A stretch of DNA of 60,690 nt, taken from positions 1 to 60,690 of the forward strand of contig JAJBVD010000047.1 in assembly GCA_020859985.1 (NCBI GenBank). The letters run 5' to 3'. Made by a program: the position numbers and the translations under genes. This document shows positions 1-60,690 of this stretch, piece after piece (position 1 is the stretch's first letter; each line of letters opens with the position of its first letter). Source of the DNA: Clostridiales bacterium. Lineage in GTDB: Bacteria > Bacillota > Clostridia > Lachnospirales > Lachnospiraceae. The notes beneath the pieces are model-generated. The model searched no databases. It saw only the letters and a list, made by a program, of their open reading frames with translations, and was not told where the DNA came from.

Positions 1-2
1 AT

Positions 3-116
3 AATGAGATTGTCACTACGGAAACGATAGACAAGCTATGCGAATATTTCCAGTGTCAGCCGGATGAGATATTAGAATTTATACCGAATGAACATGAAAA
101 AGAGCGGCTGCAGTAG
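3..116 (+). CDS. C-terminal end of a Cro/CI-type HTH regulator (partial)
   Basis: The window opens inside a reading frame that ends in TAG at 114-116. The visible 37 residues (TIDKLCEYFQCQPDEILEFI near the centre) match the last helix and tail of small YozG-like Cro/CI helix-turn-helix proteins, where a TLDKICxxLxCQPxDLLEY-type segment follows the recognition helix. Only the end is present, so the DNA target and full length are unknown. It points right and converges on the minus-strand run of small genes that follows. Confidence 0.6.
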   Translation, partial: NEIVTTETIDKLCEYFQCQPDEILEFIPNEHEKERLQ

Positions 117-124
117 TCGCTCTT
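94..124 (-). terminator. Hairpin terminator of the leftmost minus-strand operon
   Basis: AAGAGCG at 100-106 pairs with CGCTCTT at 118-124. Read on the minus strand the stem is followed by a run of five T, as in a Rho-independent terminator. It overlaps the end of the convergent HTH gene. Confidence 0.5.
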
Positions 125-170
125 AGATATTAAATGAGTTGAGTTTAATCTGAAAAGCTGGAAGTTATCA

Positions 171-380
171 CTATTCATCATTTCCCGAATGGTACGCTAA
201 CAGCCACTTCACAAAAGCTGCAATCCATATTAAAGCAGTAATAACATTCAATATAAAGAAACCAGTGGAGTGATCATATTCTTTATCCATAAAACCGACT
301 ATTACTCTGAGCGACCAAATAACTGCGCATAATCCGTAACTTACTAAAGTGATTCGTTTTGGCTTTTTCATAGTATTCAT
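171..380 (-). CDS. Small two-helix membrane protein
   Basis: An open frame of about 70 residues with two hydrophobic stretches (ITLVSYGLCAVIWSLRVIV and FFILNVITALIWIAAFV) and a short charged tail. It follows the 64-residue membrane protein gene on the same strand with a short gap. The start is uncertain: ATG at 380 or 371 are the best candidates and an in-frame TTG lies at 425; none has a strong ribosome binding site. No family is recognised. It is probably co-transcribed with the upstream GNAT genes. Confidence 0.45.
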   Translation of the reverse strand: MNTMKKPKRITLVSYGLCAVIWSLRVIVGFMDKEYDHSTGFFILNVITALIWIAAFVKWLLAYHSGNDE

Positions 381-441
381 CTCAGTTTCAAAATTTCCGA
401 TTCTTCGTTCTGCACAATTCTCCAATAAACTGGAAGTTGCA

Positions 442-636
442 TTATTCCTCGTTCTTCATTTCCTCGCTTTTATTCTCTTTACTGCGTCTTATCAATCCAC
501 CGATCAAGTCAATGATTCCCGAACACAACCATGTGATACCAATTACAGTTTTATCTACCCATAACATTAATAGCGACCCGAGAATAAATATTGCCGCCAA
601 AAAAAATAGTACCTTGCTGTTTCCTTTTCTGTTCAT
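442..636 (-). CDS. Small two-helix membrane protein
   Basis: A 64-residue protein with two membrane segments (VLFFLAAIFILGSLLMLWV and IGITWLCSGIIDLIGGLI) and a highly charged Lys/Glu tail. A GAGGG ribosome binding site sits a few bases before the ATG at 636, which supports it as a real gene. It lies 38 bp after the GNAT gene that ends at 675. Function is not recognisable from sequence. Confidence 0.55.
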   Translation of the reverse strand: MNRKGNSKVLFFLAAIFILGSLLMLWVDKTVIGITWLCSGIIDLIGGLIRRSKENKSEEMKNEE

Positions 637-674
637 AATTATCCCTCATAAATTCCGATTTGTAAGCACCTGAC

Positions 675-1151
675 TCATCGCAACCGACAAAGCATGATAT
701 ATTCTTCCTCATTTTCATCGACGATTTCAAAACCGACATTGAGGTACATTTTCACAGCATAATTCGCTTTTTGTACGGATAGTGAAGCTTGCTTATACCC
801 TCGTTCTCTTAGAATATTAAGAATTTCATTCATCATGGAAGTACCAATTCCCCTGCCACGATATTCTTTGTATAAAGATATGGCAATGGACGGAGTGTCG
901 TTATCTATATGACCATAGTCATTCATAATGCGCGCCCAAACAGAACCGACAACTGTATTATCAACTTCCGCGGCTAAACCTATATCGTCTTTTTTCTTGC
1001 CAAAATCGGCTATGTATACCTGTAATTCTGGCTGATTGATAATTGATTTTGGCGGTGCAGGCACTCCCTCCGGCACAAAGATAGCTTCGTACAAAAAATC
1101 TTGAAGCAAGCTATATTCTCCCTTTGATAGTGTTCTAATGTTATAATTCAT
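675..1151 (-). CDS. GNAT family N-acetyltransferase
   Basis: A 158-residue GNAT-fold acetyltransferase, expected to move an acetyl group from acetyl-CoA to an amine on a small molecule or protein in the cytoplasm. The acetyl-CoA loop (motif A) is visible as YKEYRGRGIGTSMMNEIL at about residues 95-112, followed by a beta strand and a C-terminal YLNVGFEIV segment typical of the family. A GAGGAA ribosome binding site precedes the ATG at 1151. It has a GNAT neighbour upstream on the same strand and small membrane proteins downstream. The substrate cannot be told. Confidence 0.8.
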   Translation of the reverse strand: MNYNIRTLSKGEYSLLQDFLYEAIFVPEGVPAPPKSIINQPELQVYIADFGKKKDDIGLAAEVDNTVVGSVWARIMNDYGHIDNDTPSIAISLYKEYRGRGIGTSMMNEILNILRERGYKQASLSVQKANYAVKMYLNVGFEIVDENEEEYIMLCRLR

Positions 1152-1214
1152 AAGTTCCTCTTGTAACTTCCGATCTGTCGCTTTGTTTTAATCTTTCTGT
1201 AAAGCTAGAATTTA

Positions 1215-1631
1215 TCAAGTGATATGCTTTGATAAAAAATACTTGCATAGTTTTGGATTTTTATCTTCTCGAATGAATTCAACAGTATACCCAAGTTTCT
1301 TATAGAATTCAGGTGCTTGAAATCCGAAAGTCGTGAGTGTGATCTTATCATATCCTGCATTTTGAAAAGCTTCCTCAACTGCTGAAACGAGCTTGCTTCC
1401 CAATCCGCATTTTCTATGAGCTTTATGTATGATCAAATCACCTATATGCACCTCATTGTAATATGCACGACCTGTAATAACGCCTAATATTTCACCATCA
1501 TCGCTTTCGGCGATAAAACAGAATTCATTAAAATTCAAATCAACATTGTTCTGCTCGCCATAAGCTGAGAATTCTTCGTTGATAAAGTTGCCTATTCTGC
1601 TATCTTCTTCATTTACACGTTTTATATTCAT
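1215..1631 (-). CDS. GNAT family N-acetyltransferase
   Basis: A 138-residue GNAT protein. Motif A is visible as HKAHRKCGLGSKLVSAVE near residues 69-86 and the C-terminal FYKKLGYTVEF segment completes the fold. A cysteine replaces the usual arginine or glutamine in the Q/R-x-x-G-x-G loop, which is tolerated in some members. GGGTGATT before the ATG at 1631 may serve as a ribosome binding site. The gene is about 60 bp upstream of the second GNAT gene, so the two are probably one operon. The two GNATs are not close copies of each other. Substrate unknown. Confidence 0.75.
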   Translation of the reverse strand: MNIKRVNEEDSRIGNFINEEFSAYGEQNNVDLNFNEFCFIAESDDGEILGVITGRAYYNEVHIGDLIIHKAHRKCGLGSKLVSAVEEAFQNAGYDKITLTTFGFQAPEFYKKLGYTVEFIREDKNPKLCKYFLSKHIT

Positions 1632-1789
1632 TATTAATCACCCTATAAATGAAATATCGAAATTCATCATGCAAATCCCGATTTTTTACTTTACTTAGCA
1701 TCCACGACAAATGAGAATATAGGCTGCCTTTTCTCATTTAATAAAACTCCAGATTGATGCTGGAATCGGATATAGCAGCCAGAGCTTAT

Positions 1790-1930
1790 TTATTTTTCAA
1801 AAAATCCGGCAATTGCAAAGCCTAAACCGAGTGCGCCGAGCAGCAGTGTTATCATTTCCATTCCGGTTGATGAAAGTGCAAACACAATGGCAAAAAGTAA
1901 AATTGCAATTCCAAGTCCGATCTTTTTCAT
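1790..1930 (-). CDS. 46-residue hydrophobic membrane peptide
   Basis: A short gene with ATG at 1928-1930 and TAA at 1790-1792. The product begins MKKIGLGIAILLFAIVFA, then has a second hydrophobic segment (MITLLLGALGLGFAIAGF) and ends in FFEK. A strong GGAGGG ribosome binding site lies 8 bases before the ATG and a consensus-like promoter (1992-2020) lies upstream, so expression is well supported. The family is not recognised; two-helix peptides of this kind can be structural membrane peptides or toxins, but nothing here decides it. Confidence 0.55.
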   Translation of the reverse strand: MKKIGLGIAILLFAIVFALSSTGMEMITLLLGALGLGFAIAGFFEK

Positions 1931-1991
1931 AGCAGTTCCCTCCATTCGATTCTGTCACGAATCAAACATCTCGTTTATTCTATACAATTTC

Positions 1992-2020
1992 ATGATAACA
2001 TATCGGATTTTTTCTGACAA
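1992..2020 (-). promoter_or_regulatory. Promoter of the 46-residue membrane peptide gene
   Basis: On the minus strand TTGTCA (2015-2020) is followed after 17 bp by TATCAT (1992-1997), a sigma-70/sigma-A type pair 60 bp before the ATG at 1930. It lies just outside the satellite's last gene. Confidence 0.5.
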
Positions 2021-2071
2021 TACAGGGATTTCTTAAGATTTTCGGATGGTCTTTTCGTGACTTACAGGTAC

Positions 2072-2383
2072 CTATTCTTTCCGCCTGCAGTACAGCGTCA
2101 GGTCAGCCTTGTACCCCTCGAACGTGTCAATGCGGATGATCTCATATAGCTGCCCACGGAAACTTATCACATGATCTGTTGTCACGTCCGTGCGGTAGCT
2201 GATCTGGAATAATACCTGTTCCTCAACCTGCGTTGTTACGCCGTACAGTTCCTTCATAGACAGCTGCCGGAAATACGCCCACACCGGGGCGGCTATGGCC
2301 TCATAGGAAACGATGCTGTTCCCGTTTTCATCGTGAGTATAGGTTTTTGCAAGGATTTCAATTTTCTTGTCTTTCAGCTTCAT
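2072..2383 (-). CDS. Phage head closure (head-tail adaptor) protein
   Basis: A 103-residue protein starting MKLKDKKIEILAKTYTHDEN and ending in a tyrosine- and basic-rich strand (YKADLTLYCRRKE). The pattern of a short N-terminal strand, a central Q/E-rich strand region (EEQVLFQISYRTDVT) and a D-x-I-xF-RGQLYEI motif is that of the SPP1 gp16 / Phage_H_T_join head-closure family, which plugs the portal after packaging and forms the docking surface for the tail. The ATG at 2383 lies one base after the terminase stop codon, implying translational coupling. It is the last gene of the element; a phage would continue here with tail genes, but the sequence moves to the AT-rich flank. Confidence 0.8.
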   Translation of the reverse strand: MKLKDKKIEILAKTYTHDENGNSIVSYEAIAAPVWAYFRQLSMKELYGVTTQVEEQVLFQISYRTDVTTDHVISFRGQLYEIIRIDTFEGYKADLTLYCRRKE

Positions 2384-2384
2384 G

Positions 2385-4025
2385 CTAAATCGCCCCCGTA
2401 TATTCATTATAGTGTTCATAAAGCCCCACATAGCAGTCAAGCAGAGCAGCCGCGCCGTCTATGCGCTGTTTGGGACTCTGGTTTTTAATCGGTACAATGT
2501 TGCCGTTCCGGTCGGTCTGTATGCCGGTATTTGTCAGGCACCACTTCAGGATTGGATTGTTGTTATAAATAACTTTGTGTGCTTTCAGGTCAGCCCCTAA
2601 CATCTGCATGGGCAGGGACAGCGTTTTTGCTCCCTGGATACAGCGCACCATCGTAAAACCCTGCATCTGCATCTCTTCCACAAAATACCGCGCGGAATAG
2701 CTGTCATAATAAACCCATGCCGGGAAAAGATCATATTTCTTTACCGTTTCCACAAACCATGCCGTCACGTCGCTGTAGTTGATGGAATTCCCGGCGCACA
2801 GGCGCAAAAGGCCGCGTGCCGCCCATTTGTCATAAGGTATCTTGTCCTGTGTGACGCGCTCCTGGAGACTGTCAGCGGGCAGCCAATACATTTGCGTAAT
2901 ATATTTTTTGTCGCTTCCGCGCTTCATCAGTAGCAGGCTTGCGCAGGTCAGGTCTGTCGTGATGGACAGGTCAGCGCCGCCGATGCAGTACGCGCCCCTG
3001 AAATTTTCAAGGTCGAACGTATCGGTGTTATTGATGGCGTCAAAGGACAGCCACGCCGAATGCACGGTCTCCCGGATATTGAATTCCTTACAGAGCACGC
3101 CGGACAGGTCGTTTGGGCTTTGCTTTGCCCGTTCCACCTTTAGCTGTAAATCGTCCGGCTTTTTGATATGCCCCAAAGATGGATTGGCTTTCATCCATGC
3201 GCCGGGGTCGCTCCATTCCGTCCGCCGGTCCAGTTCATACAGCACGGGCAGGAAGCTGTCATCTGTGATCACGCCGTCCGCCACTTCGCAGGCGTGGTTA
3301 TACATATCGTCAAAGATGCATTCGCGCACTGTTCCCGCCGTTGTTATCATGACAAGCAGCGGCTGCCGCCGTGCTGATTGGCTCTGGCGCATGACTTCAT
3401 AAAGTTTTCTGTCCTTTATGCCGTGCAGTTCATCCATGATGACAAAGCTTGCGTTCAGTCCGTCCAGGCTGTCAGAGTTGCGGGAAAGCGGCTGCAGCTT
3501 GCTCATGGTCGGGATAAAATACAGGTCGGATTTGCGCTTTCTGATATGCTTTGAAAGCTCCAGTGACTGCTTTACCATATTGTGGCACTCATCGAATAAA
3601 AGCCGCGCCTGCGCGTACTTTGTCGCCGTGCTGTAAACCTCTGCGCCGCCCTCGCCATCCGCAATCAGCATATACAGGGCAAGCCCCGCAAGCAGGGTGC
3701 TTTTCCCGTTCTTTCGCCCCACAAGGAAGAATGCTTCCCGGTAGCGGCGCAGGCCTGTTTCCGGGTCGATAAACCCGAAAAGTGCCTGGATGAATGCTTT
3801 CTGGAACAGTTCCAGCCGGACAGGTCGCCCCGCCCATTCGCCTTTTGAGTGGCGGCAAAAACGCTCTATAAAATCAATCGGGCGGGTTGCCCGCGCCTCA
3901 TCGAACACATAACACCCCGGCGTTTGGCTCTCTGCGGCCAGCCGCGAATATACCTCTTTGATACGCCGACAGGCGGGGATTTCTCCCCGCATAATCAGAC
4001 TGTTGTACTCTGTGATATAGTTCAT
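2385..4025 (-). CDS. terL: Phage terminase large subunit
   Basis: A 546-residue TerL of the phage terminase-like (YmfN/Terminase_1) group: an ATPase that drives DNA into the prohead, with a C-terminal RNase H-like nuclease that cuts the concatemer. The Walker A-like loop is GRKNGKSTLLAGLALYML near residue 105 and the Walker B strand is FVIMDELHG. The C-terminal nuclease region contains the acidic GGADLSITTDLT and YYDSYSARYF segments. The start at 4025 is preferred over an upstream extension because GGGAG lies just before it and the upstream gene ends at 4028. Length is normal for a complete TerL. Confidence 0.92.
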   Translation of the reverse strand: MNYITEYNSLIMRGEIPACRRIKEVYSRLAAESQTPGCYVFDEARATRPIDFIERFCRHSKGEWAGRPVRLELFQKAFIQALFGFIDPETGLRRYREAFFLVGRKNGKSTLLAGLALYMLIADGEGGAEVYSTATKYAQARLLFDECHNMVKQSLELSKHIRKRKSDLYFIPTMSKLQPLSRNSDSLDGLNASFVIMDELHGIKDRKLYEVMRQSQSARRQPLLVMITTAGTVRECIFDDMYNHACEVADGVITDDSFLPVLYELDRRTEWSDPGAWMKANPSLGHIKKPDDLQLKVERAKQSPNDLSGVLCKEFNIRETVHSAWLSFDAINNTDTFDLENFRGAYCIGGADLSITTDLTCASLLLMKRGSDKKYITQMYWLPADSLQERVTQDKIPYDKWAARGLLRLCAGNSINYSDVTAWFVETVKKYDLFPAWVYYDSYSARYFVEEMQMQGFTMVRCIQGAKTLSLPMQMLGADLKAHKVIYNNNPILKWCLTNTGIQTDRNGNIVPIKNQSPKQRIDGAAALLDCYVGLYEHYNEYTGAI

Positions 4026-4027
4026 GC

Positions 4028-4237
4028 TTATTCTCCCAGGTTGGCAAAGGCAAGCAGCGGGTCGCTGTCGTCTGGCGCTTCTTCTTTTGCGCAAAGGCTG
4101 TTGTATTCCTTCACGGCGGCAAGGTAGAGCCGCATAAGGCTTGCATATTCTTTGCTGTCATCGTCTCCGCTGCATGCGTTTATGCGGCCCTGCAGCAAGG
4201 TGATCTGCGCTTTCAGGAAGTCAAGCTGTTCGTTCAT
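4028..4237 (-). CDS. Small protein between HNH and TerL, possible packaging factor
   Basis: About 69 residues from ATG 4237; in-frame ATG 4243 and GTG 4252 are alternative starts, but GAGGAAG is best spaced for 4237. The sequence is mainly helical (EQLDFLKAQITLLQGRINAC, then a SLMRLYLAAVKEYNSL helix) with a proline/aspartate-rich tail. It overlaps the end of the preceding 76-residue gene and ends 2 bp before terL. The position is where small terminase subunits usually lie, but no recognisable HTH of the common TerS families is visible. Function unknown. Confidence 0.6.
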   Translation of the reverse strand: MNEQLDFLKAQITLLQGRINACSGDDDSKEYASLMRLYLAAVKEYNSLCAKEEAPDDSDPLLAFANLGE

Positions 4238-4451
4238 CCGCATCTTCCTCACTTTCCTCTTTTAAAAGCTGGAGCAGGGCAAGCTGCGCCGGGACATATG
4301 CGGCTGACAGCTGTGCGATTTCATCCTCCCCGCCTGAATAGGGCAGATACTCATTAAGGCATTTTCTCAGCCGCATGGTGATATTCATCAGGTTTGTGAT
4401 AGCGTTGGTTCTCTCTGCAAGGTAAGTTTTTCTGCTTCTGTTCTTATTCAT
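4221..4451 (-). CDS. Small helical protein upstream of TerL, small-terminase candidate
   Basis: A 76-residue protein starting MNKNRSRKTYLAERTNAITN. It has a basic N-terminus, a helix containing NITMRLRKCLNEYL and a second helix (AAYVPAQLALLQLLKEE) before an acidic tail. The ATG at 4451 overlaps the HNH stop region by 8 bp and its own end overlaps the next gene, so it is part of the packaging operon. A basic, helix-rich protein directly upstream of terL is a candidate DNA-recognition subunit, but this is inference from position only. Confidence 0.65.
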   Translation of the reverse strand: MNKNRSRKTYLAERTNAITNLMNITMRLRKCLNEYLPYSGGEDEIAQLSAAYVPAQLALLQLLKEESEEDADERTA

Positions 4452-4746
4452 GGCAATTTTTCCTTTCTTTGATTAAGTTTCCTTCTGCGTCAAACGCAAG
4501 CCCTTCTGTGACAGCGCCGCCGGTACCAAAATGTTCCCGGTTATGGCATTCCATGCACAGGGCTTCCAGGTTCTCCGCATTCAGGGTGATTTCCGGGTTA
4601 TTGATATTTGCGGACGTGATATACCGCTTGTGGTGGGCGATCTCTGCGGGGCCGCCGCACCGCTCACAGATATAATTTTTTGAAAGCAGGTATGTCCGCG
4701 ACAGCCGCCTCCATTGTCTGGAATGGTAGAATTCTTTTTGCGTCAT
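4444..4746 (-). CDS. HNH endonuclease (packaging-associated)
   Basis: A 100-residue HNH nuclease. The zinc knuckles are CERC and CMEC, the catalytic strand carries EIAHHKRYI and the helix has ECHNREHFG, giving the His-Asn-His signature. In HK97-like phages and capsid-forming satellites a small HNH protein next to the terminase is needed for specific cutting of concatemeric DNA. Here it sits between the connector and the small packaging proteins and overlaps both neighbours by a few bases (ATG at 4746, connector stop at 4743). Confidence 0.9.
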   Translation of the reverse strand: MTQKEFYHSRQWRRLSRTYLLSKNYICERCGGPAEIAHHKRYITSANINNPEITLNAENLEALCMECHNREHFGTGGAVTEGLAFDAEGNLIKERKNCHE

Positions 4747-5012
4747 GACAGCTCCCTCTCCGCGCTTAACGCCTTTAACAGGCAGTCAATGACGCGCTGA
4801 AGTTTGTCTGTGTCTGCATTCTCCCCATAGTACCATTGCCAGAGGATGAACCGCCCGGCGGTCAGGGCGACGGGGGAATAGTCCCCGTCTGTCCTGTAGC
4901 CCGTCGTATGGTAGAGATAATCCGGCAATGCTGCAATCAGGGCTTCGATTTCGCTGTCATTGTCTGTTCCGTCAATTCGCAGGATGTTTCTTGCTTCGTC
5001 AATTTCAAACAT
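4743..5012 (-). CDS. Phage head-tail connector (gp6-like DNA packaging protein)
   Basis: An 89-residue protein starting MFEIDEARNILRIDGTDND. The N-terminal DxxR-xYLRIDG-like motif, the DxEIEALIAALPDYL helix and the FILWQWYYGENAD segment match the HK97 gp6-like connector family that forms a ring under the portal. The start at 5012 is chosen because GGGGGAAA precedes it; an upstream in-frame extension has no family similarity and runs into the capsid gene end. It lies directly after the capsid gene, the standard position. Confidence 0.82.
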   Translation of the reverse strand: MFEIDEARNILRIDGTDNDSEIEALIAALPDYLYHTTGYRTDGDYSPVALTAGRFILWQWYYGENADTDKLQRVIDCLLKALSAERELS

Positions 5013-5032
5013 TGCCGTTTCCCCCGCTTTCC

Positions 5033-6523
5033 TTACGCTGCGGTAACTTCGATTTTCACGAATGCGCCGGGGACGATGGGCTTGCCGTCCGCGATGCACA
5101 GCGCCCGGAAATCAATCAGGCCGCTGGTAAAGCCGCTTTCCCTGCTTACCTCTACGGCTACGCCCTGCGGGATATTCACGCCATAGTGGCGGAAATTCCC
5201 GAAAATCACGGTGCCTGCAGGGATATTATCGTCAAGGACGATAGGAAAGCCGAACAGACGGCGCACACTGCCGCTTTCCGTGTCAGTAAAGATATACCGC
5301 CCGTCATTGTCCTTGAGCGGGTATACCTGCCCGAACAGGGTAGCCGTACTCATGGCAAATTTCGCGCCGCCCGCATACCCGGCGGGCAGCAGGGCGATAG
5401 CAGAAAGCAGGTTGTCAGCGGCCAGGGCCGTTGTGGAAATGGTATTGTCATCCGTCCAGTCAATGCCGGATAAGATTCCGACGGGCTGCCCTTCGCCGCT
5501 TCCTTCGACGATGGCCGCACCGATCGCATCCGCGATGGAGCTGCGCAGTTCCTGCGTGATATAGCTTTCAAAGGCTGCGATATCCATGCGGCGGGCGGCG
5601 GCACTCATGGAAATCACTTTGATAAGTTCAAGGCCGCTGAACGTCACGGCGGTAGTCGTCACGTTGGTTCGGTCAACCGCAGTGCCCTCAACGTGCCAGC
5701 TTGCCGCATCGGTCGGGGTACCGACAGGTACGGACAGGTTGGACGGCACGTTGAAAATGCGCACTTCATTGTAAAGGCCGTTGATGTTACGCGCCTGTTT
5801 TACAACCTCATTCAGGGTCTGCGTGGGGATGACGGCGGCGCTGTTCGACAGGGTGTTGAAGCTGTCCGCGCGTTTTTCTGCCTGTGCCGCTGTAAAAGCG
5901 CGGTTTTCGCTTTCGGTCAGTTCGCGCCCCAGCAGCTTCTTGAAGAATGCACTGCGGTATTCCGGGGTTGCGTGGGTGTCAGGGTTTGCCTGTGCCGCAT
6001 TCAGCACGGCGCTTTCAATGGGATTAAAATTGTTCATAACATGTTCCTTTCCGGCGTTTCTCGCCTGTACGTTGGTTTGTGGATATGCTGCCCGGTTTAC
6101 GATGGAAATTTCATAAACCGCTGCGATCTGTGTGATTGTGCGCTCCCGCGCCTGTTCGTCATAGGCCTGTGCTCCGATGTCAAAGGCGAATGACATTTCT
6201 GACAGGTCGCCGCGCCTTACTGCTTCATAAACGCTGCGCCCCTGTTCGGTGTCGGGCAGTTCCGCCCGCATTTCAAGCCCGGTTTCCGTCACGGTCAGGG
6301 ACAGTGTTTTCGGGCTTTTCGCAAGGGGGATTCCGCGCCCGTCGTGGTTGATTAACAGAGCGATATTTTCAAGGTTTACGCCGTCCAGCGCATCCCTTGT
6401 TATCCGCTCCGTATAGCCTCCCATGTCGGCGGGGCTGTCAAATACAATGGCTGTCCCCTCTACGATCAGCGGCTTTTGTGCCGCCCGGACGTTATATGCC
6501 CGTGTCTGTGTCTGGTTCTGCAT
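5033..6523 (-). CDS. Prohead protease fused to HK97-type major capsid protein
   Basis: A 496-residue in-frame fusion. Residues 1 to about 155 are an HK97-type prohead serine protease: GTAIVFDSPADMGGYTERI start, catalytic His60 in ALLINHD and Ser111 in LSEMSFAFD. Residues about 163-496 are an HK97-fold capsid protein: N-terminal helical scaffold-like (delta) region, then AAVIPTQTLNEVVKQARN, SWHVEGTAVDR and the QPVGILSG loop, ending in FRALCIADGKPIVPGAFV. The gene overlaps the portal stop by about 30 bp. An internal ATG with its own ribosome binding site (see 6035-6052) could also give free capsid protein. Confidence 0.93.
   Translation of the reverse strand: MQNQTQTRAYNVRAAQKPLIVEGTAIVFDSPADMGGYTERITRDALDGVNLENIALLINHDGRGIPLAKSPKTLSLTVTETGLEMRAELPDTEQGRSVYEAVRRGDLSEMSFAFDIGAQAYDEQARERTITQIAAVYEISIVNRAAYPQTNVQARNAGKEHVMNNFNPIESAVLNAAQANPDTHATPEYRSAFFKKLLGRELTESENRAFTAAQAEKRADSFNTLSNSAAVIPTQTLNEVVKQARNINGLYNEVRIFNVPSNLSVPVGTPTDAASWHVEGTAVDRTNVTTTAVTFSGLELIKVISMSAAARRMDIAAFESYITQELRSSIADAIGAAIVEGSGEGQPVGILSGIDWTDDNTISTTALAADNLLSAIALLPAGYAGGAKFAMSTATLFGQVYPLKDNDGRYIFTDTESGSVRRLFGFPIVLDDNIPAGTVIFGNFRHYGVNIPQGVAVEVSRESGFTSGLIDFRALCIADGKPIVPGAFVKIEVTAA
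6035..6052 (-). promoter_or_regulatory. Internal ribosome binding site and start inside the protease-capsid gene
   Basis: On the minus strand GGAAAGGAAC (6043-6052) lies about 8 bases before an in-frame ATG at 6037 (Met163), exactly at the protease/capsid boundary. This would allow separate synthesis of the capsid protein beginning MNNFNPIES alongside the fusion. Confidence 0.55.
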
Positions 6524-7640
6524 TTTGTTTTACCTCGCTTTCTTCCAGCTGGTATGCGTCCGCCTTGTCCGCGGCCACATAGTTTAGGGATTGCAGGCGT
6601 TTTTCCCCGTCCTTTACTTCGGGCAGGGCAAGCAGCCTGCGTGCTTCATTTATTGAGATCACGCCGAATGGCAGTAACTCACGCAACAGTGAGATACGGG
6701 TCGCCGCGCTGGAGAATTCCAGCCGCTCCGCCGTAAATTTGATTTCCGCCCCGCATTTGCGGGAGAATTCAAGGCTTGCCTGTATTGCAAACGGCTCTAC
6801 CATGCTTTCATAGAACGCCGCGAATTCATCTTCTGTGTATTCCCCGGCGACGATTTTCGGGGAAATCCCCAGGTAAGCACAGATTTGTCTGTTTATACTT
6901 TCCGTCACGTCAGACGGCACGCTGTAGGCGCTTTGTGCCGTCGGCACGAATTCAAACCGCTGGTCGGTGGCCGCAATGCCACCATTGTTCGCGGGGTTGA
7001 AATAGTCAGAAACAAACTGTTCCTTTTCCGCTTTTACCTGCGCCGGGTTGACAAGGCTTGTGAATTTCAGCACGCCCCGGATGTTCGTTGCGTTTTTTAC
7101 CGCCGCCCCGGTCGCTTCGGTCAGCGTGTGTGCCGTGTCAATCAGCGGGTACAGCGGCGCATTGTCGCTGCCCAGCAGTTCATTTGTGGAATAATGACGG
7201 CGCAGGTGGATAAGGTCGGAGTATGGCAGCAGCACGTCTTTCCCATCCGTGAAAATCATGCGCGTGTAGATTGTGCCGTCCTGCGCCCCGATAAACTCCA
7301 CGCTTGCCGGGGTCAGAGGGTAGAATGCCGCAATGCCCCGTTCGCGCTGTATGAGGATAAAGGCGTTGTTTGTGGAATAATACGCCGTCGCCGACTTATA
7401 CAGCAGGTCATAGGCCGTCATATAAGGGTTAGGCGTATTTTGAAGCAGGTTTTCCACATCGGCCCGGCTGCAATGCGCCTGCAGCTTTGCCGTGTGCCGC
7501 GCGATCGCGTCAACCGCTCCCCGGAATGCCGCGTTCCCGTATGCCGTCCCGGAAAAAGCGGTAAAGCCGCTCTGTATTTCTATGGATATCCCATGCGGTG
7601 GTTCCTGTTTTCTTTTGAACAGCTTTTGTAATGCGTTCAT
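6492..7640 (-). CDS. Phage portal protein (HK97 family)
   Basis: A 382-residue portal, the dodecameric ring through which DNA enters the head. Typical features are the early AYGNAAFRGAVDAIARHTA segment, LLQNTPNPYMTAYDLLYKSA, NAFILIQRERG, and the RICAYLG-like NRQICAYLGISPKIVAGEY motif with a C-terminal INEARRLLALPEV helix. AGGAG lies 8 bases before the ATG at 7640. It is the first structural gene after the non-coding stretch that follows the primase. Length is complete for the family. Confidence 0.93.
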   Translation of the reverse strand: MNALQKLFKRKQEPPHGISIEIQSGFTAFSGTAYGNAAFRGAVDAIARHTAKLQAHCSRADVENLLQNTPNPYMTAYDLLYKSATAYYSTNNAFILIQRERGIAAFYPLTPASVEFIGAQDGTIYTRMIFTDGKDVLLPYSDLIHLRRHYSTNELLGSDNAPLYPLIDTAHTLTEATGAAVKNATNIRGVLKFTSLVNPAQVKAEKEQFVSDYFNPANNGGIAATDQRFEFVPTAQSAYSVPSDVTESINRQICAYLGISPKIVAGEYTEDEFAAFYESMVEPFAIQASLEFSRKCGAEIKFTAERLEFSSAATRISLLRELLPFGVISINEARRLLALPEVKDGEKRLQSLNYVAADKADAYQLEESEVKQNAEPDTDTGI

Positions 7641-7738
7641 GGTTTTGCTCCTCTCTGAAAATTAATTTCCCGTGTGGGGGAAAAATGAACTCCGGCACCG
7701 GTGTCTGGCGGCCGGCTTTTTCATGCGCCGGTGGGGGA

Positions 7739-7830
7739 GTGACGGGCAGTGACGGCTGTAAGAAACTTTCCCTCGTAAAACCGCTTTTTTCATTTGGAAA
7801 AGTTTCCTGTTAAACGTCACTTGCCGTCAC
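7739..7830. other. Inverted-repeat region beside the primase gene, candidate replication origin
   Basis: The roughly 200 bp between the primase stop and the portal start (7641-7840) has no gene. It holds two direct GTGACGG motifs (7739-7745 and 7749-7755) and the inverse pair CGTCAC/CCGTCAC (7815-7820 and 7824-7830), so the arms GTGACGGGCAGTGACG and CGTCACTTGCCGTCAC form an imperfect inverted repeat. Inside it GAAACTTTCC (7762-7771) mirrors GGAAAAGTTTC (7796-7806). Iteron-like repeats beside a primase-helicase gene are what a satellite origin looks like; an operator or processing site is possible too. Confidence 0.45.
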
Positions 7831-7840
7831 TTTTTCGCGC

Positions 7841-10210
7841 TCACCCCACAAGCGGCGGCACGCAGTCAAAAGGCGTCGGCTCGCAGCACGGCTCAAAATC
7901 CGTCACTTTCAGACGCAGGCCATAGACTTTCATGCCTTTGTTTGTTTTGTGGTAGACAAAGCCTGCGCCCTGCATTGCTTTTTTGAAGTCATCCGCCCGG
8001 CGTGTATAATCCCTTACGGTGGCACTGTAGGACGTATAGGCGCTGTACAGATCGCCGCTCATGATTTCATAATCCTGTGATACTTCACAGTTTTCGGCCA
8101 GGAAATTATGCAGCCAGTCATTCGCCGCACGGTATTCCTCACAGGCGGCTGTGACGCACTCCGGCACCTCAATATGCCCCTGGTGCTCAATAAAGCGTTT
8201 TGCGCCTTTTATAATCCATAACAGGACAGCGCCCCCGGCACGTTCAAACAGGTAGTCTGCATAATTGTAGATTTCGCCTTTAACGCCGCGCAGGTTTGCT
8301 TTGAACGGTACGACGATAAGCCGGTCCCAGGTTCCCTTGTCGATGGTTCCGACTTTTGGGAGATGGTTTGTATACAGCACAATGTTGTGGGACGGAATGA
8401 AGTCAAACGGCGATTTGTATTTCTTTTCGCCCCGTATCGGGTCGGTGCTGCACAGCTTCTTGACAGTAGCGGTATCAAGTCGCACGCCTTCTTCCAGTTC
8501 CGCCGCAATCACAAGCCGCCGCCCGCGCAGTTCCGCATATTCCGGCTTCTTATTGTTACGGTTGTTTGTAATCAGCACATCAGAGGACAGGCCGCCTGAA
8601 TAGTCACCCATAACGCGGGACAGCAGGTTGAACAGGGTGCTTTTGCCATTGCCGCCCCCGCCGTATGCGATAATCAGGTTTTCCCTGAGGACCTTGCCGA
8701 CGGCACACATCCCGGCGATTTCCTGCAGGTAATTTTCAAGTGCGCTGTCATTGCAGGTCACACGGCGCAGGAAGTCGGAAAACAGGTCCGCGCCTTCTGT
8801 CCCCGGCCCTACAGCGGTTATTTTCGTGCAGTAGTCAGCGGGGTCATGCTTTTTGATTTTTCCCGTCTGCAGGTTGACCGTCCCGGCTGGCGTGTTCAGC
8901 AGATAGGGGTCTCTGTCCAGCAGGTCAACCGCAATCTGCAAAGCTGGCCTTGCCTCGGTCAGTGCTGCGGCAATGCGTGATGTTTTCCGCTCCGCAAGCG
9001 CGAATGAGCGAAAAGTCCTTGCAAAATGTATTTTCTTTTTTGCCTTGTCTTGGGCTTCATTGTCCCCGGATTCAGCGGCGGCGTTTTCCTCCGCCTGTGC
9101 TTTCATAAGCAGCCTGGATGCAAGGTCAAGCTGATTTGCGGTCAGTCTCTGCACAAGGCCCTGTGCCCGGATTTCATCTTCACGCCACGTGGTACCGTCG
9201 TATACAATCCACTTTGTAGCCTCGGAATATTTTGCTTTCTCCCCGTATACCGCCGCAAACATATCTGCCTGGCCTACATCGGTATAGTCAGAGGGGATAA
9301 GGCTCTGCACAAAATCCTGTGCTACATATTCTGATGGCGGTATGTAGCCCGGTCCCTTGCTTGTTTTTTGCTCATAGTGCCTGCAGGCATCCCGCCAGAT
9401 TCTGGCAATTTCATCATCCGGCTTTGGCTCCTCACACTGTGCCACGCGCTGCATAAACGCTTCATGTGCCTTATCGCATACGCCGTATTTTGTCAGCACG
9501 GTTGCAGCAAAGCTTACAAGGGTACCGTGCCGTTGCCCGGTTGGAATGATCTGGCCGAATTTCGGCTTGTCCGCTTTGAGCGCTGTATTCTGTTCTGTCA
9601 GCGCCTGGATGGCGTCTTTGTATGCGTCGGCAAATGTCAGCAGGTCAGATTTGCTGCATACCGCATCAAAATCGGTATAGCCTTCAATCAGTCCCTTGTC
9701 AGTCCCGAAAAAGATGCGGTCCGCATTTATGCAGGTCTGATCAGACTGTGGAAACGCCGCAATCAGCGCCGCCTGCACCCGGTCGCGCTCTGCGCGGTCT
9801 GTAAAATCCTCATCTGCAACCAGGGCAATTCGGAACCGTTGAAGCTCCGCCGTGCTGCTAAAGGTTTCATACATGAAAGCCGGTTTTAGGCCGTATTGTG
9901 CAAGCAGTTCCGCGATATGTGCCGGGGTCTCAGCGGGTAAGTCCGCGCGTTTGTTGTCGATATCGCTCATAAAAACAATCTGCCTGCTGAAATCCTCATC
10001 CTTTGTGCCTTTTGCCCCGCTCTTCCGGCTTTCCTCCGAAAAAGGGGTAATGCCCGGCTGCACAGTCCTTCCGGCAGTCAGGGCAGCCGCAAGCTGTTTT
10101 GTGCTGATGTCCTTAATGCTTGCCGATCTTGTGAAACGGGATTTTATGCCGCCGATTTCCTGGCCGGTGGGTTTTATCTTGAATTTCACATTGTCAACGT
10201 GCAGCAACAT
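7841..10210 (-). CDS. Phage/satellite primase-helicase (P4-type)
   Basis: A 789-residue replication protein. The first 250 or so residues resemble the VirE N-terminal/AEP-like primase region (FMSDIDNKRADL, RIFFGTDKGL), the middle is a linker, and the C-terminal half is a D5/P4-type superfamily 3 helicase: Walker A AYGGGGNGKSTLFNLLS near residue 518, Walker B-like RRLVIAAELEEG, then VLYTNHLPKV sensor and GTWDRLIVVPF arginine-finger segments. It would prime and unwind the element's DNA at its origin. GGGGGAG precedes the ATG at 10210, which overlaps the excisionase-like gene by 17 bp. Confidence 0.88.
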   Translation of the reverse strand: MLLHVDNVKFKIKPTGQEIGGIKSRFTRSASIKDISTKQLAAALTAGRTVQPGITPFSEESRKSGAKGTKDEDFSRQIVFMSDIDNKRADLPAETPAHIAELLAQYGLKPAFMYETFSSTAELQRFRIALVADEDFTDRAERDRVQAALIAAFPQSDQTCINADRIFFGTDKGLIEGYTDFDAVCSKSDLLTFADAYKDAIQALTEQNTALKADKPKFGQIIPTGQRHGTLVSFAATVLTKYGVCDKAHEAFMQRVAQCEEPKPDDEIARIWRDACRHYEQKTSKGPGYIPPSEYVAQDFVQSLIPSDYTDVGQADMFAAVYGEKAKYSEATKWIVYDGTTWREDEIRAQGLVQRLTANQLDLASRLLMKAQAEENAAAESGDNEAQDKAKKKIHFARTFRSFALAERKTSRIAAALTEARPALQIAVDLLDRDPYLLNTPAGTVNLQTGKIKKHDPADYCTKITAVGPGTEGADLFSDFLRRVTCNDSALENYLQEIAGMCAVGKVLRENLIIAYGGGGNGKSTLFNLLSRVMGDYSGGLSSDVLITNNRNNKKPEYAELRGRRLVIAAELEEGVRLDTATVKKLCSTDPIRGEKKYKSPFDFIPSHNIVLYTNHLPKVGTIDKGTWDRLIVVPFKANLRGVKGEIYNYADYLFERAGGAVLLWIIKGAKRFIEHQGHIEVPECVTAACEEYRAANDWLHNFLAENCEVSQDYEIMSGDLYSAYTSYSATVRDYTRRADDFKKAMQGAGFVYHKTNKGMKVYGLRLKVTDFEPCCEPTPFDCVPPLVG

Positions 10211-10385
10211 AGGTTTCTCCCCCTTTTTCTAAATACGCTTCAAAAACGGTGCGGACGATATAACAGCGGTTCCCGGTCTGGATTACAGGGAATGCCCCAC
10301 GCTTTACAAGTGTGCGGATGGCATATTCCGGGATTCCGTATTCCCGTGATGTTTCTCGGATTGTCAAGGCTGCTTTCTGTTCCAT
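10194..10385 (-). CDS. Excisionase-like winged HTH protein
   Basis: A 63-residue protein starting MEQKAALTIRETSREYGIP. The TIRETSREYGIPEYAIRTLVK helix pair followed by GNRCYIVRTVFEAYLEK is the excisionase/MerR-like minimal wHTH fold. It would bend DNA at the attachment sites to direct excision, or act as an early regulator. It is the first gene of the leftward transcript from the promoter at 10471-10498 and overlaps the primase start, so excision and replication are induced together. Confidence 0.75.
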   Translation of the reverse strand: MEQKAALTIRETSREYGIPEYAIRTLVKRGAFPVIQTGNRCYIVRTVFEAYLEKGGETYVAAR

Positions 10386-10438
10386 GCGTAAAGCCCCCCT
10401 TTCTTTTTATGATAATTCGTTTTTCTTGCGTCTAATTA

Positions 10439-10467
10439 TTGACAACTGCGCTTTTCTTGTGTATACT
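10439..10467 (+). promoter_or_regulatory. Repressor-integrase promoter
   Basis: TTGACA (10439-10444), 17 bp, TATACT (10462-10467): near-perfect sigma-A promoter reading toward the repressor gene at 10557. A direct repeat TTTTCTTGnG occurs at 10421-10430 and 10452-10461, 31 bp apart, and may bind a regulator. Confidence 0.7.
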
Positions 10468-10470
10468 CAC

Positions 10471-10498
10471 ATTATAGCAAATGGAAAAGCAAAGTCAA
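10471..10498 (-). promoter_or_regulatory. Early leftward promoter of the satellite
   Basis: On the minus strand TTGACT (10493-10498), 16 bp, TATAAT (10471-10476), reading toward the excisionase-like and primase genes. It faces the rightward promoter and their transcription starts cross, so the two are mutually interfering. Its -35 box touches the operator at 10499-10534. Confidence 0.65.
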
Positions 10499-10534
10499 GT
10501 TTCCTTGAATTAGTTTTATTAAGTTCAAGGAAAC
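10499..10534. promoter_or_regulatory. Repressor operator (11-bp inverted repeat)
   Basis: GTTTCCTTGAA (10499-10509) and TTCAAGGAAAC (10524-10534) form a perfect inverted repeat with a 14-bp spacer. It abuts the -35 of the leftward promoter and lies in the repressor leader, as expected for a CI-like operator that blocks lytic genes and tunes its own gene. Confidence 0.65.
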
Positions 10535-10556
10535 CGCAATCGGAAAGGAGAAAAGG

Positions 10557-11081
10557 ATGTCAGATTCAAGCAAACAACCGCCGGTAAACCGGTATAACTC
10601 GCATTTTGCGGAAACGCTGCGCAGCCTTATGGAAAGTCACGGCACGACGCAGAAAGAGCTTGCAGCTTTCATGAATATCCGTCCGCAGTCGCTTTCCCTG
10701 TACTGCACAGGGGAAACACAGCCAAACGGCGACAAGCTTTTAAAAATCGCGGAATTTTACGGCGTGACGGTTGATTACCTTCTTACAGGTACAATTATTG
10801 AAGATATTCCTGTACGTGAAACGCTGGGGCTTTCACAGAGAACTGTGGAGAATATGCGGCTGATAAAGGACGGGTATTTTGAGGACAGCCCCTATATGCT
10901 CCCCATGCTCGACATGATGTTGGGGGATAAGGATTTTTATTCCGCATTAGAGCGGGCGGCATACTGGCTGCAGAACGGTAATGAAGACATGGAAGAAAAG
11001 CGCGACTATTACGAATTCAAGGCGGAAAAGGTATTAGAGGATTATCTGTTTGATTTCGTTGGCCGTAACTTCCAGCGATAA
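10557..11081 (+). CDS. CI-like XRE family repressor
   Basis: A 174-residue cytoplasmic DNA-binding protein. The Cro/CI HTH is at about residues 16-75 (TTQKELAAFMNIRPQSLSLY, then GDKLLKIAEFYGVTVDYLLTG). The C-terminal 90 residues are acidic and helical and do not show the Ser/Lys of a LexA-type self-cleaving domain, so induction by RecA-stimulated cleavage is not expected; derepression by a helper-phage protein, as known in PICIs, would fit. AAAGGAG precedes the ATG. It is 26 bp upstream of the integrase gene and probably co-transcribed with it. Confidence 0.88.
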   Translation: MSDSSKQPPVNRYNSHFAETLRSLMESHGTTQKELAAFMNIRPQSLSLYCTGETQPNGDKLLKIAEFYGVTVDYLLTGTIIEDIPVRETLGLSQRTVENMRLIKDGYFEDSPYMLPMLDMMLGDKDFYSALERAAYWLQNGNEDMEEKRDYYEFKAEKVLEDYLFDFVGRNFQR

Positions 11082-11107
11082 GCATTAATAAAGGAAGGAG
11101 TGTTAGA

Positions 11108-12463
11108 ATGGCAAGTATCAGAAAACGTGGTGACACGTTCACGATTACCGCATACATGGGATATGACGAACAAGGAAAGCAGCGCAAGAAAACGACGACA
11201 TACCGTCCGCCCGACGGCGTGACAGCAGGCAAGGCGGAAAAGTTGGCAAAGCAGTACGCGGCGGTATGGGAAGAAAAAATCAGGGGATATGTAGCCCTGG
11301 ACGAAAACCGTACATTTGCGGAACTGGAAAAGTGGTATTATGAGACGGTTGCGCCGTCTGTTTTAAAACCGCAGACCTTGAAGAATTACCGGGGAGAGAT
11401 TGAACGGCACATCATGCCTGTGTTAGGGCGTGAAAAGCTGAAAAATATCACCCCGCCCATGCTCGACAGCCTTTTTGCCGAATTACAGAAAAGCGGCAAC
11501 GTGGAAACGCATTACCGCCTGAAAGATAAGGCGCTTTTGGATGGCTATAAACGTCAGGAACTTGCGGATAAGGCCGGGATTGAAAAATCTACGCTCTATA
11601 ATGTCATGCGCGGCACCACAAGCAGGAAGACAGCGGAAAAAATCGCGGCGGCGATTGGAATGCCCCTCGACAAAGCATTTGATAATGTAGGAAGTCCGGC
11701 GCTGACCGGCGCAAGTGTAAACAAGATTAAGCTGAACCTGTCGGCAATTTTTACGGCGGCGGTCAAGAAAGAGATCATGCGCCGCAACCCCTGTAAGCTG
11801 GCGACGCCGCCCAAAGTAGATACGCCGCCTGCTGCATTCTTTGATGAAGAACAGAGCCGCCGGTTACTTGATACACTGCATGAGCAGCCGGATTTCCAGT
11901 TTGAAGTGATTGGCAACCTGTTCCTTGCGACGGGCATCCGCTCCGGCGAACTGTGCGCCCTGCATTGGGATGACATCGACTTCCAGACGGGCGTTTTATA
12001 TATCAGCCACACAATGGTGCGCCTGGACGGGAAGTTTGTTAGGGACACGCCGAAAACCGATGAAAGCGAACGGCGGATTGTCCTGCCGGAATATGTCCTT
12101 GATCTGCTGAAAGAGCACAAGCATAAGCAGGCGCTGGAACGTTTTAAAAAGGCGGATATCTGGAAAGTCCCGGAAGCGGTTTTCACTAATCTGGTCGGCA
12201 ACTACCTGATTGGCTCCAACCTGAATGTGAAGCTGAAAAAGGTGTGCAGACAGGCAGGCCTGCCGGAACTCCATCTGCATTCGCTCCGTCACACGCACGC
12301 TTCTTTGCTGATTAACGGCGACGTAGCGGCAAGGGTGATCGCAGACCGGCTTGGGCACTCTACCACGAAAACCACGCTCGACACATACAGCCACGTTTTC
12401 GCGGCAAGCGAAGCAAGGGCTATGAAAGCAATCGACATGGCACTTTTCCGCAAAGCAGAGTGA
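11108..12463 (+). CDS. int: Tyrosine integrase with an internal HTH insertion
   Basis: A 451-residue site-specific recombinase. Residues 1-45 are an arm-binding domain, about 65-125 and 200-230 the SAM-like core-binding domain, and 245-445 the catalytic domain with Arg278 (ATGIRSGEL), His391 and Arg394 (HSLRHTH), His417 (LGHS) and nucleophile Tyr427 (TLDTYSHV). Between the two core-binding helices, residues about 138-195 hold an extra XRE-like HTH (ELADKAGIEKSTLYNVMRGT, then AEKIAAAIGMPLDKAF). This makes it longer than the usual 370-400 residues. It lies at the right edge of the element, next to candidate arm sites at 12502-12539. Confidence 0.93.
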   Translation: MASIRKRGDTFTITAYMGYDEQGKQRKKTTTYRPPDGVTAGKAEKLAKQYAAVWEEKIRGYVALDENRTFAELEKWYYETVAPSVLKPQTLKNYRGEIERHIMPVLGREKLKNITPPMLDSLFAELQKSGNVETHYRLKDKALLDGYKRQELADKAGIEKSTLYNVMRGTTSRKTAEKIAAAIGMPLDKAFDNVGSPALTGASVNKIKLNLSAIFTAAVKKEIMRRNPCKLATPPKVDTPPAAFFDEEQSRRLLDTLHEQPDFQFEVIGNLFLATGIRSGELCALHWDDIDFQTGVLYISHTMVRLDGKFVRDTPKTDESERRIVLPEYVLDLLKEHKHKQALERFKKADIWKVPEAVFTNLVGNYLIGSNLNVKLKKVCRQAGLPELHLHSLRHTHASLLINGDVAARVIADRLGHSTTKTTLDTYSHVFAASEARAMKAIDMALFRKAE

Positions 12464-12477
12464 AAAAGGCAAAAAGA

Positions 12478-12500
12478 AACCGCTAGGGGCGGTTAAAATT
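12478..12500 (+). terminator. Weak hairpin after the integrase gene
   Basis: AACCGC (12478-12483) and GCGGTT (12489-12494) form a 6-bp stem with a TAGGG loop followed by AAAATTT. It may end the repressor-integrase transcript, but the T-run is short. Confidence 0.4.
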
Positions 12501-12501
12501 T

Positions 12502-12539
12502 GTCGCTTATTTGTCGCTTAAACAGGCAAAAGTCGCTTA
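12502..12539. repeat. Three direct GTCGCTTA repeats, candidate integrase arm sites
   Basis: GTCGCTTA occurs at 12502-12509, 12513-12520 and 12532-12539, with starts 11 and 19 bp apart, immediately after the integrase gene. Short directly repeated boxes here are typical arm-type binding sites for the N-terminal domain of tyrosine integrases. A weaker relative, GTGACTTA, lies at 2057-2064 just past the other end of the element. Confidence 0.5.
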
Positions 12540-12599
12540 GATTCACTCAACGATACTACAACATCTAGTCAAAATACTCAATTCTATACACTATATCTT

Positions 12600-13493
12600 G
12601 TGTTATTAAAAGAAATTCCATATAATATTTACTCTGAGAAGAAATCATATCTTCGTGCTTCCATGAAGCTGAATTACGCGCCGTCGACTCTGGCAGAGCA
12701 CATACTGTCACTGGAAAATGAGCTGGGCGTCAAGCTGGTGGAGAGCCGCGGAAAGCGTACGGTACTGACAAAGGGCGGGGAGCGATTCCTGCCCTATGCC
12801 AGAAAACTGATGGAGACCTACAACACGGCCTGCCGGGATATGTCGTCCATGAATGCCATAAAAGGGAATCTCCGCGTGATGACGGTGGAATCTTTGGGAC
12901 TGTACAGCATGGCAATGGTCTTCACAAAATTTATGGCAGGCTATCCGGATATCACGCTTTCGGTCAGCATCGGGAACTGCAACGCGATCTACGACCGCCT
13001 GCGCGCGGATGAGATCGACGTGGCGTTTCTTTATGATATGGAACCGGTAAAAGAGCCGGATCTGGAAACGACTGTTCTTTTCCGCGAGCCGCTGTGCTTT
13101 ACGGTATCTCCGAAGCACCCGCTGGCGAAAAAAGAACATGTTAGTCCGAAGGATTTTCAGCGCCAGGTGTTTGTTCTGGCGCAAAAGGACTGCTACTATT
13201 ACCGGCAGCTGGAGGAGATGCTGGAGCATCATCACATCGCCCTTCAGAATCAGATCCGTCTTGACAGCGGAAGCCTGATCAAAAAATACGTTTCCTCGGG
13301 GTATGGGATTAGCCTGCTTCCTTACAGTGTTGTGCGCGAGGACGCGGAGGCTGGAACGCTTAAGATCCTCAACTGGATCGGGGAACCCTGGGAAGCCTGC
13401 GCACAGGTGCTGAATATGAAAAAAGAGTGGATCATGCCTTCGATTCCGGCATTGATCCGGACAGCGAAAGAAGCGGCGGCTGTTTACGGATAA
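12600..13493 (+). CDS. LysR family regulator with an altered 5' end
   Basis: A 297-residue LysR-type regulator: wHTH at about residues 10-60 (KSYLRASMKLNYAPSTLAEH) and a periplasmic-binding-protein-like effector domain with DVAFLYDMEP and SGYGISLLPYSVV. The frame starts with GTG at 12600 and no ribosome binding site, the first helix is atypical (a proline in IPYNIYSEKK), and the first 60 bp are strongly AT-rich while the rest is not. The satellite's integrase end lies just upstream, so the gene probably had its original promoter and start replaced at the junction. Its likely target was the adjacent glutamate dehydrogenase gene. Whether the present gene is expressed is doubtful. Confidence 0.72.
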   Translation: MLLKEIPYNIYSEKKSYLRASMKLNYAPSTLAEHILSLENELGVKLVESRGKRTVLTKGGERFLPYARKLMETYNTACRDMSSMNAIKGNLRVMTVESLGLYSMAMVFTKFMAGYPDITLSVSIGNCNAIYDRLRADEIDVAFLYDMEPVKEPDLETTVLFREPLCFTVSPKHPLAKKEHVSPKDFQRQVFVLAQKDCYYYRQLEEMLEHHHIALQNQIRLDSGSLIKKYVSSGYGISLLPYSVVREDAEAGTLKILNWIGEPWEACAQVLNMKKEWIMPSIPALIRTAKEAAAVYG

Positions 13494-13597
13494 GCAGCCG
13501 CTTTTCCATGTGCGTTGCTGGCATTGCATAACGGATATTCAGGGAGTTGCGGCTCGTGATATCACGGAAAAACAAAATAGCGTTCCCGGAATTTCCG

Positions 13598-13626
13598 TAA
13601 TCACAGAAAATCATTTCTGCTATACT
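13598..13626 (+). promoter_or_regulatory. Possible glutamate dehydrogenase promoter
   Basis: TGCTATACT (13618-13626) is an extended -10 box about 95 bp before the ATG. No good -35 is seen. A symmetrical TTCCCGGAA lies upstream near 13583-13592 and could be part of a LysR site. Confidence 0.35.
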
Positions 13627-13720
13627 GACGACATCAGGAAACAGGAGGCGGTACAGCCTTCGTGATCTGTACATCCGAAAGATTTCGGATGTGCGTCAGA
13701 AGCAAAGGAGTGATTTTTTT

Positions 13721-14989
13721 ATGAGCGAGAAAAAGTATAACCCGTATGAGAATATGCTTGCCGTATTAAAACAGTCCGCGGAAGCGCTGGGGCTTGCATA
13801 TGAAGACTATGTGACGCTGTGCTATCCGGAAAGAGAGTTGAAGGTGTCGATCCCGATCAAAATGGACGACGGCAGCATTCAGGTGTTTGAAGGCTACCGC
13901 GTACAGCATTCCAGTGCCAGAGGTCCGTGCAAGGGCGGTATCCGCTATCATCAGAACGCCAATATGGACGAGGTAAAAGCACTGGCGGCATGGATGTCCT
14001 TTAAATGCGCGGTCGTGAATATCCCTTATGGCGGCGCGAAGGGCGGGATCAAGGTCGACCCGTCGAAGCTGTCCAGAGATGAGCTGATCCGTCTGACCAG
14101 ACGCTATACAACGCGAATCCTTCCGATCATCGGACCGGATAAGGACATTCCGGCTCCTGACGTAAACACCAACGGAGAAGTGATGGCATGGATCATGGAT
14201 ACCTACAGCATGTTCCAGGGACACTGTGTACCCGGCGTCGTTACCGGCAAGCCGGTAGAGATCGGCGGCTCGGTAGGTCGTGTGGAAGCGACCGGCCGCG
14301 GCGTAACGATTATCACGTATGAGTGCCTGAAGACCTATGGGATGGATAAATCCACCGCAGCCATTGCAATTCAGGGCATGGGAAATGTCGGCGGGACTGC
14401 CGCAGAGATTTTCTATGAGAACGGACAGAAGGTAGTGGCAGTCAGCGACTACACCGGCGGCCTGTACAGCAAAGACGGCCTGAACATTCCGGCCATCCGC
14501 AAATTCATCGCCGCAGGGAACACTCTGGATCAGTACACGGAGGATGGTGTGAAACACATCACAAATGATGAACTGATCACCTGCAAGTGCGACGTGCTGA
14601 TCCCGGCAGCTCTGGAGAATCAAATCACAGAGGATAACGCGGACAGGATCCAGGCGAAGCTGATCATCGAGGCGGCAAACGGCCCGACGACCGTCGGCGC
14701 GGACGAGATCCTCAACAAAAAGAACATCATCCTCTGCCCGGACATTCTTTCAAATGCGGGTGGTGTGGTTGTTTCCTATTTCGAGTGGGTACAGAACATC
14801 CAGAACCTGACCTGGGATCTGGACGAAGTAAATAAGATGCTGAACAAGATCATGCTGAAAGCCTACAAAGAAGTGTTAGACCTCAGCAAAGAAAAACAGG
14901 TAACACTCCGCATGGCCGCATACATGGTAGCCATCCGCAGGATTACCACAGCAGGCAAACTGCGCGGCGGCCCGATCTCCATGGGATAA
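13721..14989 (+). CDS. gdhA: Glutamate dehydrogenase (Glu/Leu/Phe/Val dehydrogenase family)
   Basis: A 422-residue oxidoreductase that interconverts glutamate with 2-oxoglutarate and ammonia. Signatures are the substrate-binding HSSARGPCKGGIRYHQ and the catalytic-lysine region NIPYGGAKGGIKVDP, then the Rossmann IQGMGNVGGTAAE motif and a C-terminal SNAGGVVVSYFEW. Length and sequence style match the clostridial NAD-type enzymes (GluD-like). AAAGGAG at 13704-13710 supports ATG 13721 over an upstream GTG at 13691. A hairpin terminator follows at 15142. Cofactor preference is inferred from family resemblance only. Confidence 0.93.
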   Translation: MSEKKYNPYENMLAVLKQSAEALGLAYEDYVTLCYPERELKVSIPIKMDDGSIQVFEGYRVQHSSARGPCKGGIRYHQNANMDEVKALAAWMSFKCAVVNIPYGGAKGGIKVDPSKLSRDELIRLTRRYTTRILPIIGPDKDIPAPDVNTNGEVMAWIMDTYSMFQGHCVPGVVTGKPVEIGGSVGRVEATGRGVTIITYECLKTYGMDKSTAAIAIQGMGNVGGTAAEIFYENGQKVVAVSDYTGGLYSKDGLNIPAIRKFIAAGNTLDQYTEDGVKHITNDELITCKCDVLIPAALENQITEDNADRIQAKLIIEAANGPTTVGADEILNKKNIILCPDILSNAGGVVVSYFEWVQNIQNLTWDLDEVNKMLNKIMLKAYKEVLDLSKEKQVTLRMAAYMVAIRRITTAGKLRGGPISMG

Positions 14990-15025
14990 GGCGACCCGCC
15001 GGGTAATTCCTCACTAATTATACAG

Positions 15026-15103
15026 CCATGATATAAAGCCTTGATATAAAGCCTTGATATAAAGCCTTGATATAAAGCCATGAGATAAAACCATGAGATA
15101 AAA
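15026..15103. repeat. Six tandem 13-bp repeats after gdhA
   Basis: The unit CCTTGATATAAAG repeats with exact 13-bp period from 15026 to 15103; the first copy reads CCATGATATAAAG and the last two CCATGAGATAAAA. It lies between the gdhA stop and its terminator. Copy number of such arrays can change by slippage. Confidence 0.9.
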
Positions 15104-15141
15104 TCATTTAGCAAAAACCATATAACAAATTAGCCCCTTGC

Positions 15142-15195
15142 ACCGGCGGCTCCACGGCGACGATTTCCTGTCGCTATGGAGCTGCCGGTTTTATC
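15142..15195 (+). terminator. Rho-independent terminator after gdhA
   Basis: A long hairpin pairs ACCGGCGGCTCCA with TGGAGCTGCCGGT (one G-T pair), has an inner GCGAC/GTCGC stem and is followed by TTTTAT. Confidence 0.75.
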
Positions 15196-15224
15196 TTGTT
15201 TGACTTGGAAGAGTATGTTATACT
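15196..15224 (+). promoter_or_regulatory. miaB promoter
   Basis: TTGTTT (15196-15201), 17 bp, TATACT (15219-15224), directly after the gdhA terminator. It leaves a leader of about 80 bases before ATG 15310. Confidence 0.55.
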
Positions 15225-15309
15225 AAAACTCACGCAGCTAAGAGGCGCGGGTATGTGCCCGAACGATTCGATTTTATACTTTTGTGAAAGGATAACGACT
15301 GATAGAACC

Positions 15310-16911
15310 ATGAATACAGCAGAAGAGAGAACATCCTCCAAATCGACAGACGTAAACGCAATCAATTTAACCTCAATCAATTTAAATGCAATTGATTTGG
15401 ATTCTATAGATACGGCAAATCCGGCGCCTGCCGAAGAACCGGCGCGCCAGTATTATTTTATGAAAAAATGCAGGGAAATCATCAGGGAGCGTGAGCTGGA
15501 AGACGGACGGAGTCAGACCGCTAATGTGACGACCTTCGGCTGCCAGATGAATGCGAAGGATTCCGAGAAGCTTCGCGGCATTCTCGATGAGATCGGCTTT
15601 GAGCAGACCGAGAGCGAGGAGGCGGATTTGTGCCTTTACAACACCTGCACGGTCCGCGAGAACGCGAATCTGAAGGTCTATGGGCATCTTGGCTACCTCT
15701 CCAATCTGAAAAAGAAAAATCCGCGGATGATCATCGGGCTCTGCGGCTGCATGATGCAGGAGCCGGATGTCGTCGAGAAGCTAAAAAAGAGCTATCGCTT
15801 CGTCAATCTGATCTTCGGTACGCACAATATCTTTAAGTTCGCGGAGCTGCTGTATCGGGTGCTGGAGGGACAGCGGATGGCGGAGCAGATTAGGCCTGCA
15901 GAGGCGTCCGGACTTTCTGATTTGGCAGATAAAACTAAGTTGACGCATAGAAAAGAAGAAATGATCATTGACATATGGCAGGACACGGATAAGATCGTCG
16001 AGGATCTGCCTGCGGACCGTACTTACTCTTTCAAATGCGGCGTCAATATCATGTATGGCTGCAACAATTTCTGCACCTACTGCATTGTGCCGTATGTGCG
16101 CGGACGTGAGCGCAGCCGCCGCCCGGAGGACATCCTCTGTGAGGTGGAGCGGCTGGCAAAGGACGGTGTGGTCGAGGTCATGCTCCTCGGACAGAACGTC
16201 AATTCCTACGGAAAGACGCTGGAAAATCCGATTTCTTTTGCGGAGCTTTTGAGGATGGTGGAGCAGGTGCCCGGTATCGAGAGAATTCGTTTCATGACCT
16301 CCCATCCGAAGGATCTCTCGGATGAGCTGATCGCGGTGATGAAGCAGTCCTCCAAAATCTGCTGTCACCTGCATTTGCCGCTGCAGTCCGGCTCAAGCCG
16401 CATCTTAAAAAAGATGAACCGCCGTTACGATAAAGAGCAGTATCTTGCTCTGGCGGATAAGCTGCGCCGTGAGATTCCTGACCTTTCTATCACGACCGAT
16501 ATTATAGTCGGTTTTCCGGGAGAGACCGAGGAGGATTTTCAGGAGACCCTCGATGTCGTCAGAAAAGTGCGCTTCGACAGCGCTTTTACCTTTATTTATT
16601 CCAAACGCACAGGCACGCCCGCTGCGGCGATGGAGGATCAGGTGCCGGACGACATCGTGAAAGACCGTTTCAACCGCCTGCTTACTCTGGTGCAGACCAT
16701 CTCACAGGAGATGTCAAAGCGCGTGGAGGGGCAGACGCTTCCGGTACTTGTTGAATCCGTGAATGATCACGATCATACTTTGGTTACCGGCCGCCTCTCG
16801 AATAATCTTCTTGTACATTTTCCGGGCAAAGAAGAGTTGATCGGAAAGATCATAGATGTACATTTGACAGAATGCAAAGGATTTTATTACATGGGAGAAG
16901 CCATCTTGTGA
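15310..16911 (+). CDS. miaB: tRNA-2-methylthio-N6-dimethylallyladenosine synthase MiaB
   Basis: A radical-SAM methylthiotransferase that adds a methylthio group to i6A37 of tRNAs. From ATG 15310 it has 533 residues: N-terminal UPF0004 domain with cluster cysteines in TFGCQMNAKDSEKL, YNTCTVREN and GLCGCMMQ, the radical-SAM CNNFCTYCIVPYVRGRERSR motif and a C-terminal TRAM domain (ESVNDHDHTLVTGRLSNN). The first 50 residues are a low-complexity Asn/Ile/Ser/Asp extension (NAINLTSINLNAIDLDSID). An in-frame ATG at 15253 has a better-spaced AGAGG, so the start is uncertain. Confidence 0.95.
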   Translation: MNTAEERTSSKSTDVNAINLTSINLNAIDLDSIDTANPAPAEEPARQYYFMKKCREIIRERELEDGRSQTANVTTFGCQMNAKDSEKLRGILDEIGFEQTESEEADLCLYNTCTVRENANLKVYGHLGYLSNLKKKNPRMIIGLCGCMMQEPDVVEKLKKSYRFVNLIFGTHNIFKFAELLYRVLEGQRMAEQIRPAEASGLSDLADKTKLTHRKEEMIIDIWQDTDKIVEDLPADRTYSFKCGVNIMYGCNNFCTYCIVPYVRGRERSRRPEDILCEVERLAKDGVVEVMLLGQNVNSYGKTLENPISFAELLRMVEQVPGIERIRFMTSHPKDLSDELIAVMKQSSKICCHLHLPLQSGSSRILKKMNRRYDKEQYLALADKLRREIPDLSITTDIIVGFPGETEEDFQETLDVVRKVRFDSAFTFIYSKRTGTPAAAMEDQVPDDIVKDRFNRLLTLVQTISQEMSKRVEGQTLPVLVESVNDHDHTLVTGRLSNNLLVHFPGKEELIGKIIDVHLTECKGFYYMGEAIL

Positions 16912-16943
16912 TGACTCCTTTTGGCAGGAAAGGAAGTCCGGTT

Positions 16944-19085
16944 ATGGAAAAGAAGAGAAGACAACTGATAATCTGGAGCTTTGCGTGGGTGATCATCCTC
17001 TGTGTTATCGTCTTTGCCTGGCTTTCTACGTTCATGACCGGAAAGACCAGAGAATCCGTCACAGATATCGGGGTTATTTACATCTCTGAGATTAATGAAC
17101 AGATCCAGCAAAAGTTTCAGACGATTGTCAACCTGTGTCTGGAGCAGGTCGATACCCTGATGAAAACTTCTCTTTCCGAGGCGGAGGGGTATGATGAAGA
17201 CTTTCTGGAGAACCTGAGAGATGGCGCGGGCTTTACAAGCTTTACGTATCTGGGTTTCTACAAAGAGGACGGAGCTTTAGAGACCATCTATGGGGATGAG
17301 ATCGTCTTTGAAGGGGAAGATGATGTCGAGACGCTTCTGGATTCATATGGAAGTGTTATCAAGCGCGGCATTGACAGCAATGGCGATATGCTTTTCCTGT
17401 TTGGCAGGGCCGCAGAATATGAGCTGGAGGATGGCTCAAAAACGATTGCGCTCCTTGCAGGAGTTCCGATGGAGGATATGAACGACGCGCTCTATCTTTA
17501 TACGGAAGGCGCGAATGCTTATTCTCACATCATTGATATGGACGGTGACTATGTCATCAGGAATGCGGATTTTGAAGCCGACAATTATTTCGAACGGATT
17601 GAGAATGAATTCGAGACACTGGATGGAAAGACAAGCGAGGTCTACGAGGCGGAGCTGCGCGCCGCTATGGAGAATGGTGAGGACTATGGAACGAGGATTT
17701 CTGTCGACGGAGAGGAGCGCTATATTTACTGCACCCCGATTGCTACAAAGTCGACCTGGTATCTGATCACAGTGATGCCGGAGGGTGTGATCAAGGAGAC
17801 GATGACAGAGCTGGATCAGCTGCGGATTACCGTAATCATCGGGGCGATGCTGATCATTCTTGGCAACATGGTGATTGTATTTCTTTTATACGCCCGGATG
17901 TCACGGCGCAATCTGCGGGATCTGGATGCAGCGCGAAAAGAAGCGATCCATGCCAATCGTGCGAAGAGTGATTTTCTTTCGAGCATGAGCCACGATATCA
18001 GGACGCCAATGAACGCCATCATGGGTATGACCGATATTGCGCTGGACAATCAGCAGGATCCGGCAAGAGTCGAGGATTGCCTGAAAAAGATAAAGCTGTC
18101 GGGCAGACACCTGCTGGGGCTTATCAATGACGTACTGGACATGTCAAAGATTGAGAGCGGAAAGATGTCGATCAACTGGGAACATGTGTCACTGCGCGAA
18201 ACGATAGACGATGTCGTCAGCATTGTTCAGCCGCAGATTCAGACCAAAAAGCAGCACTTTGACGTCGTTGTCCGGGATGTCATTTCAGAGGAAGTGGTTT
18301 GCGACGGGACGAGGCTCAGCCAGATTTTGCTGAATCTGCTTTCGAATGCTTTGAAATTCACACCGGAGGGCGGCAGGATCGGCATGCATATGTGGCAGGA
18401 AGCTTCTCCTGCGGGAGATGGACTGATCCGTACGCATTTTATTGTAGAGGATACCGGAATCGGAATGTCGAAAGAGTTTCAGGACACTCTTTATGATACC
18501 TTTACGAGAGAAAAAACGGATGAGGTGGAGAAAACAGAAGGTTCGGGACTGGGAATGGCGATCACGAAGGCGATTGTGGAGGCTTTCGGGGGTACGATTG
18601 AGCTGAAAAGCGAGCAGGGAAAAGGAAGCCGCTTTCACGTTGCACTGGATTTCCGAAGAGCCGGAATAAATACATCTGAGCCGAAACCGGAGAGCGGCAG
18701 GACAGATTTTACCGGGAAACGGATCCTTCTGGCGGAGGATATTGAGATCAACCGCGAGGTTGCGGCTGAAATCCTCAAAACATTCGGAATCATTTCTGAA
18801 TATGCTGAGAACGGAAAAGAGTGCGTGGAACAGTTTGAAAAATCCCCGATCGGCTATTATGACGCGATATTTATGGATTTGCAGATGCCGGTGATGAATG
18901 GATATGAAGCTACAAAGGCGATTCGTGCTCTGAATCGTGAGGACCATGATCTGCCTGTCATCGCGATGACAGCCAACGCTTTTTCCAGCGATATTCAGGC
19001 CTGTCTGGATGTCGGTATGGACGCGCATCTGGCGAAACCGCTCGACCGGAAAGCGATTTTGGCTGCGCTGCAGAAATATTTATAA
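16944..19085 (+). CDS. Hybrid sensor histidine kinase/response regulator
   Basis: A 714-residue membrane kinase. TM1 is at about residues 7-29, an extracellular Cache-like sensor at 30-290 and TM2 at about 293-315. HisKA has His350 in SSMSHDIRTPMNAIMGMT, the HATPase domain has NLLSNALKFTPEGG and EDTGIGMSKEF, and a C-terminal receiver carries Asp645 in IFMDLQMPVMNGYEA. AAGGAAG lies before ATG 16944; an upstream in-frame start overlaps miaB and lacks support. Hybrid kinases pass phosphate to a separate HPt protein; one is encoded at 32686. It converges with an AraC gene, so the regulated pathway may be the carbohydrate genes to the right. Confidence 0.9.
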   Translation: MEKKRRQLIIWSFAWVIILCVIVFAWLSTFMTGKTRESVTDIGVIYISEINEQIQQKFQTIVNLCLEQVDTLMKTSLSEAEGYDEDFLENLRDGAGFTSFTYLGFYKEDGALETIYGDEIVFEGEDDVETLLDSYGSVIKRGIDSNGDMLFLFGRAAEYELEDGSKTIALLAGVPMEDMNDALYLYTEGANAYSHIIDMDGDYVIRNADFEADNYFERIENEFETLDGKTSEVYEAELRAAMENGEDYGTRISVDGEERYIYCTPIATKSTWYLITVMPEGVIKETMTELDQLRITVIIGAMLIILGNMVIVFLLYARMSRRNLRDLDAARKEAIHANRAKSDFLSSMSHDIRTPMNAIMGMTDIALDNQQDPARVEDCLKKIKLSGRHLLGLINDVLDMSKIESGKMSINWEHVSLRETIDDVVSIVQPQIQTKKQHFDVVVRDVISEEVVCDGTRLSQILLNLLSNALKFTPEGGRIGMHMWQEASPAGDGLIRTHFIVEDTGIGMSKEFQDTLYDTFTREKTDEVEKTEGSGLGMAITKAIVEAFGGTIELKSEQGKGSRFHVALDFRRAGINTSEPKPESGRTDFTGKRILLAEDIEINREVAAEILKTFGIISEYAENGKECVEQFEKSPIGYYDAIFMDLQMPVMNGYEATKAIRALNREDHDLPVIAMTANAFSSDIQACLDVGMDAHLAKPLDRKAILAALQKYL

Positions 19086-19092
19086 AGAATGG

Positions 19093-19126
19093 AAAGGGCT
19101 TTGTGTGTACAGCAAAGCCCTTTTCC
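19093..19126. terminator. Terminator after the hybrid kinase gene
   Basis: AAAGGGCTTTG (19093-19103) pairs perfectly with CAAAGCCCTTT (19113-19123), followed by TTT on the plus strand and preceded by an A-rich stretch that could serve the convergent AraC gene. Confidence 0.8.
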
Positions 19127-19140
19127 CAGTCTTCATAAAT

Positions 19141-20409
19141 TTAACGTTCAGGAGTATTTGTCGTTGTGCCAAGCGCGGCCTGATATTTTTTTGATTCGCG
19201 GGATTCCCGGTATGCTTTCGGCGTCGTACCGGTGATCCGCTTGAACAGACGGCTGAAATAATAGATATCCGGGATGCCGCACTGCTGCGCAATGGTCTTG
19301 GTCGGAAGATCCGTGCCAAGGAGTAATCCCTGTGCGTGACGGATGCGGCTGCGGTTGACATATTCGGTGAGCGGTACGCCTACTTCTTTTTTGAACAGAG
19401 TCGACAGGTAGCTGGCATTGACTGAGAGCAGCTCGGAGAATGATTTCAGGCTTAAGTCTGCGTCAATATCAGTTGAAATGTAGGTGAGCACCTTCTGCGT
19501 CAGCGGAGAATAATTGCCAAGCGTGTACCTGCGGACAAGACGGCAGTAATTCTGGACGCACTCTTTTTGGAAAGAGGCGCATTGTTCCGTGCTGGTCAGC
19601 GTTTCGATGGTTTTGACGTTCTGGTTGGAGAGGGAATCAATGTGAATTGGATGCACTCCGGCAAGCTCCGCAGCCTTGCGCAGCAGAGTATTCAGCGTAA
19701 TGCAGTAGTCCATCTGATCCCGCAGCCGGCTGCTTAAGCGCTCCGGTATGATGTGAGAGGACTGTCCGGCGATGATCTCCAAAGCCTTTTTCTCATTCCC
19801 TTTCTGAACGGCGGAAAGCAGCTCGTCCTCCGTCTGGTAGCGTGCCTCGATCAGCTGTACGCTCAAAAACGGTTTGTCTTCAACGCGAAAATAATTGTCA
19901 TAAAGGCGTGGCCACTGCTGCAGCTCCTGAAAGGTTGTTTCTATCATTTCATAATGATCTGCGCCGTAAAGACGCTCCGCGAGCAGGGTAAAAATACTTG
20001 TGAGCACGAGAGGGGCCGCCACATATGCGACATTCAGGTAATAATCCCGGAAGGAGTCATGCAGACCTTCGGGGATCTTCAGACTTTCAAGGAACTGATT
20101 CAGACGATCCCCCTGCATTCGCTCACTGATGAAGGGACCGCACAGAAACAATTCGTCAGAATCCGGGATACGCAGCCCCATATAGGAACAGAGATAATCA
20201 TCCGTCACGGAATACAGTTTCCTGGGTCTTAGCTCCTGCAAAAACCGGTTAGTGGAATCTTCAAGTCCTTCCATGTGAAGAATGTCCTGTCTCAGCCCCT
20301 GATCGAAGCGCACTGCATCTTCACAGGGAAGAGTAAAGCGGTGTACCGGCAGACGGTTTCTTGTAAGCAATTCGCTGACATAATCCAGAATGATTTCGTG
20401 TTCGTTCAT
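19141..20409 (-). CDS. AraC family transcriptional regulator
   Basis: A 422-residue regulator with a C-terminal AraC/XylS HTH pair (SFSELLSVNASYLSTLFKKE and TIAQQCGIPDIYYFSRLFKR, ending ITGTTPKAYRES). The long N-terminal 300 residues have no recognised fold and no membrane segments. It is divergent from the GH2 gene across 424 bp that contains repeated TTTTGACGAAA boxes, so it is the likely local activator of the glucuronide locus. AAATGGAG lies a few bases before the ATG at 20409. Confidence 0.9.
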   Translation of the reverse strand: MNEHEIILDYVSELLTRNRLPVHRFTLPCEDAVRFDQGLRQDILHMEGLEDSTNRFLQELRPRKLYSVTDDYLCSYMGLRIPDSDELFLCGPFISERMQGDRLNQFLESLKIPEGLHDSFRDYYLNVAYVAAPLVLTSIFTLLAERLYGADHYEMIETTFQELQQWPRLYDNYFRVEDKPFLSVQLIEARYQTEDELLSAVQKGNEKKALEIIAGQSSHIIPERLSSRLRDQMDYCITLNTLLRKAAELAGVHPIHIDSLSNQNVKTIETLTSTEQCASFQKECVQNYCRLVRRYTLGNYSPLTQKVLTYISTDIDADLSLKSFSELLSVNASYLSTLFKKEVGVPLTEYVNRSRIRHAQGLLLGTDLPTKTIAQQCGIPDIYYFSRLFKRITGTTPKAYRESRESKKYQAALGTTTNTPER

Positions 20410-20833
20410 AAAATCTCCATTTCTTTATAAAACGTCTGGAACAGGGGCAGAAAACTTTCGTCCTGACATTTGCCACATATATTATTACTCTAACACACTC
20501 TCAGAATCCTGAAAAGCTTTTTTTGCTTCCTTTTTTTGCTTCCGGAATAGAAAAAATACAAAAAAAGCAAGAAATTTAACATAGCCAGAATTTTTCTAAG
20601 AGTGTAAAATGGTTTATAATGATTTTGACGAAAAACCATGCCCTGATAAATACTTCTATGTGGGAATTTTATAGTACAGGACGGTTTTGACGAAAGAATC
20701 GATGAACACATTTCCTATTTTTCGTAATTGTTCAGTATCCACATGGCTACGGGTATCAATTCATGAAAAATCGTAACTGCTCAGTGCCTTCACAGTTACG
20801 AAAACCACAGTTTTAATCAAAAGGAGGTATAGC
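20410..20833. promoter_or_regulatory. Divergent control region between AraC and GH2 genes
   Basis: No gene is seen. TTTTGACGAAA occurs twice in the same orientation (20623-20633 and 20685-20695, 62 bp apart). The first overlaps a possible promoter, TTGACG (20625-20630), 16 bp, TAAATA. Further right TCGTAACTG (20771-20779) and CAGTTACGA (20793-20801) form an inverted repeat, and CGTAATTGTTCAG (20723-20735) is a related sequence. An AAAGGAGG ribosome binding site lies about 6 bases before the GH2 start. Confidence 0.5.
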
Positions 20834-23104
20834 ATGAGAAACATCATCAGTCTCAACTGTAACTGGCGCTTCATTCAGGAAAATGCCGGTCTGCCGGAAA
20901 AACTTCCGGAGAACTGGCAGCAGGTAAACCTGCCGCATACATGGAACGCCATTGACGGGATGGACGGGAACGGTGCGTATGACCGTGGAACGTACTGGTA
21001 TGCGAAGGAATTTGCCACACCGAAACAGCCTCTGGCAGGCGGCCGCGTGTATGTGGAGATCCTTGCCGCGGGACAGCAGGCGACTGTCTACGTCAATGGG
21101 ACGGAGGTTACATACCATGAGGGCGGCTATTCGACCTTCCGCGCAGATATTACAGATTTGTGCAAGGCGGATGGGGAGAACCTTCTCGTGATCGCGTGCA
21201 GCAATGAGTACAAGGACAGCGTTTATCCGCAGTCGGCCGATTTTACCTTTTATGGCGGCCTTTACCGCGGTGTGAACCTGATCTCTGTGCCGGATGCGCA
21301 CTTTGATCTCGACTATTACGGAGGCCCGGGTCTTATGGTGACGCCGAAGCCCTGTGAAGAATGTGGAGGCGCAACCTTTGAAGTCGAGGCCTTTGTGACG
21401 AACCCGGATGAGAACTTCACTGTTCTGTATTCGATTAAAGATGCAGATGGCCATGAGGTGGCTTCGGCGGCGAGACCGGCGGACGACACGAAGATGACCA
21501 TCTATGTGCCGGATGTCACGAGATGGAATCTGGATGATCCGTATCTGTATACGGTGACCGCGACCCTGCAGCGCAGGAACGAGGCGTATGACGAGGTGTC
21601 CGCCCGTGTCGGCGTCAGGAGCTTTTCCGTGGATCCGGATAAGGGCTTCATCATCAACGGTGTGGAGACTCCGCTTCGCGGCGTGAGCCGTCATCAGGAT
21701 CAGCTCTACAAGGGCAACGCGCTTTCGAAGGAAGACCATTATCATGACGCGGAGCTCATCAAGGAGCTTGGCGCGAACACCATCCGTCTGGCACACTATC
21801 AGCACAACCAATATTTCTATGACGCGTGCGATGAGCTGGGCTTTGCGGTGTGGGCGGAGATTCCGTTTATCAGCGTGTTCAACGCGGATCCGGCGGCGCA
21901 TCAGAACTGTATCAGCCAGATGAAAGAGCTGATCATCCAGAATTACAACCATCCGTCGATCATGTTCTGGGGTGTGTCGAATGAAATCCTCATCGGCGGC
22001 ATCTCTGAGCAGCTGGTAGAGAATCACAAAGAGCTGAATGACCTTTGCCATCAGCTTGATCCGACAAGACTTACGACGATTGCGCATGTGACGATGACTC
22101 CGGTGGAGAGCCCGATCCACAACATCACCGACATCGAGAGCTACAACCATTACTTTGGCTGGTACGGCGGCAAGATGGAGGACAACGGTCCGTGGCTTGA
22201 CAATTTCCATAAGGTGCATCCGGAGATCTGCCTTGGCCTTTCCGAATACGGCTGCGAGGGTATCATTACCTATCATGGCCCGAATCCGGCCTGCAAGGAT
22301 TACAGTGAGGAATATCAGGCGCTTTACCATGAGCATATGGCAAAGGTGCTCGATGAGAGGCCGTGGATGTGGTCCAGCCATGTGTGGAATATGTTTGATT
22401 TCGGCTGTGCGGCGCGTGATGAGGGCGGCGTAGCGGGCAGAAACAACAAAGGCCTGATGACCATGGACCGAAAGACGAAGAAGGACAGCTACTTTATCTA
22501 TCAGGCGTACTGGACCACGAAGCCGATGGTGCATGTCTGCGGCAGACGCTACGCGCAGCGCGCGGGCGAGACGACCGAGATCCGTGTGTACTCGAATCAG
22601 CCGACCGTCGCTCTGTATCTGAACGGCAAGCTGGTGGAAGAGAAGTCTGCTGAGAAGGTGTTCGTGTTCACCGTTGCTCTGGCAGAGGGCTCCAACATTG
22701 TTCTCGCGGTGGCGGGCGATGTGAAGGACTCTATCACGCTGGAAAAGGTGGAAAAAGAGCCGTCGATCTACGTACTTCCGGAAGTGAACGAGCGCAACGA
22801 GGGCGTGGCGAACTGGTTTAAGCTGGCGGGCGACCTGGATCTGAGCGCGCCGATGGAATTCCCGGAGGGTAAGTACAGCATTAAGGATACGTTTGAGGAG
22901 CTGGCAAAGTGTCCGGAGGCGCTGGAAGCGGCGGCCGAGGCGTTTAGTCTGGCGATGAATATGAAGATGGCTCCTGGCGAAGGCATGTGGGATATGATGA
23001 AAGCCATGACGGTGGAGGCTTCCCTTGAGATGGCAGGCTCTCTGTGTCCGGAAGGCTTTGCCGAGAGCGTCAACGCGAAACTGATTAAATTTGATAAAGT
23101 ATGA
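20834..23104 (+). CDS. GH2 glycoside hydrolase, likely beta-glucuronidase or beta-galactosidase
   Basis: A 756-residue cytoplasmic enzyme without signal peptide. Sugar-binding jelly roll (VNLPHTWNAIDG start), Ig-like domain and TIM barrel are visible; the acid/base is Glu384 in WGVSNEI and the nucleophile Glu471 in GLSEYGCEG. The loop GRNNKGLMTMDRKTKKDSYF contains an Asn-x-Lys pattern, a feature of beta-glucuronidases but also present in GH2 beta-galactosidases as NDK. UxuA and a mannonate-type SDR in the same locus favour a glucuronide substrate. The last 90 residues (from GKYSIKDTFEEL) are a helical extension outside the GH2 core, function unknown. A GC-rich hairpin follows in the gap before the transporter gene. 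Confidence 0.85.
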   Translation: MRNIISLNCNWRFIQENAGLPEKLPENWQQVNLPHTWNAIDGMDGNGAYDRGTYWYAKEFATPKQPLAGGRVYVEILAAGQQATVYVNGTEVTYHEGGYSTFRADITDLCKADGENLLVIACSNEYKDSVYPQSADFTFYGGLYRGVNLISVPDAHFDLDYYGGPGLMVTPKPCEECGGATFEVEAFVTNPDENFTVLYSIKDADGHEVASAARPADDTKMTIYVPDVTRWNLDDPYLYTVTATLQRRNEAYDEVSARVGVRSFSVDPDKGFIINGVETPLRGVSRHQDQLYKGNALSKEDHYHDAELIKELGANTIRLAHYQHNQYFYDACDELGFAVWAEIPFISVFNADPAAHQNCISQMKELIIQNYNHPSIMFWGVSNEILIGGISEQLVENHKELNDLCHQLDPTRLTTIAHVTMTPVESPIHNITDIESYNHYFGWYGGKMEDNGPWLDNFHKVHPEICLGLSEYGCEGIITYHGPNPACKDYSEEYQALYHEHMAKVLDERPWMWSSHVWNMFDFGCAARDEGGVAGRNNKGLMTMDRKTKKDSYFIYQAYWTTKPMVHVCGRRYAQRAGETTEIRVYSNQPTVALYLNGKLVEEKSAEKVFVFTVALAEGSNIVLAVAGDVKDSITLEKVEKEPSIYVLPEVNERNEGVANWFKLAGDLDLSAPMEFPEGKYSIKDTFEELAKCPEALEAAAEAFSLAMNMKMAPGEGMWDMMKAMTVEASLEMAGSLCPEGFAESVNAKLIKFDKV

Positions 23105-23260
23105 AATCATGATGAACTGTGCCTGGACGCGCCGGGACAATGATTCCCGGTGCGCGCCCGGTGCAATGGATAATTGCATAAAGGTGGCTGTAAAGGTATT
23201 GAACAGTCACGCATAAGTATGATTATGCATGCATGAACAACAGGAAGGGGATTTACAACA

Positions 23261-24658
23261 ATGGCAAAGACAGGTACAAAGGTGAAGCCGTTTGGCTGGG
23301 CCGACAAGATCGGTTACGCGATGGGCGACTTCGGAAACGATTTTACATTTATTCTTTCCTCCAGCTTTTTGCTGAAGTTTTACACGGACGTCATGGGCGT
23401 CTCCGCCGGACTGGTCGGCGTGATGATGATGCTTGCCCGTTTTGTGGACGCGTTCACGGATACGGCGATGGGGCAGATTGTGGACCGCTCCAAGCCAACT
23501 GATAAAGGAAAATTTACCCCCTGGATCCGCCGTTTCATGGGTCCTGTGGCCGTGGCTTCGTTCCTGATGTACGCGAGCTGGTTCAAGGGCATGCCGATGG
23601 CGTTTAAGATCGTCTGGATGTTTGCGACCTATCTGCTCTGGGGCAGCGTCTGCTACACTGGCGTCAACATTCCTTACGGCTCTATGGCTTCCGCAATCTC
23701 GGATAAGCCGGAAGACCGTGTACAGCTCTCCAGCTGGAGAAATATCGGCGCTACGTTAGCCGGCACCGTGATCGGCGTGGTTCTGCCGCTGGTAGTTTAC
23801 TATAAGGACGCGGAAGGTCTTACCCGTCTGTCCGGCACAAAACTCAGCGTTGCGGCTCTTGTCTGCTCAATCGGCGCGGTGGTCTGCTATCTGCTTTGCA
23901 CGAGCCTGACTACAGAGCGTGTGAAGATTGAGACCAAGACAGAAAAGTTCAGCTTCAGCGCTCTGATCAAACAGCTGTTTTCCAGCCGCGCACTGATCAG
24001 TATCATCGTGGCGGCGATCGTCCTTCTGCTGGCGCAGCTGACCATGCAGGGTATGAATGCTTACATCTTCCCGAATTACTTTAACAGCGCGTCCGGTGCT
24101 TCCATCGCTTCCCTTGTCGGCAGCGTGCTGATGATCGTTCTCGCATTGTTTGTGATCCCGCCGATGTCAAAGAAATACGGCAAAAAAGAGATTGCAATCG
24201 CGGGAAATGTTGTGGCAGTTGTCGGCTATCTGGCAGCATTCTTACTGCGTACCACGAATATGTATGTGTACATTCTTCTGTACACGCTCGGCTATTTTGG
24301 TATCGCTTTCTTTAACACCTGTATCTGGGCGATGATCACGGACGTGATCGATGAGGATGAGGTCCGCCGTGGCAGCCGTTCGGATGGTACGATCTACTCG
24401 CTGTACTCCTTCGCGAGAAAGATTGGCCAGGCACTGTCCTCAGGTCTGACCGGCGCTCTGCTGACGATGATCGGCTATACGGACGCAACCGCGTTTGACC
24501 CGGACGTGCTGAGCGGTATCTATACGGTAGGAACACTGATTCCGGCCATCGGATTTGGGCTGCTGATCATTGTACTTGCTTTCTGGTACCCGCTGGGTAA
24601 GAAACAGGTGGAGGCGAACTCTGCAACGCTTGCGGCAAGAAAAAATGGTAAGAAATAA
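23261..24658 (+). CDS. GPH-family sugar (glycoside-pentoside-hexuronide):cation symporter
   Basis: A 465-residue, about 12-helix MFS-type transporter. The GPH signature region is DKIGYAMGDFGNDFTFILS at the N-terminus and FTDTAMGQIVDRSKPTDKGK in the first cytoplasmic loop. The middle loop ends near LTTERVKIETKTEKF. Members import glucuronides, melibiose, xylosides and similar compounds with a cation. Its place directly after the GH2 gene implies import of that enzyme's substrate. GGAAGGGG lies before the ATG; the sequence GCATAA-N6-TTATGC upstream (about 23211-23228) is a small inverted repeat that may bind a regulator. Confidence 0.92.
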   Translation: MAKTGTKVKPFGWADKIGYAMGDFGNDFTFILSSSFLLKFYTDVMGVSAGLVGVMMMLARFVDAFTDTAMGQIVDRSKPTDKGKFTPWIRRFMGPVAVASFLMYASWFKGMPMAFKIVWMFATYLLWGSVCYTGVNIPYGSMASAISDKPEDRVQLSSWRNIGATLAGTVIGVVLPLVVYYKDAEGLTRLSGTKLSVAALVCSIGAVVCYLLCTSLTTERVKIETKTEKFSFSALIKQLFSSRALISIIVAAIVLLLAQLTMQGMNAYIFPNYFNSASGASIASLVGSVLMIVLALFVIPPMSKKYGKKEIAIAGNVVAVVGYLAAFLLRTTNMYVYILLYTLGYFGIAFFNTCIWAMITDVIDEDEVRRGSRSDGTIYSLYSFARKIGQALSSGLTGALLTMIGYTDATAFDPDVLSGIYTVGTLIPAIGFGLLIIVLAFWYPLGKKQVEANSATLAARKNGKK

Positions 24659-24684
24659 TAAGCAATAAGTAATATTTGTAAAAA

Positions 24685-24709
24685 GCGGGCGGCTGTTCAT
24701 GCCGCCTGC
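24685..24709 (+). other. GC-rich hairpin between symporter and HAD genes
   Basis: GCGGGCGGC (24685-24693) pairs with GCCGCCTGC (24701-24709) with one G-T pair and a 7-base loop. No T-run follows, so it is more likely an mRNA processing or stability element than a terminator. Confidence 0.5.
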
Positions 24710-24727
24710 TGCAGAAAGGAGCCGGCA

Positions 24728-25588
24728 ATGGCAGATAGTCTGACAGAATTTACGAAACAGCATGAATATCTCATCTGCGTTGACAGCGACGGGTGTGCGA
24801 TGGACACCATGGACATCAAGCACATCCGCTGCTTCGGCCCGTGCATGGTGGGTGAGTGGGGATTGGGAGAATGGAGAGAAGAGATTCTGGCGCGCTGGAA
24901 TGAGATCAATCTCTATACCATGACCCGCGGCATCAACCGCTTCAAGGGGCTTGCGATGGCGCTTCGTGAGATAAACGGAAAATATCGGAAGATTGACGAT
25001 CTGGAAGCGCTGGAAGTCTGGGCGGATACCGCGCCGGAGCTTTCGAATGACGCATTGAAAAAAAAGATCGAAGAAAATCAGGCAGCGGGAGATCCGCATA
25101 TCTCTCTGGAGAAGGCCCTCTCCTGGAGCAATGCGGTGAATCACTCCATCTCGAAGCTGGCACAGGATGAAAGAAAACCGTTTGAAGGCGTGGACATGGC
25201 ACTTACACTGGCGCATCGCCAGGCGGATGTTGTTATCGTTTCCAGCGCGAATCTGGGAGCTGTTCTGGAGGAATGGGATCTGTACGGGCTTCTGGAGCAC
25301 ACAGACGTTGTGCTGGCGCAGGATTCCGGCAGCAAGGCGTTCTGCATCGGCGAGATGCTCAAAAAGGGCTATGAAAAGGATCACGTGCTGATGTGCGGCG
25401 ACGCGCCGGGAGATCTTGACGCGGCGCAGCAGAACGGCGTATTTTATTTTCCAATCCTCGTAAAGCGTGAGGCGGAAAGCTGGGCGGAATTTACGGACGA
25501 AGCATTCACCCGCCTGATCGAAGGCACCTATGGGGGCGCGTATCAGGAGGAGCGGATACAGGCATTTAAGGAAAATCTTGGAGGCTGA
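24728..25588 (+). CDS. HAD superfamily hydrolase
   Basis: A 286-residue phosphatase-like HAD protein. Motif I is CVDSDGCAMD near residue 17, motif II VIVSSANLG, and motif IV MCGDAPGDLDAAQ with a conserved preceding lysine region (KKGYEKDHVL). The cap between motifs I and II is helical. The first Asp of DxDG is expected to be the nucleophile, so a sugar phosphate substrate fits the surrounding locus. AGAAAGGAG precedes the ATG. It ends 7 bp before the GH3 start and is in the same transcript. Confidence 0.85.
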   Translation: MADSLTEFTKQHEYLICVDSDGCAMDTMDIKHIRCFGPCMVGEWGLGEWREEILARWNEINLYTMTRGINRFKGLAMALREINGKYRKIDDLEALEVWADTAPELSNDALKKKIEENQAAGDPHISLEKALSWSNAVNHSISKLAQDERKPFEGVDMALTLAHRQADVVIVSSANLGAVLEEWDLYGLLEHTDVVLAQDSGSKAFCIGEMLKKGYEKDHVLMCGDAPGDLDAAQQNGVFYFPILVKREAESWAEFTDEAFTRLIEGTYGGAYQEERIQAFKENLGG

Positions 25589-25595
25589 TGATACT

Positions 25596-27365
25596 ATGGT
25601 TGATATGAAAGCAAAACCGTTTTATCTCTCGGATGAGGACTGCGCCTGGGTGGAGCAGACCATCGCCGGGATGACGGACGAGGAGAAGGTCGGTCAGCTG
25701 TTTTTCCAGCTGACGGAATCTCAGGATGAGAGCTATTTGAAAAACCTGATGGAGAAATACCATCTCGGCGGCTGCCGTTACAACGGCATGCCGGGAATCA
25801 AGGTACAGGATCAGAACCGCGTCCTGCAGAAATACGCGAAGGTACCAATCTTTATTGCCTGCAACACAGAAGCGGGCGGCGACGGCGCCTGTGCGGACGG
25901 CACGGCGATCGGCTCCGGTGTAAAGATCGGCGCGACCGACAAGACCGAGTATGCTTATGCGCTCGGTAAAATGTCGAACGAGGAGGCGGCTGCAATCGGC
26001 TGCAATATGGCGTTTGCACCAGTCTGCGATATCGTGTATAATTGGGAGAACACCGAGGTCATCACCCGTGCGTTCGGCAGCGACCCGGAACGCGTGGCAA
26101 GGATGAGCGCAGCCTATGTACAGGGCGCGCACACGATACCTGGTTTTGCCTGCGCGGCGAAGCATTTCCCGGGCAACGGGCAGGATTTCCGTGACGCACA
26201 TCTCTCCAATAACGTCAATTATTTTGATCCGGAGAAATGGGACGCGACTTATGGCCTGGTGTACCGCACATTGATCGATGAGGGACTGGACGCCATCATG
26301 GCCGGACACATCATGCTTCCGAAGTACGCGAAAGCGATCAATCCGGATCTCAAAGATGAGGATATGATGCCGGCGACCCTAAGCCCGGAGATCATGCAGG
26401 GACTGCTGCGCGACCGGCTCGGCTTCAACGGCATGGTCGTGACGGACGCGTCGCACATGGTAGGCATGACAGACCGTATGACGAGAAAAGAGATGCTTCC
26501 GCGCTGCATCATGGCCGGATGCGATATGTTCCTGTTCTTCAACGATCCGGACGAGGACTTCGGGACCATGCTGGCTGCCTATAAAGACGGCACGATCACC
26601 GAGGAGCGGATGACCGAGGCCCTGACGCGCATCCTGGCGCTGAAGGCGCATCTGGGACTGAACAAAAAGGCTCCTGAAGAGCGTGTCCCGGCACCGGAGA
26701 TTCTGGAGAGCGCGCTTGGCAAAGCAGAATATAAGCAGATGCACAAGGCCATCAGCGATGACTGTATCACGTTGGTGAAGTACAAAGATAAGGATGTACT
26801 GCCGCTGACACCGGAGCGCTATAAGAGGATCATGATCGTCCACATTAAGGCGGCAGAGAGCGGTATGGCTCCCCTGATGAAGATGATGGGCATGGGCGGC
26901 GGCAAGAGCGCCGCGGAGCTCTTAAAAGAAAAACTCTGCGTGAAAGGCTTTGACGCATTTATCTACGAGAGCCCGCTTGATAAGATGAAGAAGCAGATTG
27001 AAGCGGGTGAGACGCCGAGCTTGAACGTGTATTTTGCGGGAAAGAATGCCATCGCGGATTTCACGAGCGGTATGGATCTGGTCATCACACTGTGCGATGT
27101 CTCCAGTGGAAGACCGGTATTCGGTATGTCCAAGGGCGGCGGCGAGATCCCGTGGTATGTATTCGAGGTGCCGGTAGTCGTAGTAGGCTGCGGACAGCCG
27201 ACGATGCTGGCGGACATCCCGCAGGCGCGCACCTACATCAACACCTACGACGCGAAGGACGACACCTTTGACGCACTCATCGAGGACCTGATGGCCGGGC
27301 CGGAGGCATTTAAGGGCACGGATCCGATCGACAGCTTCTGCGGGCTGTTTGATGCAAGACTGTAG
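25596..27365 (+). CDS. GH3 family glycoside hydrolase or phosphorylase (NagZ-like)
   Basis: A 590-residue cytoplasmic GH3 protein. The N-terminal barrel starts TIAGMTDEEKVGQLFFQL and has CAAKHFPGNGQDFRDAHL, with Asp200-Ala-His202 matching the Asp-His dyad of NagZ-type enzymes, and a nucleophile Asp284 in VVTDASHMVGM. A C-terminal alpha/beta domain (from about residue 400) follows. The Asp-His dyad favours beta-N-acetylhexosaminidase or related phosphorylase activity over classical beta-glucosidase. ATG 25596 is chosen because GGAGG lies 11 bases upstream. The real substrate may be a disaccharide released from host glycans. Confidence 0.88.
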   Translation: MVDMKAKPFYLSDEDCAWVEQTIAGMTDEEKVGQLFFQLTESQDESYLKNLMEKYHLGGCRYNGMPGIKVQDQNRVLQKYAKVPIFIACNTEAGGDGACADGTAIGSGVKIGATDKTEYAYALGKMSNEEAAAIGCNMAFAPVCDIVYNWENTEVITRAFGSDPERVARMSAAYVQGAHTIPGFACAAKHFPGNGQDFRDAHLSNNVNYFDPEKWDATYGLVYRTLIDEGLDAIMAGHIMLPKYAKAINPDLKDEDMMPATLSPEIMQGLLRDRLGFNGMVVTDASHMVGMTDRMTRKEMLPRCIMAGCDMFLFFNDPDEDFGTMLAAYKDGTITEERMTEALTRILALKAHLGLNKKAPEERVPAPEILESALGKAEYKQMHKAISDDCITLVKYKDKDVLPLTPERYKRIMIVHIKAAESGMAPLMKMMGMGGGKSAAELLKEKLCVKGFDAFIYESPLDKMKKQIEAGETPSLNVYFAGKNAIADFTSGMDLVITLCDVSSGRPVFGMSKGGGEIPWYVFEVPVVVVGCGQPTMLADIPQARTYINTYDAKDDTFDALIEDLMAGPEAFKGTDPIDSFCGLFDARL

Positions 27366-27435
27366 TAAACAGACAACTTCCGGGATTCATCCGGAAAAAG
27401 GCATTATAAGCCGCATGCATCCGCAAGCAGAAATC

Positions 27436-27611
27436 GTAACTATTCAGAACAGCAGGCCACAGACCGCCTTCTTTGAAGGCTATATGCCGCTGACGCGTCA
27501 TATGTCTGAGGCTTGATGGGCGTTCCGCCCATCCCGAAATGAAAATACAGCCTTTAGCAGGTAAACCTGCATAGTCTGTCTTTTCATTTCGATGCTGTTC
27601 TGAACTGTTAC
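27436..27611. repeat. Palindromic structured intergenic element (176 bp)
   Basis: The gap between the GH3 and uxuA genes is filled by a sequence bounded by near-perfect inverted repeats: GTAACTATTCAGAACAGCA (27436-27454) and TGCTGTTCTGAACTGTTAC (27593-27611), 17 of 19 matching. Inside are further hairpins: CCTTC/GAAGG, GATGGGCG/CGCCCATC, CGAAATGAAAA/TTTTCATTTCG and GCAGG/CCTGC. No ORF is seen. It looks like a MITE or REP-type element or a structured RNA. Confidence 0.7.
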
Positions 27612-27672
27612 CCAAAATCAACGTGTCTGCGGTGGATGCTGCGGCTGATATGACAGGAAGGAGGAGAAACGT

Positions 27673-28746
27673 ATGCAGATGACATTTCGCTGGTACGGTG
27701 AAGGCAATGACAGCATCACGCAGGAGATGATCAAACAGATCCCCGGCGTGACCGGCCTGGTATGGGCGCTGCATAACAAACAGGCGGGCGAAGTGTGGGA
27801 GATCGATGAGATCGAAGAAGCACGCCGCCAGATTGAGGGCTGGGGCTTCAACATGGACGTGGTAGAGAGCGTGAATGTCCATGACGACATCAAAATCGGC
27901 CTGCCGACCCGTGACCAGTATATTGAGAATTACAAGCAGACGCTGCGCAACCTCTCGAAATTTGGCGTGAAGGTAGTGACCTATAACTTCATGCCGATCT
28001 TTGACTGGACGCGTACCGATCTGTTCCATCCGATGGGGGATGGTTCGACGGCTCTTTATTATGAGAAAGACCGGATTCAGGACGACTATAAGGAAATGGC
28101 GAACTACATCCTCAACAACCTGCATGGCATGACGTTCCCCGGCTGGGAGCCGGAACGCATGGCGAAGCTGGATGAGCTGTTCGAGGCGTATAAGCCGGTC
28201 ACCAAGGAAAAACTCTGGGAGAATCTGAAATATTTCCTGGAAGCAATCATGCCGACCTGCCATGAGACCGGCATCAAGATGGCGATTCATCCGGATGATC
28301 CGCCATGGGATATCTTTGGCCTGCCGCGCCTTCTGGTAGACAAGGAATCCATCGGGCGTTTTCTGTCCATGGTAGACGATCCGTACAATGACCTGTGCCT
28401 GTGCTCGGGCTCGCTGGGCGCGAATCCGGACAATGATATTCCGGACATCATCCGCACCTATTGCGACCGCATCGCGTTCGCGCATGTGCGCAACGTGAAG
28501 CATTTCCCGAACGGGGACTTTACCGAGGCTTCCCACAGGGACTGCGACGGTGATGTGCGGATTCTGGATATTATGAAGGCATATCACGACTGCGGATTCA
28601 AGGGTTATATGCGCCCGGATCACGGCCGCCATATCTGGAACGAGCAGTGCCGCCCGGGCTACGGCCTCTATGACCGCGCACTTGGCATTATGTACCTGCT
28701 GGGCTGCTGGGATATGCTGGAGAAAGCGGACGGACCTGTTAAATGA
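27673..28746 (+). CDS. uxuA: Mannonate dehydratase
   Basis: A 357-residue UxuA, converting D-mannonate to 2-keto-3-deoxy-D-gluconate. The N-terminus QMTFRWYGEGNDSITQEMI, the VVTYNFMPIFDWTRTDLF segment, the metal-binding GIKMAIHPDDPPWDIFGLPR, and HVRNVKHFPNGDFTEA with a closing YMRPDHGRHIW are highly characteristic. AAGGAGGAG lies 6-8 bases before the ATG. It works with the SDR that follows; the upstream isomerase UxaC and downstream KDG kinase/aldolase are not in the window. Confidence 0.95.
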   Translation: MQMTFRWYGEGNDSITQEMIKQIPGVTGLVWALHNKQAGEVWEIDEIEEARRQIEGWGFNMDVVESVNVHDDIKIGLPTRDQYIENYKQTLRNLSKFGVKVVTYNFMPIFDWTRTDLFHPMGDGSTALYYEKDRIQDDYKEMANYILNNLHGMTFPGWEPERMAKLDELFEAYKPVTKEKLWENLKYFLEAIMPTCHETGIKMAIHPDDPPWDIFGLPRLLVDKESIGRFLSMVDDPYNDLCLCSGSLGANPDNDIPDIIRTYCDRIAFAHVRNVKHFPNGDFTEASHRDCDGDVRILDIMKAYHDCGFKGYMRPDHGRHIWNEQCRPGYGLYDRALGIMYLLGCWDMLEKADGPVK

Positions 28747-28892
28747 TTGAATTGCTGGGGCGCTCGATGGGTGCCCCATAACCGTTTCATGCGCATACCG
28801 CATAACAGGTTTCCGGCTGCTGCGGGACGCGGATATGCGCGGACAGGCAGAAAAAATCTACTGTTTGATTGATAAGAAAAGAGGAATGCAAT

Positions 28893-29744
28893 ATGATAAA
28901 GAACGTAATTGATACCGATCTTACCGGCAAGGTAGCGGTAGTCACAGGCGCGGGCGGCGTGCTTTGCAGTGATCTGGCAAAGACATTGGCGCGCGCAGGA
29001 GCAAAGGTCGCGCTTCTGAACCGGAGCACGGACGCCATTGAGCGCTTTGCGGCTGAGATCAACGAGGAAGGCGGAGTCGCGAAAGCATATAAATGCAATG
29101 TTCTGGAAAAAGACACCTGCCTTGCTGTGGCGGAGCAGGTATTACAGGATCTGGGTCCGTGTGATATACTGGTGAACGGTGCCGGAGGCAACAATCCGAA
29201 AGCACAGACCGAAAAGGAATACTATGAAGCGGGCGACATTGACGCGGACACGCAGAGCTTTTTTGATCTTTCAGAGGATGGTGTGGATGCGGTGTTCAGT
29301 CTGAACTTTATCGGCACGCTGCTTCCGACGCAGGCATTCGCGCGTCAGATGCTCGGCCGGAGCGGCTGCAATATCATCAACATCAGCTCCATGAACGCAT
29401 TTACCCCGCTGACGAAGATTCCGGCTTACTCAGGTGCAAAAGCAGCCGTGTCCAATTTCACACAGTGGCTTGCAGTGCATTTTTCCAAAGAAGGGATCCG
29501 TGTCAACGCGATTGCGCCGGGCTTTTTCTCCACAAAGCAAAACGCGAAGCTTCTCTTCAACGAGGACGGCTCTCCGACAGCGCGTACCGGGAAAATTCTT
29601 GCCGCTACGCCAATGGGGCGTTTTGGGGAAGCCAGGGAGCTGGAGGGTGCGCTCCTGTTTCTGGTGAATAACGATGCGGCTGGATTTATCACCGGTGTTG
29701 TGCTTCCAATCGATGGCGGATTTCAGGCCTATTCGGGAGTCTGA
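28893..29744 (+). CDS. SDR family oxidoreductase, likely D-mannonate oxidoreductase
   Basis: A 283-residue short-chain dehydrogenase. NAD-binding loop VAVVTGAGGVLCSDLAKTL, the NNAG equivalent LVNGAGGNNPKA, catalytic Ser in NISSMNAF, and Tyr179-x3-Lys183 (IPAYSGAKAAVS), then a C-terminal GFITGVVLPIDGGFQAYSG. Its place after uxuA matches SDR-type fructuronate reductases that replace UxuB in many Bacillota. ATG 28893 has AGAGGAA upstream. A strong terminator follows at 29778, so this is probably the last gene of the hexuronate locus. Confidence 0.88.
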   Translation: MIKNVIDTDLTGKVAVVTGAGGVLCSDLAKTLARAGAKVALLNRSTDAIERFAAEINEEGGVAKAYKCNVLEKDTCLAVAEQVLQDLGPCDILVNGAGGNNPKAQTEKEYYEAGDIDADTQSFFDLSEDGVDAVFSLNFIGTLLPTQAFARQMLGRSGCNIINISSMNAFTPLTKIPAYSGAKAAVSNFTQWLAVHFSKEGIRVNAIAPGFFSTKQNAKLLFNEDGSPTARTGKILAATPMGRFGEARELEGALLFLVNNDAAGFITGVVLPIDGGFQAYSGV

Positions 29745-29777
29745 GAAAACAGAATCCAGATTTGAATCTGGCTGTCG

Positions 29778-29806
29778 GGACTGTGTGGAAACGCGCAGTC
29801 CTTTTT
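29778..29806 (+). terminator. Rho-independent terminator closing the hexuronate locus
   Basis: A 10-bp stem (GGACTGTGTG with CGCGCAGTCC, two G-T pairs), a GAAA tetraloop and five T. Confidence 0.85.
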
Positions 29807-29812
29807 AGACTC

Positions 29813-29841
29813 TTGTAAAAACAGAAAAGCGGCGTTATACT
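29813..29841 (+). promoter_or_regulatory. Promoter of the zinc-ribbon gene
   Basis: TTGTAA (29813-29818), 17 bp, TATACT (29836-29841), just after the preceding terminator and about 90 bp before the start codon. Confidence 0.6.
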
Positions 29842-29932
29842 ACGCATATATCAATAAAAAAGTGGACAGGCTCGGCCTGCGTCCGCGATTCTCTTCACGA
29901 ATCGGGTCAATATTCAGAAAGGGTGAAATCTT

Positions 29933-30406
29933 ATGGCACATGTGAAATATATGGCTGCGAACTGGCTTTATTGTCCGAAATGTGCGCTTTTGTCGGCAGG
30001 ACCATTGCCGCGCACCTGGACCTGCCCGCACTGCGGATATGAGGAATGCAAAGAAATCGATCCCTCGTATGGGATCACCAGTACAAAGCGGGAGGAACTT
30101 CAGGCAAAACAGGAGAATGGAGAGATTTCGGCGGAGGAGTTTTTTCACCAGTGGGAGGATTTTTGTCAGCCGTTTATCGACGAGGTGATAAAGCAGGATC
30201 CGGCATTTGATCCGGACGCTTACCGGACGACATCTATCTATGAGGAGGAGACCAGACGGCTGCTGGGGCAGTATCCGTCAATGCCGCCGGTTGTCCGCTG
30301 CCCGTGGTGCGGCTCTTATGGGACAAAAAAGATTCGCCGGAAGCTTTTTTCCAGACAGGATAAGAGCCGGAAATATCATTGTGAGAACTGTGAAAAAGAC
30401 TTTTAA
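29933..30406 (+). CDS. Double zinc-ribbon protein of unknown function
   Basis: A 157-residue protein with two four-cysteine zinc ribbons: LYCPKC with WTCPHCGY at about residues 14-38, and VRCPWCGSYG with YHCENCEKDF at about 122-157. The middle is acidic and helical (AKQENGEISAEEFFHQWEDF). No enzyme motif is visible. AGAAAGGG before the ATG supports the start. It stands alone between a terminator and the promoter of the next gene. A regulatory or adaptor role is possible; nothing assigns one. Confidence 0.8.
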   Translation: MAHVKYMAANWLYCPKCALLSAGPLPRTWTCPHCGYEECKEIDPSYGITSTKREELQAKQENGEISAEEFFHQWEDFCQPFIDEVIKQDPAFDPDAYRTTSIYEEETRRLLGQYPSMPPVVRCPWCGSYGTKKIRRKLFSRQDKSRKYHCENCEKDF

Positions 30407-30412
30407 ATTTCC

Positions 30413-30441
30413 TTTACAGAAATCAAAAAGGACTTTATAAT
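30413..30441 (+). promoter_or_regulatory. Promoter of the c-di-GMP enzyme gene
   Basis: TTTACA (30413-30418), 17 bp, TATAAT (30436-30441), 54 bp before ATG 30495. Confidence 0.6.
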
Positions 30442-30494
30442 AATTCCAAAGAATCTGTAAATAAAAACCAGATACCCATGGATTGAGAGGAAGT

Positions 30495-32597
30495 ATGAAA
30501 GCACGAAAGAAAATATTAATCGTAGAGGACAACAGGCTGAACCGGGAACTGCTTTGCGTGATTCTGGAGCAGGACTACGAGATTCTGGAGGCGGAGAACG
30601 GACTGGAGGCCTTAAAGCTTCTGGAAGAGAATAAGGACAAGCTTTCCCTGATCCTGCTGGATATCGTGATGCCGGTGATGGATGGCTATACATTTCTGGG
30701 GATCATGCGGGAGAACGAAGAGTATTCGGCAATCCCTGTGATCGTGGTGACGCAGAGTGAGGATGACACCGATGAAGTTACGGCTCTGTCACGGGGAGCC
30801 ACGGATTTTGTGATGAAGCCTTACAATGCGCAGGTGATCCGGCACAGAGTGGAGAGCATTATCCGTCTGAGAGAGACGGCTTCCATGATGAATCTGTTCC
30901 AGTATGACCGGCTGACCGGTATCTACAGTAAGGAATATTTTTATCAGTGCGCGAGGGAACTTCTCACAGATAATCCGGATAAGGAATACGATATCATCTG
31001 TTCGGATTTTGAAAATTTCAAGTTGGTGAACGACATGTATGGCGTAAAGGTCGGCGACCGTCTTCTTCGAAAAACAGCCGAGCTTCTTCTTCGAGCTATA
31101 TACGGCAAGGGGCTGTGTGCCCGGCTGGACTCCGACCAGTTTGTCTGTATGATGGTGCATAGGGAAGAACCGTATTCTGATGATATGTTTCAGCGTATCA
31201 CGGACTCGGTCAACCGGCAGACGATAGCCAGCAATGTTTCGATTAAATGGGGCATCTATGTGGTCAGAGACCGCAAGACGGAGATTGAGCAGATGTGCGC
31301 CTGGGCTCTGGAGACGGCCAGAAGCATTAAAGGGCGTTATGGCAAATATGTCGCTTATTATGATGACGAGATGCGCAGCCGCCTTTTGCACGAGCAGGAG
31401 ATCACGGCCTGCATGGAGCAGGCTCTTGCGGAAAGACAGTTTCACGTCTGGCTGCAGCCGAAATACCGGTTGGACGGATCACCGCTGGCAGATGCGGAGG
31501 CACTTGTGCGCTGGTTTCATCCGGAATGGGGAATGCAGTCGCCGGGCGTTTTCATCCCGTTATTTGAGCGGAATGGGTTTATCACAAAGCTGGATCTTTT
31601 TGTCTGGGAGGAAGCATGCCGGATGATCCGCGATTTTGATGCGCAGGGCCTGGGTCCTTTTAATATTTCCGTCAACGTCTCACGTGCGGACATCTATAAT
31701 CTGGACCTGCTTGAGACATTGACCGGGCTGGTTAAAAAATACGGGATTGCCCCGGAGCGCCTTCACATCGAGATCACGGAATCGGTGATCACGGAGAATA
31801 TGGAGATGATCATTCATACGGTGAAGAAGCTTCGAAAGAACGGATTTGTGATCGAGATGGATGATTTCGGCAGCGGATATTCATCCCTGAATATGCTGAA
31901 CCGGATGCCGATGGATATCTTAAAGCTGGATATGCAGTTTATCCGCAGTGAGATGGAGAAGCCGGCCCGTCAGGGGATTCTGCGATATATCATCGGTCTT
32001 GCGCACTGGCTGAAGCTTGATGTGGTAGCGGAAGGCGTGGAGACGAAAAGCCAGATGGAGCGGCTGAAGAATCTGGACTGTGACTATATCCAGGGATATT
32101 ATATGGCGAAGCCGATGGAGCCGGCAGATCTGGAAGGACTTCTTCAGAAGCAGAAGGACGCTGCAGGAAAGAAGCGAAAATCGTCAGGAACACGCAGAAA
32201 TGAAAAGGAACCGGAGCGGGTGCTGCTGCTGATTGATGAGGATAAAACAATTTTTCAGAGGATCCGCGATATCTTTCAGGATGACTATCAGGTGGAGGAA
32301 GCATCCGATGAGGATGGGACAGTGACAAAGCTGGCGCTGTATGGCGACAGGATTGACGTGATACTGCTGACAGTCTCCCTTGCAAAGCAAAATCAGAACG
32401 CATTGTGGAACCTTGCGGTACGCGAAAAGAAGGTCTGGAATACGCCGGTTATTTTGCTCGGAGAGTCAGACGCTGTCAGTGAGGAGGAAGCGCTTCTGAT
32501 GGGGGCTGACGATTTTGAAGGATTGCCGTGCCGGGATCAGAGCCTTAAAATGCGTGTGTTAAAGGCAGCGGAAAAAGGACGGGCCTCACGGCAGTGA
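30495..32597 (+). CDS. REC-GGDEF-EAL-REC response regulator, c-di-GMP phosphodiesterase
   Basis: A 700-residue cytoplasmic protein. Receiver 1 (residues about 5-120) has phospho-acceptor Asp56 in LILLDIVMPVMDGY. A GGDEF-like domain follows (LTGIYSKEYF), but its signature reads LDSDQF, so cyclase activity is unlikely. The EAL domain (about 310-560) keeps ADAEALVRW (Glu335), EITESVITEN, MDDFGSGYSSLNML, LKLDMQF and VVAEGVETKSQ, so it should hydrolyse c-di-GMP. A second receiver-like domain (about 580-695) begins VLLLIDEDKTIF but has no Asp at the acceptor site (VILLTVSL). Expected to link a phosphorelay to c-di-GMP. Confidence 0.92.
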   Translation: MKARKKILIVEDNRLNRELLCVILEQDYEILEAENGLEALKLLEENKDKLSLILLDIVMPVMDGYTFLGIMRENEEYSAIPVIVVTQSEDDTDEVTALSRGATDFVMKPYNAQVIRHRVESIIRLRETASMMNLFQYDRLTGIYSKEYFYQCARELLTDNPDKEYDIICSDFENFKLVNDMYGVKVGDRLLRKTAELLLRAIYGKGLCARLDSDQFVCMMVHREEPYSDDMFQRITDSVNRQTIASNVSIKWGIYVVRDRKTEIEQMCAWALETARSIKGRYGKYVAYYDDEMRSRLLHEQEITACMEQALAERQFHVWLQPKYRLDGSPLADAEALVRWFHPEWGMQSPGVFIPLFERNGFITKLDLFVWEEACRMIRDFDAQGLGPFNISVNVSRADIYNLDLLETLTGLVKKYGIAPERLHIEITESVITENMEMIIHTVKKLRKNGFVIEMDDFGSGYSSLNMLNRMPMDILKLDMQFIRSEMEKPARQGILRYIIGLAHWLKLDVVAEGVETKSQMERLKNLDCDYIQGYYMAKPMEPADLEGLLQKQKDAAGKKRKSSGTRRNEKEPERVLLLIDEDKTIFQRIRDIFQDDYQVEEASDEDGTVTKLALYGDRIDVILLTVSLAKQNQNALWNLAVREKKVWNTPVILLGESDAVSEEEALLMGADDFEGLPCRDQSLKMRVLKAAEKGRASRQ

Positions 32598-32685
32598 ATG
32601 ATCAAAGAAAAGTCAGACTGCGGACAATATTGGTGGCAGGATCATCTGTTTGTTCCGGGAAAGATTTAATGAAGGGAAATATAAG

Positions 32686-33150
32686 ATGACAGCAAAGCAA
32701 TTTTATGAACAGATTGGCCAGGAATATATGGAAATCTATGAGCGTATGACTGGCAGCGAAGCTCTGATCAGACGTTTTCTGAAGCAGTTTTGTGAGGATG
32801 GGACGTTTTCTGCTCTGGAGAAGGCAGTGGAAGAGGGAGATATAAAGCAGATCTTTCTTGAGGCGCATACGCTGAAAGGCCTGAGTGCAAATCTCGGATT
32901 AAAGCCGCTGAGTGAAAAAACAGGTGTACTGGTGGAACTCACCAGGAATAACGATCGCGAGGAAAACATTCTGAGTCAGGACTATACCAGAGCAGAAGAG
33001 AAGTGTGCCGAAAACAGTGCGGGCATGAATAGTGAAGACTATGAGAAAATTACAGGAGCATTTGCAGAAATCCGCGATGCTTATCAGAAAATAGTGAAGC
33101 TGATAGGAGAAGTACATGAAACTGATCATACAGATACCATGCTACAATGA
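32686..33150 (+). CDS. HPt domain phosphotransfer protein
   Basis: A 154-residue helical protein with the phosphotransfer His in FLEAHTLKGLSANLGL (His61). HPt proteins shuttle phosphate between hybrid kinases and receivers. It follows the REC-GGDEF-EAL-REC gene, so that receiver is a likely partner, and the hybrid kinase at 16944 is a candidate donor. The gene's end overlaps the start of the GT2 gene by 35 bp. AAGGG before ATG 32686 supports this start over 32650. Confidence 0.88.
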   Translation: MTAKQFYEQIGQEYMEIYERMTGSEALIRRFLKQFCEDGTFSALEKAVEEGDIKQIFLEAHTLKGLSANLGLKPLSEKTGVLVELTRNNDREENILSQDYTRAEEKCAENSAGMNSEDYEKITGAFAEIRDAYQKIVKLIGEVHETDHTDTMLQ

Positions 33151-34159
33151 GGCTGAGACTCTGGAAGTGGCATTAAACGACCTGCCCCGCCATATCGACG
33201 GCATTGATGAGATCGAATATCTGATCATCAACGACGGCAGCCGCGACAACACCGTTGAGGTAGCAAAAAAATGGGGCGTGAACTATGTCGTCAATTTCAA
33301 GCGCAACAAGGGCCTGGCAAAAGGTTTTATGGCCGGGCTGGACGCCTGCCTGCGCAACGGTGCGGACATCATTGTGAATACGGACGCGGATGACCAGTAT
33401 GTCGGCGCGGACATTGAAAAGCTCATTGCGCCGATCTTAAAGGGTGAGGCAGATATTGTTGTCGGAGAACGTCCCATTGACCAGACGGAGCATTTTTCCC
33501 CGTTGAAAAAGAAATTGCAGCATTTTGGAAGCTGGGTGGTCCGCGTGGCGTCAAAGACGGATATTCCGGACGCGCCGAGCGGGTTCCGCGCATTCAGCCG
33601 GGAAGCCGCAATGCACATGAACGTGATCAACGAGTACACCTACACGCTGGAGACCATCGTGCAGGCGGGGCGCAATAAGATGGCGATCACCTCCGTGCCG
33701 ATCCGCACGAATGGGGAGCTTCGCCCTTCGCGACTGTTCTCCAGTATGTTCGGCTATATCAAAAAATCAATCCTGACGATCTTCCGCGCATTTCTCATGT
33801 ATCGTCCCCTGATGGTTTTTACAACCCTTGGCGCTGTCATGAGCGCGATTGGTGTGGGCATTGGCGTGCGCTTTCTCATCTATATCGCGCACGGCTCAGG
33901 GTCGGGGCATGTGCAGTCCCTGATACTGGCCGCTATGATGATCATACTCGGCGTGCTGACATTTGTGGTCGGACTGCAGGCGGACGTCATCTCGGCGAAC
34001 CGTAAGCTGCTGGAGGATATCCAGTATCATGTGAGAAAGCTGGATTATGAAAATGAGACGCTGAGAAAAGAGAAGGAAGAGCGGGAAAAACAGGAGCTAC
34101 GGCAGGAGCAGAAAATGCAGCCGAAGCAGCCGGATCATCATATAAAAGAGAAGAAGTAA
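33116..34159 (+). CDS. GT2 family glycosyltransferase with membrane tail (DPM-like)
   Basis: A 347-residue enzyme. GT-A domain: IQIPCYNEAETLEVAL, IINDGSRDNT, NTDADDQYVGADI for nucleotide-sugar binding, and SGFRAFSREAAMHMN. Two C-terminal membrane helices (about 235-300) and a charged tail follow. The arrangement is that of polyprenyl-phosphate glycosyltransferases that load a sugar on undecaprenyl phosphate. GGAG lies before ATG 33116, inside the HPt gene. It opens a tightly packed surface-polymer operon. Confidence 0.9.
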   Translation: MKLIIQIPCYNEAETLEVALNDLPRHIDGIDEIEYLIINDGSRDNTVEVAKKWGVNYVVNFKRNKGLAKGFMAGLDACLRNGADIIVNTDADDQYVGADIEKLIAPILKGEADIVVGERPIDQTEHFSPLKKKLQHFGSWVVRVASKTDIPDAPSGFRAFSREAAMHMNVINEYTYTLETIVQAGRNKMAITSVPIRTNGELRPSRLFSSMFGYIKKSILTIFRAFLMYRPLMVFTTLGAVMSAIGVGIGVRFLIYIAHGSGSGHVQSLILAAMMIILGVLTFVVGLQADVISANRKLLEDIQYHVRKLDYENETLRKEKEEREKQELRQEQKMQPKQPDHHIKEKK

Positions 34160-34167
34160 AACAGGAT

Positions 34168-35301
34168 ATGGACAGAAAACAGATTCTGGAGACAGCTAAG
34201 AGAAATGTTCGAAAGCAAATAACAGGGAAAAAGGTCCTTTTTATCACGACGAAGGAATTGAGCTATATCCGTAACTCGCAGGAGATTGGCATACTTGAGA
34301 ATTCCACGAAAAAGCTGACGATCATCGGTTCGAACAGCCGTAAGTATCCGGTCAGGCTTTTGAAGGTATACTGGGAATTGTTAAGAACCCGGACGTCGGA
34401 TTTTGATCTTATATTTATTGGCTTCGCTCCGCAGCTGGTGCTGCCATTCTGGAATTTTAAATTTAAGAAGAATCGTGTAATGATTGATTTTTTCATATCT
34501 ATGTATGACACGTTTGTGAATGACCGAAAGCGTTTTAGCGATACGTCAATGGCGGGGAAACTCTTAAAAAAGCTTGATCAGAGCACATTAAAAAAAGCGG
34601 ATCAGATCCTTTGTGATACCAACGCTCATGGAACCTATTTCACTGATGAACTGGGAGCGGCAAAAGAGAAACTGATGACGCTGTATCTGGAGGCGGACAA
34701 AACGATATATGCTTCGAAAAATACTTCCGGATCGGGACAACGCGTCAGGCCGGTTCCGCTTCAGGACAAATTCGTAATCCTTTATTTTGGCAGTGTCCTG
34801 CCGCTTCAGGGGATAGAAGTGATCCTTGACGCGTTTGACAGGCTAAAGGACGATGAACGGTTTTACTTTTACATGATCGGGCCGGTTGATGATCATTATG
34901 CGCGTCCTGAAAGTAAGAATATCGAGTATATTCCCTGGCTGTCTCAGAGAGAACTGGCAGATCATATCGCCATGGCGGATCTTTGCCTGGCCGGACATTT
35001 TAATGCGAAGATTGATAAAGCGAAGCGGACAATTCCCGGAAAAGCTTATATTTATCAGGCAATGGAGAAGCCCATGATCCTCGGGAATAATCCTGCCAAC
35101 CGGGAGCTGTTTTCCGAGGAAGATGAACATATTTATTTTGTGCGTATGGGCAGCGGGAGAGCATTAAAAGAAAAGATACTGGACGCATATGACAAGATGA
35201 ATGCGGGCAGAAATACGGGAAACAGTGAGCGCAGAAGCAAGGATGAAAGTACAGAAACAATGACAAAATCAATCATAGAAAAAGGCATTGAGACTCCATG
35301 A
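34168..35301 (+). CDS. Glycosyltransferase, GT4-like
   Basis: A 377-residue cytoplasmic protein with a GT-B look. N-terminal KVLFITTKELSYIRNSQEIG, a middle DLIFIGFAPQLVLPFW strand and KKADQILCDTNAHGTYF, then the C-terminal donor domain with FVILYFGSVLPLQGIEVILD, IEYIPWLSQRELADHIAMAD and IPGKAYIYQAMEKP. The E-x7-E element is not strict, so the family is probable, not certain. It lies 8 bp after the GT2 gene and its stop overlaps the next start by 4 bp. Confidence 0.8.
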   Translation: MDRKQILETAKRNVRKQITGKKVLFITTKELSYIRNSQEIGILENSTKKLTIIGSNSRKYPVRLLKVYWELLRTRTSDFDLIFIGFAPQLVLPFWNFKFKKNRVMIDFFISMYDTFVNDRKRFSDTSMAGKLLKKLDQSTLKKADQILCDTNAHGTYFTDELGAAKEKLMTLYLEADKTIYASKNTSGSGQRVRPVPLQDKFVILYFGSVLPLQGIEVILDAFDRLKDDERFYFYMIGPVDDHYARPESKNIEYIPWLSQRELADHIAMADLCLAGHFNAKIDKAKRTIPGKAYIYQAMEKPMILGNNPANRELFSEEDEHIYFVRMGSGRALKEKILDAYDKMNAGRNTGNSERRSKDESTETMTKSIIEKGIETP

Positions 35302-36503
35302 TCAATCAGATAAAAAAATTTGCAGGGAAAAATCGATTTTGCGAAAGAATGATCTATGTGGCATACAGAATCTGTATGGCACTTTATTCTCTGGTTTTTC
35401 TGGTATGCCGCATTTTCCCTGTACAGGAAAATAAGATTGTATGCTGTAATATGAAAGGAAAACGATACGGTGACAATCCCAAGTATATTCTGGATGAGAT
35501 CATCCGGCAGGGGTTGGACTATGAGCTTGTCTGGCTGATGAAAAGCAAGGATGATGAGGATATGCCGCGGCAGGTGAAGCGTGCGGCCTACAATCCTTTT
35601 TCCATAGCCTATCATCTTTCTACAGCGAAGGTATGGATTGACTCCAACATGAAATCCTGTGGTGTGCTGAAAAGGAAAAATCAGTACTACATTCAGACCT
35701 GGCATGGAAGCTATGGTTTAAAGAAAATTGCCTGCGACATCAATGGAGGAAAAAGTCTGATTGATACGTATTCCGCTGTTTATAACGCAAAGCTGGAGGA
35801 CGTGATGGTCTCCAACAGCCGGAAAACGACAGAAATTTACAGAGATGCATTTCGCTATCCAGGGTATGTACTGGAATGCGGCAGCCCCAGAAATGATATC
35901 TTTTTTGAAGAACAAAAAAAATACAGAGACAGGATAGACCGTGCGTTTGGGACAGCAGATAAGCGGATTGTGTTGTATGCGCCGACATTTCGCGCCGATT
36001 TCAATACGGATTGTATGCACATGGATTTTGATGGACTGCTTTGTGCTCTCGAACAACGCTTCGGCGGAGAATGGGTTGCTCTTGTGCGTCTCCATCCAAA
36101 CAATATGCAAAATGCGAAATCCTTTATTCCCTATTCCGAACGGATTCTGAACGCGACCAATTACAATGTCATGCAGGAGCTCCTTGTGGCAAGTGAATTG
36201 CTCATTACTGACTATTCCAGCTGTATGTTTGACTTTGTCACAACACGCAAGCCATGCTTTCTCTATGCGACAGACATCGACAGGTATAAAGGAGAGCGGG
36301 ATTTTTATTTTGATATCTTTGAGCTTCCATTTCCTGTGGCGCAGAATAATGAGGAAATGGTGCGTAATATCAGGGACTTTGACCAGCAGTTATATCAGGA
36401 AAAGCTTGAGCGTCTGTTTGAACAGGTTGGATTGTGTGACAAAGGAACGGCTTGCAGACAGGTGGTGGAGTATATTGAAAAACAGAGAGGAAAAGCAAAA
36501 TGA
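35298..36503 (+). CDS. CDP-glycerol glycerophosphotransferase family protein (TagB/TagF-like)
   Basis: A 401-residue protein with the Glyphos_transf fold: YYIQTWHGSYGLKKIACDIN around residue 135, then VSNSRKTTEIYRDAF, GSPRNDIFFE, VLYAPTFRADF, RLHPNNM and LLITDYSSCMFDFVTTRKP. These enzymes move glycerol-phosphate (or ribitol-phosphate) from CDP to an acceptor in teichoic acids or capsules. The two histidines (WHGS, RLHP) are the usual active-site residues. An N-terminal hydrophobic stretch (MALYSLVFLVCRIF) may attach it to the membrane. Starts overlap neighbours by 4 bp at both ends. Confidence 0.92.
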   Translation: MINQIKKFAGKNRFCERMIYVAYRICMALYSLVFLVCRIFPVQENKIVCCNMKGKRYGDNPKYILDEIIRQGLDYELVWLMKSKDDEDMPRQVKRAAYNPFSIAYHLSTAKVWIDSNMKSCGVLKRKNQYYIQTWHGSYGLKKIACDINGGKSLIDTYSAVYNAKLEDVMVSNSRKTTEIYRDAFRYPGYVLECGSPRNDIFFEEQKKYRDRIDRAFGTADKRIVLYAPTFRADFNTDCMHMDFDGLLCALEQRFGGEWVALVRLHPNNMQNAKSFIPYSERILNATNYNVMQELLVASELLITDYSSCMFDFVTTRKPCFLYATDIDRYKGERDFYFDIFELPFPVAQNNEEMVRNIRDFDQQLYQEKLERLFEQVGLCDKGTACRQVVEYIEKQRGKAK

Positions 36504-37504
36504 GCGACATAGATTTTGTGCTGACCTATCTTGACCCGAACGATGTGGAATGGCAAAAAGAAAAGAACAAATACAGCCCGGATAAATTCGCTGACGTGAA
36601 TCCAAACCGGTATCGGGACTGGAATAATTTACAGTATTTTTTTAGAGGTGTAGAGAAATACGCTCCCTGGGTCCGAAAAATGCATTTCGTTACGTGCGGC
36701 CACCTGCCAAAGTGGCTGAATACAGATCACCCCAAGCTGAACATCGTAAAACATGAGGATTATATTCCAAAAGAGTGGCTGCCTACGTTCAGCAGCCGAT
36801 GCATTGATATGAATCTTCACCGCATTGCAGGGTTATCGGAGCATTTTGTATACTTTAACGACGACATGTTCCTGACCGCGCCAGTGAAAGAAGAAGTGTT
36901 TTTTAAAAACGGGCTTCCGTGTGATTCTGCAATCCTGAATCCTGCTTCTGTGACTGAGGATGGGCAGACGCAGATTTTTTTGTCGCCGTTTATTGACCTG
37001 TCTTTGATCAATCATTACTTTGACAGAAAGAGTGTGATGCGTTCATATCCGGCAAAATGGATTAATCTGAAATACGGTCCGGAGCTGTTTCGGACTCTGA
37101 ATATGCTTCCGTATCCCAGATTTCGAGGCTTTCTTCCCATTCATTTACCATATTCGTACAATAAGAACGTATATGAGAAAGTCTGGGAGCTTGAAAAAGA
37201 TCGTCTGGAGGAAGTATCTTCCCATAAATTTAGGGAGCTGACGGATCCGAACCACTGGTTGTTTTCTTATTGGCAATATGCTTCTGGAAAATTCACCCCC
37301 AGGAATCCAAATCTGGGACATGCTTATCAGCTTCGGGATGAACAAATGGCCAGGAAGGCAGGAGAGGCTATTGTAAAACATCGCTATAAAATGGTCTGCT
37401 TGAATGACGCGATTCGTGATGTGGAGGAATTTGAAAAAATAATAGCTATTGTGAATACTTCGTTAGAACAGATTCTGCCAGAAAAAAGCCTATATGAAAA
37501 ATAA
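36500..37504 (+). CDS. Stealth family capsular polysaccharide phosphotransferase
   Basis: A 334-residue Stealth protein. Conserved region 1 is the N-terminal DIDFVLTYLDPNDVEWQKEK, region 2 NRYRDWNNLQYFFRGVEKYA to HFVTCGHLPKWLN with FVYFNDDMFLTAPV, and region 3/4 lies around FRGFLPIHLPYSYNKN and FRELTDPNHWLFSYW. The family transfers sugar-1-phosphates to make phosphodiester-linked glycans. Together with the CDP-glycerol transferase it suggests a phosphate-containing surface polymer. The ATG overlaps the preceding stop by 4 bp. Confidence 0.92.
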   Translation: MSDIDFVLTYLDPNDVEWQKEKNKYSPDKFADVNPNRYRDWNNLQYFFRGVEKYAPWVRKMHFVTCGHLPKWLNTDHPKLNIVKHEDYIPKEWLPTFSSRCIDMNLHRIAGLSEHFVYFNDDMFLTAPVKEEVFFKNGLPCDSAILNPASVTEDGQTQIFLSPFIDLSLINHYFDRKSVMRSYPAKWINLKYGPELFRTLNMLPYPRFRGFLPIHLPYSYNKNVYEKVWELEKDRLEEVSSHKFRELTDPNHWLFSYWQYASGKFTPRNPNLGHAYQLRDEQMARKAGEAIVKHRYKMVCLNDAIRDVEEFEKIIAIVNTSLEQILPEKSLYEK

Positions 37505-37958
37505 AGATATCTGGAGCTGGTTGGTAAATTGAAATTGGCTCCAGAGATTACAAAATTGTTACGATGGTGCAATTTTATGAAAAAGCAGCGGACGTTATTG
37601 TTTGCTGTTTTTTTCTTGGAGAAAACCGATAATTAAAACAAATTTTTTTGCAGTTAGGTACCATAATCCTGGGTAATATATTTAAGATTATCTGATGGTT
37701 ATGTATGATCTAAAACATTGGAAATAATTTATATTGAATTTTTCAATAATAAGATACAGATCAAACCTTGTGAAATCAATGTAAAAGTGTTATAGAAATA
37801 TTATAGAATATTAAAGAGATGTGTATTTATAACTTAAAAAATGGAATTAATTTTTAATATTTCGTAAGATTAAGCATGCTCCTGACATATTTTATGAATT
37901 TGATAGCACAATAAATAACACAGGATAATTGAAACAACAGGTGATTGAAAGAATTCGT
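37505..37958. other. AT-rich non-coding stretch
   Basis: No convincing gene is seen. TCTGGAGC (37510-37517) and GCTCCAGA (37538-37545) form a stem after the Stealth stop codon that may end the operon, though no T-run follows. The rest is strongly AT-rich with no clear ribosome binding site for short ORFs. Confidence 0.5.
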
Positions 37959-39083
37959 ATGAAAACACTGTATCTTCACATAGGAACCCCAAAAACGGCG
38001 ACGTCCTCCATACAAATGTTTTGCAGAGTAAATCGGCACCGGTTCAGAGAGTATGGTTATGAGTTTCCAATGCCGCTACATAAATATCCCTTTGTCGGAC
38101 ATAATCGTAATGCCCATTTTTTGGTAGACTCGTCCCCTAAGCTTGACGCCTCCGGCCATATTGAAAACAGTGCAGATGAAACCTTAGAGAGAAGTAAAGA
38201 GCGTCAAAAGCATCTGGCTGGTGGAATGAAGATAATTCATAAAGCATTTGAAAAGTACAATAATGTAATCTTATCAGATGAAGGCCTCTGGCTGTCCCTG
38301 AATTATAACCAGCGCAATCCCTTAGATATATTGTGTGAGAATGCAAGAGAGTATGGCTATCAAATAAAGGTGATTGTGTATTTGCGCAGACAGGATCTTT
38401 TTGTGACTTCCCGTTGGAATCAACTTGTAAAAGAAGGGGCAATTAGTCAGACATTCCAAGAATATTTGGATGATTTATTATTTAGACGTTCTTTGATTGT
38501 GGATTATGCAGAGTCACTTGATCGAATTGCTGCAAAACTAAGCAAAGAGAATGTTATTGTACGCCGTTTTGAATCATCAAGCTGGGTAGGTGGCTCTATA
38601 TATACGGATTTTCTGGATGCTGTAGGACTTGCACCTGATGTGTCAATGAAATCGTTAAAAATGGATATGAACACCAGTCTGACCCTGAATTTTGTTGAGC
38701 TTCAGAGACAAATTAATGCCAGTGCTGATATTTCAAATAACCAGAAGGAATTCTTCAGCTACTTTTTGCGAAAAGCTTCCGGAAAAGGGAAGGAACATTC
38801 GAAATATGGAGAATTATCCACAGAGGAAATACAGGAATTTCTTGCTCAATATGAGGAAGGAAATGCTCGCATTGCAAAAGAATATCTGGGAGAAGATGGA
38901 AGCCTGTTTTCTCCGGTAATTAAAGATGCTCAAAAGTGGATTCCCGACAATGAATATATGGATCAGGATAGGATTCTTTATCTGTTAGAAGTATCGAAGG
39001 CTGCACATGGACTGCCTTTGTGGGAATATAGGTGTAAACATTTTATTAAAGCAATCATTCAAAAGTTTCTGTCCCGCTTTTAA
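37959..39083 (+). CDS. Sulfotransferase-like protein
   Basis: About 374 residues from ATG 37959 (an earlier TTG at 37929 is possible). The N-terminus TLYLHIGTPKTATSSIQMF is the PAPS 5'-phosphosulfate-binding loop of the sulfotransferase fold, and VIVYLRRQDLFVTSRWNQ resembles the 3'-phosphate-binding strand/helix. The C-terminal half is helical. This would place sulfate on a surface glycan in the cytoplasm, but the fold also occurs in proteins of other function. A second copy of the family is at 40689-41828 on the other strand. Strong terminator at 39073. Confidence 0.75.
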   Translation: MKTLYLHIGTPKTATSSIQMFCRVNRHRFREYGYEFPMPLHKYPFVGHNRNAHFLVDSSPKLDASGHIENSADETLERSKERQKHLAGGMKIIHKAFEKYNNVILSDEGLWLSLNYNQRNPLDILCENAREYGYQIKVIVYLRRQDLFVTSRWNQLVKEGAISQTFQEYLDDLLFRRSLIVDYAESLDRIAAKLSKENVIVRRFESSSWVGGSIYTDFLDAVGLAPDVSMKSLKMDMNTSLTLNFVELQRQINASADISNNQKEFFSYFLRKASGKGKEHSKYGELSTEEIQEFLAQYEEGNARIAKEYLGEDGSLFSPVIKDAQKWIPDNEYMDQDRILYLLEVSKAAHGLPLWEYRCKHFIKAIIQKFLSRF

Positions 39084-39102
39084 AAAGCGGGATTTGTTTT
39101 TT
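39073..39102 (+). terminator. Rho-independent terminator after the first sulfotransferase-like gene
   Basis: CCCGCTTT (39073-39080) pairs with AAAGCGGG (39084-39091), then ATTTGTTTTTT. It overlaps the last codons of the gene. Confidence 0.85.
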
Positions 39103-39117
39103 CATTTGAAGAAAACG

Positions 39118-39146
39118 TGGACAATTATCTGCTTGGGTGTTATACT
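39118..39146 (+). promoter_or_regulatory. Promoter of the flippase gene
   Basis: TGGACA (39118-39123), 17 bp, TATACT (39141-39146). The whole stretch closely resembles the promoter at 45679-45707, including a GGGTGT or ATGGTGT just before the -10 box and TTTTCC after it. Confidence 0.6.
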
Positions 39147-39192
39147 TTTCCGAATGAAAGATTAAAAATCTGTTTTTAGGATGAGGCTTGAC

Positions 39193-40611
39193 ATGGCTAG
39201 CAGAGAAAAGAATTTTGCTAAAAATACATTTATTATTTCTTTAGGTACGATTTTGCCTAAATTTACTTCATTAATCACACTTCCGATACTCACAGGACGG
39301 CTGACAACAGCAGAGTATGGAACCTATGATCTGATAAATACTCTGGTGTCTCTCTTTCTTCCTCTGGCGACCCTGCAGATTCAGGCTGCGGCTTTTCGTT
39401 TTCTGATAGACAGACGGGATAATAAAAAAGAAGCAGATCGGGTAGTGACGAACATTGTCGCATTCGTGCTTCCGGTTTCTATTCTTGCACTTACGGTACT
39501 TTTCTTTGCTTTGAGAAATCTCACTGCTACGATCCGGGCATTGATTTGTGTCTATTTCTTTGTGGATATTCTTTTGAAGGCGACGCAGCAGATCGTAAGG
39601 GGATTCTCCAATAACAAGCTTTATTCGTTAAGTTCCATTGTTCATTCTGTGCTGAATATGGTCTTGCTTGTTCTTCTGGTTTCTGTCGGTGACCAGGGAT
39701 TGGCAGGCGTACTGATAGCGATGACTGCTTCTCAGTTGGCGGGCCTTTTGCTTTTGATTTTTCGGGGAGGAATCCTGAAGCATATCAATTTCCGGCTTGT
39801 TTCCGTAGATATGTGGAAGGAAATGCTTGGCTATTCCTGGCCGTTGGTGCCGAATGCGCTTTCTCATTGGGTGCTCAGAGTTTCGGATCGGTTTGTTATC
39901 ACCCTTTTCCTTGGCGTGGAAGCAAATGCTATGTATGCGGTTGCAAATAAGATACCGTCTCTGCTGGACACGTTTCAGAGTACATTTTCACTGGCTTGGC
40001 AGGAGAATGCTGCACTTGCGGCAAGAGATGATGATTCATCCGCCTATTATACGCATATGTTTGATGAGATGTTTGGCGTTTTTGCGGGAATCACGGCTCT
40101 GCTCATTGCAGCGACTCCGCTTTTGTTCTGGTTACTGATTAATAGCAAATACAGCGGCGCATACAATCAGATGCCGATTCTGTTCATGGGAATGTTCTTT
40201 GCGTGTCTTGCTACTTTTATAAACGGTATTTATATAGCACATAAAAAAACGAAAAGCGTAGGTATTATGACAGTAGCAGCTGGCGGAATCAATCTGGTAA
40301 TAGACCTTCTTTTTGTAAATGTGATCGGTATTTATGCGGGTTCTATATCTACGCTTGTCGCATATTTTTTTCTGATGATTGAGCGTATGGTGGGGGCAAC
40401 GAAGCTGGAGGAGGTCCATTATAATCTGAAAAAGATATTGCTGTATCTGGCAATTCTCTGTCTGATGTGTGTGTTGTGCTGGAAAAATTCTCTGGTGAGC
40501 AATAGTTTAAATATGTTGATTGGCGTGGCTTTTGCAGCTGTTGTGAATAGAGAAATATTAAAAACCTCTGTTCAGATGATTTCTGGCCGTGTATTTCATC
40601 ATAGAAAATAG
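39193..40611 (+). CDS. Polysaccharide flippase (Wzx-like, MOP superfamily)
   Basis: A 472-residue membrane protein with about 12-14 helices. NFAKNTFIISLGTILPKFTS, LPILTGRLTTAEYGTYDLI and KEMLGYSWPLVPNALSHWVL, with DRFVITLFLGVEANAMYAVA, are typical of Polysacc_synt flippases that move undecaprenyl-linked repeat units to the outer face. GAGG lies 6 bases before ATG 39193; an ATG four codons earlier (39181) is less well placed. It has its own promoter and is flanked on both sides by sulfotransferase-like genes. Confidence 0.92.
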   Translation: MASREKNFAKNTFIISLGTILPKFTSLITLPILTGRLTTAEYGTYDLINTLVSLFLPLATLQIQAAAFRFLIDRRDNKKEADRVVTNIVAFVLPVSILALTVLFFALRNLTATIRALICVYFFVDILLKATQQIVRGFSNNKLYSLSSIVHSVLNMVLLVLLVSVGDQGLAGVLIAMTASQLAGLLLLIFRGGILKHINFRLVSVDMWKEMLGYSWPLVPNALSHWVLRVSDRFVITLFLGVEANAMYAVANKIPSLLDTFQSTFSLAWQENAALAARDDDSSAYYTHMFDEMFGVFAGITALLIAATPLLFWLLINSKYSGAYNQMPILFMGMFFACLATFINGIYIAHKKTKSVGIMTVAAGGINLVIDLLFVNVIGIYAGSISTLVAYFFLMIERMVGATKLEEVHYNLKKILLYLAILCLMCVLCWKNSLVSNSLNMLIGVAFAAVVNREILKTSVQMISGRVFHHRK

Positions 40612-40651
40612 GCGGTGAGCCGCAGAAATAAATAGTATGAATAAAAGAAAG

Positions 40652-40678
40652 CACAGGCGCGAAGGAACAGCGCCTGTG
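40652..40678 (-). terminator. Bidirectional hairpin between flippase and second sulfotransferase-like gene
   Basis: CACAGGCGC (40652-40660) pairs with GCGCCTGTG (40670-40678). On the minus strand it is followed by CTTTCTTTTATT, so it ends the minus-strand gene; it can also protect the flippase transcript. Confidence 0.75.
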
Positions 40679-40688
40679 TCTAAAATGT

Positions 40689-41828
40689 TTACTGCGCCAG
40701 AAGACCGCCAATCAGGCGTTTCACTGATTTTCGGAAACAGTCATATTTATATTTCCAAAAGCATCGGCCTTCCGACATTTCAGCAAGCAGAGATAAGTAG
40801 TAGCAGAGGTCTTTTTCCGTATGTTCATTATACGGTTCCCATTTTTTTGTTCCTTTTATATTGCCGGAGAACAGGGGAGCATCCTCTTTCAGATATTCTT
40901 TGACGATTCGGTTATTTCCATCGTTATAGCGCGCAAGGAATTCCTGCGTTTCCGCCATAGAAAGTATACTGTACTCTTTATGCTGTGGACCTTGGCTGGA
41001 TGCTTTTCTCAAATAATACTCCAGATACTGTTTTTGATTCTTATTCAGGCCATCATAGAGATTAAGCTGTCTTTGAATTTCTACGTAATTGAGAGTCAGA
41101 CTCGTGTTTGAATCCTCCTTAGGAAGCTTGAACGCAATGTTTGGATCAAGCCCAAGCGCAGTCAGGAAATCCTTATAGACTGAGCCGTCTATCCAAGAGG
41201 ATGATTCAAAACGGCGTATAATAAGATTTTCTTTGCCGATTTTCCGGGCAATATTGTCCAATGCTCCGGCATAATCTGCAACCAGAGGCCATCTTAAAAG
41301 CACATCGTCTAAATATTCCGGAAAAGTCTGCGTTAATTGCCGGGTGGTTGAGTGCTTAACAAATTGGTTCCAGCGGGAGCTTAAGAACTGATCCTGCCGG
41401 CGGAGATAAACGATCACCTTGATACCGTAATGCCATATATTTCCGTCTTCAAGCAGTATATCCAGAGGATTGCGCTTACCATAGCTAAGAGAAAGCCATA
41501 AATCTTCGTCAGTGAGAATTACGTTATCATATTTTTTAAAGGCTTTGTGGACTGCTTTAAGCCCCGTAGATAAACGCTTTTCGCGGAGAGCCTGTTTGTC
41601 CGGAGTGTTGTCATTTTCAACCTCAATACATCCGGTTGCGTCATAATTAGGAGAAGCATCAGCAAGAAAATGAGCGTTGCGTCTGATCGGCGCCTGCGGA
41701 TGTCGTGGAAATATAACAGGGAACGAGTAATTATATTTATGGAACTGTTGCTGATTGATCATACAAAAATTCTGCAGAGATGTAGTTGCCGTCTTTTGTG
41801 TGCCTATGTGAAGATACAATGTTTTCAT
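40689..41828 (-). CDS. Sulfotransferase-like protein (paralogue)
   Basis: A 379-residue protein clearly homologous along its whole length to the 37959 product: TLYLHIGTQKTATTSLQNF at the N-terminus, RRNAHFLADASPNYDATGCI, VIVYLRRQDQFLSSRWNQF, ENLIIRRFESSSWIDGSVY and NTSLTLNYVEIQRQLN. The same P-loop-like PAPS site is intact (QKTATTS). GGAGG lies 8 bases before ATG 41828. It points toward the flippase. The two copies differ at many positions, so they are not a recent duplication and may modify different sugars. Confidence 0.75.
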   Translation of the reverse strand: MKTLYLHIGTQKTATTSLQNFCMINQQQFHKYNYSFPVIFPRHPQAPIRRNAHFLADASPNYDATGCIEVENDNTPDKQALREKRLSTGLKAVHKAFKKYDNVILTDEDLWLSLSYGKRNPLDILLEDGNIWHYGIKVIVYLRRQDQFLSSRWNQFVKHSTTRQLTQTFPEYLDDVLLRWPLVADYAGALDNIARKIGKENLIIRRFESSSWIDGSVYKDFLTALGLDPNIAFKLPKEDSNTSLTLNYVEIQRQLNLYDGLNKNQKQYLEYYLRKASSQGPQHKEYSILSMAETQEFLARYNDGNNRIVKEYLKEDAPLFSGNIKGTKKWEPYNEHTEKDLCYYLSLLAEMSEGRCFWKYKYDCFRKSVKRLIGGLLAQ

Positions 41829-42178
41829 CGGGAATATCCTCCGTAATAAAGAATCAGATGGTTCTAGGGAGCCATAAGATAATAATCTGCTATATCATAT
41901 CATTCTTGTGTTTTTTTGTCACGTGTTTTATTCTGACTGCTAATATTTTGAAACAGGGATTGCAAAGACAAAATATTTATGCTATAAATAAAAGTAAGTA
42001 TATAAATATGGAGAATGCAAATGACGTATTATTCTGTGGATGGAAAGATTTATGGCACGAAGAAAGCTGGAAGGTGAGGGCGGAAATCAGGTACGATGTT
42101 GTGTGTATAGCTTAAGGGACAGAATTTGTAGAACAACCTAAAAAACATATATAATTGCGAGAGGCAACAAAAAATATA
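41829..42178. other. AT-rich intergenic stretch
   Basis: About 350 bp between the divergent paralogue and the Rpn-type gene. Short frames occur but none has both a good ribosome binding site and a recognisable product. It contains no clear repeats. Confidence 0.5.
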
Positions 42179-42207
42179 TTGACAATCACAGAATATTAAT
42201 GTAGACT
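42179..42207 (+). promoter_or_regulatory. Promoter of the Rpn-type gene
   Basis: TTGACA (42179-42184), 17 bp, TAGACT (42202-42207), about 60 bp before ATG 42266. Confidence 0.6.
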
Positions 42208-42265
42208 ATATGGGTGTTTTGTGAATCTGCTGAGACTATCTTTTGCCGGAAAAAAATATGAATAC

Positions 42266-43513
42266 ATGAAACAAAGTAAAAATTGCATGGCTGCCTCTGC
42301 CGCGCTAGATGAAAAGCAGGTATCACCTCCATCAGGAAAGATTGATGGACAGGGGAAGCCGAAAGACTCGGCAACATCTTCGATATTTAAAAAGAATCAC
42401 AATTTTGCGGAGGTTTTTAATCGTACACTTTTTACGGAATGTCCGGTTTTGGAAGAAGAACTGGTCGAACAGGATATTAAGGAGACAACACTTCTTCGAG
42501 TAACTGAAGATGCCCACACGACTTTAACTCAGTATCGTGATGTGGTAAAGGGCGTGAAGCGAGAACAGATACTCGCCATTTTGGGAATCGAAAATCAGGA
42601 ATTACAGGATTACCAGATGGCCTTTCGGGCATTAGAGATGGATTTCATCAACTACGCCCGTCAGATTCGTGAGATTTCCGAGCAGCATACGAAAGAATAC
42701 CGCAGAAGAAAGCAGATGCGGCAATCTGAAACAGAAAAGGATCCGTTGTCTGCAGCGGAAGAGGAAGTATCGCATATGTCCCTACCGGATGCAGCTGGTT
42801 ACCTTGGTCGTTTTTACAAAGAAGACAGGATTGTGCCCTGTATTACACTTGTGATTTACTGGGGAGAAGAACCATGGCAGGGTCCAAGAAAACTGTCAGA
42901 CCTGTTTGTCGAAAGCAAATGGTCGGCTCTCGCGTCGGATTATCAGATGCATCTGCTGGAAGTGAAAAATATTTCGGAGAAATCTTTGGCAGAATACAGT
43001 CCGGAGCTTCGTGCAATATTTGGGTTTGTGAAATACGCCAATGATAAAAAACTTTTGCATAGATTTATGGATAAAAACAGGGATGATTTTAAAACGGTTT
43101 CCGAAACTGTGTTAGATGCGATTGAAGTTTTGACACATTCAAAAGATTTAAAGAATGCGAGAGAAAAAAAGTTGGAAGAGATTCATTCAGATAGAGGGTT
43201 GGTACTATCTGGTGAAAATAGTATGGATAAAGCAGGAGGTACAAATATGGCAAATGCAATTGATGAATTATTTAATGATTTGCGCAAGGAAGGAATAGAA
43301 CAAGGAATAGAACAAGGAAGGGAAGAGCAACGTGTCTTTACGGAACGTGAACGACAAAGAGCGGAAGCGGCGGAGCAAAGAGTAAGTGCTGCAGAACGAA
43401 TGGCTGAGGCTGCGGAGCGTAAAGCGGCTCAGGCGGAACAGATTATCTTTGAACTTCAGGCAAGACTGGCGCTCTATGAGGCGTCAGATCAGACTGCTGT
43501 TTCGAGAAATTAA
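42266..43513 (+). CDS. Rpn-family PD-(D/E)XK nuclease / putative transposase-like protein
   Basis: About 415 residues from ATG 42266; GTG 42221 and ATG 42287 are alternatives and none has a good ribosome binding site. The core matches Rpn/PDDEXK_2-type proteins: an early NHNFAEVFNRTLF segment, TTLTQYRDVVKG then ILAILGIENQELQDYQMAFR with the Glu-x-Gln of the nuclease site, GYLGRFYKEDRIVPCITLVI and YWGEEPWQGPRKLSDLF. The C-terminus has a short EQG repeat (GIEQGIEQGREEQ) and an alanine/glutamate-rich coiled coil. Such proteins promote recombination and are common in multiple copies in Lachnospiraceae; it may mark past rearrangement of this cluster. Confidence 0.8.
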   Translation: MKQSKNCMAASAALDEKQVSPPSGKIDGQGKPKDSATSSIFKKNHNFAEVFNRTLFTECPVLEEELVEQDIKETTLLRVTEDAHTTLTQYRDVVKGVKREQILAILGIENQELQDYQMAFRALEMDFINYARQIREISEQHTKEYRRRKQMRQSETEKDPLSAAEEEVSHMSLPDAAGYLGRFYKEDRIVPCITLVIYWGEEPWQGPRKLSDLFVESKWSALASDYQMHLLEVKNISEKSLAEYSPELRAIFGFVKYANDKKLLHRFMDKNRDDFKTVSETVLDAIEVLTHSKDLKNAREKKLEEIHSDRGLVLSGENSMDKAGGTNMANAIDELFNDLRKEGIEQGIEQGREEQRVFTERERQRAEAAEQRVSAAERMAEAAERKAAQAEQIIFELQARLALYEASDQTAVSRN

Positions 43514-43554
43514 GTAAATATAGATAATAGCTGTTTTTGCCTGTGGTGATTATG

Positions 43555-45174
43555 TTAAGTATCATCTGAGGATGGATACAGAAGATTCTGATTGTAAAAG
43601 ACAGACTTTTTATTCAATTCAGCGTATAAATATTCATATCCGTATTCTTCTGATAGCGTATCAGTTTCGGAGAAAAGATTGGTTCCGAGACCAAGCCGAT
43701 CGCCCTCAATCGTCACGCCAAGACTGGCGAGGGCGGTCGGGAAGAAGTCCATTGTTGTGAAAAGACGATTCTTCTCTGTAGCTTTATCTTCTACAGATTT
43801 GTCCACATTGATAAAGACATTGTATACCTTACGGACAGTTTCACCATTATGCTTATCGTAGGTATATTCTCCATAGAACGTCGGAGTCATGCTGCAGTGA
43901 TCGCCGGTGATGATAATGGTCGTATTTTCGTAGAAGTCCTGCTCTTGAATCCAGCTGACAAATTCTGATATCTGCTTTGATGCACAGGCCCATACATTTG
44001 CATACTGGCTATTGTACGTATTTTCACATAAATCACAGGAATATCCGTTTGGCTGATGTGTATCGACCGTTATCATTGAAAAGTTGAATGGCTCATCTTC
44101 ATCAGCGAGATCAAGCAATTTTTCTTTTGCAAAAGCATACAGCTTCTCGTCCTCATAGCCCCACCATACATAATAATCGGAGGAAATCTTTTCTTCATCA
44201 ATGGCCCACAGATAATCAAAGATCGCATAGTCACCGTGCTGTGTAAAGTAGTTAGTTCGCCCGCCGTATGAGAACTTTGAACCTGCCATAAAATAATTGT
44301 TGTAGCCATTTGCTTCGAGAATATCACCAAGAGTTGTTGCGCCGGGCAGGAATGAGGAATACTGGTTCATGGAGTTATCTACGGATTTTTCTGAATAAGC
44401 ATACAGCTTTAGCGGAAGCCCGGCAGTTTGTGCTACCAGTCCGGCGATCGTCCATCCGCAGGCCGGAGCTACGGAAGCACCTTCGATCAGATCTGACTGT
44501 GAGAAGCTGATGTTATCTTTTGCAAGCTGTGTCATCTCTGGTATGTAATTCACATCAAAAAGACCGCCGTTTTCTTTATCCTGTGTGGAAGATTCGGCCG
44601 ATTCCATATAGATCCAGATCAGATTGCGCTTTTCCTCCGGAAATTCGATGGAGACATTGTTTGGATCGATGTAATTTTCTTCAATGAACGAAGAACTGTG
44701 AATCATGCTGTTGATGTAGGAAGACACGCCAAAGCTTTCATTCGCAAGAATTGCCAGCACCATAAGACAGGCTATGATCCCTGCGGAGCAGAATCCTGCA
44801 TGAAAACGGAAAGGAAAGAGCAAAATAGAGCGCGTCCTTTTGGAAGTGCGAATTGTGAGCCGGTAGGTATAGGTGTAGCCGAAGGGAATATGTAAAATCA
44901 CCAGAAAAACAGCAAAAATAATTATAGCCGGAAGCAGTGCGGTCAGCAGGTAATTGCGGATGTAAGACTCCGCGGCGCCATCCAGAGACATACTTAAAGT
45001 AAATATGATCTCATCCATTCCGATATTGCCATAGTTTGCTCTGCACCAGCGATAGCTGAAGCAAAGAAGAATTGTAAGAAACGCGAAAAAGTATACGAAA
45101 ATATGCGGGATTAGTTTACTTCGATTCTGTTGCGTTTTCGCCTGCTCCGGATTGTTTTCTGATTTTCTTCTCAT
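43555..45174 (-). CDS. LtaS-type phosphoglycerol transferase (sulfatase fold)
   Basis: A 539-residue membrane enzyme from ATG 45174, which has GAGG 6 bases upstream. Three or four N-terminal helices (IFVYFFAFLTILLCFSYRW, LLTALLPAIIIFAVFLVIL, IIACLMVLAILA) precede an extracellular alkaline-phosphatase-fold domain with NLIWIYMESAESSTQ metal site, IEGASVAPACGWT containing the likely nucleophile Thr or Ser, SMITVDTHQPNGY and IIITGDHCSM. It transfers glycerol-phosphate from a lipid to a polymer outside the cell. Its start lies 59 bp inside the upstream small gene, implying coupled translation. Confidence 0.9.
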   Translation of the reverse strand: MRRKSENNPEQAKTQQNRSKLIPHIFVYFFAFLTILLCFSYRWCRANYGNIGMDEIIFTLSMSLDGAAESYIRNYLLTALLPAIIIFAVFLVILHIPFGYTYTYRLTIRTSKRTRSILLFPFRFHAGFCSAGIIACLMVLAILANESFGVSSYINSMIHSSSFIEENYIDPNNVSIEFPEEKRNLIWIYMESAESSTQDKENGGLFDVNYIPEMTQLAKDNISFSQSDLIEGASVAPACGWTIAGLVAQTAGLPLKLYAYSEKSVDNSMNQYSSFLPGATTLGDILEANGYNNYFMAGSKFSYGGRTNYFTQHGDYAIFDYLWAIDEEKISSDYYVWWGYEDEKLYAFAKEKLLDLADEDEPFNFSMITVDTHQPNGYSCDLCENTYNSQYANVWACASKQISEFVSWIQEQDFYENTTIIITGDHCSMTPTFYGEYTYDKHNGETVRKVYNVFINVDKSVEDKATEKNRLFTTMDFFPTALASLGVTIEGDRLGLGTNLFSETDTLSEEYGYEYLYAELNKKSVFYNQNLLYPSSDDT

Positions 45175-45499
45175 GAGGTTCCTCTTTCGTAATCTCCAGT
45201 TGAATGTCTGTCCGCTTTTCAATGGCGGATATTACAACTCCTGCTATGACAGATAGGAGCAATGACAGGAGAAAAGCGGTAATTCCATAACGAAGATCGC
45301 GGATACCGGAATCATACATGACAAATTCTACCCGTCCGAACGGCAGCAACAGCAGTGTCGTCAATGCGGCATCGATCGCCGCATAAGCAATAAGTTCAAT
45401 GACAGCCGTAACTGCGTTTCCTGCAGATTTGCCGGTAATCTTTCTGACGACAAGAAATGTGAGGGCCGCCGGCCCGAAAATATAGAGGAACTGGAACAT
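45116..45499 (-). CDS. Small three- to four-helix membrane protein coupled to the LtaS-like gene
   Basis: A 127-residue membrane protein (MFQFLYIFGPAALTFLVV, AVIELIAYAAIDAALTTLLL, GITAFLLSLLLSVIAGVV) with a charged Lys/Glu-rich cytoplasmic tail. AGGAGG lies 5 bases before the ATG. The last 59 bp overlap the LtaS-like gene in another frame. The tight overlap suggests a partner or regulator of that enzyme; the family is not recognised. Confidence 0.75.
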   Translation of the reverse strand: MFQFLYIFGPAALTFLVVRKITGKSAGNAVTAVIELIAYAAIDAALTTLLLLPFGRVEFVMYDSGIRDLRYGITAFLLSLLLSVIAGVVISAIEKRTDIQLEITKEEPHEKKIRKQSGAGENATESK

Positions 45500-45678
45500 A
45501 AAAGCCTCCTGAATGATTTCTTTGAATCGTTTCCATATGTAAATCGTATTATCTGAACTGTGTCAGCGAAAACGGCAAAATATTGATTTTACCGGGAATT
45601 TACAACTGAGAGTATAAAGCCCGGATTTTTAAATGTCAATGACATTTCTGGATTATTTCCGCCAGAAATAAGAAATCA

Positions 45679-45707
45679 TGGACAATCTTTTGCCATGGTG
45701 TTATATT
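45679..45707 (+). promoter_or_regulatory. Promoter of the GT-C gene
   Basis: TGGACA (45679-45684), 17 bp, TATATT (45702-45707), nearly the same as the flippase promoter at 39118-39146. The rest of the 345-bp gap between the divergent genes (45500-45844) shows no gene; a leader of about 130 bases precedes the GTG start. Confidence 0.55.
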
Positions 45708-45844
45708 TTTCCCGGAGTTTTTTGCCGGCATAGCTTAGGACAACAGATAATGCACAGCCTGAGAGCATCGACCACCTGTCTGTTCCGGCCGGGCAGGGGA
45801 AGATGCAGCAAAGAACCTGCTGAAATGTTGGAGGGAGAAGAGTA

Positions 45845-47530
45845 GTGGATGGTATGAAAAGAGAATGGAAGATAAATTCTGGCAGAGGGCGTACTGCGTT
45901 GTGCAATGGTTTGCTTTCAGTTTTTATTGTTGTAGTATTGTGTATTATCTGCAGTACAAAAGCCGGTTATAACGTGGATGAACTCTATTCCTTCGGATTA
46001 GCCAATCATCAGTATGAAGGCGACATTTCTCCGAGTATCGAGGAAGGTGTCATTTACAGCGGCTGGCAGCTCTGGCAGGAATACCTTACGGTGAGCGAAG
46101 AACACGCGTTTGACTATGAGAATGTTTGGGAGAATCAGGCGGCTGACGTCCATCCGCCGCTTTACTATGCTCTGATCCATACGATCTGTTCTTTTTTTCC
46201 ATCTTCCTACAGCATCTGGATGGGGCTGACTTTGAACATTGCACTGGCGGTGATTGTGTTCTGGCAGATGGTATGGTTGTTTGATTATTTTATTCATGAT
46301 AGAAGGCTGGCAATTGCTTTTGCTCTGCTGCTTCTTTTTTCTATGGGATTTGTCAATAACGTGGCTTTCATCCGCATGTATGTGCTGCTGACGGTATGGA
46401 CGAATGCGCTTGTCATGCTGTTTTGCAGATACAGTCCCCGGGATGAGGGCAGATGCTATTACTCCCTGTTGATTGTGATACTCTCCGGCGGCATGATGAC
46501 GCAATATTATTTTCTGATTTTCGCCTGTTTCCTCTGCCTTGCGTATGGGATTTTGCTTATAAAAGAAAAAAGATGGAAAAAACTGCTGCTTTCCGTTTGC
46601 TCTGCTTTTGTAAGCTTCTGTATAGCTACAGCACTTTTTGGACCCATGTGGAGCCAGATTTTCAGCGGTTATCGGGGAACGCAGTCCTTTGACAATCTGA
46701 CGGAAAAGAATCTTTGGGAATCCCTGCAGATTTTTTTGGAAAAGATTAATCTGGAAGTATATGGAAATCTGTTTCTGATCCTTGTGCTTCTTGCGGTTCT
46801 GCTGCGTGTGATAATCTGGGCGTTGTCGAGAAAAGAGAATGCGGGAAGGATCGTTGCTCAAAATGCCGGTTGTGCTGATAAAAACATCAGTGAGATGGTC
46901 AGTATTGATTTGGGAACAAAGGCTGAAACTTGTAGTGGGAGATATATGGAGTTGTCTGGTGAGAGGCCTGCAGTCATATATTGGACCTTGTTGCTTCCGA
47001 CACTTTGTTATATTATACTGATCGCGAAGATCTCTCCTTATGACAATGACCGCTATGTGATGAACGTGATGGGGATTTTATATCTTTTGATGTTTGTCCC
47101 CCTGATTCGGCTGGCCGGAACGCTTTCGAAGAAGGCTACAACAGGAATTCTGTTGGCAGCTGTGTTGGTGCTGGTCTGCAGCTATCAGAATGGCGTACCA
47201 TATCTGTATCGTTCGGAAGAAGAGAAGATCACTGTGTTAGAAGGTTTTGACGAGGATATACCCTGCCTTTACCTGTATAATGAGAGATGGCAGATACTGC
47301 CAAATTATCAGGAATTGATAAGTCTGGAACAGATTGAGTTCGTGCAGAAGGACAATCTGGAGGTACTAAGTGGTGAAAACTATCAGACTTATGATGAACT
47401 TGTGGTTTTTGTTGGCCGGAATCTGAAAGCAGAGAATGTGCTTGAGACGCTCATAGAGCAGAATCCGGGACTGGATACTTACACGAAATTATTTAAGAGC
47501 TCTTATGCAACCGTATATTTTCTGGAGTGA
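45845..47530 (+). CDS. GT-C type membrane glycosyltransferase (GT39/GT83-like)
   Basis: A 561-residue polytopic protein. The first extracellular loop has the Asp-Glu pair (AGYNVDELYSFGLANHQYEG) and later DVHPPLYYALIHTICSFF, the hallmark of polyprenyl-sugar-dependent GT-C enzymes that add sugars on the outer face of the membrane. About 10-11 helices follow and a C-terminal soluble domain (from YLYNERWQILPNYQ) of about 90 residues. GTG 45845 is preferred because GGAGGG lies 10 bases upstream; ATG 45854 is too far from it. It would decorate a wall polymer. Confidence 0.85.
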   Translation: MDGMKREWKINSGRGRTALCNGLLSVFIVVVLCIICSTKAGYNVDELYSFGLANHQYEGDISPSIEEGVIYSGWQLWQEYLTVSEEHAFDYENVWENQAADVHPPLYYALIHTICSFFPSSYSIWMGLTLNIALAVIVFWQMVWLFDYFIHDRRLAIAFALLLLFSMGFVNNVAFIRMYVLLTVWTNALVMLFCRYSPRDEGRCYYSLLIVILSGGMMTQYYFLIFACFLCLAYGILLIKEKRWKKLLLSVCSAFVSFCIATALFGPMWSQIFSGYRGTQSFDNLTEKNLWESLQIFLEKINLEVYGNLFLILVLLAVLLRVIIWALSRKENAGRIVAQNAGCADKNISEMVSIDLGTKAETCSGRYMELSGERPAVIYWTLLLPTLCYIILIAKISPYDNDRYVMNVMGILYLLMFVPLIRLAGTLSKKATTGILLAAVLVLVCSYQNGVPYLYRSEEEKITVLEGFDEDIPCLYLYNERWQILPNYQELISLEQIEFVQKDNLEVLSGENYQTYDELVVFVGRNLKAENVLETLIEQNPGLDTYTKLFKSSYATVYFLE

Positions 47531-47616
47531 GGATGAAAGACGAAGTTGTACTTGTCAGAATTCGCTTTTTGTGCTAGGCTTCAAATAGAAATCAGAAGGA
47601 AAAGAGGATCATCAGC

Positions 47617-48864
47617 ATGAACAACAAAAGAATTGCGGTTGCGGGTACCGGATATGTGGGATTGAGCTTGGCGGTGCTGCTATCTCAGCACAACGAGGTG
47701 ACGGCAGTGGATATCGTGCCGGAGAAGGTGGAGATGATTAATAATCGTAAGTCCCCGATTCAGGATGATTATATTGAAAAGTATCTGGCTGAGAAGGAGC
47801 TGCATCTGACGGCGACGATGGACGCGAAGATGGCGTATTCGAACGCAGATTTTGTCTTGATCTGCGCACCTACGAACTATGATTCCCGTACGCAGAAGTT
47901 TGACACTTCGGCGGTGGAGGCAGTGATCTCACTGGTGATGGAATACAACCCGGATGCGGTCATGATCATCAAGTCGACGATTCCGGTGGGATATACGGAA
48001 GGAATCCGGGAGAAGACCGGCAGCAGGAATATCCTTTTTAGTCCTGAATTTCTGCGGGAATCGAAAGCGCTTTATGACAATCTTTATCCGTCGCGCATCA
48101 TTGTCGGTACGGATATGGAGGATGAGCGTCTTGTAGAGGCGGCGCATACATTTGCAGGACTGCTTCAGGAAGGTGCGATCAAAGAAGACATCGAGACATT
48201 GTACATGGGATTTACAGAGGCCGAGGCGGTCAAGCTTTTTGCCAATACCTATCTGGCGCTGCGTGTCGCTTACTTCAATGAGCTGGATACCTATGCGGAG
48301 ATGAAAGGACTGGACACGCAGGCGATTATCGACGGCGTTTGCCTGGATCCGCGTATCGGTTCGCATTACAACAATCCGAGCTTCGGCTACGGCGGATACT
48401 GCCTGCCGAAGGATACCAAGCAGCTTCTGGCAAATTACGCTGATGTGCCGGAGAATCTGATCGAAGCGATTGTGGAAAGCAACCGCACCAGAAAAGACTT
48501 CATTGCGGATCGTGTGCTGAAGCTGGCCGGTTATTATGATTACTACAACCGAGGCGACTACAGCGCGGCGGACGAGCGCTCCTGTGTAGTAGGCGTGTAC
48601 CGCCTGACAATGAAGAGCAATTCGGACAATTTCCGTCAGAGCAGCATCCAGGGTGTAATGAAGAGAGTTAAGGCGAAAGGAGCGACGGTGATCATTTACG
48701 AGCCGACGCTCCTGGACGGCAGTACATTCTTCGGCAGTCTCGTAGTGAACGATCTGGCCGCTTTCAAGGAACAGTGCGACGCGGTGATCGCGAACCGCTA
48801 TGATTCCTGTCTGGATGACGTGCAGGAAAAAGTGTATACAAGAGATATTTTCAGGCGGGACTGA
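47617..48864 (+). CDS. ugd: UDP-glucose 6-dehydrogenase
   Basis: A 415-residue nucleotide-sugar dehydrogenase making UDP-glucuronate from UDP-glucose. Rossmann [56 protein letters not shown], substrate-binding [20 protein letters not shown] and catalytic Cys262 in [13 protein letters not shown]. The C-terminal domain has [18 protein letters not shown]. Single-peptide style matches Gram-positive capsule Ugd enzymes. GGAAAAGAGG lies before the ATG. UDP-glucuronate would feed capsule synthesis, so uronic acid appears in both halves of this window. Confidence 0.94.
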
Positions 48865-48891
48865 CCGCTATTCTACGGTGTTTCGCAGCCA

Positions 48892-49661
48892 TCATTTCTT
48901 TGGGGAAATGGTGGCTTTTCTTCTGTATTCCAGCGGTGTCATTCCGGTGATCTTCCGGAACTGCCGGTTGAAATGCTCGACCGTGTGATAGCCGCATTCC
49001 GAGGCGATTTCCGCGGAGCTCTTGCGGGTGTGCTCCAGAAGATGGCGGGCGCGGCGGATGCGGCTGTTGATGACGTCTTCAATGCAGGAGACCTGAAACT
49101 GCTGTTTATAAAGCGCCTGCAGATAGCTTGGGCTGATATTGAGACGCTCCGCCATATTTTTTACCGTCCAGTTCTGTGAGGGATCCATCTGGATGGACTT
49201 ATGCAATCCCCAGAGACTGTGCGCGTATGGCGTAGTTTCACGGATCACAGTGTCGTCGTAAAGGCGGTTAAACAGGATCTGTACCAGTTCAGAAAGAATT
49301 TCTTCACTTCCTCCTCTGTCTGAATAAAGCTCCCAGCTGATTAACTGCTGCAGGTTGTAGCAGTATTCCGGATCCGAGATCGGAAACGGCCGGTTTCGGC
49401 ACGGAAAATCCAGAATCGTTTTTTCATTTGTCGAAAAATACAGCCAGTCGTCGCTGTAGTCTTCCCCGTCTGCCCGATAAAAGACTTTTGAGTCCGGTTC
49501 ATAGAGGATCGCGGTATCGGCCGGATACCTTTCTTCATCTTCCCCGCAGCGAAAAATGGCGGGAGAGTGTGTCATGACCAGAAGATGCTGTTCTGGGGGG
49601 TATCATATACGAAATCAGCCGGATGGATCGAAGAATATCCGGCCGAATAGACCTTGTTCAT
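48892..49661 (-). pseudogene. AraC family regulator with a frameshift in a six-G tract
   Basis: The intact part (227 residues from 49575) has a C-terminal AraC HTH pair (MAERLNISPSYLQALYKQQF and SSAEIASECGYHTVEHFNRQ, ending GMTPLEYRR) but lacks its N-terminus. Upstream, ATG 49661 with AAGGAAA starts MNKVYSAGYSSIHPADFVYD and runs into a stop 30 codons later. The two frames meet at 49595-49600, six G on the plus strand (CCCCCC in the gene). One extra C would give PPEQHLLVMTHSPAIF and a full 256-residue regulator. It is divergent from the secreted module protein and would control the beta-glucan locus. Confidence 0.75.
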
Positions 49662-49720
49662 AGTAGTTTCCTTCTTTCATCATATTAGAGAATAAGTCAA
49701 TCCTTTACGAGTATAAATCA

Positions 49721-49749
49721 TTGTATAAAAAATTGCAATATTGTAGAAT
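49721..49749 (+). promoter_or_regulatory. Promoter of the secreted module protein gene
   Basis: TTGTAT (49721-49726), 17 bp, TAGAAT (49744-49749), about 100 bp before the ATG, which has AAGGAGG 9 bases upstream. Confidence 0.5.
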
Positions 49750-49851
49750 AAAAAAGGTTTCATTTGTGTAAAATGCCGAAAACTGCGGGCAAAAAATCGA
49801 AATTACGTGGTTCTTGGCGAAATCTTTTATATGTAAAGGAGGACATGAGTA

Positions 49852-51489
49852 ATGAAAAAGAGCATGAGAAGGCTTCTGGCAATGGCGACGTCCGGCGCGA
49901 TGGTTCTTTCAGGAGCAATTCCGGGAGGGATGACAGCTCTGGCTGCGGATGACACAGTTGCCTATCTGACTTTTGCCGACAGCGCATGGACGACACAGTA
50001 CTGGTATGACGGCAATGAGTATGAGGGCGTGACCGCAACGACTGCGGTGGTAGATGGATATGGTCAGTACACAGTGGGTCTTGAGTTTGCGACGGCTGCG
50101 GCTGATATCACATTCTTTGACGTCGAGATCGCGAACGGCGAGGCTGCTTATCCGGATAGCTTTATGACAATTGATTCTGTAGTGATCAATGGCGAGGAAG
50201 TGGAAGTGGGCGCGACCTATACCAGTTCCGACAATGGCACGGATACCCGTACAAACCTTTACAATTCATGGGTGAGCGAAGTGACCGAAGGCCGCACGGC
50301 AGACGGCGAGGCTGGTGATGCGACAGCGACTCCGGTTGACGCGACCGCTTACACAGATATTACTTCTATCGAAGTGACCTTTACACTTGGCGACGGCGTC
50401 GCGTTTGGCGGAGCGTCCGAGGATGGCGTTGTAGAGGCGGAGGAACTTCCGGAGGAAGGCACGACCGCTTATCTTTCTTTCGCGGACAGTGCGTGGGGGG
50501 ATGCCCAGTACTGGTTTGATGGCAATGAATATGCAGTAGCGGCGACAAATGCGACAGTTACCGGCTATGGTCAGTATACGGTATCTCTTGATTTCTCGGG
50601 CACCGAGGCAGGGGCTGCTGCAGATATTGCGTTCTTTGATGTAGAGATCGCGGGTGGCGAGCGTTATTTCCCGAACTGCTTTATGACGATCGACTCTGTA
50701 GTGGTTAATGGCGAAGAAGTAGAAGTGGGCGCGACCTATACTTCATCTGATGACGGAGAGGCGACCAGAACGAACCTTTACAATTCATGGGTGAGCGAAG
50801 TGACGGAAGGCCGCACGGCAGATGGCGAAGTCGGCGACGCGACACCGACTCCGGTTGACGCGACGGTTCTTACGGATATTGTGACGCTTGAAGTGACCTT
50901 TACGCTTGGTGACGGCATTGCGTTTGGTGCTTCCGATGAGGAGACAGAGGTTCCGACTGAGTTTACGGCATTCCTGATGTTCTCGGACGGCAACAACTGG
51001 GAGAATTATGATCAGGGTGTTGGCACAGAATGCGAAGTTTACGGCGATGGTATCTATGAGGTAAGCCTTACAGCCGAGCAGTGCGGTGCGGCCGCTCAGG
51101 CTGACCCGGATGAGACCGCAGTTGTATTCCTGGTGGACATCACGGATCTTGGCACGGCAATGGTAGCAGCCGGTACGCTGACTGAGGCGGACGACGAGAG
51201 CCTGACCGTGACGGATGCGGTTGCGAAGGTTGCGGTTTATGTGGATGGCGAGCGAGTAGCGTCCAAGAGCGACAACATTGTTCTTGGAGATATCGAGGGC
51301 AATGGCCGTCTGCGTATTGACCTGCTGAATGTGTATGATGGTTCAGGCACGGATGCGAATCCGGTCGTTCAGGCAGCGCTTCTGACACCGGCTGAGGAGA
51401 TCAAGGTTGTCTTCTCACTGTCCGGCACAGGACTGAATTCTGACGCGGATACCGATCTGGAGGCATATCTGACAGAAGCCGGATATTGA
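49852..51489 (+). CDS. Secreted protein of three carbohydrate-binding-like modules
   Basis: A 545-residue secreted protein. The signal peptide ends MTALAA at residue 32. Modules 1 (about 36-185) and 2 (about 203-355) begin AYLTFADSAWTTQYW and AYLSFADSAWGDAQYW and share long nearly identical stretches (NLYNSWVSEVTEGRTADGE), also at DNA level. Module 3 (about 370-530) begins AFLMFSDGNNWENYD and is more diverged. No catalytic motif, sortase signal or dockerin is seen. The C-terminal module of the GH5 enzyme (57119) has the same pattern, so these are probably glycan-binding domains. It opens the glucan locus and is followed by a terminator-like hairpin. Confidence 0.8.
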   Translation: MKKSMRRLLAMATSGAMVLSGAIPGGMTALAADDTVAYLTFADSAWTTQYWYDGNEYEGVTATTAVVDGYGQYTVGLEFATAAADITFFDVEIANGEAAYPDSFMTIDSVVINGEEVEVGATYTSSDNGTDTRTNLYNSWVSEVTEGRTADGEAGDATATPVDATAYTDITSIEVTFTLGDGVAFGGASEDGVVEAEELPEEGTTAYLSFADSAWGDAQYWFDGNEYAVAATNATVTGYGQYTVSLDFSGTEAGAAADIAFFDVEIAGGERYFPNCFMTIDSVVVNGEEVEVGATYTSSDDGEATRTNLYNSWVSEVTEGRTADGEVGDATPTPVDATVLTDIVTLEVTFTLGDGIAFGASDEETEVPTEFTAFLMFSDGNNWENYDQGVGTECEVYGDGIYEVSLTAEQCGAAAQADPDETAVVFLVDITDLGTAMVAAGTLTEADDESLTVTDAVAKVAVYVDGERVASKSDNIVLGDIEGNGRLRIDLLNVYDGSGTDANPVVQAALLTPAEEIKVVFSLSGTGLNSDADTDLEAYLTEAGY

Positions 51490-51533
51490 TGAATTCCGAT
51501 ATTGTCTGAAATAAATGCATAAATAAAAATGTG

Positions 51534-51574
51534 AAAGCCGGAGGGCATTCCGATGCATTCCGGCTTTCCTTTTT
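51534..51574 (+). terminator. Terminator or attenuator between secreted protein and permease genes
   Basis: AAAGCCGGA (51534-51542) pairs with TCCGGCTTT (51559-51567), followed by CCTTTTT. It lies between the module protein and the ABC permease and could make the downstream genes less expressed. Confidence 0.75.
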
Positions 51575-51593
51575 AAAAAGGGATGGAAAGATT

Positions 51594-53051
51594 ATGGAAG
51601 AGAGTTTGGTGAAATCGCAGGAGGCGGAGAAAAGGGACATTTTGTCAATGACATCCCGGATTGTGACGCTGCTTGCGGTTTTTCTTTTGTTTATTCCCGG
51701 AGCAAATCCGACAAAGATCAACGGCCTGATCAGCAGGAACATCTCTCTGTTTACGGCAGGTGCATCTTATTCGAGCCTCACAAATGGTTCGGAACGGGCT
51801 ATCCGTATGGAATGGGTGAATGAGAGCACCTATCAGATTCTGTATGTCATGGCGCTTCTGATGCTGATCGGCATTGCACTGGTCGGCGCCGGTGCGTGTA
51901 TGTCACTGGGGAACCGGAAACTGAAAAATATTGGCTCCCTGTTTTCTGTTATCGGTTCAGCTGTCGCGGTAGCGGCGAACCTTGGCATTTATCCCTGCTA
52001 TCAGCAGTTTTGTGCCTCTGAACGTCTGGAAAAGGTAGAGCCTTCGTTTCCAATGGGGTTTTACATTTTTCTGGTGATGGATATTATCCTGCTGGTTTTG
52101 TCTGTGGTGATCCTGATCCGGCAGCCAAAGGCTGAAAAAGGTGAAAAATGTGCGATGGAAGCAAAGTACAGACTGTTCCTGCTTCTTTTGCCGTTCCTGA
52201 TGCTGGCGTTTGTGTTCAGCTATCTTCCGCTGTGGGGCTGGCGCTACGCATTTTTTGATTACAATTCTGGCGAGACGCTTTCCATGGACAAGTTTGTAGG
52301 CTTTAAGTGGTTCACGTATCTGTTCCAGAACGCCGCGACGAGAAGAGACATCATTCAGGTGATGCGCAACACGCTGGTCATGAGCGGTCTGAATATCGCG
52401 ACTAGCTGGGTGCCAATGTTTTTTGCTATTTTCTTAAATGAGATTGGAAGTAAAAAATTCAGAAGATTCGTCCAGACTGTGACGACCATCCCGAACTTCA
52501 TCAGCTGGGTTCTGGTGTATGCGATCGCGTTGGCCATCTTCTCAACAGACGGCTTTATCAATACCTTTGCCATGAGCATGGGCTGGATCACAGAGGGGAC
52601 GAATTACCTGATGGGGAATTCCTTCACCTGGCTGAAAATGCTGGCCTGGGGTATGTGGAAAGGCGTCGGCTGGAGCGCGATCATCTACATAGCGGGCATT
52701 TCCGGCATCGACCAACAGCTTTATGAGGCGGCGATCGTGGACGGAGCCGGCCGGTTCCAGAAGATGCGTTATGTGACGCTGCCCGGACTGCTGCCGACCT
52801 ACTGTGTTATGCTTTTGATGGCTGTGGCGGGTATCCTTAGCAACGGTATGGATCAGTATCTGGTATTCTCCAACGCGACGAACAGCTCGACCATCCGCGT
52901 CCTTGATCTGTATGTATACCAGCTGGGTATCGTCAGCGGCAGTATCCCGCTTTCCACCGTTGTGAGTATGGCGAAATCCATTATCAGTGTCATTCTGCTA
53001 TTCAGCGCCAATGGCATCTCGAAAGCCATCCGCGGCGAAAGCATCGTATAG
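51594..53051 (+). CDS. ABC sugar permease (LplB-like) with extra N-terminal membrane domain
   Basis: A 485-residue permease. The C-terminal 300 residues are a CUT1 LplB/YtcQ-type permease (LLLLPFLMLAFVFSYLPLWG start) with the EAA loop YEAAIVDGAGRFQKMRYVTLP that contacts the ATPase. The first 180 residues are an added domain with three or four membrane helices (RIVTLLAVFLLFIPGANP, YVMALLMLIGIALVGAGAC, FYIFLVMDIILLVLSVV), not usual in this family of about 300 residues. ATG 51594 follows the hairpin; an earlier in-frame start would read through it. Confidence 0.9.
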   Translation: MEESLVKSQEAEKRDILSMTSRIVTLLAVFLLFIPGANPTKINGLISRNISLFTAGASYSSLTNGSERAIRMEWVNESTYQILYVMALLMLIGIALVGAGACMSLGNRKLKNIGSLFSVIGSAVAVAANLGIYPCYQQFCASERLEKVEPSFPMGFYIFLVMDIILLVLSVVILIRQPKAEKGEKCAMEAKYRLFLLLLPFLMLAFVFSYLPLWGWRYAFFDYNSGETLSMDKFVGFKWFTYLFQNAATRRDIIQVMRNTLVMSGLNIATSWVPMFFAIFLNEIGSKKFRRFVQTVTTIPNFISWVLVYAIALAIFSTDGFINTFAMSMGWITEGTNYLMGNSFTWLKMLAWGMWKGVGWSAIIYIAGISGIDQQLYEAAIVDGAGRFQKMRYVTLPGLLPTYCVMLLMAVAGILSNGMDQYLVFSNATNSSTIRVLDLYVYQLGIVSGSIPLSTVVSMAKSIISVILLFSANGISKAIRGESIV

Positions 53052-53066
53052 AAAGGAGGGACGGTT

Positions 53067-54038
53067 ATGGCAATGACAGAACAGGAAAAGCTGGACGCGA
53101 AAGCGGAAAAAGCTTACTATAAAAAACGGGCACATCATAAGAAAGTTAAAATGAAGCCGGGTGATATCCTATTTGAGATTGTTGACCACCTGTTCTTTCT
53201 GGTGTTTTCCTTTACGTGTATTTTTCCGTTTTACTATATTTTCATCAATACAATCTCGGACAACACACTGGTACAGAAAGGTCTGATTAATTTTTTCCCG
53301 CGCGGGATTAATATCCAGAATTACCTTGCGCTGCGTAATGTCGGTGAGCTGGGAACCGCGTTTATCGTCTCGGTGAGCAGGACTGTGATTGGTACGACTC
53401 TGATGGTTCTGGCTTCCGCGCTGGTGGGCTATCTGGTGACGAAAGAGGAGTTGTGGCACAGAAAATTCTGGTATCGCGCTCTGGTGATCACCATGTATTT
53501 TAACGCGGGTACAATACCAATCTACATGAACATGGTTATGCTTGGCCTGACCAACAATTACCTGGTCTATATCATTCCGGCGATTGTTCAGCCGTATAAC
53601 ATCATTCTGGTAAAGACCTATATTGAATCAATCCCGGCGGAGCTGGAGGAGAGTGCATTTATCGATGGCACTTCCTTTATGAAGGTGTTCCGCACGATCA
53701 TCTGGCCATTGAGCAGGCCGATCCTTGCCACGATCGCCATCTTTGGCGCGGTGGGCCACTGGAATTCCTTTACGGATTCCCTGATGTACATGCAGAATGC
53801 GCCTGAGCTGTTTACCCTGCAGCACAGACTGTATACGTATCTGAATACGGCCTCGAATCTGCAGTCCCTTATGAACACGAGCGGCACAGCCGCGGCCTCT
53901 GCCATGGCCACCGTGCTGAATTCGAAGGTGATCAAGTATACGATCTCGATGGTGACGATCATTCCAATTCTGATCGTATATCCGTTCATGCAGCGGTATT
54001 TTGAGGAAGGCATCATGCTCGGGGCTGTGAAGGGATAG
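53067..54038 (+). CDS. ABC sugar permease (YtcP/LplC-like)
   Basis: A 323-residue second CUT1 permease with six helices. It begins KPGDILFEIVDHLFFLVFSF, keeps the ITMYFNAGTIPIYMNMVMLG segment and the EAA loop LEESAFIDGTSFMKVFRTII, and ends RYFEEGIMLGAVKG as in YtcP. GAAAGGAGG is placed before the ATG at 53067, 15 bp after the first permease. The ATPase is not in the window; such systems often use a shared MsmK-like ATPase. Confidence 0.93.
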   Translation: MAMTEQEKLDAKAEKAYYKKRAHHKKVKMKPGDILFEIVDHLFFLVFSFTCIFPFYYIFINTISDNTLVQKGLINFFPRGINIQNYLALRNVGELGTAFIVSVSRTVIGTTLMVLASALVGYLVTKEELWHRKFWYRALVITMYFNAGTIPIYMNMVMLGLTNNYLVYIIPAIVQPYNIILVKTYIESIPAELEESAFIDGTSFMKVFRTIIWPLSRPILATIAIFGAVGHWNSFTDSLMYMQNAPELFTLQHRLYTYLNTASNLQSLMNTSGTAAASAMATVLNSKVIKYTISMVTIIPILIVYPFMQRYFEEGIMLGAVKG

Positions 54039-54172
54039 ACAGCAGCAATGGAAATCATACAGAAGATAATTGTAAAATATAAATGCAAAAATATAACTGC
54101 AATGAGATAACTATAGTAATGCGGCTGCGAATACGAAACGGCTGCGTAAAAACAAGAAAAGGAGGGTAACTG

Positions 54173-56275
54173 ATGAGAAAGAAAACACTTGCAAAAAAGG
54201 CTGCGGCCGCATTGCTCGCGGCGGCGATGGTGATGGCATCTCTGACCGGCTGCGGCGGTTCATCGAACAATTCTTCGAGTGACTCGACGACGGAAGCAGC
54301 GACGGAAGCAGCGACGGAAGCGGTAACGGAGGCGGCGACAGAGGCCGGAACGGATGCTGCTGAAGAGACAGAAGCTGAGACGGATGCTGCAGAGGAGACC
54401 GAAGCCGCAGAAGAAGAAACAGAAGCGGCGGAAGAAGAGACTGAAGCTGCAGAAGCGGAAACAGACGCTGCGGATGAAGGGATAGAAGAGGAGACAGATG
54501 CGAAAGCGGAGGCAGAGACGGATGCAGATGAAGACGCTGATGCGACGGCAGAGGCGGCCGCTGATGCGGACGTAGATGAAGGAGCAGCCGCTGCGGCCAG
54601 CACCGGTACCACAGATTCCGCACCGGAAGGTTATGAACTGACGGATGTTTCCGAGTATTCGAATGAATTTTATGTACCGGACGAGACGGTGACCCTGACA
54701 GTCTACAGCCAGACGGCAAACTATTCTGGCATCATGACAGGCTGGATGGCAGATCTGCTGAAAGAAAAATTCAATGTAGAGTTGAACATTATCCCGGATT
54801 CGGACGGTGTGTTTGATACCCGTATGCAGAGCGGCGAGCTGGGCGATATCCTGATCCTGGGAAGCTCCGACGATTATTCCCGTGCGGTTGAGAACGGTCT
54901 GCTCTTTGACTGGGAAGAGGACGATATCCTGGCAGATTACGGTACTTACATTCAGGAGCATATGTCTGACGCTCTGGAGCAAAACCGCAGCTTGAACGAG
55001 GATGGAGCGATTCACGGCTATGGACATGATGTAGCAACATCCAGTGAGGATCACGCAAGCTTTTTCTATTCCTGGGATATCCGCTGGGATCTGTATGCGG
55101 AGCTTGGCTATCCGGAGATCAACGATCTGGATGACCTTGTTGCTCTGTTTATCGCTATGAAAGAAATCTGCCCGACCGACGATAACGGAAACCAGACCTA
55201 CGCGGTTTCTCTGTGGCCGGACTGGGACGGCGACATGGTGATGTATGTGAAGTCCATGGCGACCGCTTACTATGGATATGATGAACTGGGCATCGGTCTG
55301 TATGATCCGGAGACCGGCGATTACTATGACTGCCTTGATACCGATGGCCCGTATCTGGAGATGCTGCAGTTCTTCAATACGCTGTATCGCGAAGGACTTC
55401 TGGATCCAGACTCCATGACTCAGACCTATGAGACGATGATCGCGAAAGTACAGAACGGAGGTACGTTCTTCTCCATTTTCAATTATTCCGGTTCTCTCGG
55501 ATACAATTCCGAGGAGCATCAGGCGGAGAACAAGCTGATGATGTCTCTGGTGCCGACCGAAGCCAGCCCGATCGTGTACGGTCTGTCCACACTCGGCAGC
55601 ACGAGAATCTGGGCCATCGGCGCGGATGCGGAATATCCGGAGCTCTGCATGGAGATCATCAATTACTTCTCGACTCCGGAAGGCAGAATGACGATGGAAT
55701 ATGGTCCGGAAGGCCTGATGTGGTACTATGATGAGGACGGCTATACACACTTTACGACGCTGGGCCTGTCCTGCTACTATGATAAGACGACTGAGATCGG
55801 TAACGGCTATTCAGGAAGCTTCCAGGACGGCACACTGCAGATCAACAACACGACATGGGCTCTGGACGCGGAGAACCTGGATTCCAACGGCGAGACCTTC
55901 AACTGCCTGAACTGGGCAAGCTTCTCCGAGGATCCGACCTGCGATACCGAGGCGGACTGGCGTGAGTACACCGGATTCACCACGACGGATAATTATATGG
56001 AATCCGGCAATTATACCTTAAGCCCGGCCAGCACCTATGTGGCGAGCGCGAAGTCGACTGAGCTGAAGACAACCTGGGCGCAGGTGACCACCTGTATTAC
56101 CGAGGGCAGCTGGAACGCGATCTACGCAGAGAGCGATGAGGAATACAACTCTATCGTCAGCCAGATGATCGTGCAGGCGAGAAGCTACGGCTACGCAGAC
56201 TGCCTCGAGTGGTCTCAGAATGAGGCTGCGCTTCGCAAGGCGGCTGAGGATGAGGCTACCGGCGCAGCAGAGTAA
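54173..56275 (+). CDS. ABC sugar-binding lipoprotein (LipO-like) with acidic linker
   Basis: A 700-residue extracellular binding protein. The lipobox is SLTGC (lipidated Cys at about residue 27), followed by a roughly 115-residue linker made almost only of Thr, Glu, Ala and Asp. The binding domain starts near VTLTVYSQTANYSGIM and contains GELGDILILGSSDDY, then PEGRMTMEYGPEGLMWYYDE, features of the LipO/YtcQ group of large binding proteins. AAGGAGGG lies before the ATG. It partners with the two permeases upstream. The linker would hold it away from the membrane in a thick wall. Confidence 0.92.
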   Translation: MRKKTLAKKAAAALLAAAMVMASLTGCGGSSNNSSSDSTTEAATEAATEAVTEAATEAGTDAAEETEAETDAAEETEAAEEETEAAEEETEAAEAETDAADEGIEEETDAKAEAETDADEDADATAEAAADADVDEGAAAAASTGTTDSAPEGYELTDVSEYSNEFYVPDETVTLTVYSQTANYSGIMTGWMADLLKEKFNVELNIIPDSDGVFDTRMQSGELGDILILGSSDDYSRAVENGLLFDWEEDDILADYGTYIQEHMSDALEQNRSLNEDGAIHGYGHDVATSSEDHASFFYSWDIRWDLYAELGYPEINDLDDLVALFIAMKEICPTDDNGNQTYAVSLWPDWDGDMVMYVKSMATAYYGYDELGIGLYDPETGDYYDCLDTDGPYLEMLQFFNTLYREGLLDPDSMTQTYETMIAKVQNGGTFFSIFNYSGSLGYNSEEHQAENKLMMSLVPTEASPIVYGLSTLGSTRIWAIGADAEYPELCMEIINYFSTPEGRMTMEYGPEGLMWYYDEDGYTHFTTLGLSCYYDKTTEIGNGYSGSFQDGTLQINNTTWALDAENLDSNGETFNCLNWASFSEDPTCDTEADWREYTGFTTTDNYMESGNYTLSPASTYVASAKSTELKTTWAQVTTCITEGSWNAIYAESDEEYNSIVSQMIVQARSYGYADCLEWSQNEAALRKAAEDEATGAAE

Positions 56276-56314
56276 AATCTGACAGGAACAATTATAACCT
56301 GAACGGAAAGAAAA

Positions 56315-56375
56315 TTCCGCTGCTTGCAATAGAAAATCACAAGGTTCAGTAAGCAGCTCTGCTGCGAGTGACAAT
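56315..56375. repeat. Intergenic structured repeat, copy 1
   Basis: This stretch aligns without gaps to 59533-59592. GCTGCTTGC can pair with GTAAGCAGC (9 bp, one G-T pair), and the same second arm can instead pair with the following GCTGC through a TCT loop. It lies between the binding protein and YesL genes. Confidence 0.6.
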
Positions 56376-56457
56376 GAAAACAGGAAAGGCTGTGGGACTT
56401 CTCTCATGGCCTTTCTTGCCGAAAGCCGGAAAATGGAAGGATTAAGGATGGGATAAC

Positions 56458-57102
56458 ATGAAAATTTTCAGCACGGAGGGCGGACTGTATCAGTTCATGA
56501 GCCGCCTGTTTCAGATCATAAAACTGAATTTACTCTGGCTGCTGTGCAGCATACCGATTGTGACGATGGGAGCCGCTTCCATCGCGGTCTACAGCATCAC
56601 CCTGAAGATGGTAGATGAGCGCGAGGGCTATATCGCAAAACCATTTTTTAAAGCATTCCGGGAAAATCTGAAACAGGGGGTGATACTCGAGGTGATCACG
56701 ATTGTCTGCTTCTATGCGGTTTATCTGGATTTTCAGCTGTTTAACGCAGTGGAGGGCAATCCAATCATATTTCTGATGATAGGGATCCTGTCGGCAATCG
56801 TCTGCTTCCTTGCTCTGATTTACGCGTATCCTCTCGCGGCGCGGTACGAAAATAAGATTTCGAAAATCCTGCGAAATTCGTTTGATATATCGGTTCGCTT
56901 TCCGGTGAGGACGCTGGCTCTGGTGCTGGTGCTGGCCGTGGAATTTGTCATTATGTTCTGGAACACAACGACTCTGTTTTTTGCGATTCTGATCGGGCCG
57001 GTCTGCATCATGTTTACGGTCAGCGGATTTGCGCGCTACTTTTTCCGTGTGCTGGAGAAGGAACCAGGCGCTGTGAGCAATCCGGAGGATCTGGAAGACT
57101 AA
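56458..57102 (+). CDS. YesL family membrane protein (DUF624)
   Basis: A 214-residue protein with five helices. The N-terminus FSTEGGLYQFMSRLFQIIKL and LNLLWLLCSIPIVTMGAASI with a YSITLKMVDEREGY segment are standard for YesL, a family found next to LplB/YtcP-type importers in Bacillota; its role is unknown, maybe assisting the transporter or its sensor kinase. The ATG has GGATGGGA upstream. It sits between the binding lipoprotein and the GH5 gene in the same orientation. Confidence 0.9.
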   Translation: MKIFSTEGGLYQFMSRLFQIIKLNLLWLLCSIPIVTMGAASIAVYSITLKMVDEREGYIAKPFFKAFRENLKQGVILEVITIVCFYAVYLDFQLFNAVEGNPIIFLMIGILSAIVCFLALIYAYPLAARYENKISKILRNSFDISVRFPVRTLALVLVLAVEFVIMFWNTTTLFFAILIGPVCIMFTVSGFARYFFRVLEKEPGAVSNPEDLED

Positions 57103-57118
57103 AGGGAGGAAAGATGAG

Positions 57119-59473
57119 ATGAACAAAGAAAATTGTGTACCGGAGAAAAAAATACGTCTGCTGTTTGCGCTGTTTGCGATCCTAACGCTGTTATGCGGAT
57201 TCAGAACGCAGGTAATGGCGTTGGAGGAAGTCGCTTCCCATCCCATGCGCTCCCTGACCGCGGATGAGATTGTGGCGGAGATGGGTACCGGATGGAATCT
57301 GGGCAACACCATGGACGGCCATACCGGCTTTACACCCGGCGAGACGACCTGGCAGAGTGTGATTACGACAAAAGAACTGATCACGGCAGTCCATGATATG
57401 GGATTTAATACCATTCGCATTCCTGTGACCTGGGGCACAATGATTGACGATGAGAACGGATATGCGATTGATGAAAAATGGATGAGCCGCGTACAGGATA
57501 TCGTAGATTATGCGATCACACAGGATATGTATGTAATCATCAATATTCACCACGACGGGGCCGAGCAGACCGGATGGCTGCGGGTCGCTTCGGAGGATGT
57601 GGATTATGTCAATGCAAAATTCGCCGCTGTATGGGAGCATATAGCGGAAACCTTCCGGGATTATGATGAGCATCTGATCTTTGAGTCCATGAATGAGGTA
57701 AAAGGAGATGATGATACTTCCGCGGGCATTTTGCGGGATTATGAACGGATCAATGAACTGAATCAGATTTTTGTAGATACCGTGCGCGCGACCGGAGGCA
57801 ACAATGCTGAACGGTGGCTTTCCGTTCCGGGCCGCTATACAAATATTGATTCCACGACAAATGAAAGCAATGGCTTTACTCTTCCTTCTGACAGCGCCGA
57901 GGGGCGCCTGTTTGTTTCGGTTCACTATTATGACTATTCGTTCGGACTGGTCGAGTCGACCGGTAAGACGACTTTTTCTTTGGAAAACGCGGAGGATCTG
58001 GCAAAGGATATCGCAAAGGTTTATGAAAAATTTACCTCGCAGGGAATCCCGGTGATCATGGGAGAGTACGGCTGCATCAACAAGGACAATTCCTCCGAAC
58101 GTGCCTATCATCTGGAAGTCGTAAACTATCTTTGCAGCCAGAACGGCATCGTGCCGGTCTATTGGGATCAGGGATGGTACGACCGCAGCGAATCTCCGGA
58201 TTACAGCTTTGCATTGATTGACCGGGAGACACTGGAGATCATCGACAAAGATGTGACGGACGCGATTTTCCGTGGATTTTATGCGGATGGAGCTCTGGAA
58301 CTTTCGCAGGTAGAAAAAACACCTGAGATTATAGAGATTACGGAGATCACTTCGAATATGCATGGGGTTTCGCTTGCGGTGGGAGATGAAATTACGGCTG
58401 CCGTGCAGACGTTACCGTCTGATACCAATGATGTGGTACTCTGGAAAACCGCCGATGCCTCTGTGGCGACGGTCTCCAACGGGCATATCATTGCGCGCAG
58501 CATCGGACAGACGACAGTGACGGCCTTTAGCCAGAGTGGTTCCGCACAATTTGAGATTTTTGTGACGGTGACTGCGGCCGGGGATGCGTCCGGAACGATC
58601 GACATTTCGCTGGAACAGCTGCAGATGGAACTTTATGAGCAGGAGAAGTCCGGGTCGGAGGAAACGGATATGGCCGGAATCAGCATTCTGGTGGATGAGT
58701 CTGTCTTCCTTGCGGATTATGTCACCATTGGTGAAGAGGCTTCTGAAAGTGGAGAAACGATTGAGGCTGCGGGCATTTATGAGAACGATGAGTCTGTTGA
58801 GAACGCAGTTGCTTCTAGAGCTGAGGAGTATGTGAGCTGGCAATCAGGTGATGAATCGGTAGTGACGGTTTCTACTATAGGAAAGCTGGTAGCGGTCGGC
58901 GCCGGTACCACTGAGATAACGGTTTCTATGTCCGGCGGTTCGATCATATCTTTTCCCGTCACCGTGGAAGAGCGGGTCGCTGAAAAAGTGTTGACACTTG
59001 CGCTGAACGTATATTACAATGACGATGTGCTTGGCTATTACAGCAATGAATATGGCAGTGCGATCGAGATCGAGGAAGACGGACAGTATACTCTGCTCTT
59101 TGACTGTGCTGAAGATTTGTCGGATGCGGCGAAAGAAGCTGGGGTTACCGGACTGAATAATCTGACGGCAGTTTATATTAAGGATCATGATGTGACACTT
59201 GGAAATGCTTCGATAACGCCGGTGAGCTCCTGTGATATTTACTTTGACTCTGTTGTAGTCGATGGGATACCATTGACGATCACGCAGACAGAAAGTAAAT
59301 CGGCGATCAAGAGTTCCGGTATTCTGGACACGAACGACCCGCTGAATTCCTGGGATGGTTCACAGGTGGAGGAAGTGACGGTGACAGATCATGTGCTGAA
59401 CATCGTCGGTATCGAGGATCCGCAGAGAATTGAAGTGACGTTCACGATTTCGAATCTTGTATTTGACGAGTAG
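57119..59473 (+). CDS. Secreted GH5 endo-beta-glucanase with Ig-like and binding modules
   Basis: A 784-residue secreted enzyme. Signal peptide to about residue 34 (QVMA), GH5 catalytic domain at about 45-390 with TGWNLGNTMDGHTGF, FNTIRIPVTWG, NIHHDG, acid/base Glu193 in FESMNEVKG and nucleophile Glu316 in VIMGEYGC. Two BIG2/Ig-like regions follow (VALWKTADAS-like at about 435 and YVSWQSGDESVVTVS at about 575) and a final module of 130 residues ending RIEVTFTISNLVF, similar to the modules of the 49852 protein. It would cut cellulose, mixed-linkage glucan or xyloglucan outside the cell. GGGAGG precedes the ATG. Confidence 0.93.
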   Translation: MNKENCVPEKKIRLLFALFAILTLLCGFRTQVMALEEVASHPMRSLTADEIVAEMGTGWNLGNTMDGHTGFTPGETTWQSVITTKELITAVHDMGFNTIRIPVTWGTMIDDENGYAIDEKWMSRVQDIVDYAITQDMYVIINIHHDGAEQTGWLRVASEDVDYVNAKFAAVWEHIAETFRDYDEHLIFESMNEVKGDDDTSAGILRDYERINELNQIFVDTVRATGGNNAERWLSVPGRYTNIDSTTNESNGFTLPSDSAEGRLFVSVHYYDYSFGLVESTGKTTFSLENAEDLAKDIAKVYEKFTSQGIPVIMGEYGCINKDNSSERAYHLEVVNYLCSQNGIVPVYWDQGWYDRSESPDYSFALIDRETLEIIDKDVTDAIFRGFYADGALELSQVEKTPEIIEITEITSNMHGVSLAVGDEITAAVQTLPSDTNDVVLWKTADASVATVSNGHIIARSIGQTTVTAFSQSGSAQFEIFVTVTAAGDASGTIDISLEQLQMELYEQEKSGSEETDMAGISILVDESVFLADYVTIGEEASESGETIEAAGIYENDESVENAVASRAEEYVSWQSGDESVVTVSTIGKLVAVGAGTTEITVSMSGGSIISFPVTVEERVAEKVLTLALNVYYNDDVLGYYSNEYGSAIEIEEDGQYTLLFDCAEDLSDAAKEAGVTGLNNLTAVYIKDHDVTLGNASITPVSSCDIYFDSVVVDGIPLTITQTESKSAIKSSGILDTNDPLNSWDGSQVEEVTVTDHVLNIVGIEDPQRIEVTFTISNLVFDE

Positions 59474-59532
59474 GAATTCGAAGCACGGAGAAATCTATGG
59501 TATCATCATTCAGGAATGTGAGTTGAAGGGAT

Positions 59533-59592
59533 TTTCGCTGCTTGCAGCAGAAGATCACGAAGCCGGGCGGGCAGCTGTGCTGCGAGTAAAAA
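59533..59592. repeat. Intergenic structured repeat, copy 2
   Basis: Second copy of the element at 56315-56375. Here GCTGCTTGC can pair with GCGGGCAGC (9 bp, two G-T pairs): the arm has changed but pairing is kept. The alternative GCAGC-TGT-GCTGC hairpin is also kept. It is located between the GH5 and rmlD genes. Confidence 0.6.
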
Positions 59593-59619
59593 TCACAGGA
59601 ATACGGAGGATGGCTCGAA

Positions 59620-60567
59620 ATGAAAATATTAGTAACAGGCGTGGGCGGGCAGCTTGGCCATGATGTAATGAATGAGCTGGCAGCACGCGGCCATGAGGGC
59701 ATTGGCTCAGACATTGCGGAAAAATACAGCGGGATTGCGGATGGCACGGCTGTGACGACGATGCCATATGTGCAGATGGATATCACGGATCAGGAGGCAG
59801 TGAGCCGGCTTCTTATGGAGATCAGACCGGATGCAGTGATTCATTGTGCGGCCTGGACGGCCGTGGATCTGGCTGAGGACGATGACAAGGTGGAAAAGGT
59901 GCGCCTTGTGAATGCGAAGGGTACGGAGAATATAGCGAAAGCCTGTCGGGAAATTGATGCAAAGATGATGTATATTTCTACCGATTATGTGTTTGATGGC
60001 ATGGGAGAGACGCCGTGGGAGCCGGACTGCAGGGATTATAAGCCGCTGAACATCTATGGACAGACCAAGCTGGAAGGGGAGCTGGCGGTTTCCGGTACGC
60101 TTGAGAAGTTTTTTATTGTGCGTATAGCCTGGGTGTTCGGCGTGAATGGAAAGAATTTTATCCGAACGATGCTGAATATCGGTAAAAATCACGACGTGCT
60201 TCGCGTGGTAAACGATCAGATCGGAACACCGACGTATACGGAGGATCTGGCCCGGCTGTTGGCAGACATGATTCAAACAGAGAAATATGGCTACTATCAT
60301 GCGACAAACGAAGGCGGTTATATCAGTTGGTATGAATTTGCCGCTGAGATATTCCGGCAGGCGGCAGCGCTTGGAAGAGAAGAGTACGATACAGAACATT
60401 TGCAGGTAATACCGGTGACAACTGCCGAATATGGGGAGTCTAAGGCAAAACGTCCATTTAACTCCCGTCTGGATAAGAGCAAGCTTATTGCGAACGGGTT
60501 TGAGCCGCTGCCTGTGTGGCAGGATGCGCTGGCGCGTTATCTGAAAGCAATTGACGCAGATTTTTGA
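59620..60567 (+). CDS. rmlD: dTDP-4-dehydrorhamnose reductase
   Basis: A 315-residue extended SDR completing dTDP-L-rhamnose synthesis. It has MKILVTGVGGQLGHDVMNEL for NAD(P) binding, VIHCAAWTAVDLAEDD, ISTDYVFDGMGETPW, and Tyr146-x3-Lys150 (NIYGQTKLEGE), then VRIAWVFGVNGKNFIRTM and VVNDQIGTPTYTEDLARL, all standard for RmlD. GGAGG lies about 10 bases before the ATG. RmlABC are not in the window. Rhamnose would be used in wall polysaccharide, linking it to the polymer genes at 33116-48864. Confidence 0.94.
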   Translation: MKILVTGVGGQLGHDVMNELAARGHEGIGSDIAEKYSGIADGTAVTTMPYVQMDITDQEAVSRLLMEIRPDAVIHCAAWTAVDLAEDDDKVEKVRLVNAKGTENIAKACREIDAKMMYISTDYVFDGMGETPWEPDCRDYKPLNIYGQTKLEGELAVSGTLEKFFIVRIAWVFGVNGKNFIRTMLNIGKNHDVLRVVNDQIGTPTYTEDLARLLADMIQTEKYGYYHATNEGGYISWYEFAAEIFRQAAALGREEYDTEHLQVIPVTTAEYGESKAKRPFNSRLDKSKLIANGFEPLPVWQDALARYLKAIDADF

Positions 60568-60640
60568 CCATCCATCACAGATGAAGGAAGTTCCCTGTGC
60601 AGCGTGCAGAAAAATAAGAGAGCAGGATGGCAGGGAAAGA

Positions 60641-60690
60641 TAAAGAAAGATAAAGAAAGATAAAGAAAGATAAAGAAAGATAAAGAAAGA
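60641..60690. repeat. Tandem 10-bp repeat at the window edge
   Basis: TAAAGAAAGA occurs five times in perfect tandem from 60641 to the last base, preceded by a partial copy. The array probably continues beyond the window. It is purine-only on this strand apart from one T per unit. Confidence 0.9.

Follow-up and report, generated by a model that had tools for sequence, protein, structure and literature searches.

A short run of genes at the left of this stretch of a Lachnospiraceae-type genome (the window, 60,690 bp, G000:C67:1-60690, part of a 68,655-bp contig) raises the question of what kind of element places an integrase, a repressor and a primase-helicase beside genes for a phage head and its packaging motor, with no recognisable tail. 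The best explanation, and in our judgement a highly probable one, is an intact integrated phage satellite of the capsid-forming PICI (cf-PICI) type that measures 13,446 bp between its attL and attR overlaps (overlap to overlap). Indeed, HMM searches confirmed the integrase, repressor, excisionase, primase, portal, protease-capsid, connector, HNH, TerL and head-closure genes that an earlier note on this DNA had called intact, and their ORFs are uninterrupted (Table 1). That note also credited the element with a complete head and packaging set, which holds for the head genes, HNH and TerL; a small terminase is not recognisable (its position holds a 74-aa ORF of no family). The reported absence of tail and lysis genes was upheld, as none is recognisable in HMM scans of the element's genes.

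The window starts at position 1 of contig C67, and its left edge is therefore a contig end; the left end of the element lies beyond it, on contig C25 of the same genome. Positions 3960-4014 of C25 match window positions 1-55 exactly, and a small HTH ORF is continuous in frame across the join, which is based on this 55-bp assembly overlap, the continuous ORF and a continuous LysR gene, not on sequencing reads. The insertion point falls after codon 15 of the LysR gene, where a 7-bp overlap is flanked by the element's 8-bp inverted arms; the attL and attR overlaps differ at 2 of 7 bases. The ORF at 12600-13493 was rejected as a whole native LysR gene, its first 14 codons being element-derived and the true start lying on C25. 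A LysR homologue found by protein search (P0002, 98% identical) is continuous across the junction and represents an intact target elsewhere. In 40 relative genomes searched for an empty site the best LysR match reached 29%, and the excised attP junction gave 0 matches in viral_contigs with a pattern that presumes a conserved right arm, a result that weighs little in either direction.

These ends replace the earlier limits of 2072-12599 (about 10.5 kb), and the head-closure gene, formerly taken for the final gene of the element, is its last virion gene only. Another 2,883 bp of element follow it, holding two GNAT acetyltransferases (no PADLOC match for either), small membrane-like proteins, an HTH regulator and a SymE-like protein. 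This cargo differs among relatives, three of which carry restriction-modification genes, and a similar small HTH ORF lies downstream of head closure in L048, L219, L227 and, by eye, L046. Tail genes immediately beyond the left window edge, which by the earlier note's own terms would have refuted its reading, were not found: leftward beyond head closure come cargo, attL and then apparently ordinary host genes on C25 (read by eye). A reading of the left flank as host DNA was ruled out by the C25 overlap with window positions 1-55. An element end at 1977, suggested by a 10-bp repeat at 1977 and 12581, was rejected because the true attL is on C25 and because 4 such 10-mers occur against about 1.7 expected by our own estimate. 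Another 10-mer, which starts at 302 and shares sequence with the attR core, was dropped on the same grounds.

Table 1. Features of the satellite and its target gene (window positions unless C25 is named; -, reverse strand).
Feature	Position	Strand	Evidence or remark
Small HTH regulator gene, 3' end	1..116	+	Cro-type by eye; start on C25 at 3851; element's first piece on C67
Cargo, small membrane-like protein	171..425	-	no confident family
Cargo, small membrane-like protein	442..636	-	no confident family
Cargo, GNAT acetyltransferase	675..1151	-	PF00583 2.5e-13
Cargo, GNAT acetyltransferase	1215..1631	-	PF00583 4.4e-16
Cargo, small membrane-like ORF	1790..1945	-	no confident family
Head closure / head-tail joining protein (Hc1), last virion gene	2072..2440	-	PF05521 (Phage_HCP) 4.6e-14; phrog_25 2.2e-15
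Terminase large subunit (TerL)	2385..4025	-	PF03354 ATPase 1.1e-35; PF20441 nuclease 2.7e-33; ATG start by alignment with relatives (ORF list has upstream TTG at 4094)
74-aa ORF in TerS position, candidate reduced small terminase	4028..4252	-	position only
76-aa ORF, no assigned function	4221..4451	-	counterparts in L045, L046, L127, L128, L214
HNH nuclease of packaging module	4444..4746	-	PF01844 2.8e-6; HNH families of PHROG
Head-tail connector / adaptor (Ad1-like)	4743..5099	-	weak: gp6-like PF05135 0.002 (below Pfam's cut-off); phrog_40 2.8e-4
Prohead protease fused to HK97-type major capsid protein	5033..6523	-	single ORF; PF04586 protease 7.8e-29 (residues 13-161); PF05065 capsid 7.7e-44 (residues 230-492)
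Portal protein	6492..7640	-	PF04860 4.5e-42
Conserved non-coding 31-bp block, candidate cos (packaging) site	7676..7706	-	12 aligned elements; 47.7 bits
D5-type primase-helicase (Pri-Rep)	7841..10210	-	PF08706 (D5_N) 6.3e-28; PF19263 (DUF5906) 7.7e-14; phrog_1883 1.6e-205
Excisionase / AlpA-type small HTH protein	10194..10385	-	PF12728 (HTH_17) 3.8e-6; Tn916-Xis 0.003; phrog_66 2.4e-4
CI-type HTH repressor	10557..11081	+	PF01381 (HTH_3) 6.7e-15
Tyrosine integrase with inserted HTH domain (residues ~144-188)	11108..12463	+	PF00589 2.7e-25; PF01381 2e-5
Arm-type repeats, three GTCGCTT, presumed integrase arm sites	12499..12538	+	recur near other end, C25 3258
attR	12627..12649	+	arm ATTTACTC, 7-bp overlap (12635-12641), then LysR sequence
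attL overlap	C25 3148-3154
Target LysR regulator from codon 16 on	12642..13493	+	start codon at C25 3110; 15 codons on C25

The 74-aa ORF in the small-terminase position had no HMM match in the Pfam and PHROG scans, and its counterpart in the relative L045 is 87% identical; in other satellites of the clade TerL is preceded by phrog_1066 proteins with weak TerS similarity. The HNH protein itself matched phrog_4581, a family named terminase small subunit, at 4.8e-20 over positions 46-109 of 395. For the excisionase-like gene, the HTH_17 family (PF12728) is accepted as AlpA in the satellite model described in the accessible part of PMC10803314.

The order of the virion genes, portal, capsid, HNH and TerL, is permuted relative to that of phages, and it recurred in 51 of 160 loci drawn with TerL, which places the arrangement beyond chance; none of the 98 phage-order loci has it, and 11 loci whose order was not determinable were excluded. 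TerL identity was 62-95% for the satellite-order loci versus 45-58% for the phage-order loci. In fact, a TerL tree of 155 rows, from which TerLs shorter than 480 aa were excluded, gathered 50 satellite-order rows and 5 of undetermined order in one branch with zero phage-order rows (SH-aLRT 100); the satellite label was counted to change six times on this tree because undetermined rows form a separate group. By TerL phylogeny the window element is thus placed within one Bacillota satellite clade, which spans several Bacillota groups. Gene content makes it a satellite of the cf-PICI type, apparently in a new variant, and any kinship to the published cf-PICIs, none of whose sequences were among the rows of this tree, is putative. 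The same block has mapped ends in two relatives, L045 (13,407 bp) and L048 (13,780 bp), so similar in size to the window element, and neither continues into tail or lysis genes. Five more satellite contigs, at 12.7-14.3 kb, have exact terminal repeats of the kind expected of circles.

Members of the clade may also carry a packaging signal of their own. A conserved 31-bp non-coding block, new here, is likely a cos site, and in the window it scores 45.5 bits with a matrix built without the window, L045 and L046. At a threshold of at least 8 bits it was matched in 19 of 47 held-out satellite-order loci, several of these matches being near-copies (a staphylococcal set; L134/L136/L137), and had no match in the other 28, versus 0 of 98 phage-order loci. 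Because some of the latter are too short to be sure of including the phage's cos region, this zero does not amount to 98 independent tests. The 19 matches lie between HNH and TerL in 17 loci, just before the portal gene in one, and elsewhere in one.

To look beyond the core genes, we scanned ORFs of at least 130 aa in 10 satellite contigs, and no tail or lysis family was listed for any of the 40 non-core ORFs (31 ORFs with 25 of 27 PHROG families listed, 5 of the 25 without description, and 9 further ORFs). Endolysin families appeared in two members in a broader scan of 69 of 76 chosen ORFs that included host flanks, with 25 of 106 families listed, so that little can be drawn from it. The satellite probably borrows its tail from another virus. 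In its own genome, the only match to PF05521 is the satellite's head-closure gene, and the only other PF03354 TerL lies on contig C57, in a prophage with tail genes. This prophage has neck families that differ from those of the satellite and no PF05521 match; therefore, no matched helper is visible in this genome.

The prototype of the cf-PICIs is reportedly EcCIEDL933, said to have been described by Alqurainy and colleagues in 2023. Judged against the signature genes in the accessible parts of PMC10448857, the mean size and hosts in those of PMC10803314, and the gene list in those of PMC13230959, the window element shares with cf-PICIs an integrase, AlpA-type HTH protein, Pri-Rep and repressor, an HK97-type capsid, protease, portal, adaptor (a weak match here), closure protein, HNH and TerL, the absence of tail and lysis genes, and a size of about 14 kb. 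It differs in its host, as Clostridia are absent from the host list in the part of PMC10803314 available, in a protease fused to the capsid, an unrecognisable TerS and a candidate cos before the portal gene, and in target, with relatives in recombinase genes and the window copy in LysR. The 14.1-kb Lacticaseibacillus phage JB1P3 (PV668529) likewise has a primase, a portal, one head-to-tail joining gene, TerS, a TerL-sized hypothetical protein and a 519-aa capsid ORF (25.9% identical to the window capsid), and none of its 22 annotated features, of which many are hypothetical, is a tail or lysis gene; however, its genes follow the classical phage order (TerS, TerL position, portal, capsid) and not the permuted order of the window.

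Helper-embedded PICIs, as far as described in the accessible part of PMC10111431, share the insertion into prophage genes by one integrase clade and an att identity block of about 10 bp, but are enterobacterial and lie in late genes, whereas the window's relatives lie in genes for serine recombinases, one of which belongs to a prophage. The copy in the window interrupts a LysR gene of the host and not a helper prophage gene, and the prophage whose recombinase gene holds L048 is a candidate helper only. The cf-PISP satellite-plasmids of Vibrio, tail-less, capsid-forming and circular, are reported from no other genus in the accessible part of PMC13230959; certain elements in the wider clade of the window element resemble them in having terminal repeats and ParA. 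The window element is integrated between attL and attR with no ParA found, and L059, L061, L150 and L151 fit the cf-PISP description better than it does.

Gene content, mapped ends, a separate TerL branch and relatives that end alike all support the satellite reading that the earlier note proposed, and three alternatives can be weighed against it. The locus might be a defective prophage in decay, its tail and lysis genes already gone. Bacillota phages have homologues of the head genes, and one relative, L040, is decayed, its TerL being shortened and neither portal nor capsid matched; in L047 the portal gene adjoins the repressor and no primase matched. Yet the genes of the window element are open, the same compact order occurs in 51 loci within one branch, mapped ends are precise and sizes near-constant, the order from portal to TerL is not a phage order minus a piece, and a satellite-specific non-coding block is conserved, all of which make decay very improbable.

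It is also very unlikely that a satellite of this kind, PICI or other, uses or redirects a helper's capsid despite encoding head genes. The left part of the element is PICI-like, the presence of capsid genes does not by itself show that particles form, and a carried capsid gene is not required in Gram-negative PICIs according to the accessible part of PMC10111431; however, the portal, protease, capsid, connector, closure, HNH and TerL genes are kept, with a candidate cos, in one order across the clade, and a redirecting element would presumably not need the whole set. Least credible of all, and extremely improbable, is the packaging of host DNA by a domesticated or gene-transfer-agent-like head cluster. 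While a cf-PICI capsid groups with a GTA capsid in the structural phylogeny in the accessible part of PMC12846349, the window element has an integrase, excisionase, att sites, primase and candidate cos, and its occurrence is patchy, with the integrase (E<=1e-80) in 1 of 391 genomes of the class and 4 of 397 of the family, its own genome counted in both.

For a cf-PICI-type satellite the gene set suggests the following cycle, in which particle formation and the use of a helper tail are what we infer. A helper phage would relieve the satellite's repressor, upon which the satellite would excise and replicate by its own primase-helicase. A complex of HNH, TerS-like protein and TerL would cut at the satellite's own cos and fill heads that the satellite's portal and protease-capsid proteins form, and the connector and head-closure proteins would cap these heads, where a helper tail would dock.

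The integrase (86% identical to that of L045, 67% to that of L048) also points to where such elements settle. Among its relatives at 65% identity or more (L045, L047, L048 and L212-L220), seven insertion sites were resolved including the window's, and five of the seven lie at FEKE codons of serine-recombinase genes, although L216 is about the same element as L048, such that two of the five come from near-identical elements. These sites were read at both ends for L045 and L048, on the attL side only for L213 and L216 (the attR core is not present at the other end of L216) and on the attR side only for L214; the remaining two are the window's LysR site and that of L215. Outside the seven are L218 and L219, and L047, L212, L217 and L220, each of which breaks off where its contig stops. 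Among integrases of lower identity, G483 (53%) and G724 (44%) lie in other genes, and G569 (38%) yielded no assignable site. In Catenisphaera adipataccumulans DSM 25799, L048 sits inside the recombinase gene that closes an apparently complete siphoprophage; it is followed by additional recombinase ORFs that might stand in for that gene. We venture, as a tentative idea that may well prove wrong, that this subclade uses the conserved FEKE codons as attB and settles in the integrases of other mobile elements; in a prophage integrase, as in Catenisphaera, it might lock a future tail donor in place until satellite excision restores the integrase, and, having a capsid and a cos of its own, it would draw nothing but the tail from that donor.

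An intact satellite of cf-PICI type is now seen in a Lachnospiraceae-type genome, and it opens three routes to testing: the att sites are known exactly, the candidate cos block sets satellite packaging apart from that of phages, and in one named strain, C. adipataccumulans DSM 25799, satellite control of helper excision would be directly testable.

The left limit given in the earlier note, position 2072 of the window, proved to be wrong, as the element extends past position 1 onto another contig of the same genome, C25 (4,014 bp). The window covers the left portion of contig C67 (68,655 bp), so that at its left edge the assembly breaks off. The last 55 bases of C25 are the first 55 of the window, a small HTH gene runs in frame from one into the other, and the arm repeats of the element are present on C25 too. 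There the element boundary falls within a LysR gene whose start follows a symporter-like gene, and a protein search with the joined LysR returned a 298-aa homologue at 98% identity, uninterrupted over the junction. The element ends read ACGTTTTC-TGAGGAA-GAGTAAAT (attL) and ATTTACTC-TGAGAAG-AAATCATA (attR); therefore, the element's own arms form an 8-bp inverted pair flanking a 7-bp overlap. Related elements with mapped att sites, which the earlier note had proposed to seek, were indeed found, with both ends resolved for L045 (13,407 bp) and L048 (13,780 bp). Their att sites have the same design, each with its own sequences, and the distance from head closure to the far att site is 2.8 kb and 3.1 kb, respectively. 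The attL and attR overlaps differ at 2 of 7 positions in the window element and at one in L045, which may reflect mutation or a tolerated mismatch.

Locations of features of the window element, its relatives and a resident prophage
Feature	Location	Observation
Complete element	C25 3148-4014 + C67 56-12634	13,446 bp (13,444 when the preset limits are shifted slightly)
End of small HTH gene	window 1-116	
31-bp block	window 7676-7706	non-coding, upstream of portal
Integrase	window 11108-12463	HTH domain (residues 144-188) inserted between N-terminal and catalytic parts
Remainder of LysR	window 12642 onward	
SymE-like cargo of window element	C25 (L209) 3387-3629	PF08845, 1.9e-15; such a protein also in L213 (72%)
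Cargo slot, L045	L045:12316-14497	REase + D12 methylase (restriction-modification pair)
Cargo slot, L048	L048:12287-14987	EcoRI-like methylase + GmrSD_N-HNH nuclease (restriction-modification pair)
Cargo slot, L227	L227:17087-19449	blast counterparts of the L048 methylase/GmrSD_N-HNH pair
Catenisphaera adipataccumulans prophage with satellite (L048)	G813:C1:160-210 kb	
Prophage on contig C57 of source genome (L242, L243)	G000:C57:15000-50000	major tail protein, tail terminator, fused protease-capsid, portal; 2,417-aa ORF at tape-measure position

HMM searches bore out the genes named in the earlier note, from integrase to head closure, in ORFs without internal stops, and protease and capsid form a single fused protein. 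Whether such a tail-less block is a satellite or a broken phage was weighed from gene order, TerL phylogeny and the content of relatives. A TerL-alignment scan supplied the 80 top-scoring loci each from genomes and from viral contigs, a sample and not a census, and the window genes were mapped onto these. Among these 160 loci, portal and capsid precede TerL in 51 (satellite order) and follow it in 98 (phage order), with 11 lacking assignable order; the TerL proteins are 62-95% identical to that of the window in satellite-order loci and 45-58% in phage-order loci. In a 155-row TerL tree the satellite-order rows fall in one 55-row branch (SH-aLRT 100), comprising 50 such rows, including the window, and five without assignable order. 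This branch adjoins phage-order rows, its deeper placement being unsure because of the quick method, midpoint root and long branches, and its members include, going by record titles, Priestia, Cohnella, Alicyclobacillus, Staphylococcus, Clostridium, Catenisphaera and a Selenomonadaceae MAG. We also scanned 40 more ORFs, each 130 aa or longer, chosen from 10 satellite contigs. Of these, 31 matched 27 PHROG families (1e-10 threshold), and the 25 families listed concern replication, partition, integration and regulation, with five lacking a description; the other nine ORFs gave replication families, one undescribed family, a weak UvsX-like family or no match. No tail or lysis family was found among the families listed for these ORFs. 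Separately, a 40,295-bp contig from the same genus (L040; G007 C27) holds a decayed relative with a regulator, a primase fragment, a TerS-like ORF, a TerL shortened at its N terminus and a gene for head closure, followed by host-like genes; no portal or capsid match was obtained in it.

Other satellites of the clade encode a phrog_1066 protein of about 105-115 aa ahead of TerL, and five of the six strong matches (L049, L050, L055, L057 and L040; not L132) also show weak TerS similarity. The window and its close relatives have ORFs of about 65-90 aa in this slot. That of the window had no Pfam or PHROG HMM match, those of L048 (0.099) and L127 (0.0078) weakly matched families of unknown function, and that of L129 gave a marginal phrog_1066 match (0.035). 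By position only, the window ORF is a candidate reduced TerS.

The 31-bp block upstream of the portal gene is common to 12 subclade elements, from which a matrix (47.7 bits) was built and run over the 160 TerL loci, with four training loci left out of the counts. At a threshold of 8 bits the block was found in 19 of 47 satellite-order loci, several of these being near-copies, and was not matched in the other 28; it was found in none of 98 phage-order loci (best 7.3 bits), of which short ones may lack their cos region, and in one of the 11 without assignable order (L060, the decayed relative). In 17 of the 19 loci it lies between HNH and TerL, 359-449 nt ahead of the TerL start (in L049, between HNH and the TerS-like ORF), while in L130 it lies just before the portal gene and in L054 elsewhere on the opposite strand. 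The window copy still scores 45.5 bits with a matrix built without the window, L045 and L046, and the HNH-TerL space of the window is taken up by overlapping small ORFs. The block sequence is thus kept but its position is shifted, which speaks for cos and against a leader tied to one gene, and we infer a candidate cos packaging site.

Single-protein searches with the integrase (E<=1e-80) hit 1 of 391 class genomes and 4 of 397 family genomes, the source genome included in both. With a three-integrase alignment as query, viral contigs yielded 12 loci, nine at 65% identity or more, one of them a fragment. Seven sites were resolved at or above this identity. In five of them a serine-recombinase gene is interrupted at its FEKE codons, as seen on both sides in L045 and L048, on the attL side in L213 (51% over 78 aa to a recombinase half) and L216, and on the attR side in L214 (59% over 44 aa). 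L216 is almost a duplicate of the L048 element, and the core is absent from its other end. The two remaining sites are LysR in the window and another gene in L215, which did not match the recombinase pieces. In Catenisphaera, the satellite lies within a gene with Resolvase and Recombinase domains that ends an apparently complete siphoprophage. Confirmed prophage genes run from phrog_1883 primase through TerL, head protease, capsid, Ad1, neck, major tail, tape measure, Dit and minor tail, together with a tail endopeptidase and GH25 lysin; polymerase, holin and further recombinase ORFs downstream of the split gene were recognised by eye. Between the head-closure-like ORF of this prophage and the head-closure protein of the embedded satellite, identity is 29% over 102 aa. 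Similarly by eye, the L045 target recombinase adjoins ORFs resembling MobC and RepA of conjugative elements, and therefore the target is a gene type, not phages as such. Satellites within helper prophages are known from enterobacterial late genes (PMC10111431), whereas relatives of the window element often occupy serine-recombinase genes; a limited literature search returned no title or abstract describing satellites there.

Building on the integration and gene content observed here, a helper signal would derepress the satellite, leading to excision and replication by its own machinery, packaging at its own cos into its own heads, and attachment of a helper tail to these heads. No matched helper was visible in the source genome, where PF05521 was found in the window element only; the C57 prophage has tail genes and other neck families. 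Likewise, the phages that mobilised a published cf-PICI did not come from its own strain (PMC11389934).

Exact terminal repeats of 55-141 bp occur in L053, L059, L061, L150 and L151 (12.7-14.3 kb), as circular molecules would show, and a ParA-type gene is present in satellite-order contigs L059, L061, L150, L151 and L152 of the same TerL clade. These six contigs look like satellite-plasmids in Bacillota, which PMC13230959 reports in Vibrio only.

cf-PICIs are an established satellite family (PMC11389934, PMC10803314, PMC10448857, PMC13230959), and a limited literature search turned up one paper in which phage satellites and Lachnospiraceae are both named. Judged from genes, the window element carries the cf-PICI gene-content features tested, apart from TerS, for which it has a candidate by position only. 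It is novel in its module order relative to phages, in the position of the candidate cos and in its integration habit.
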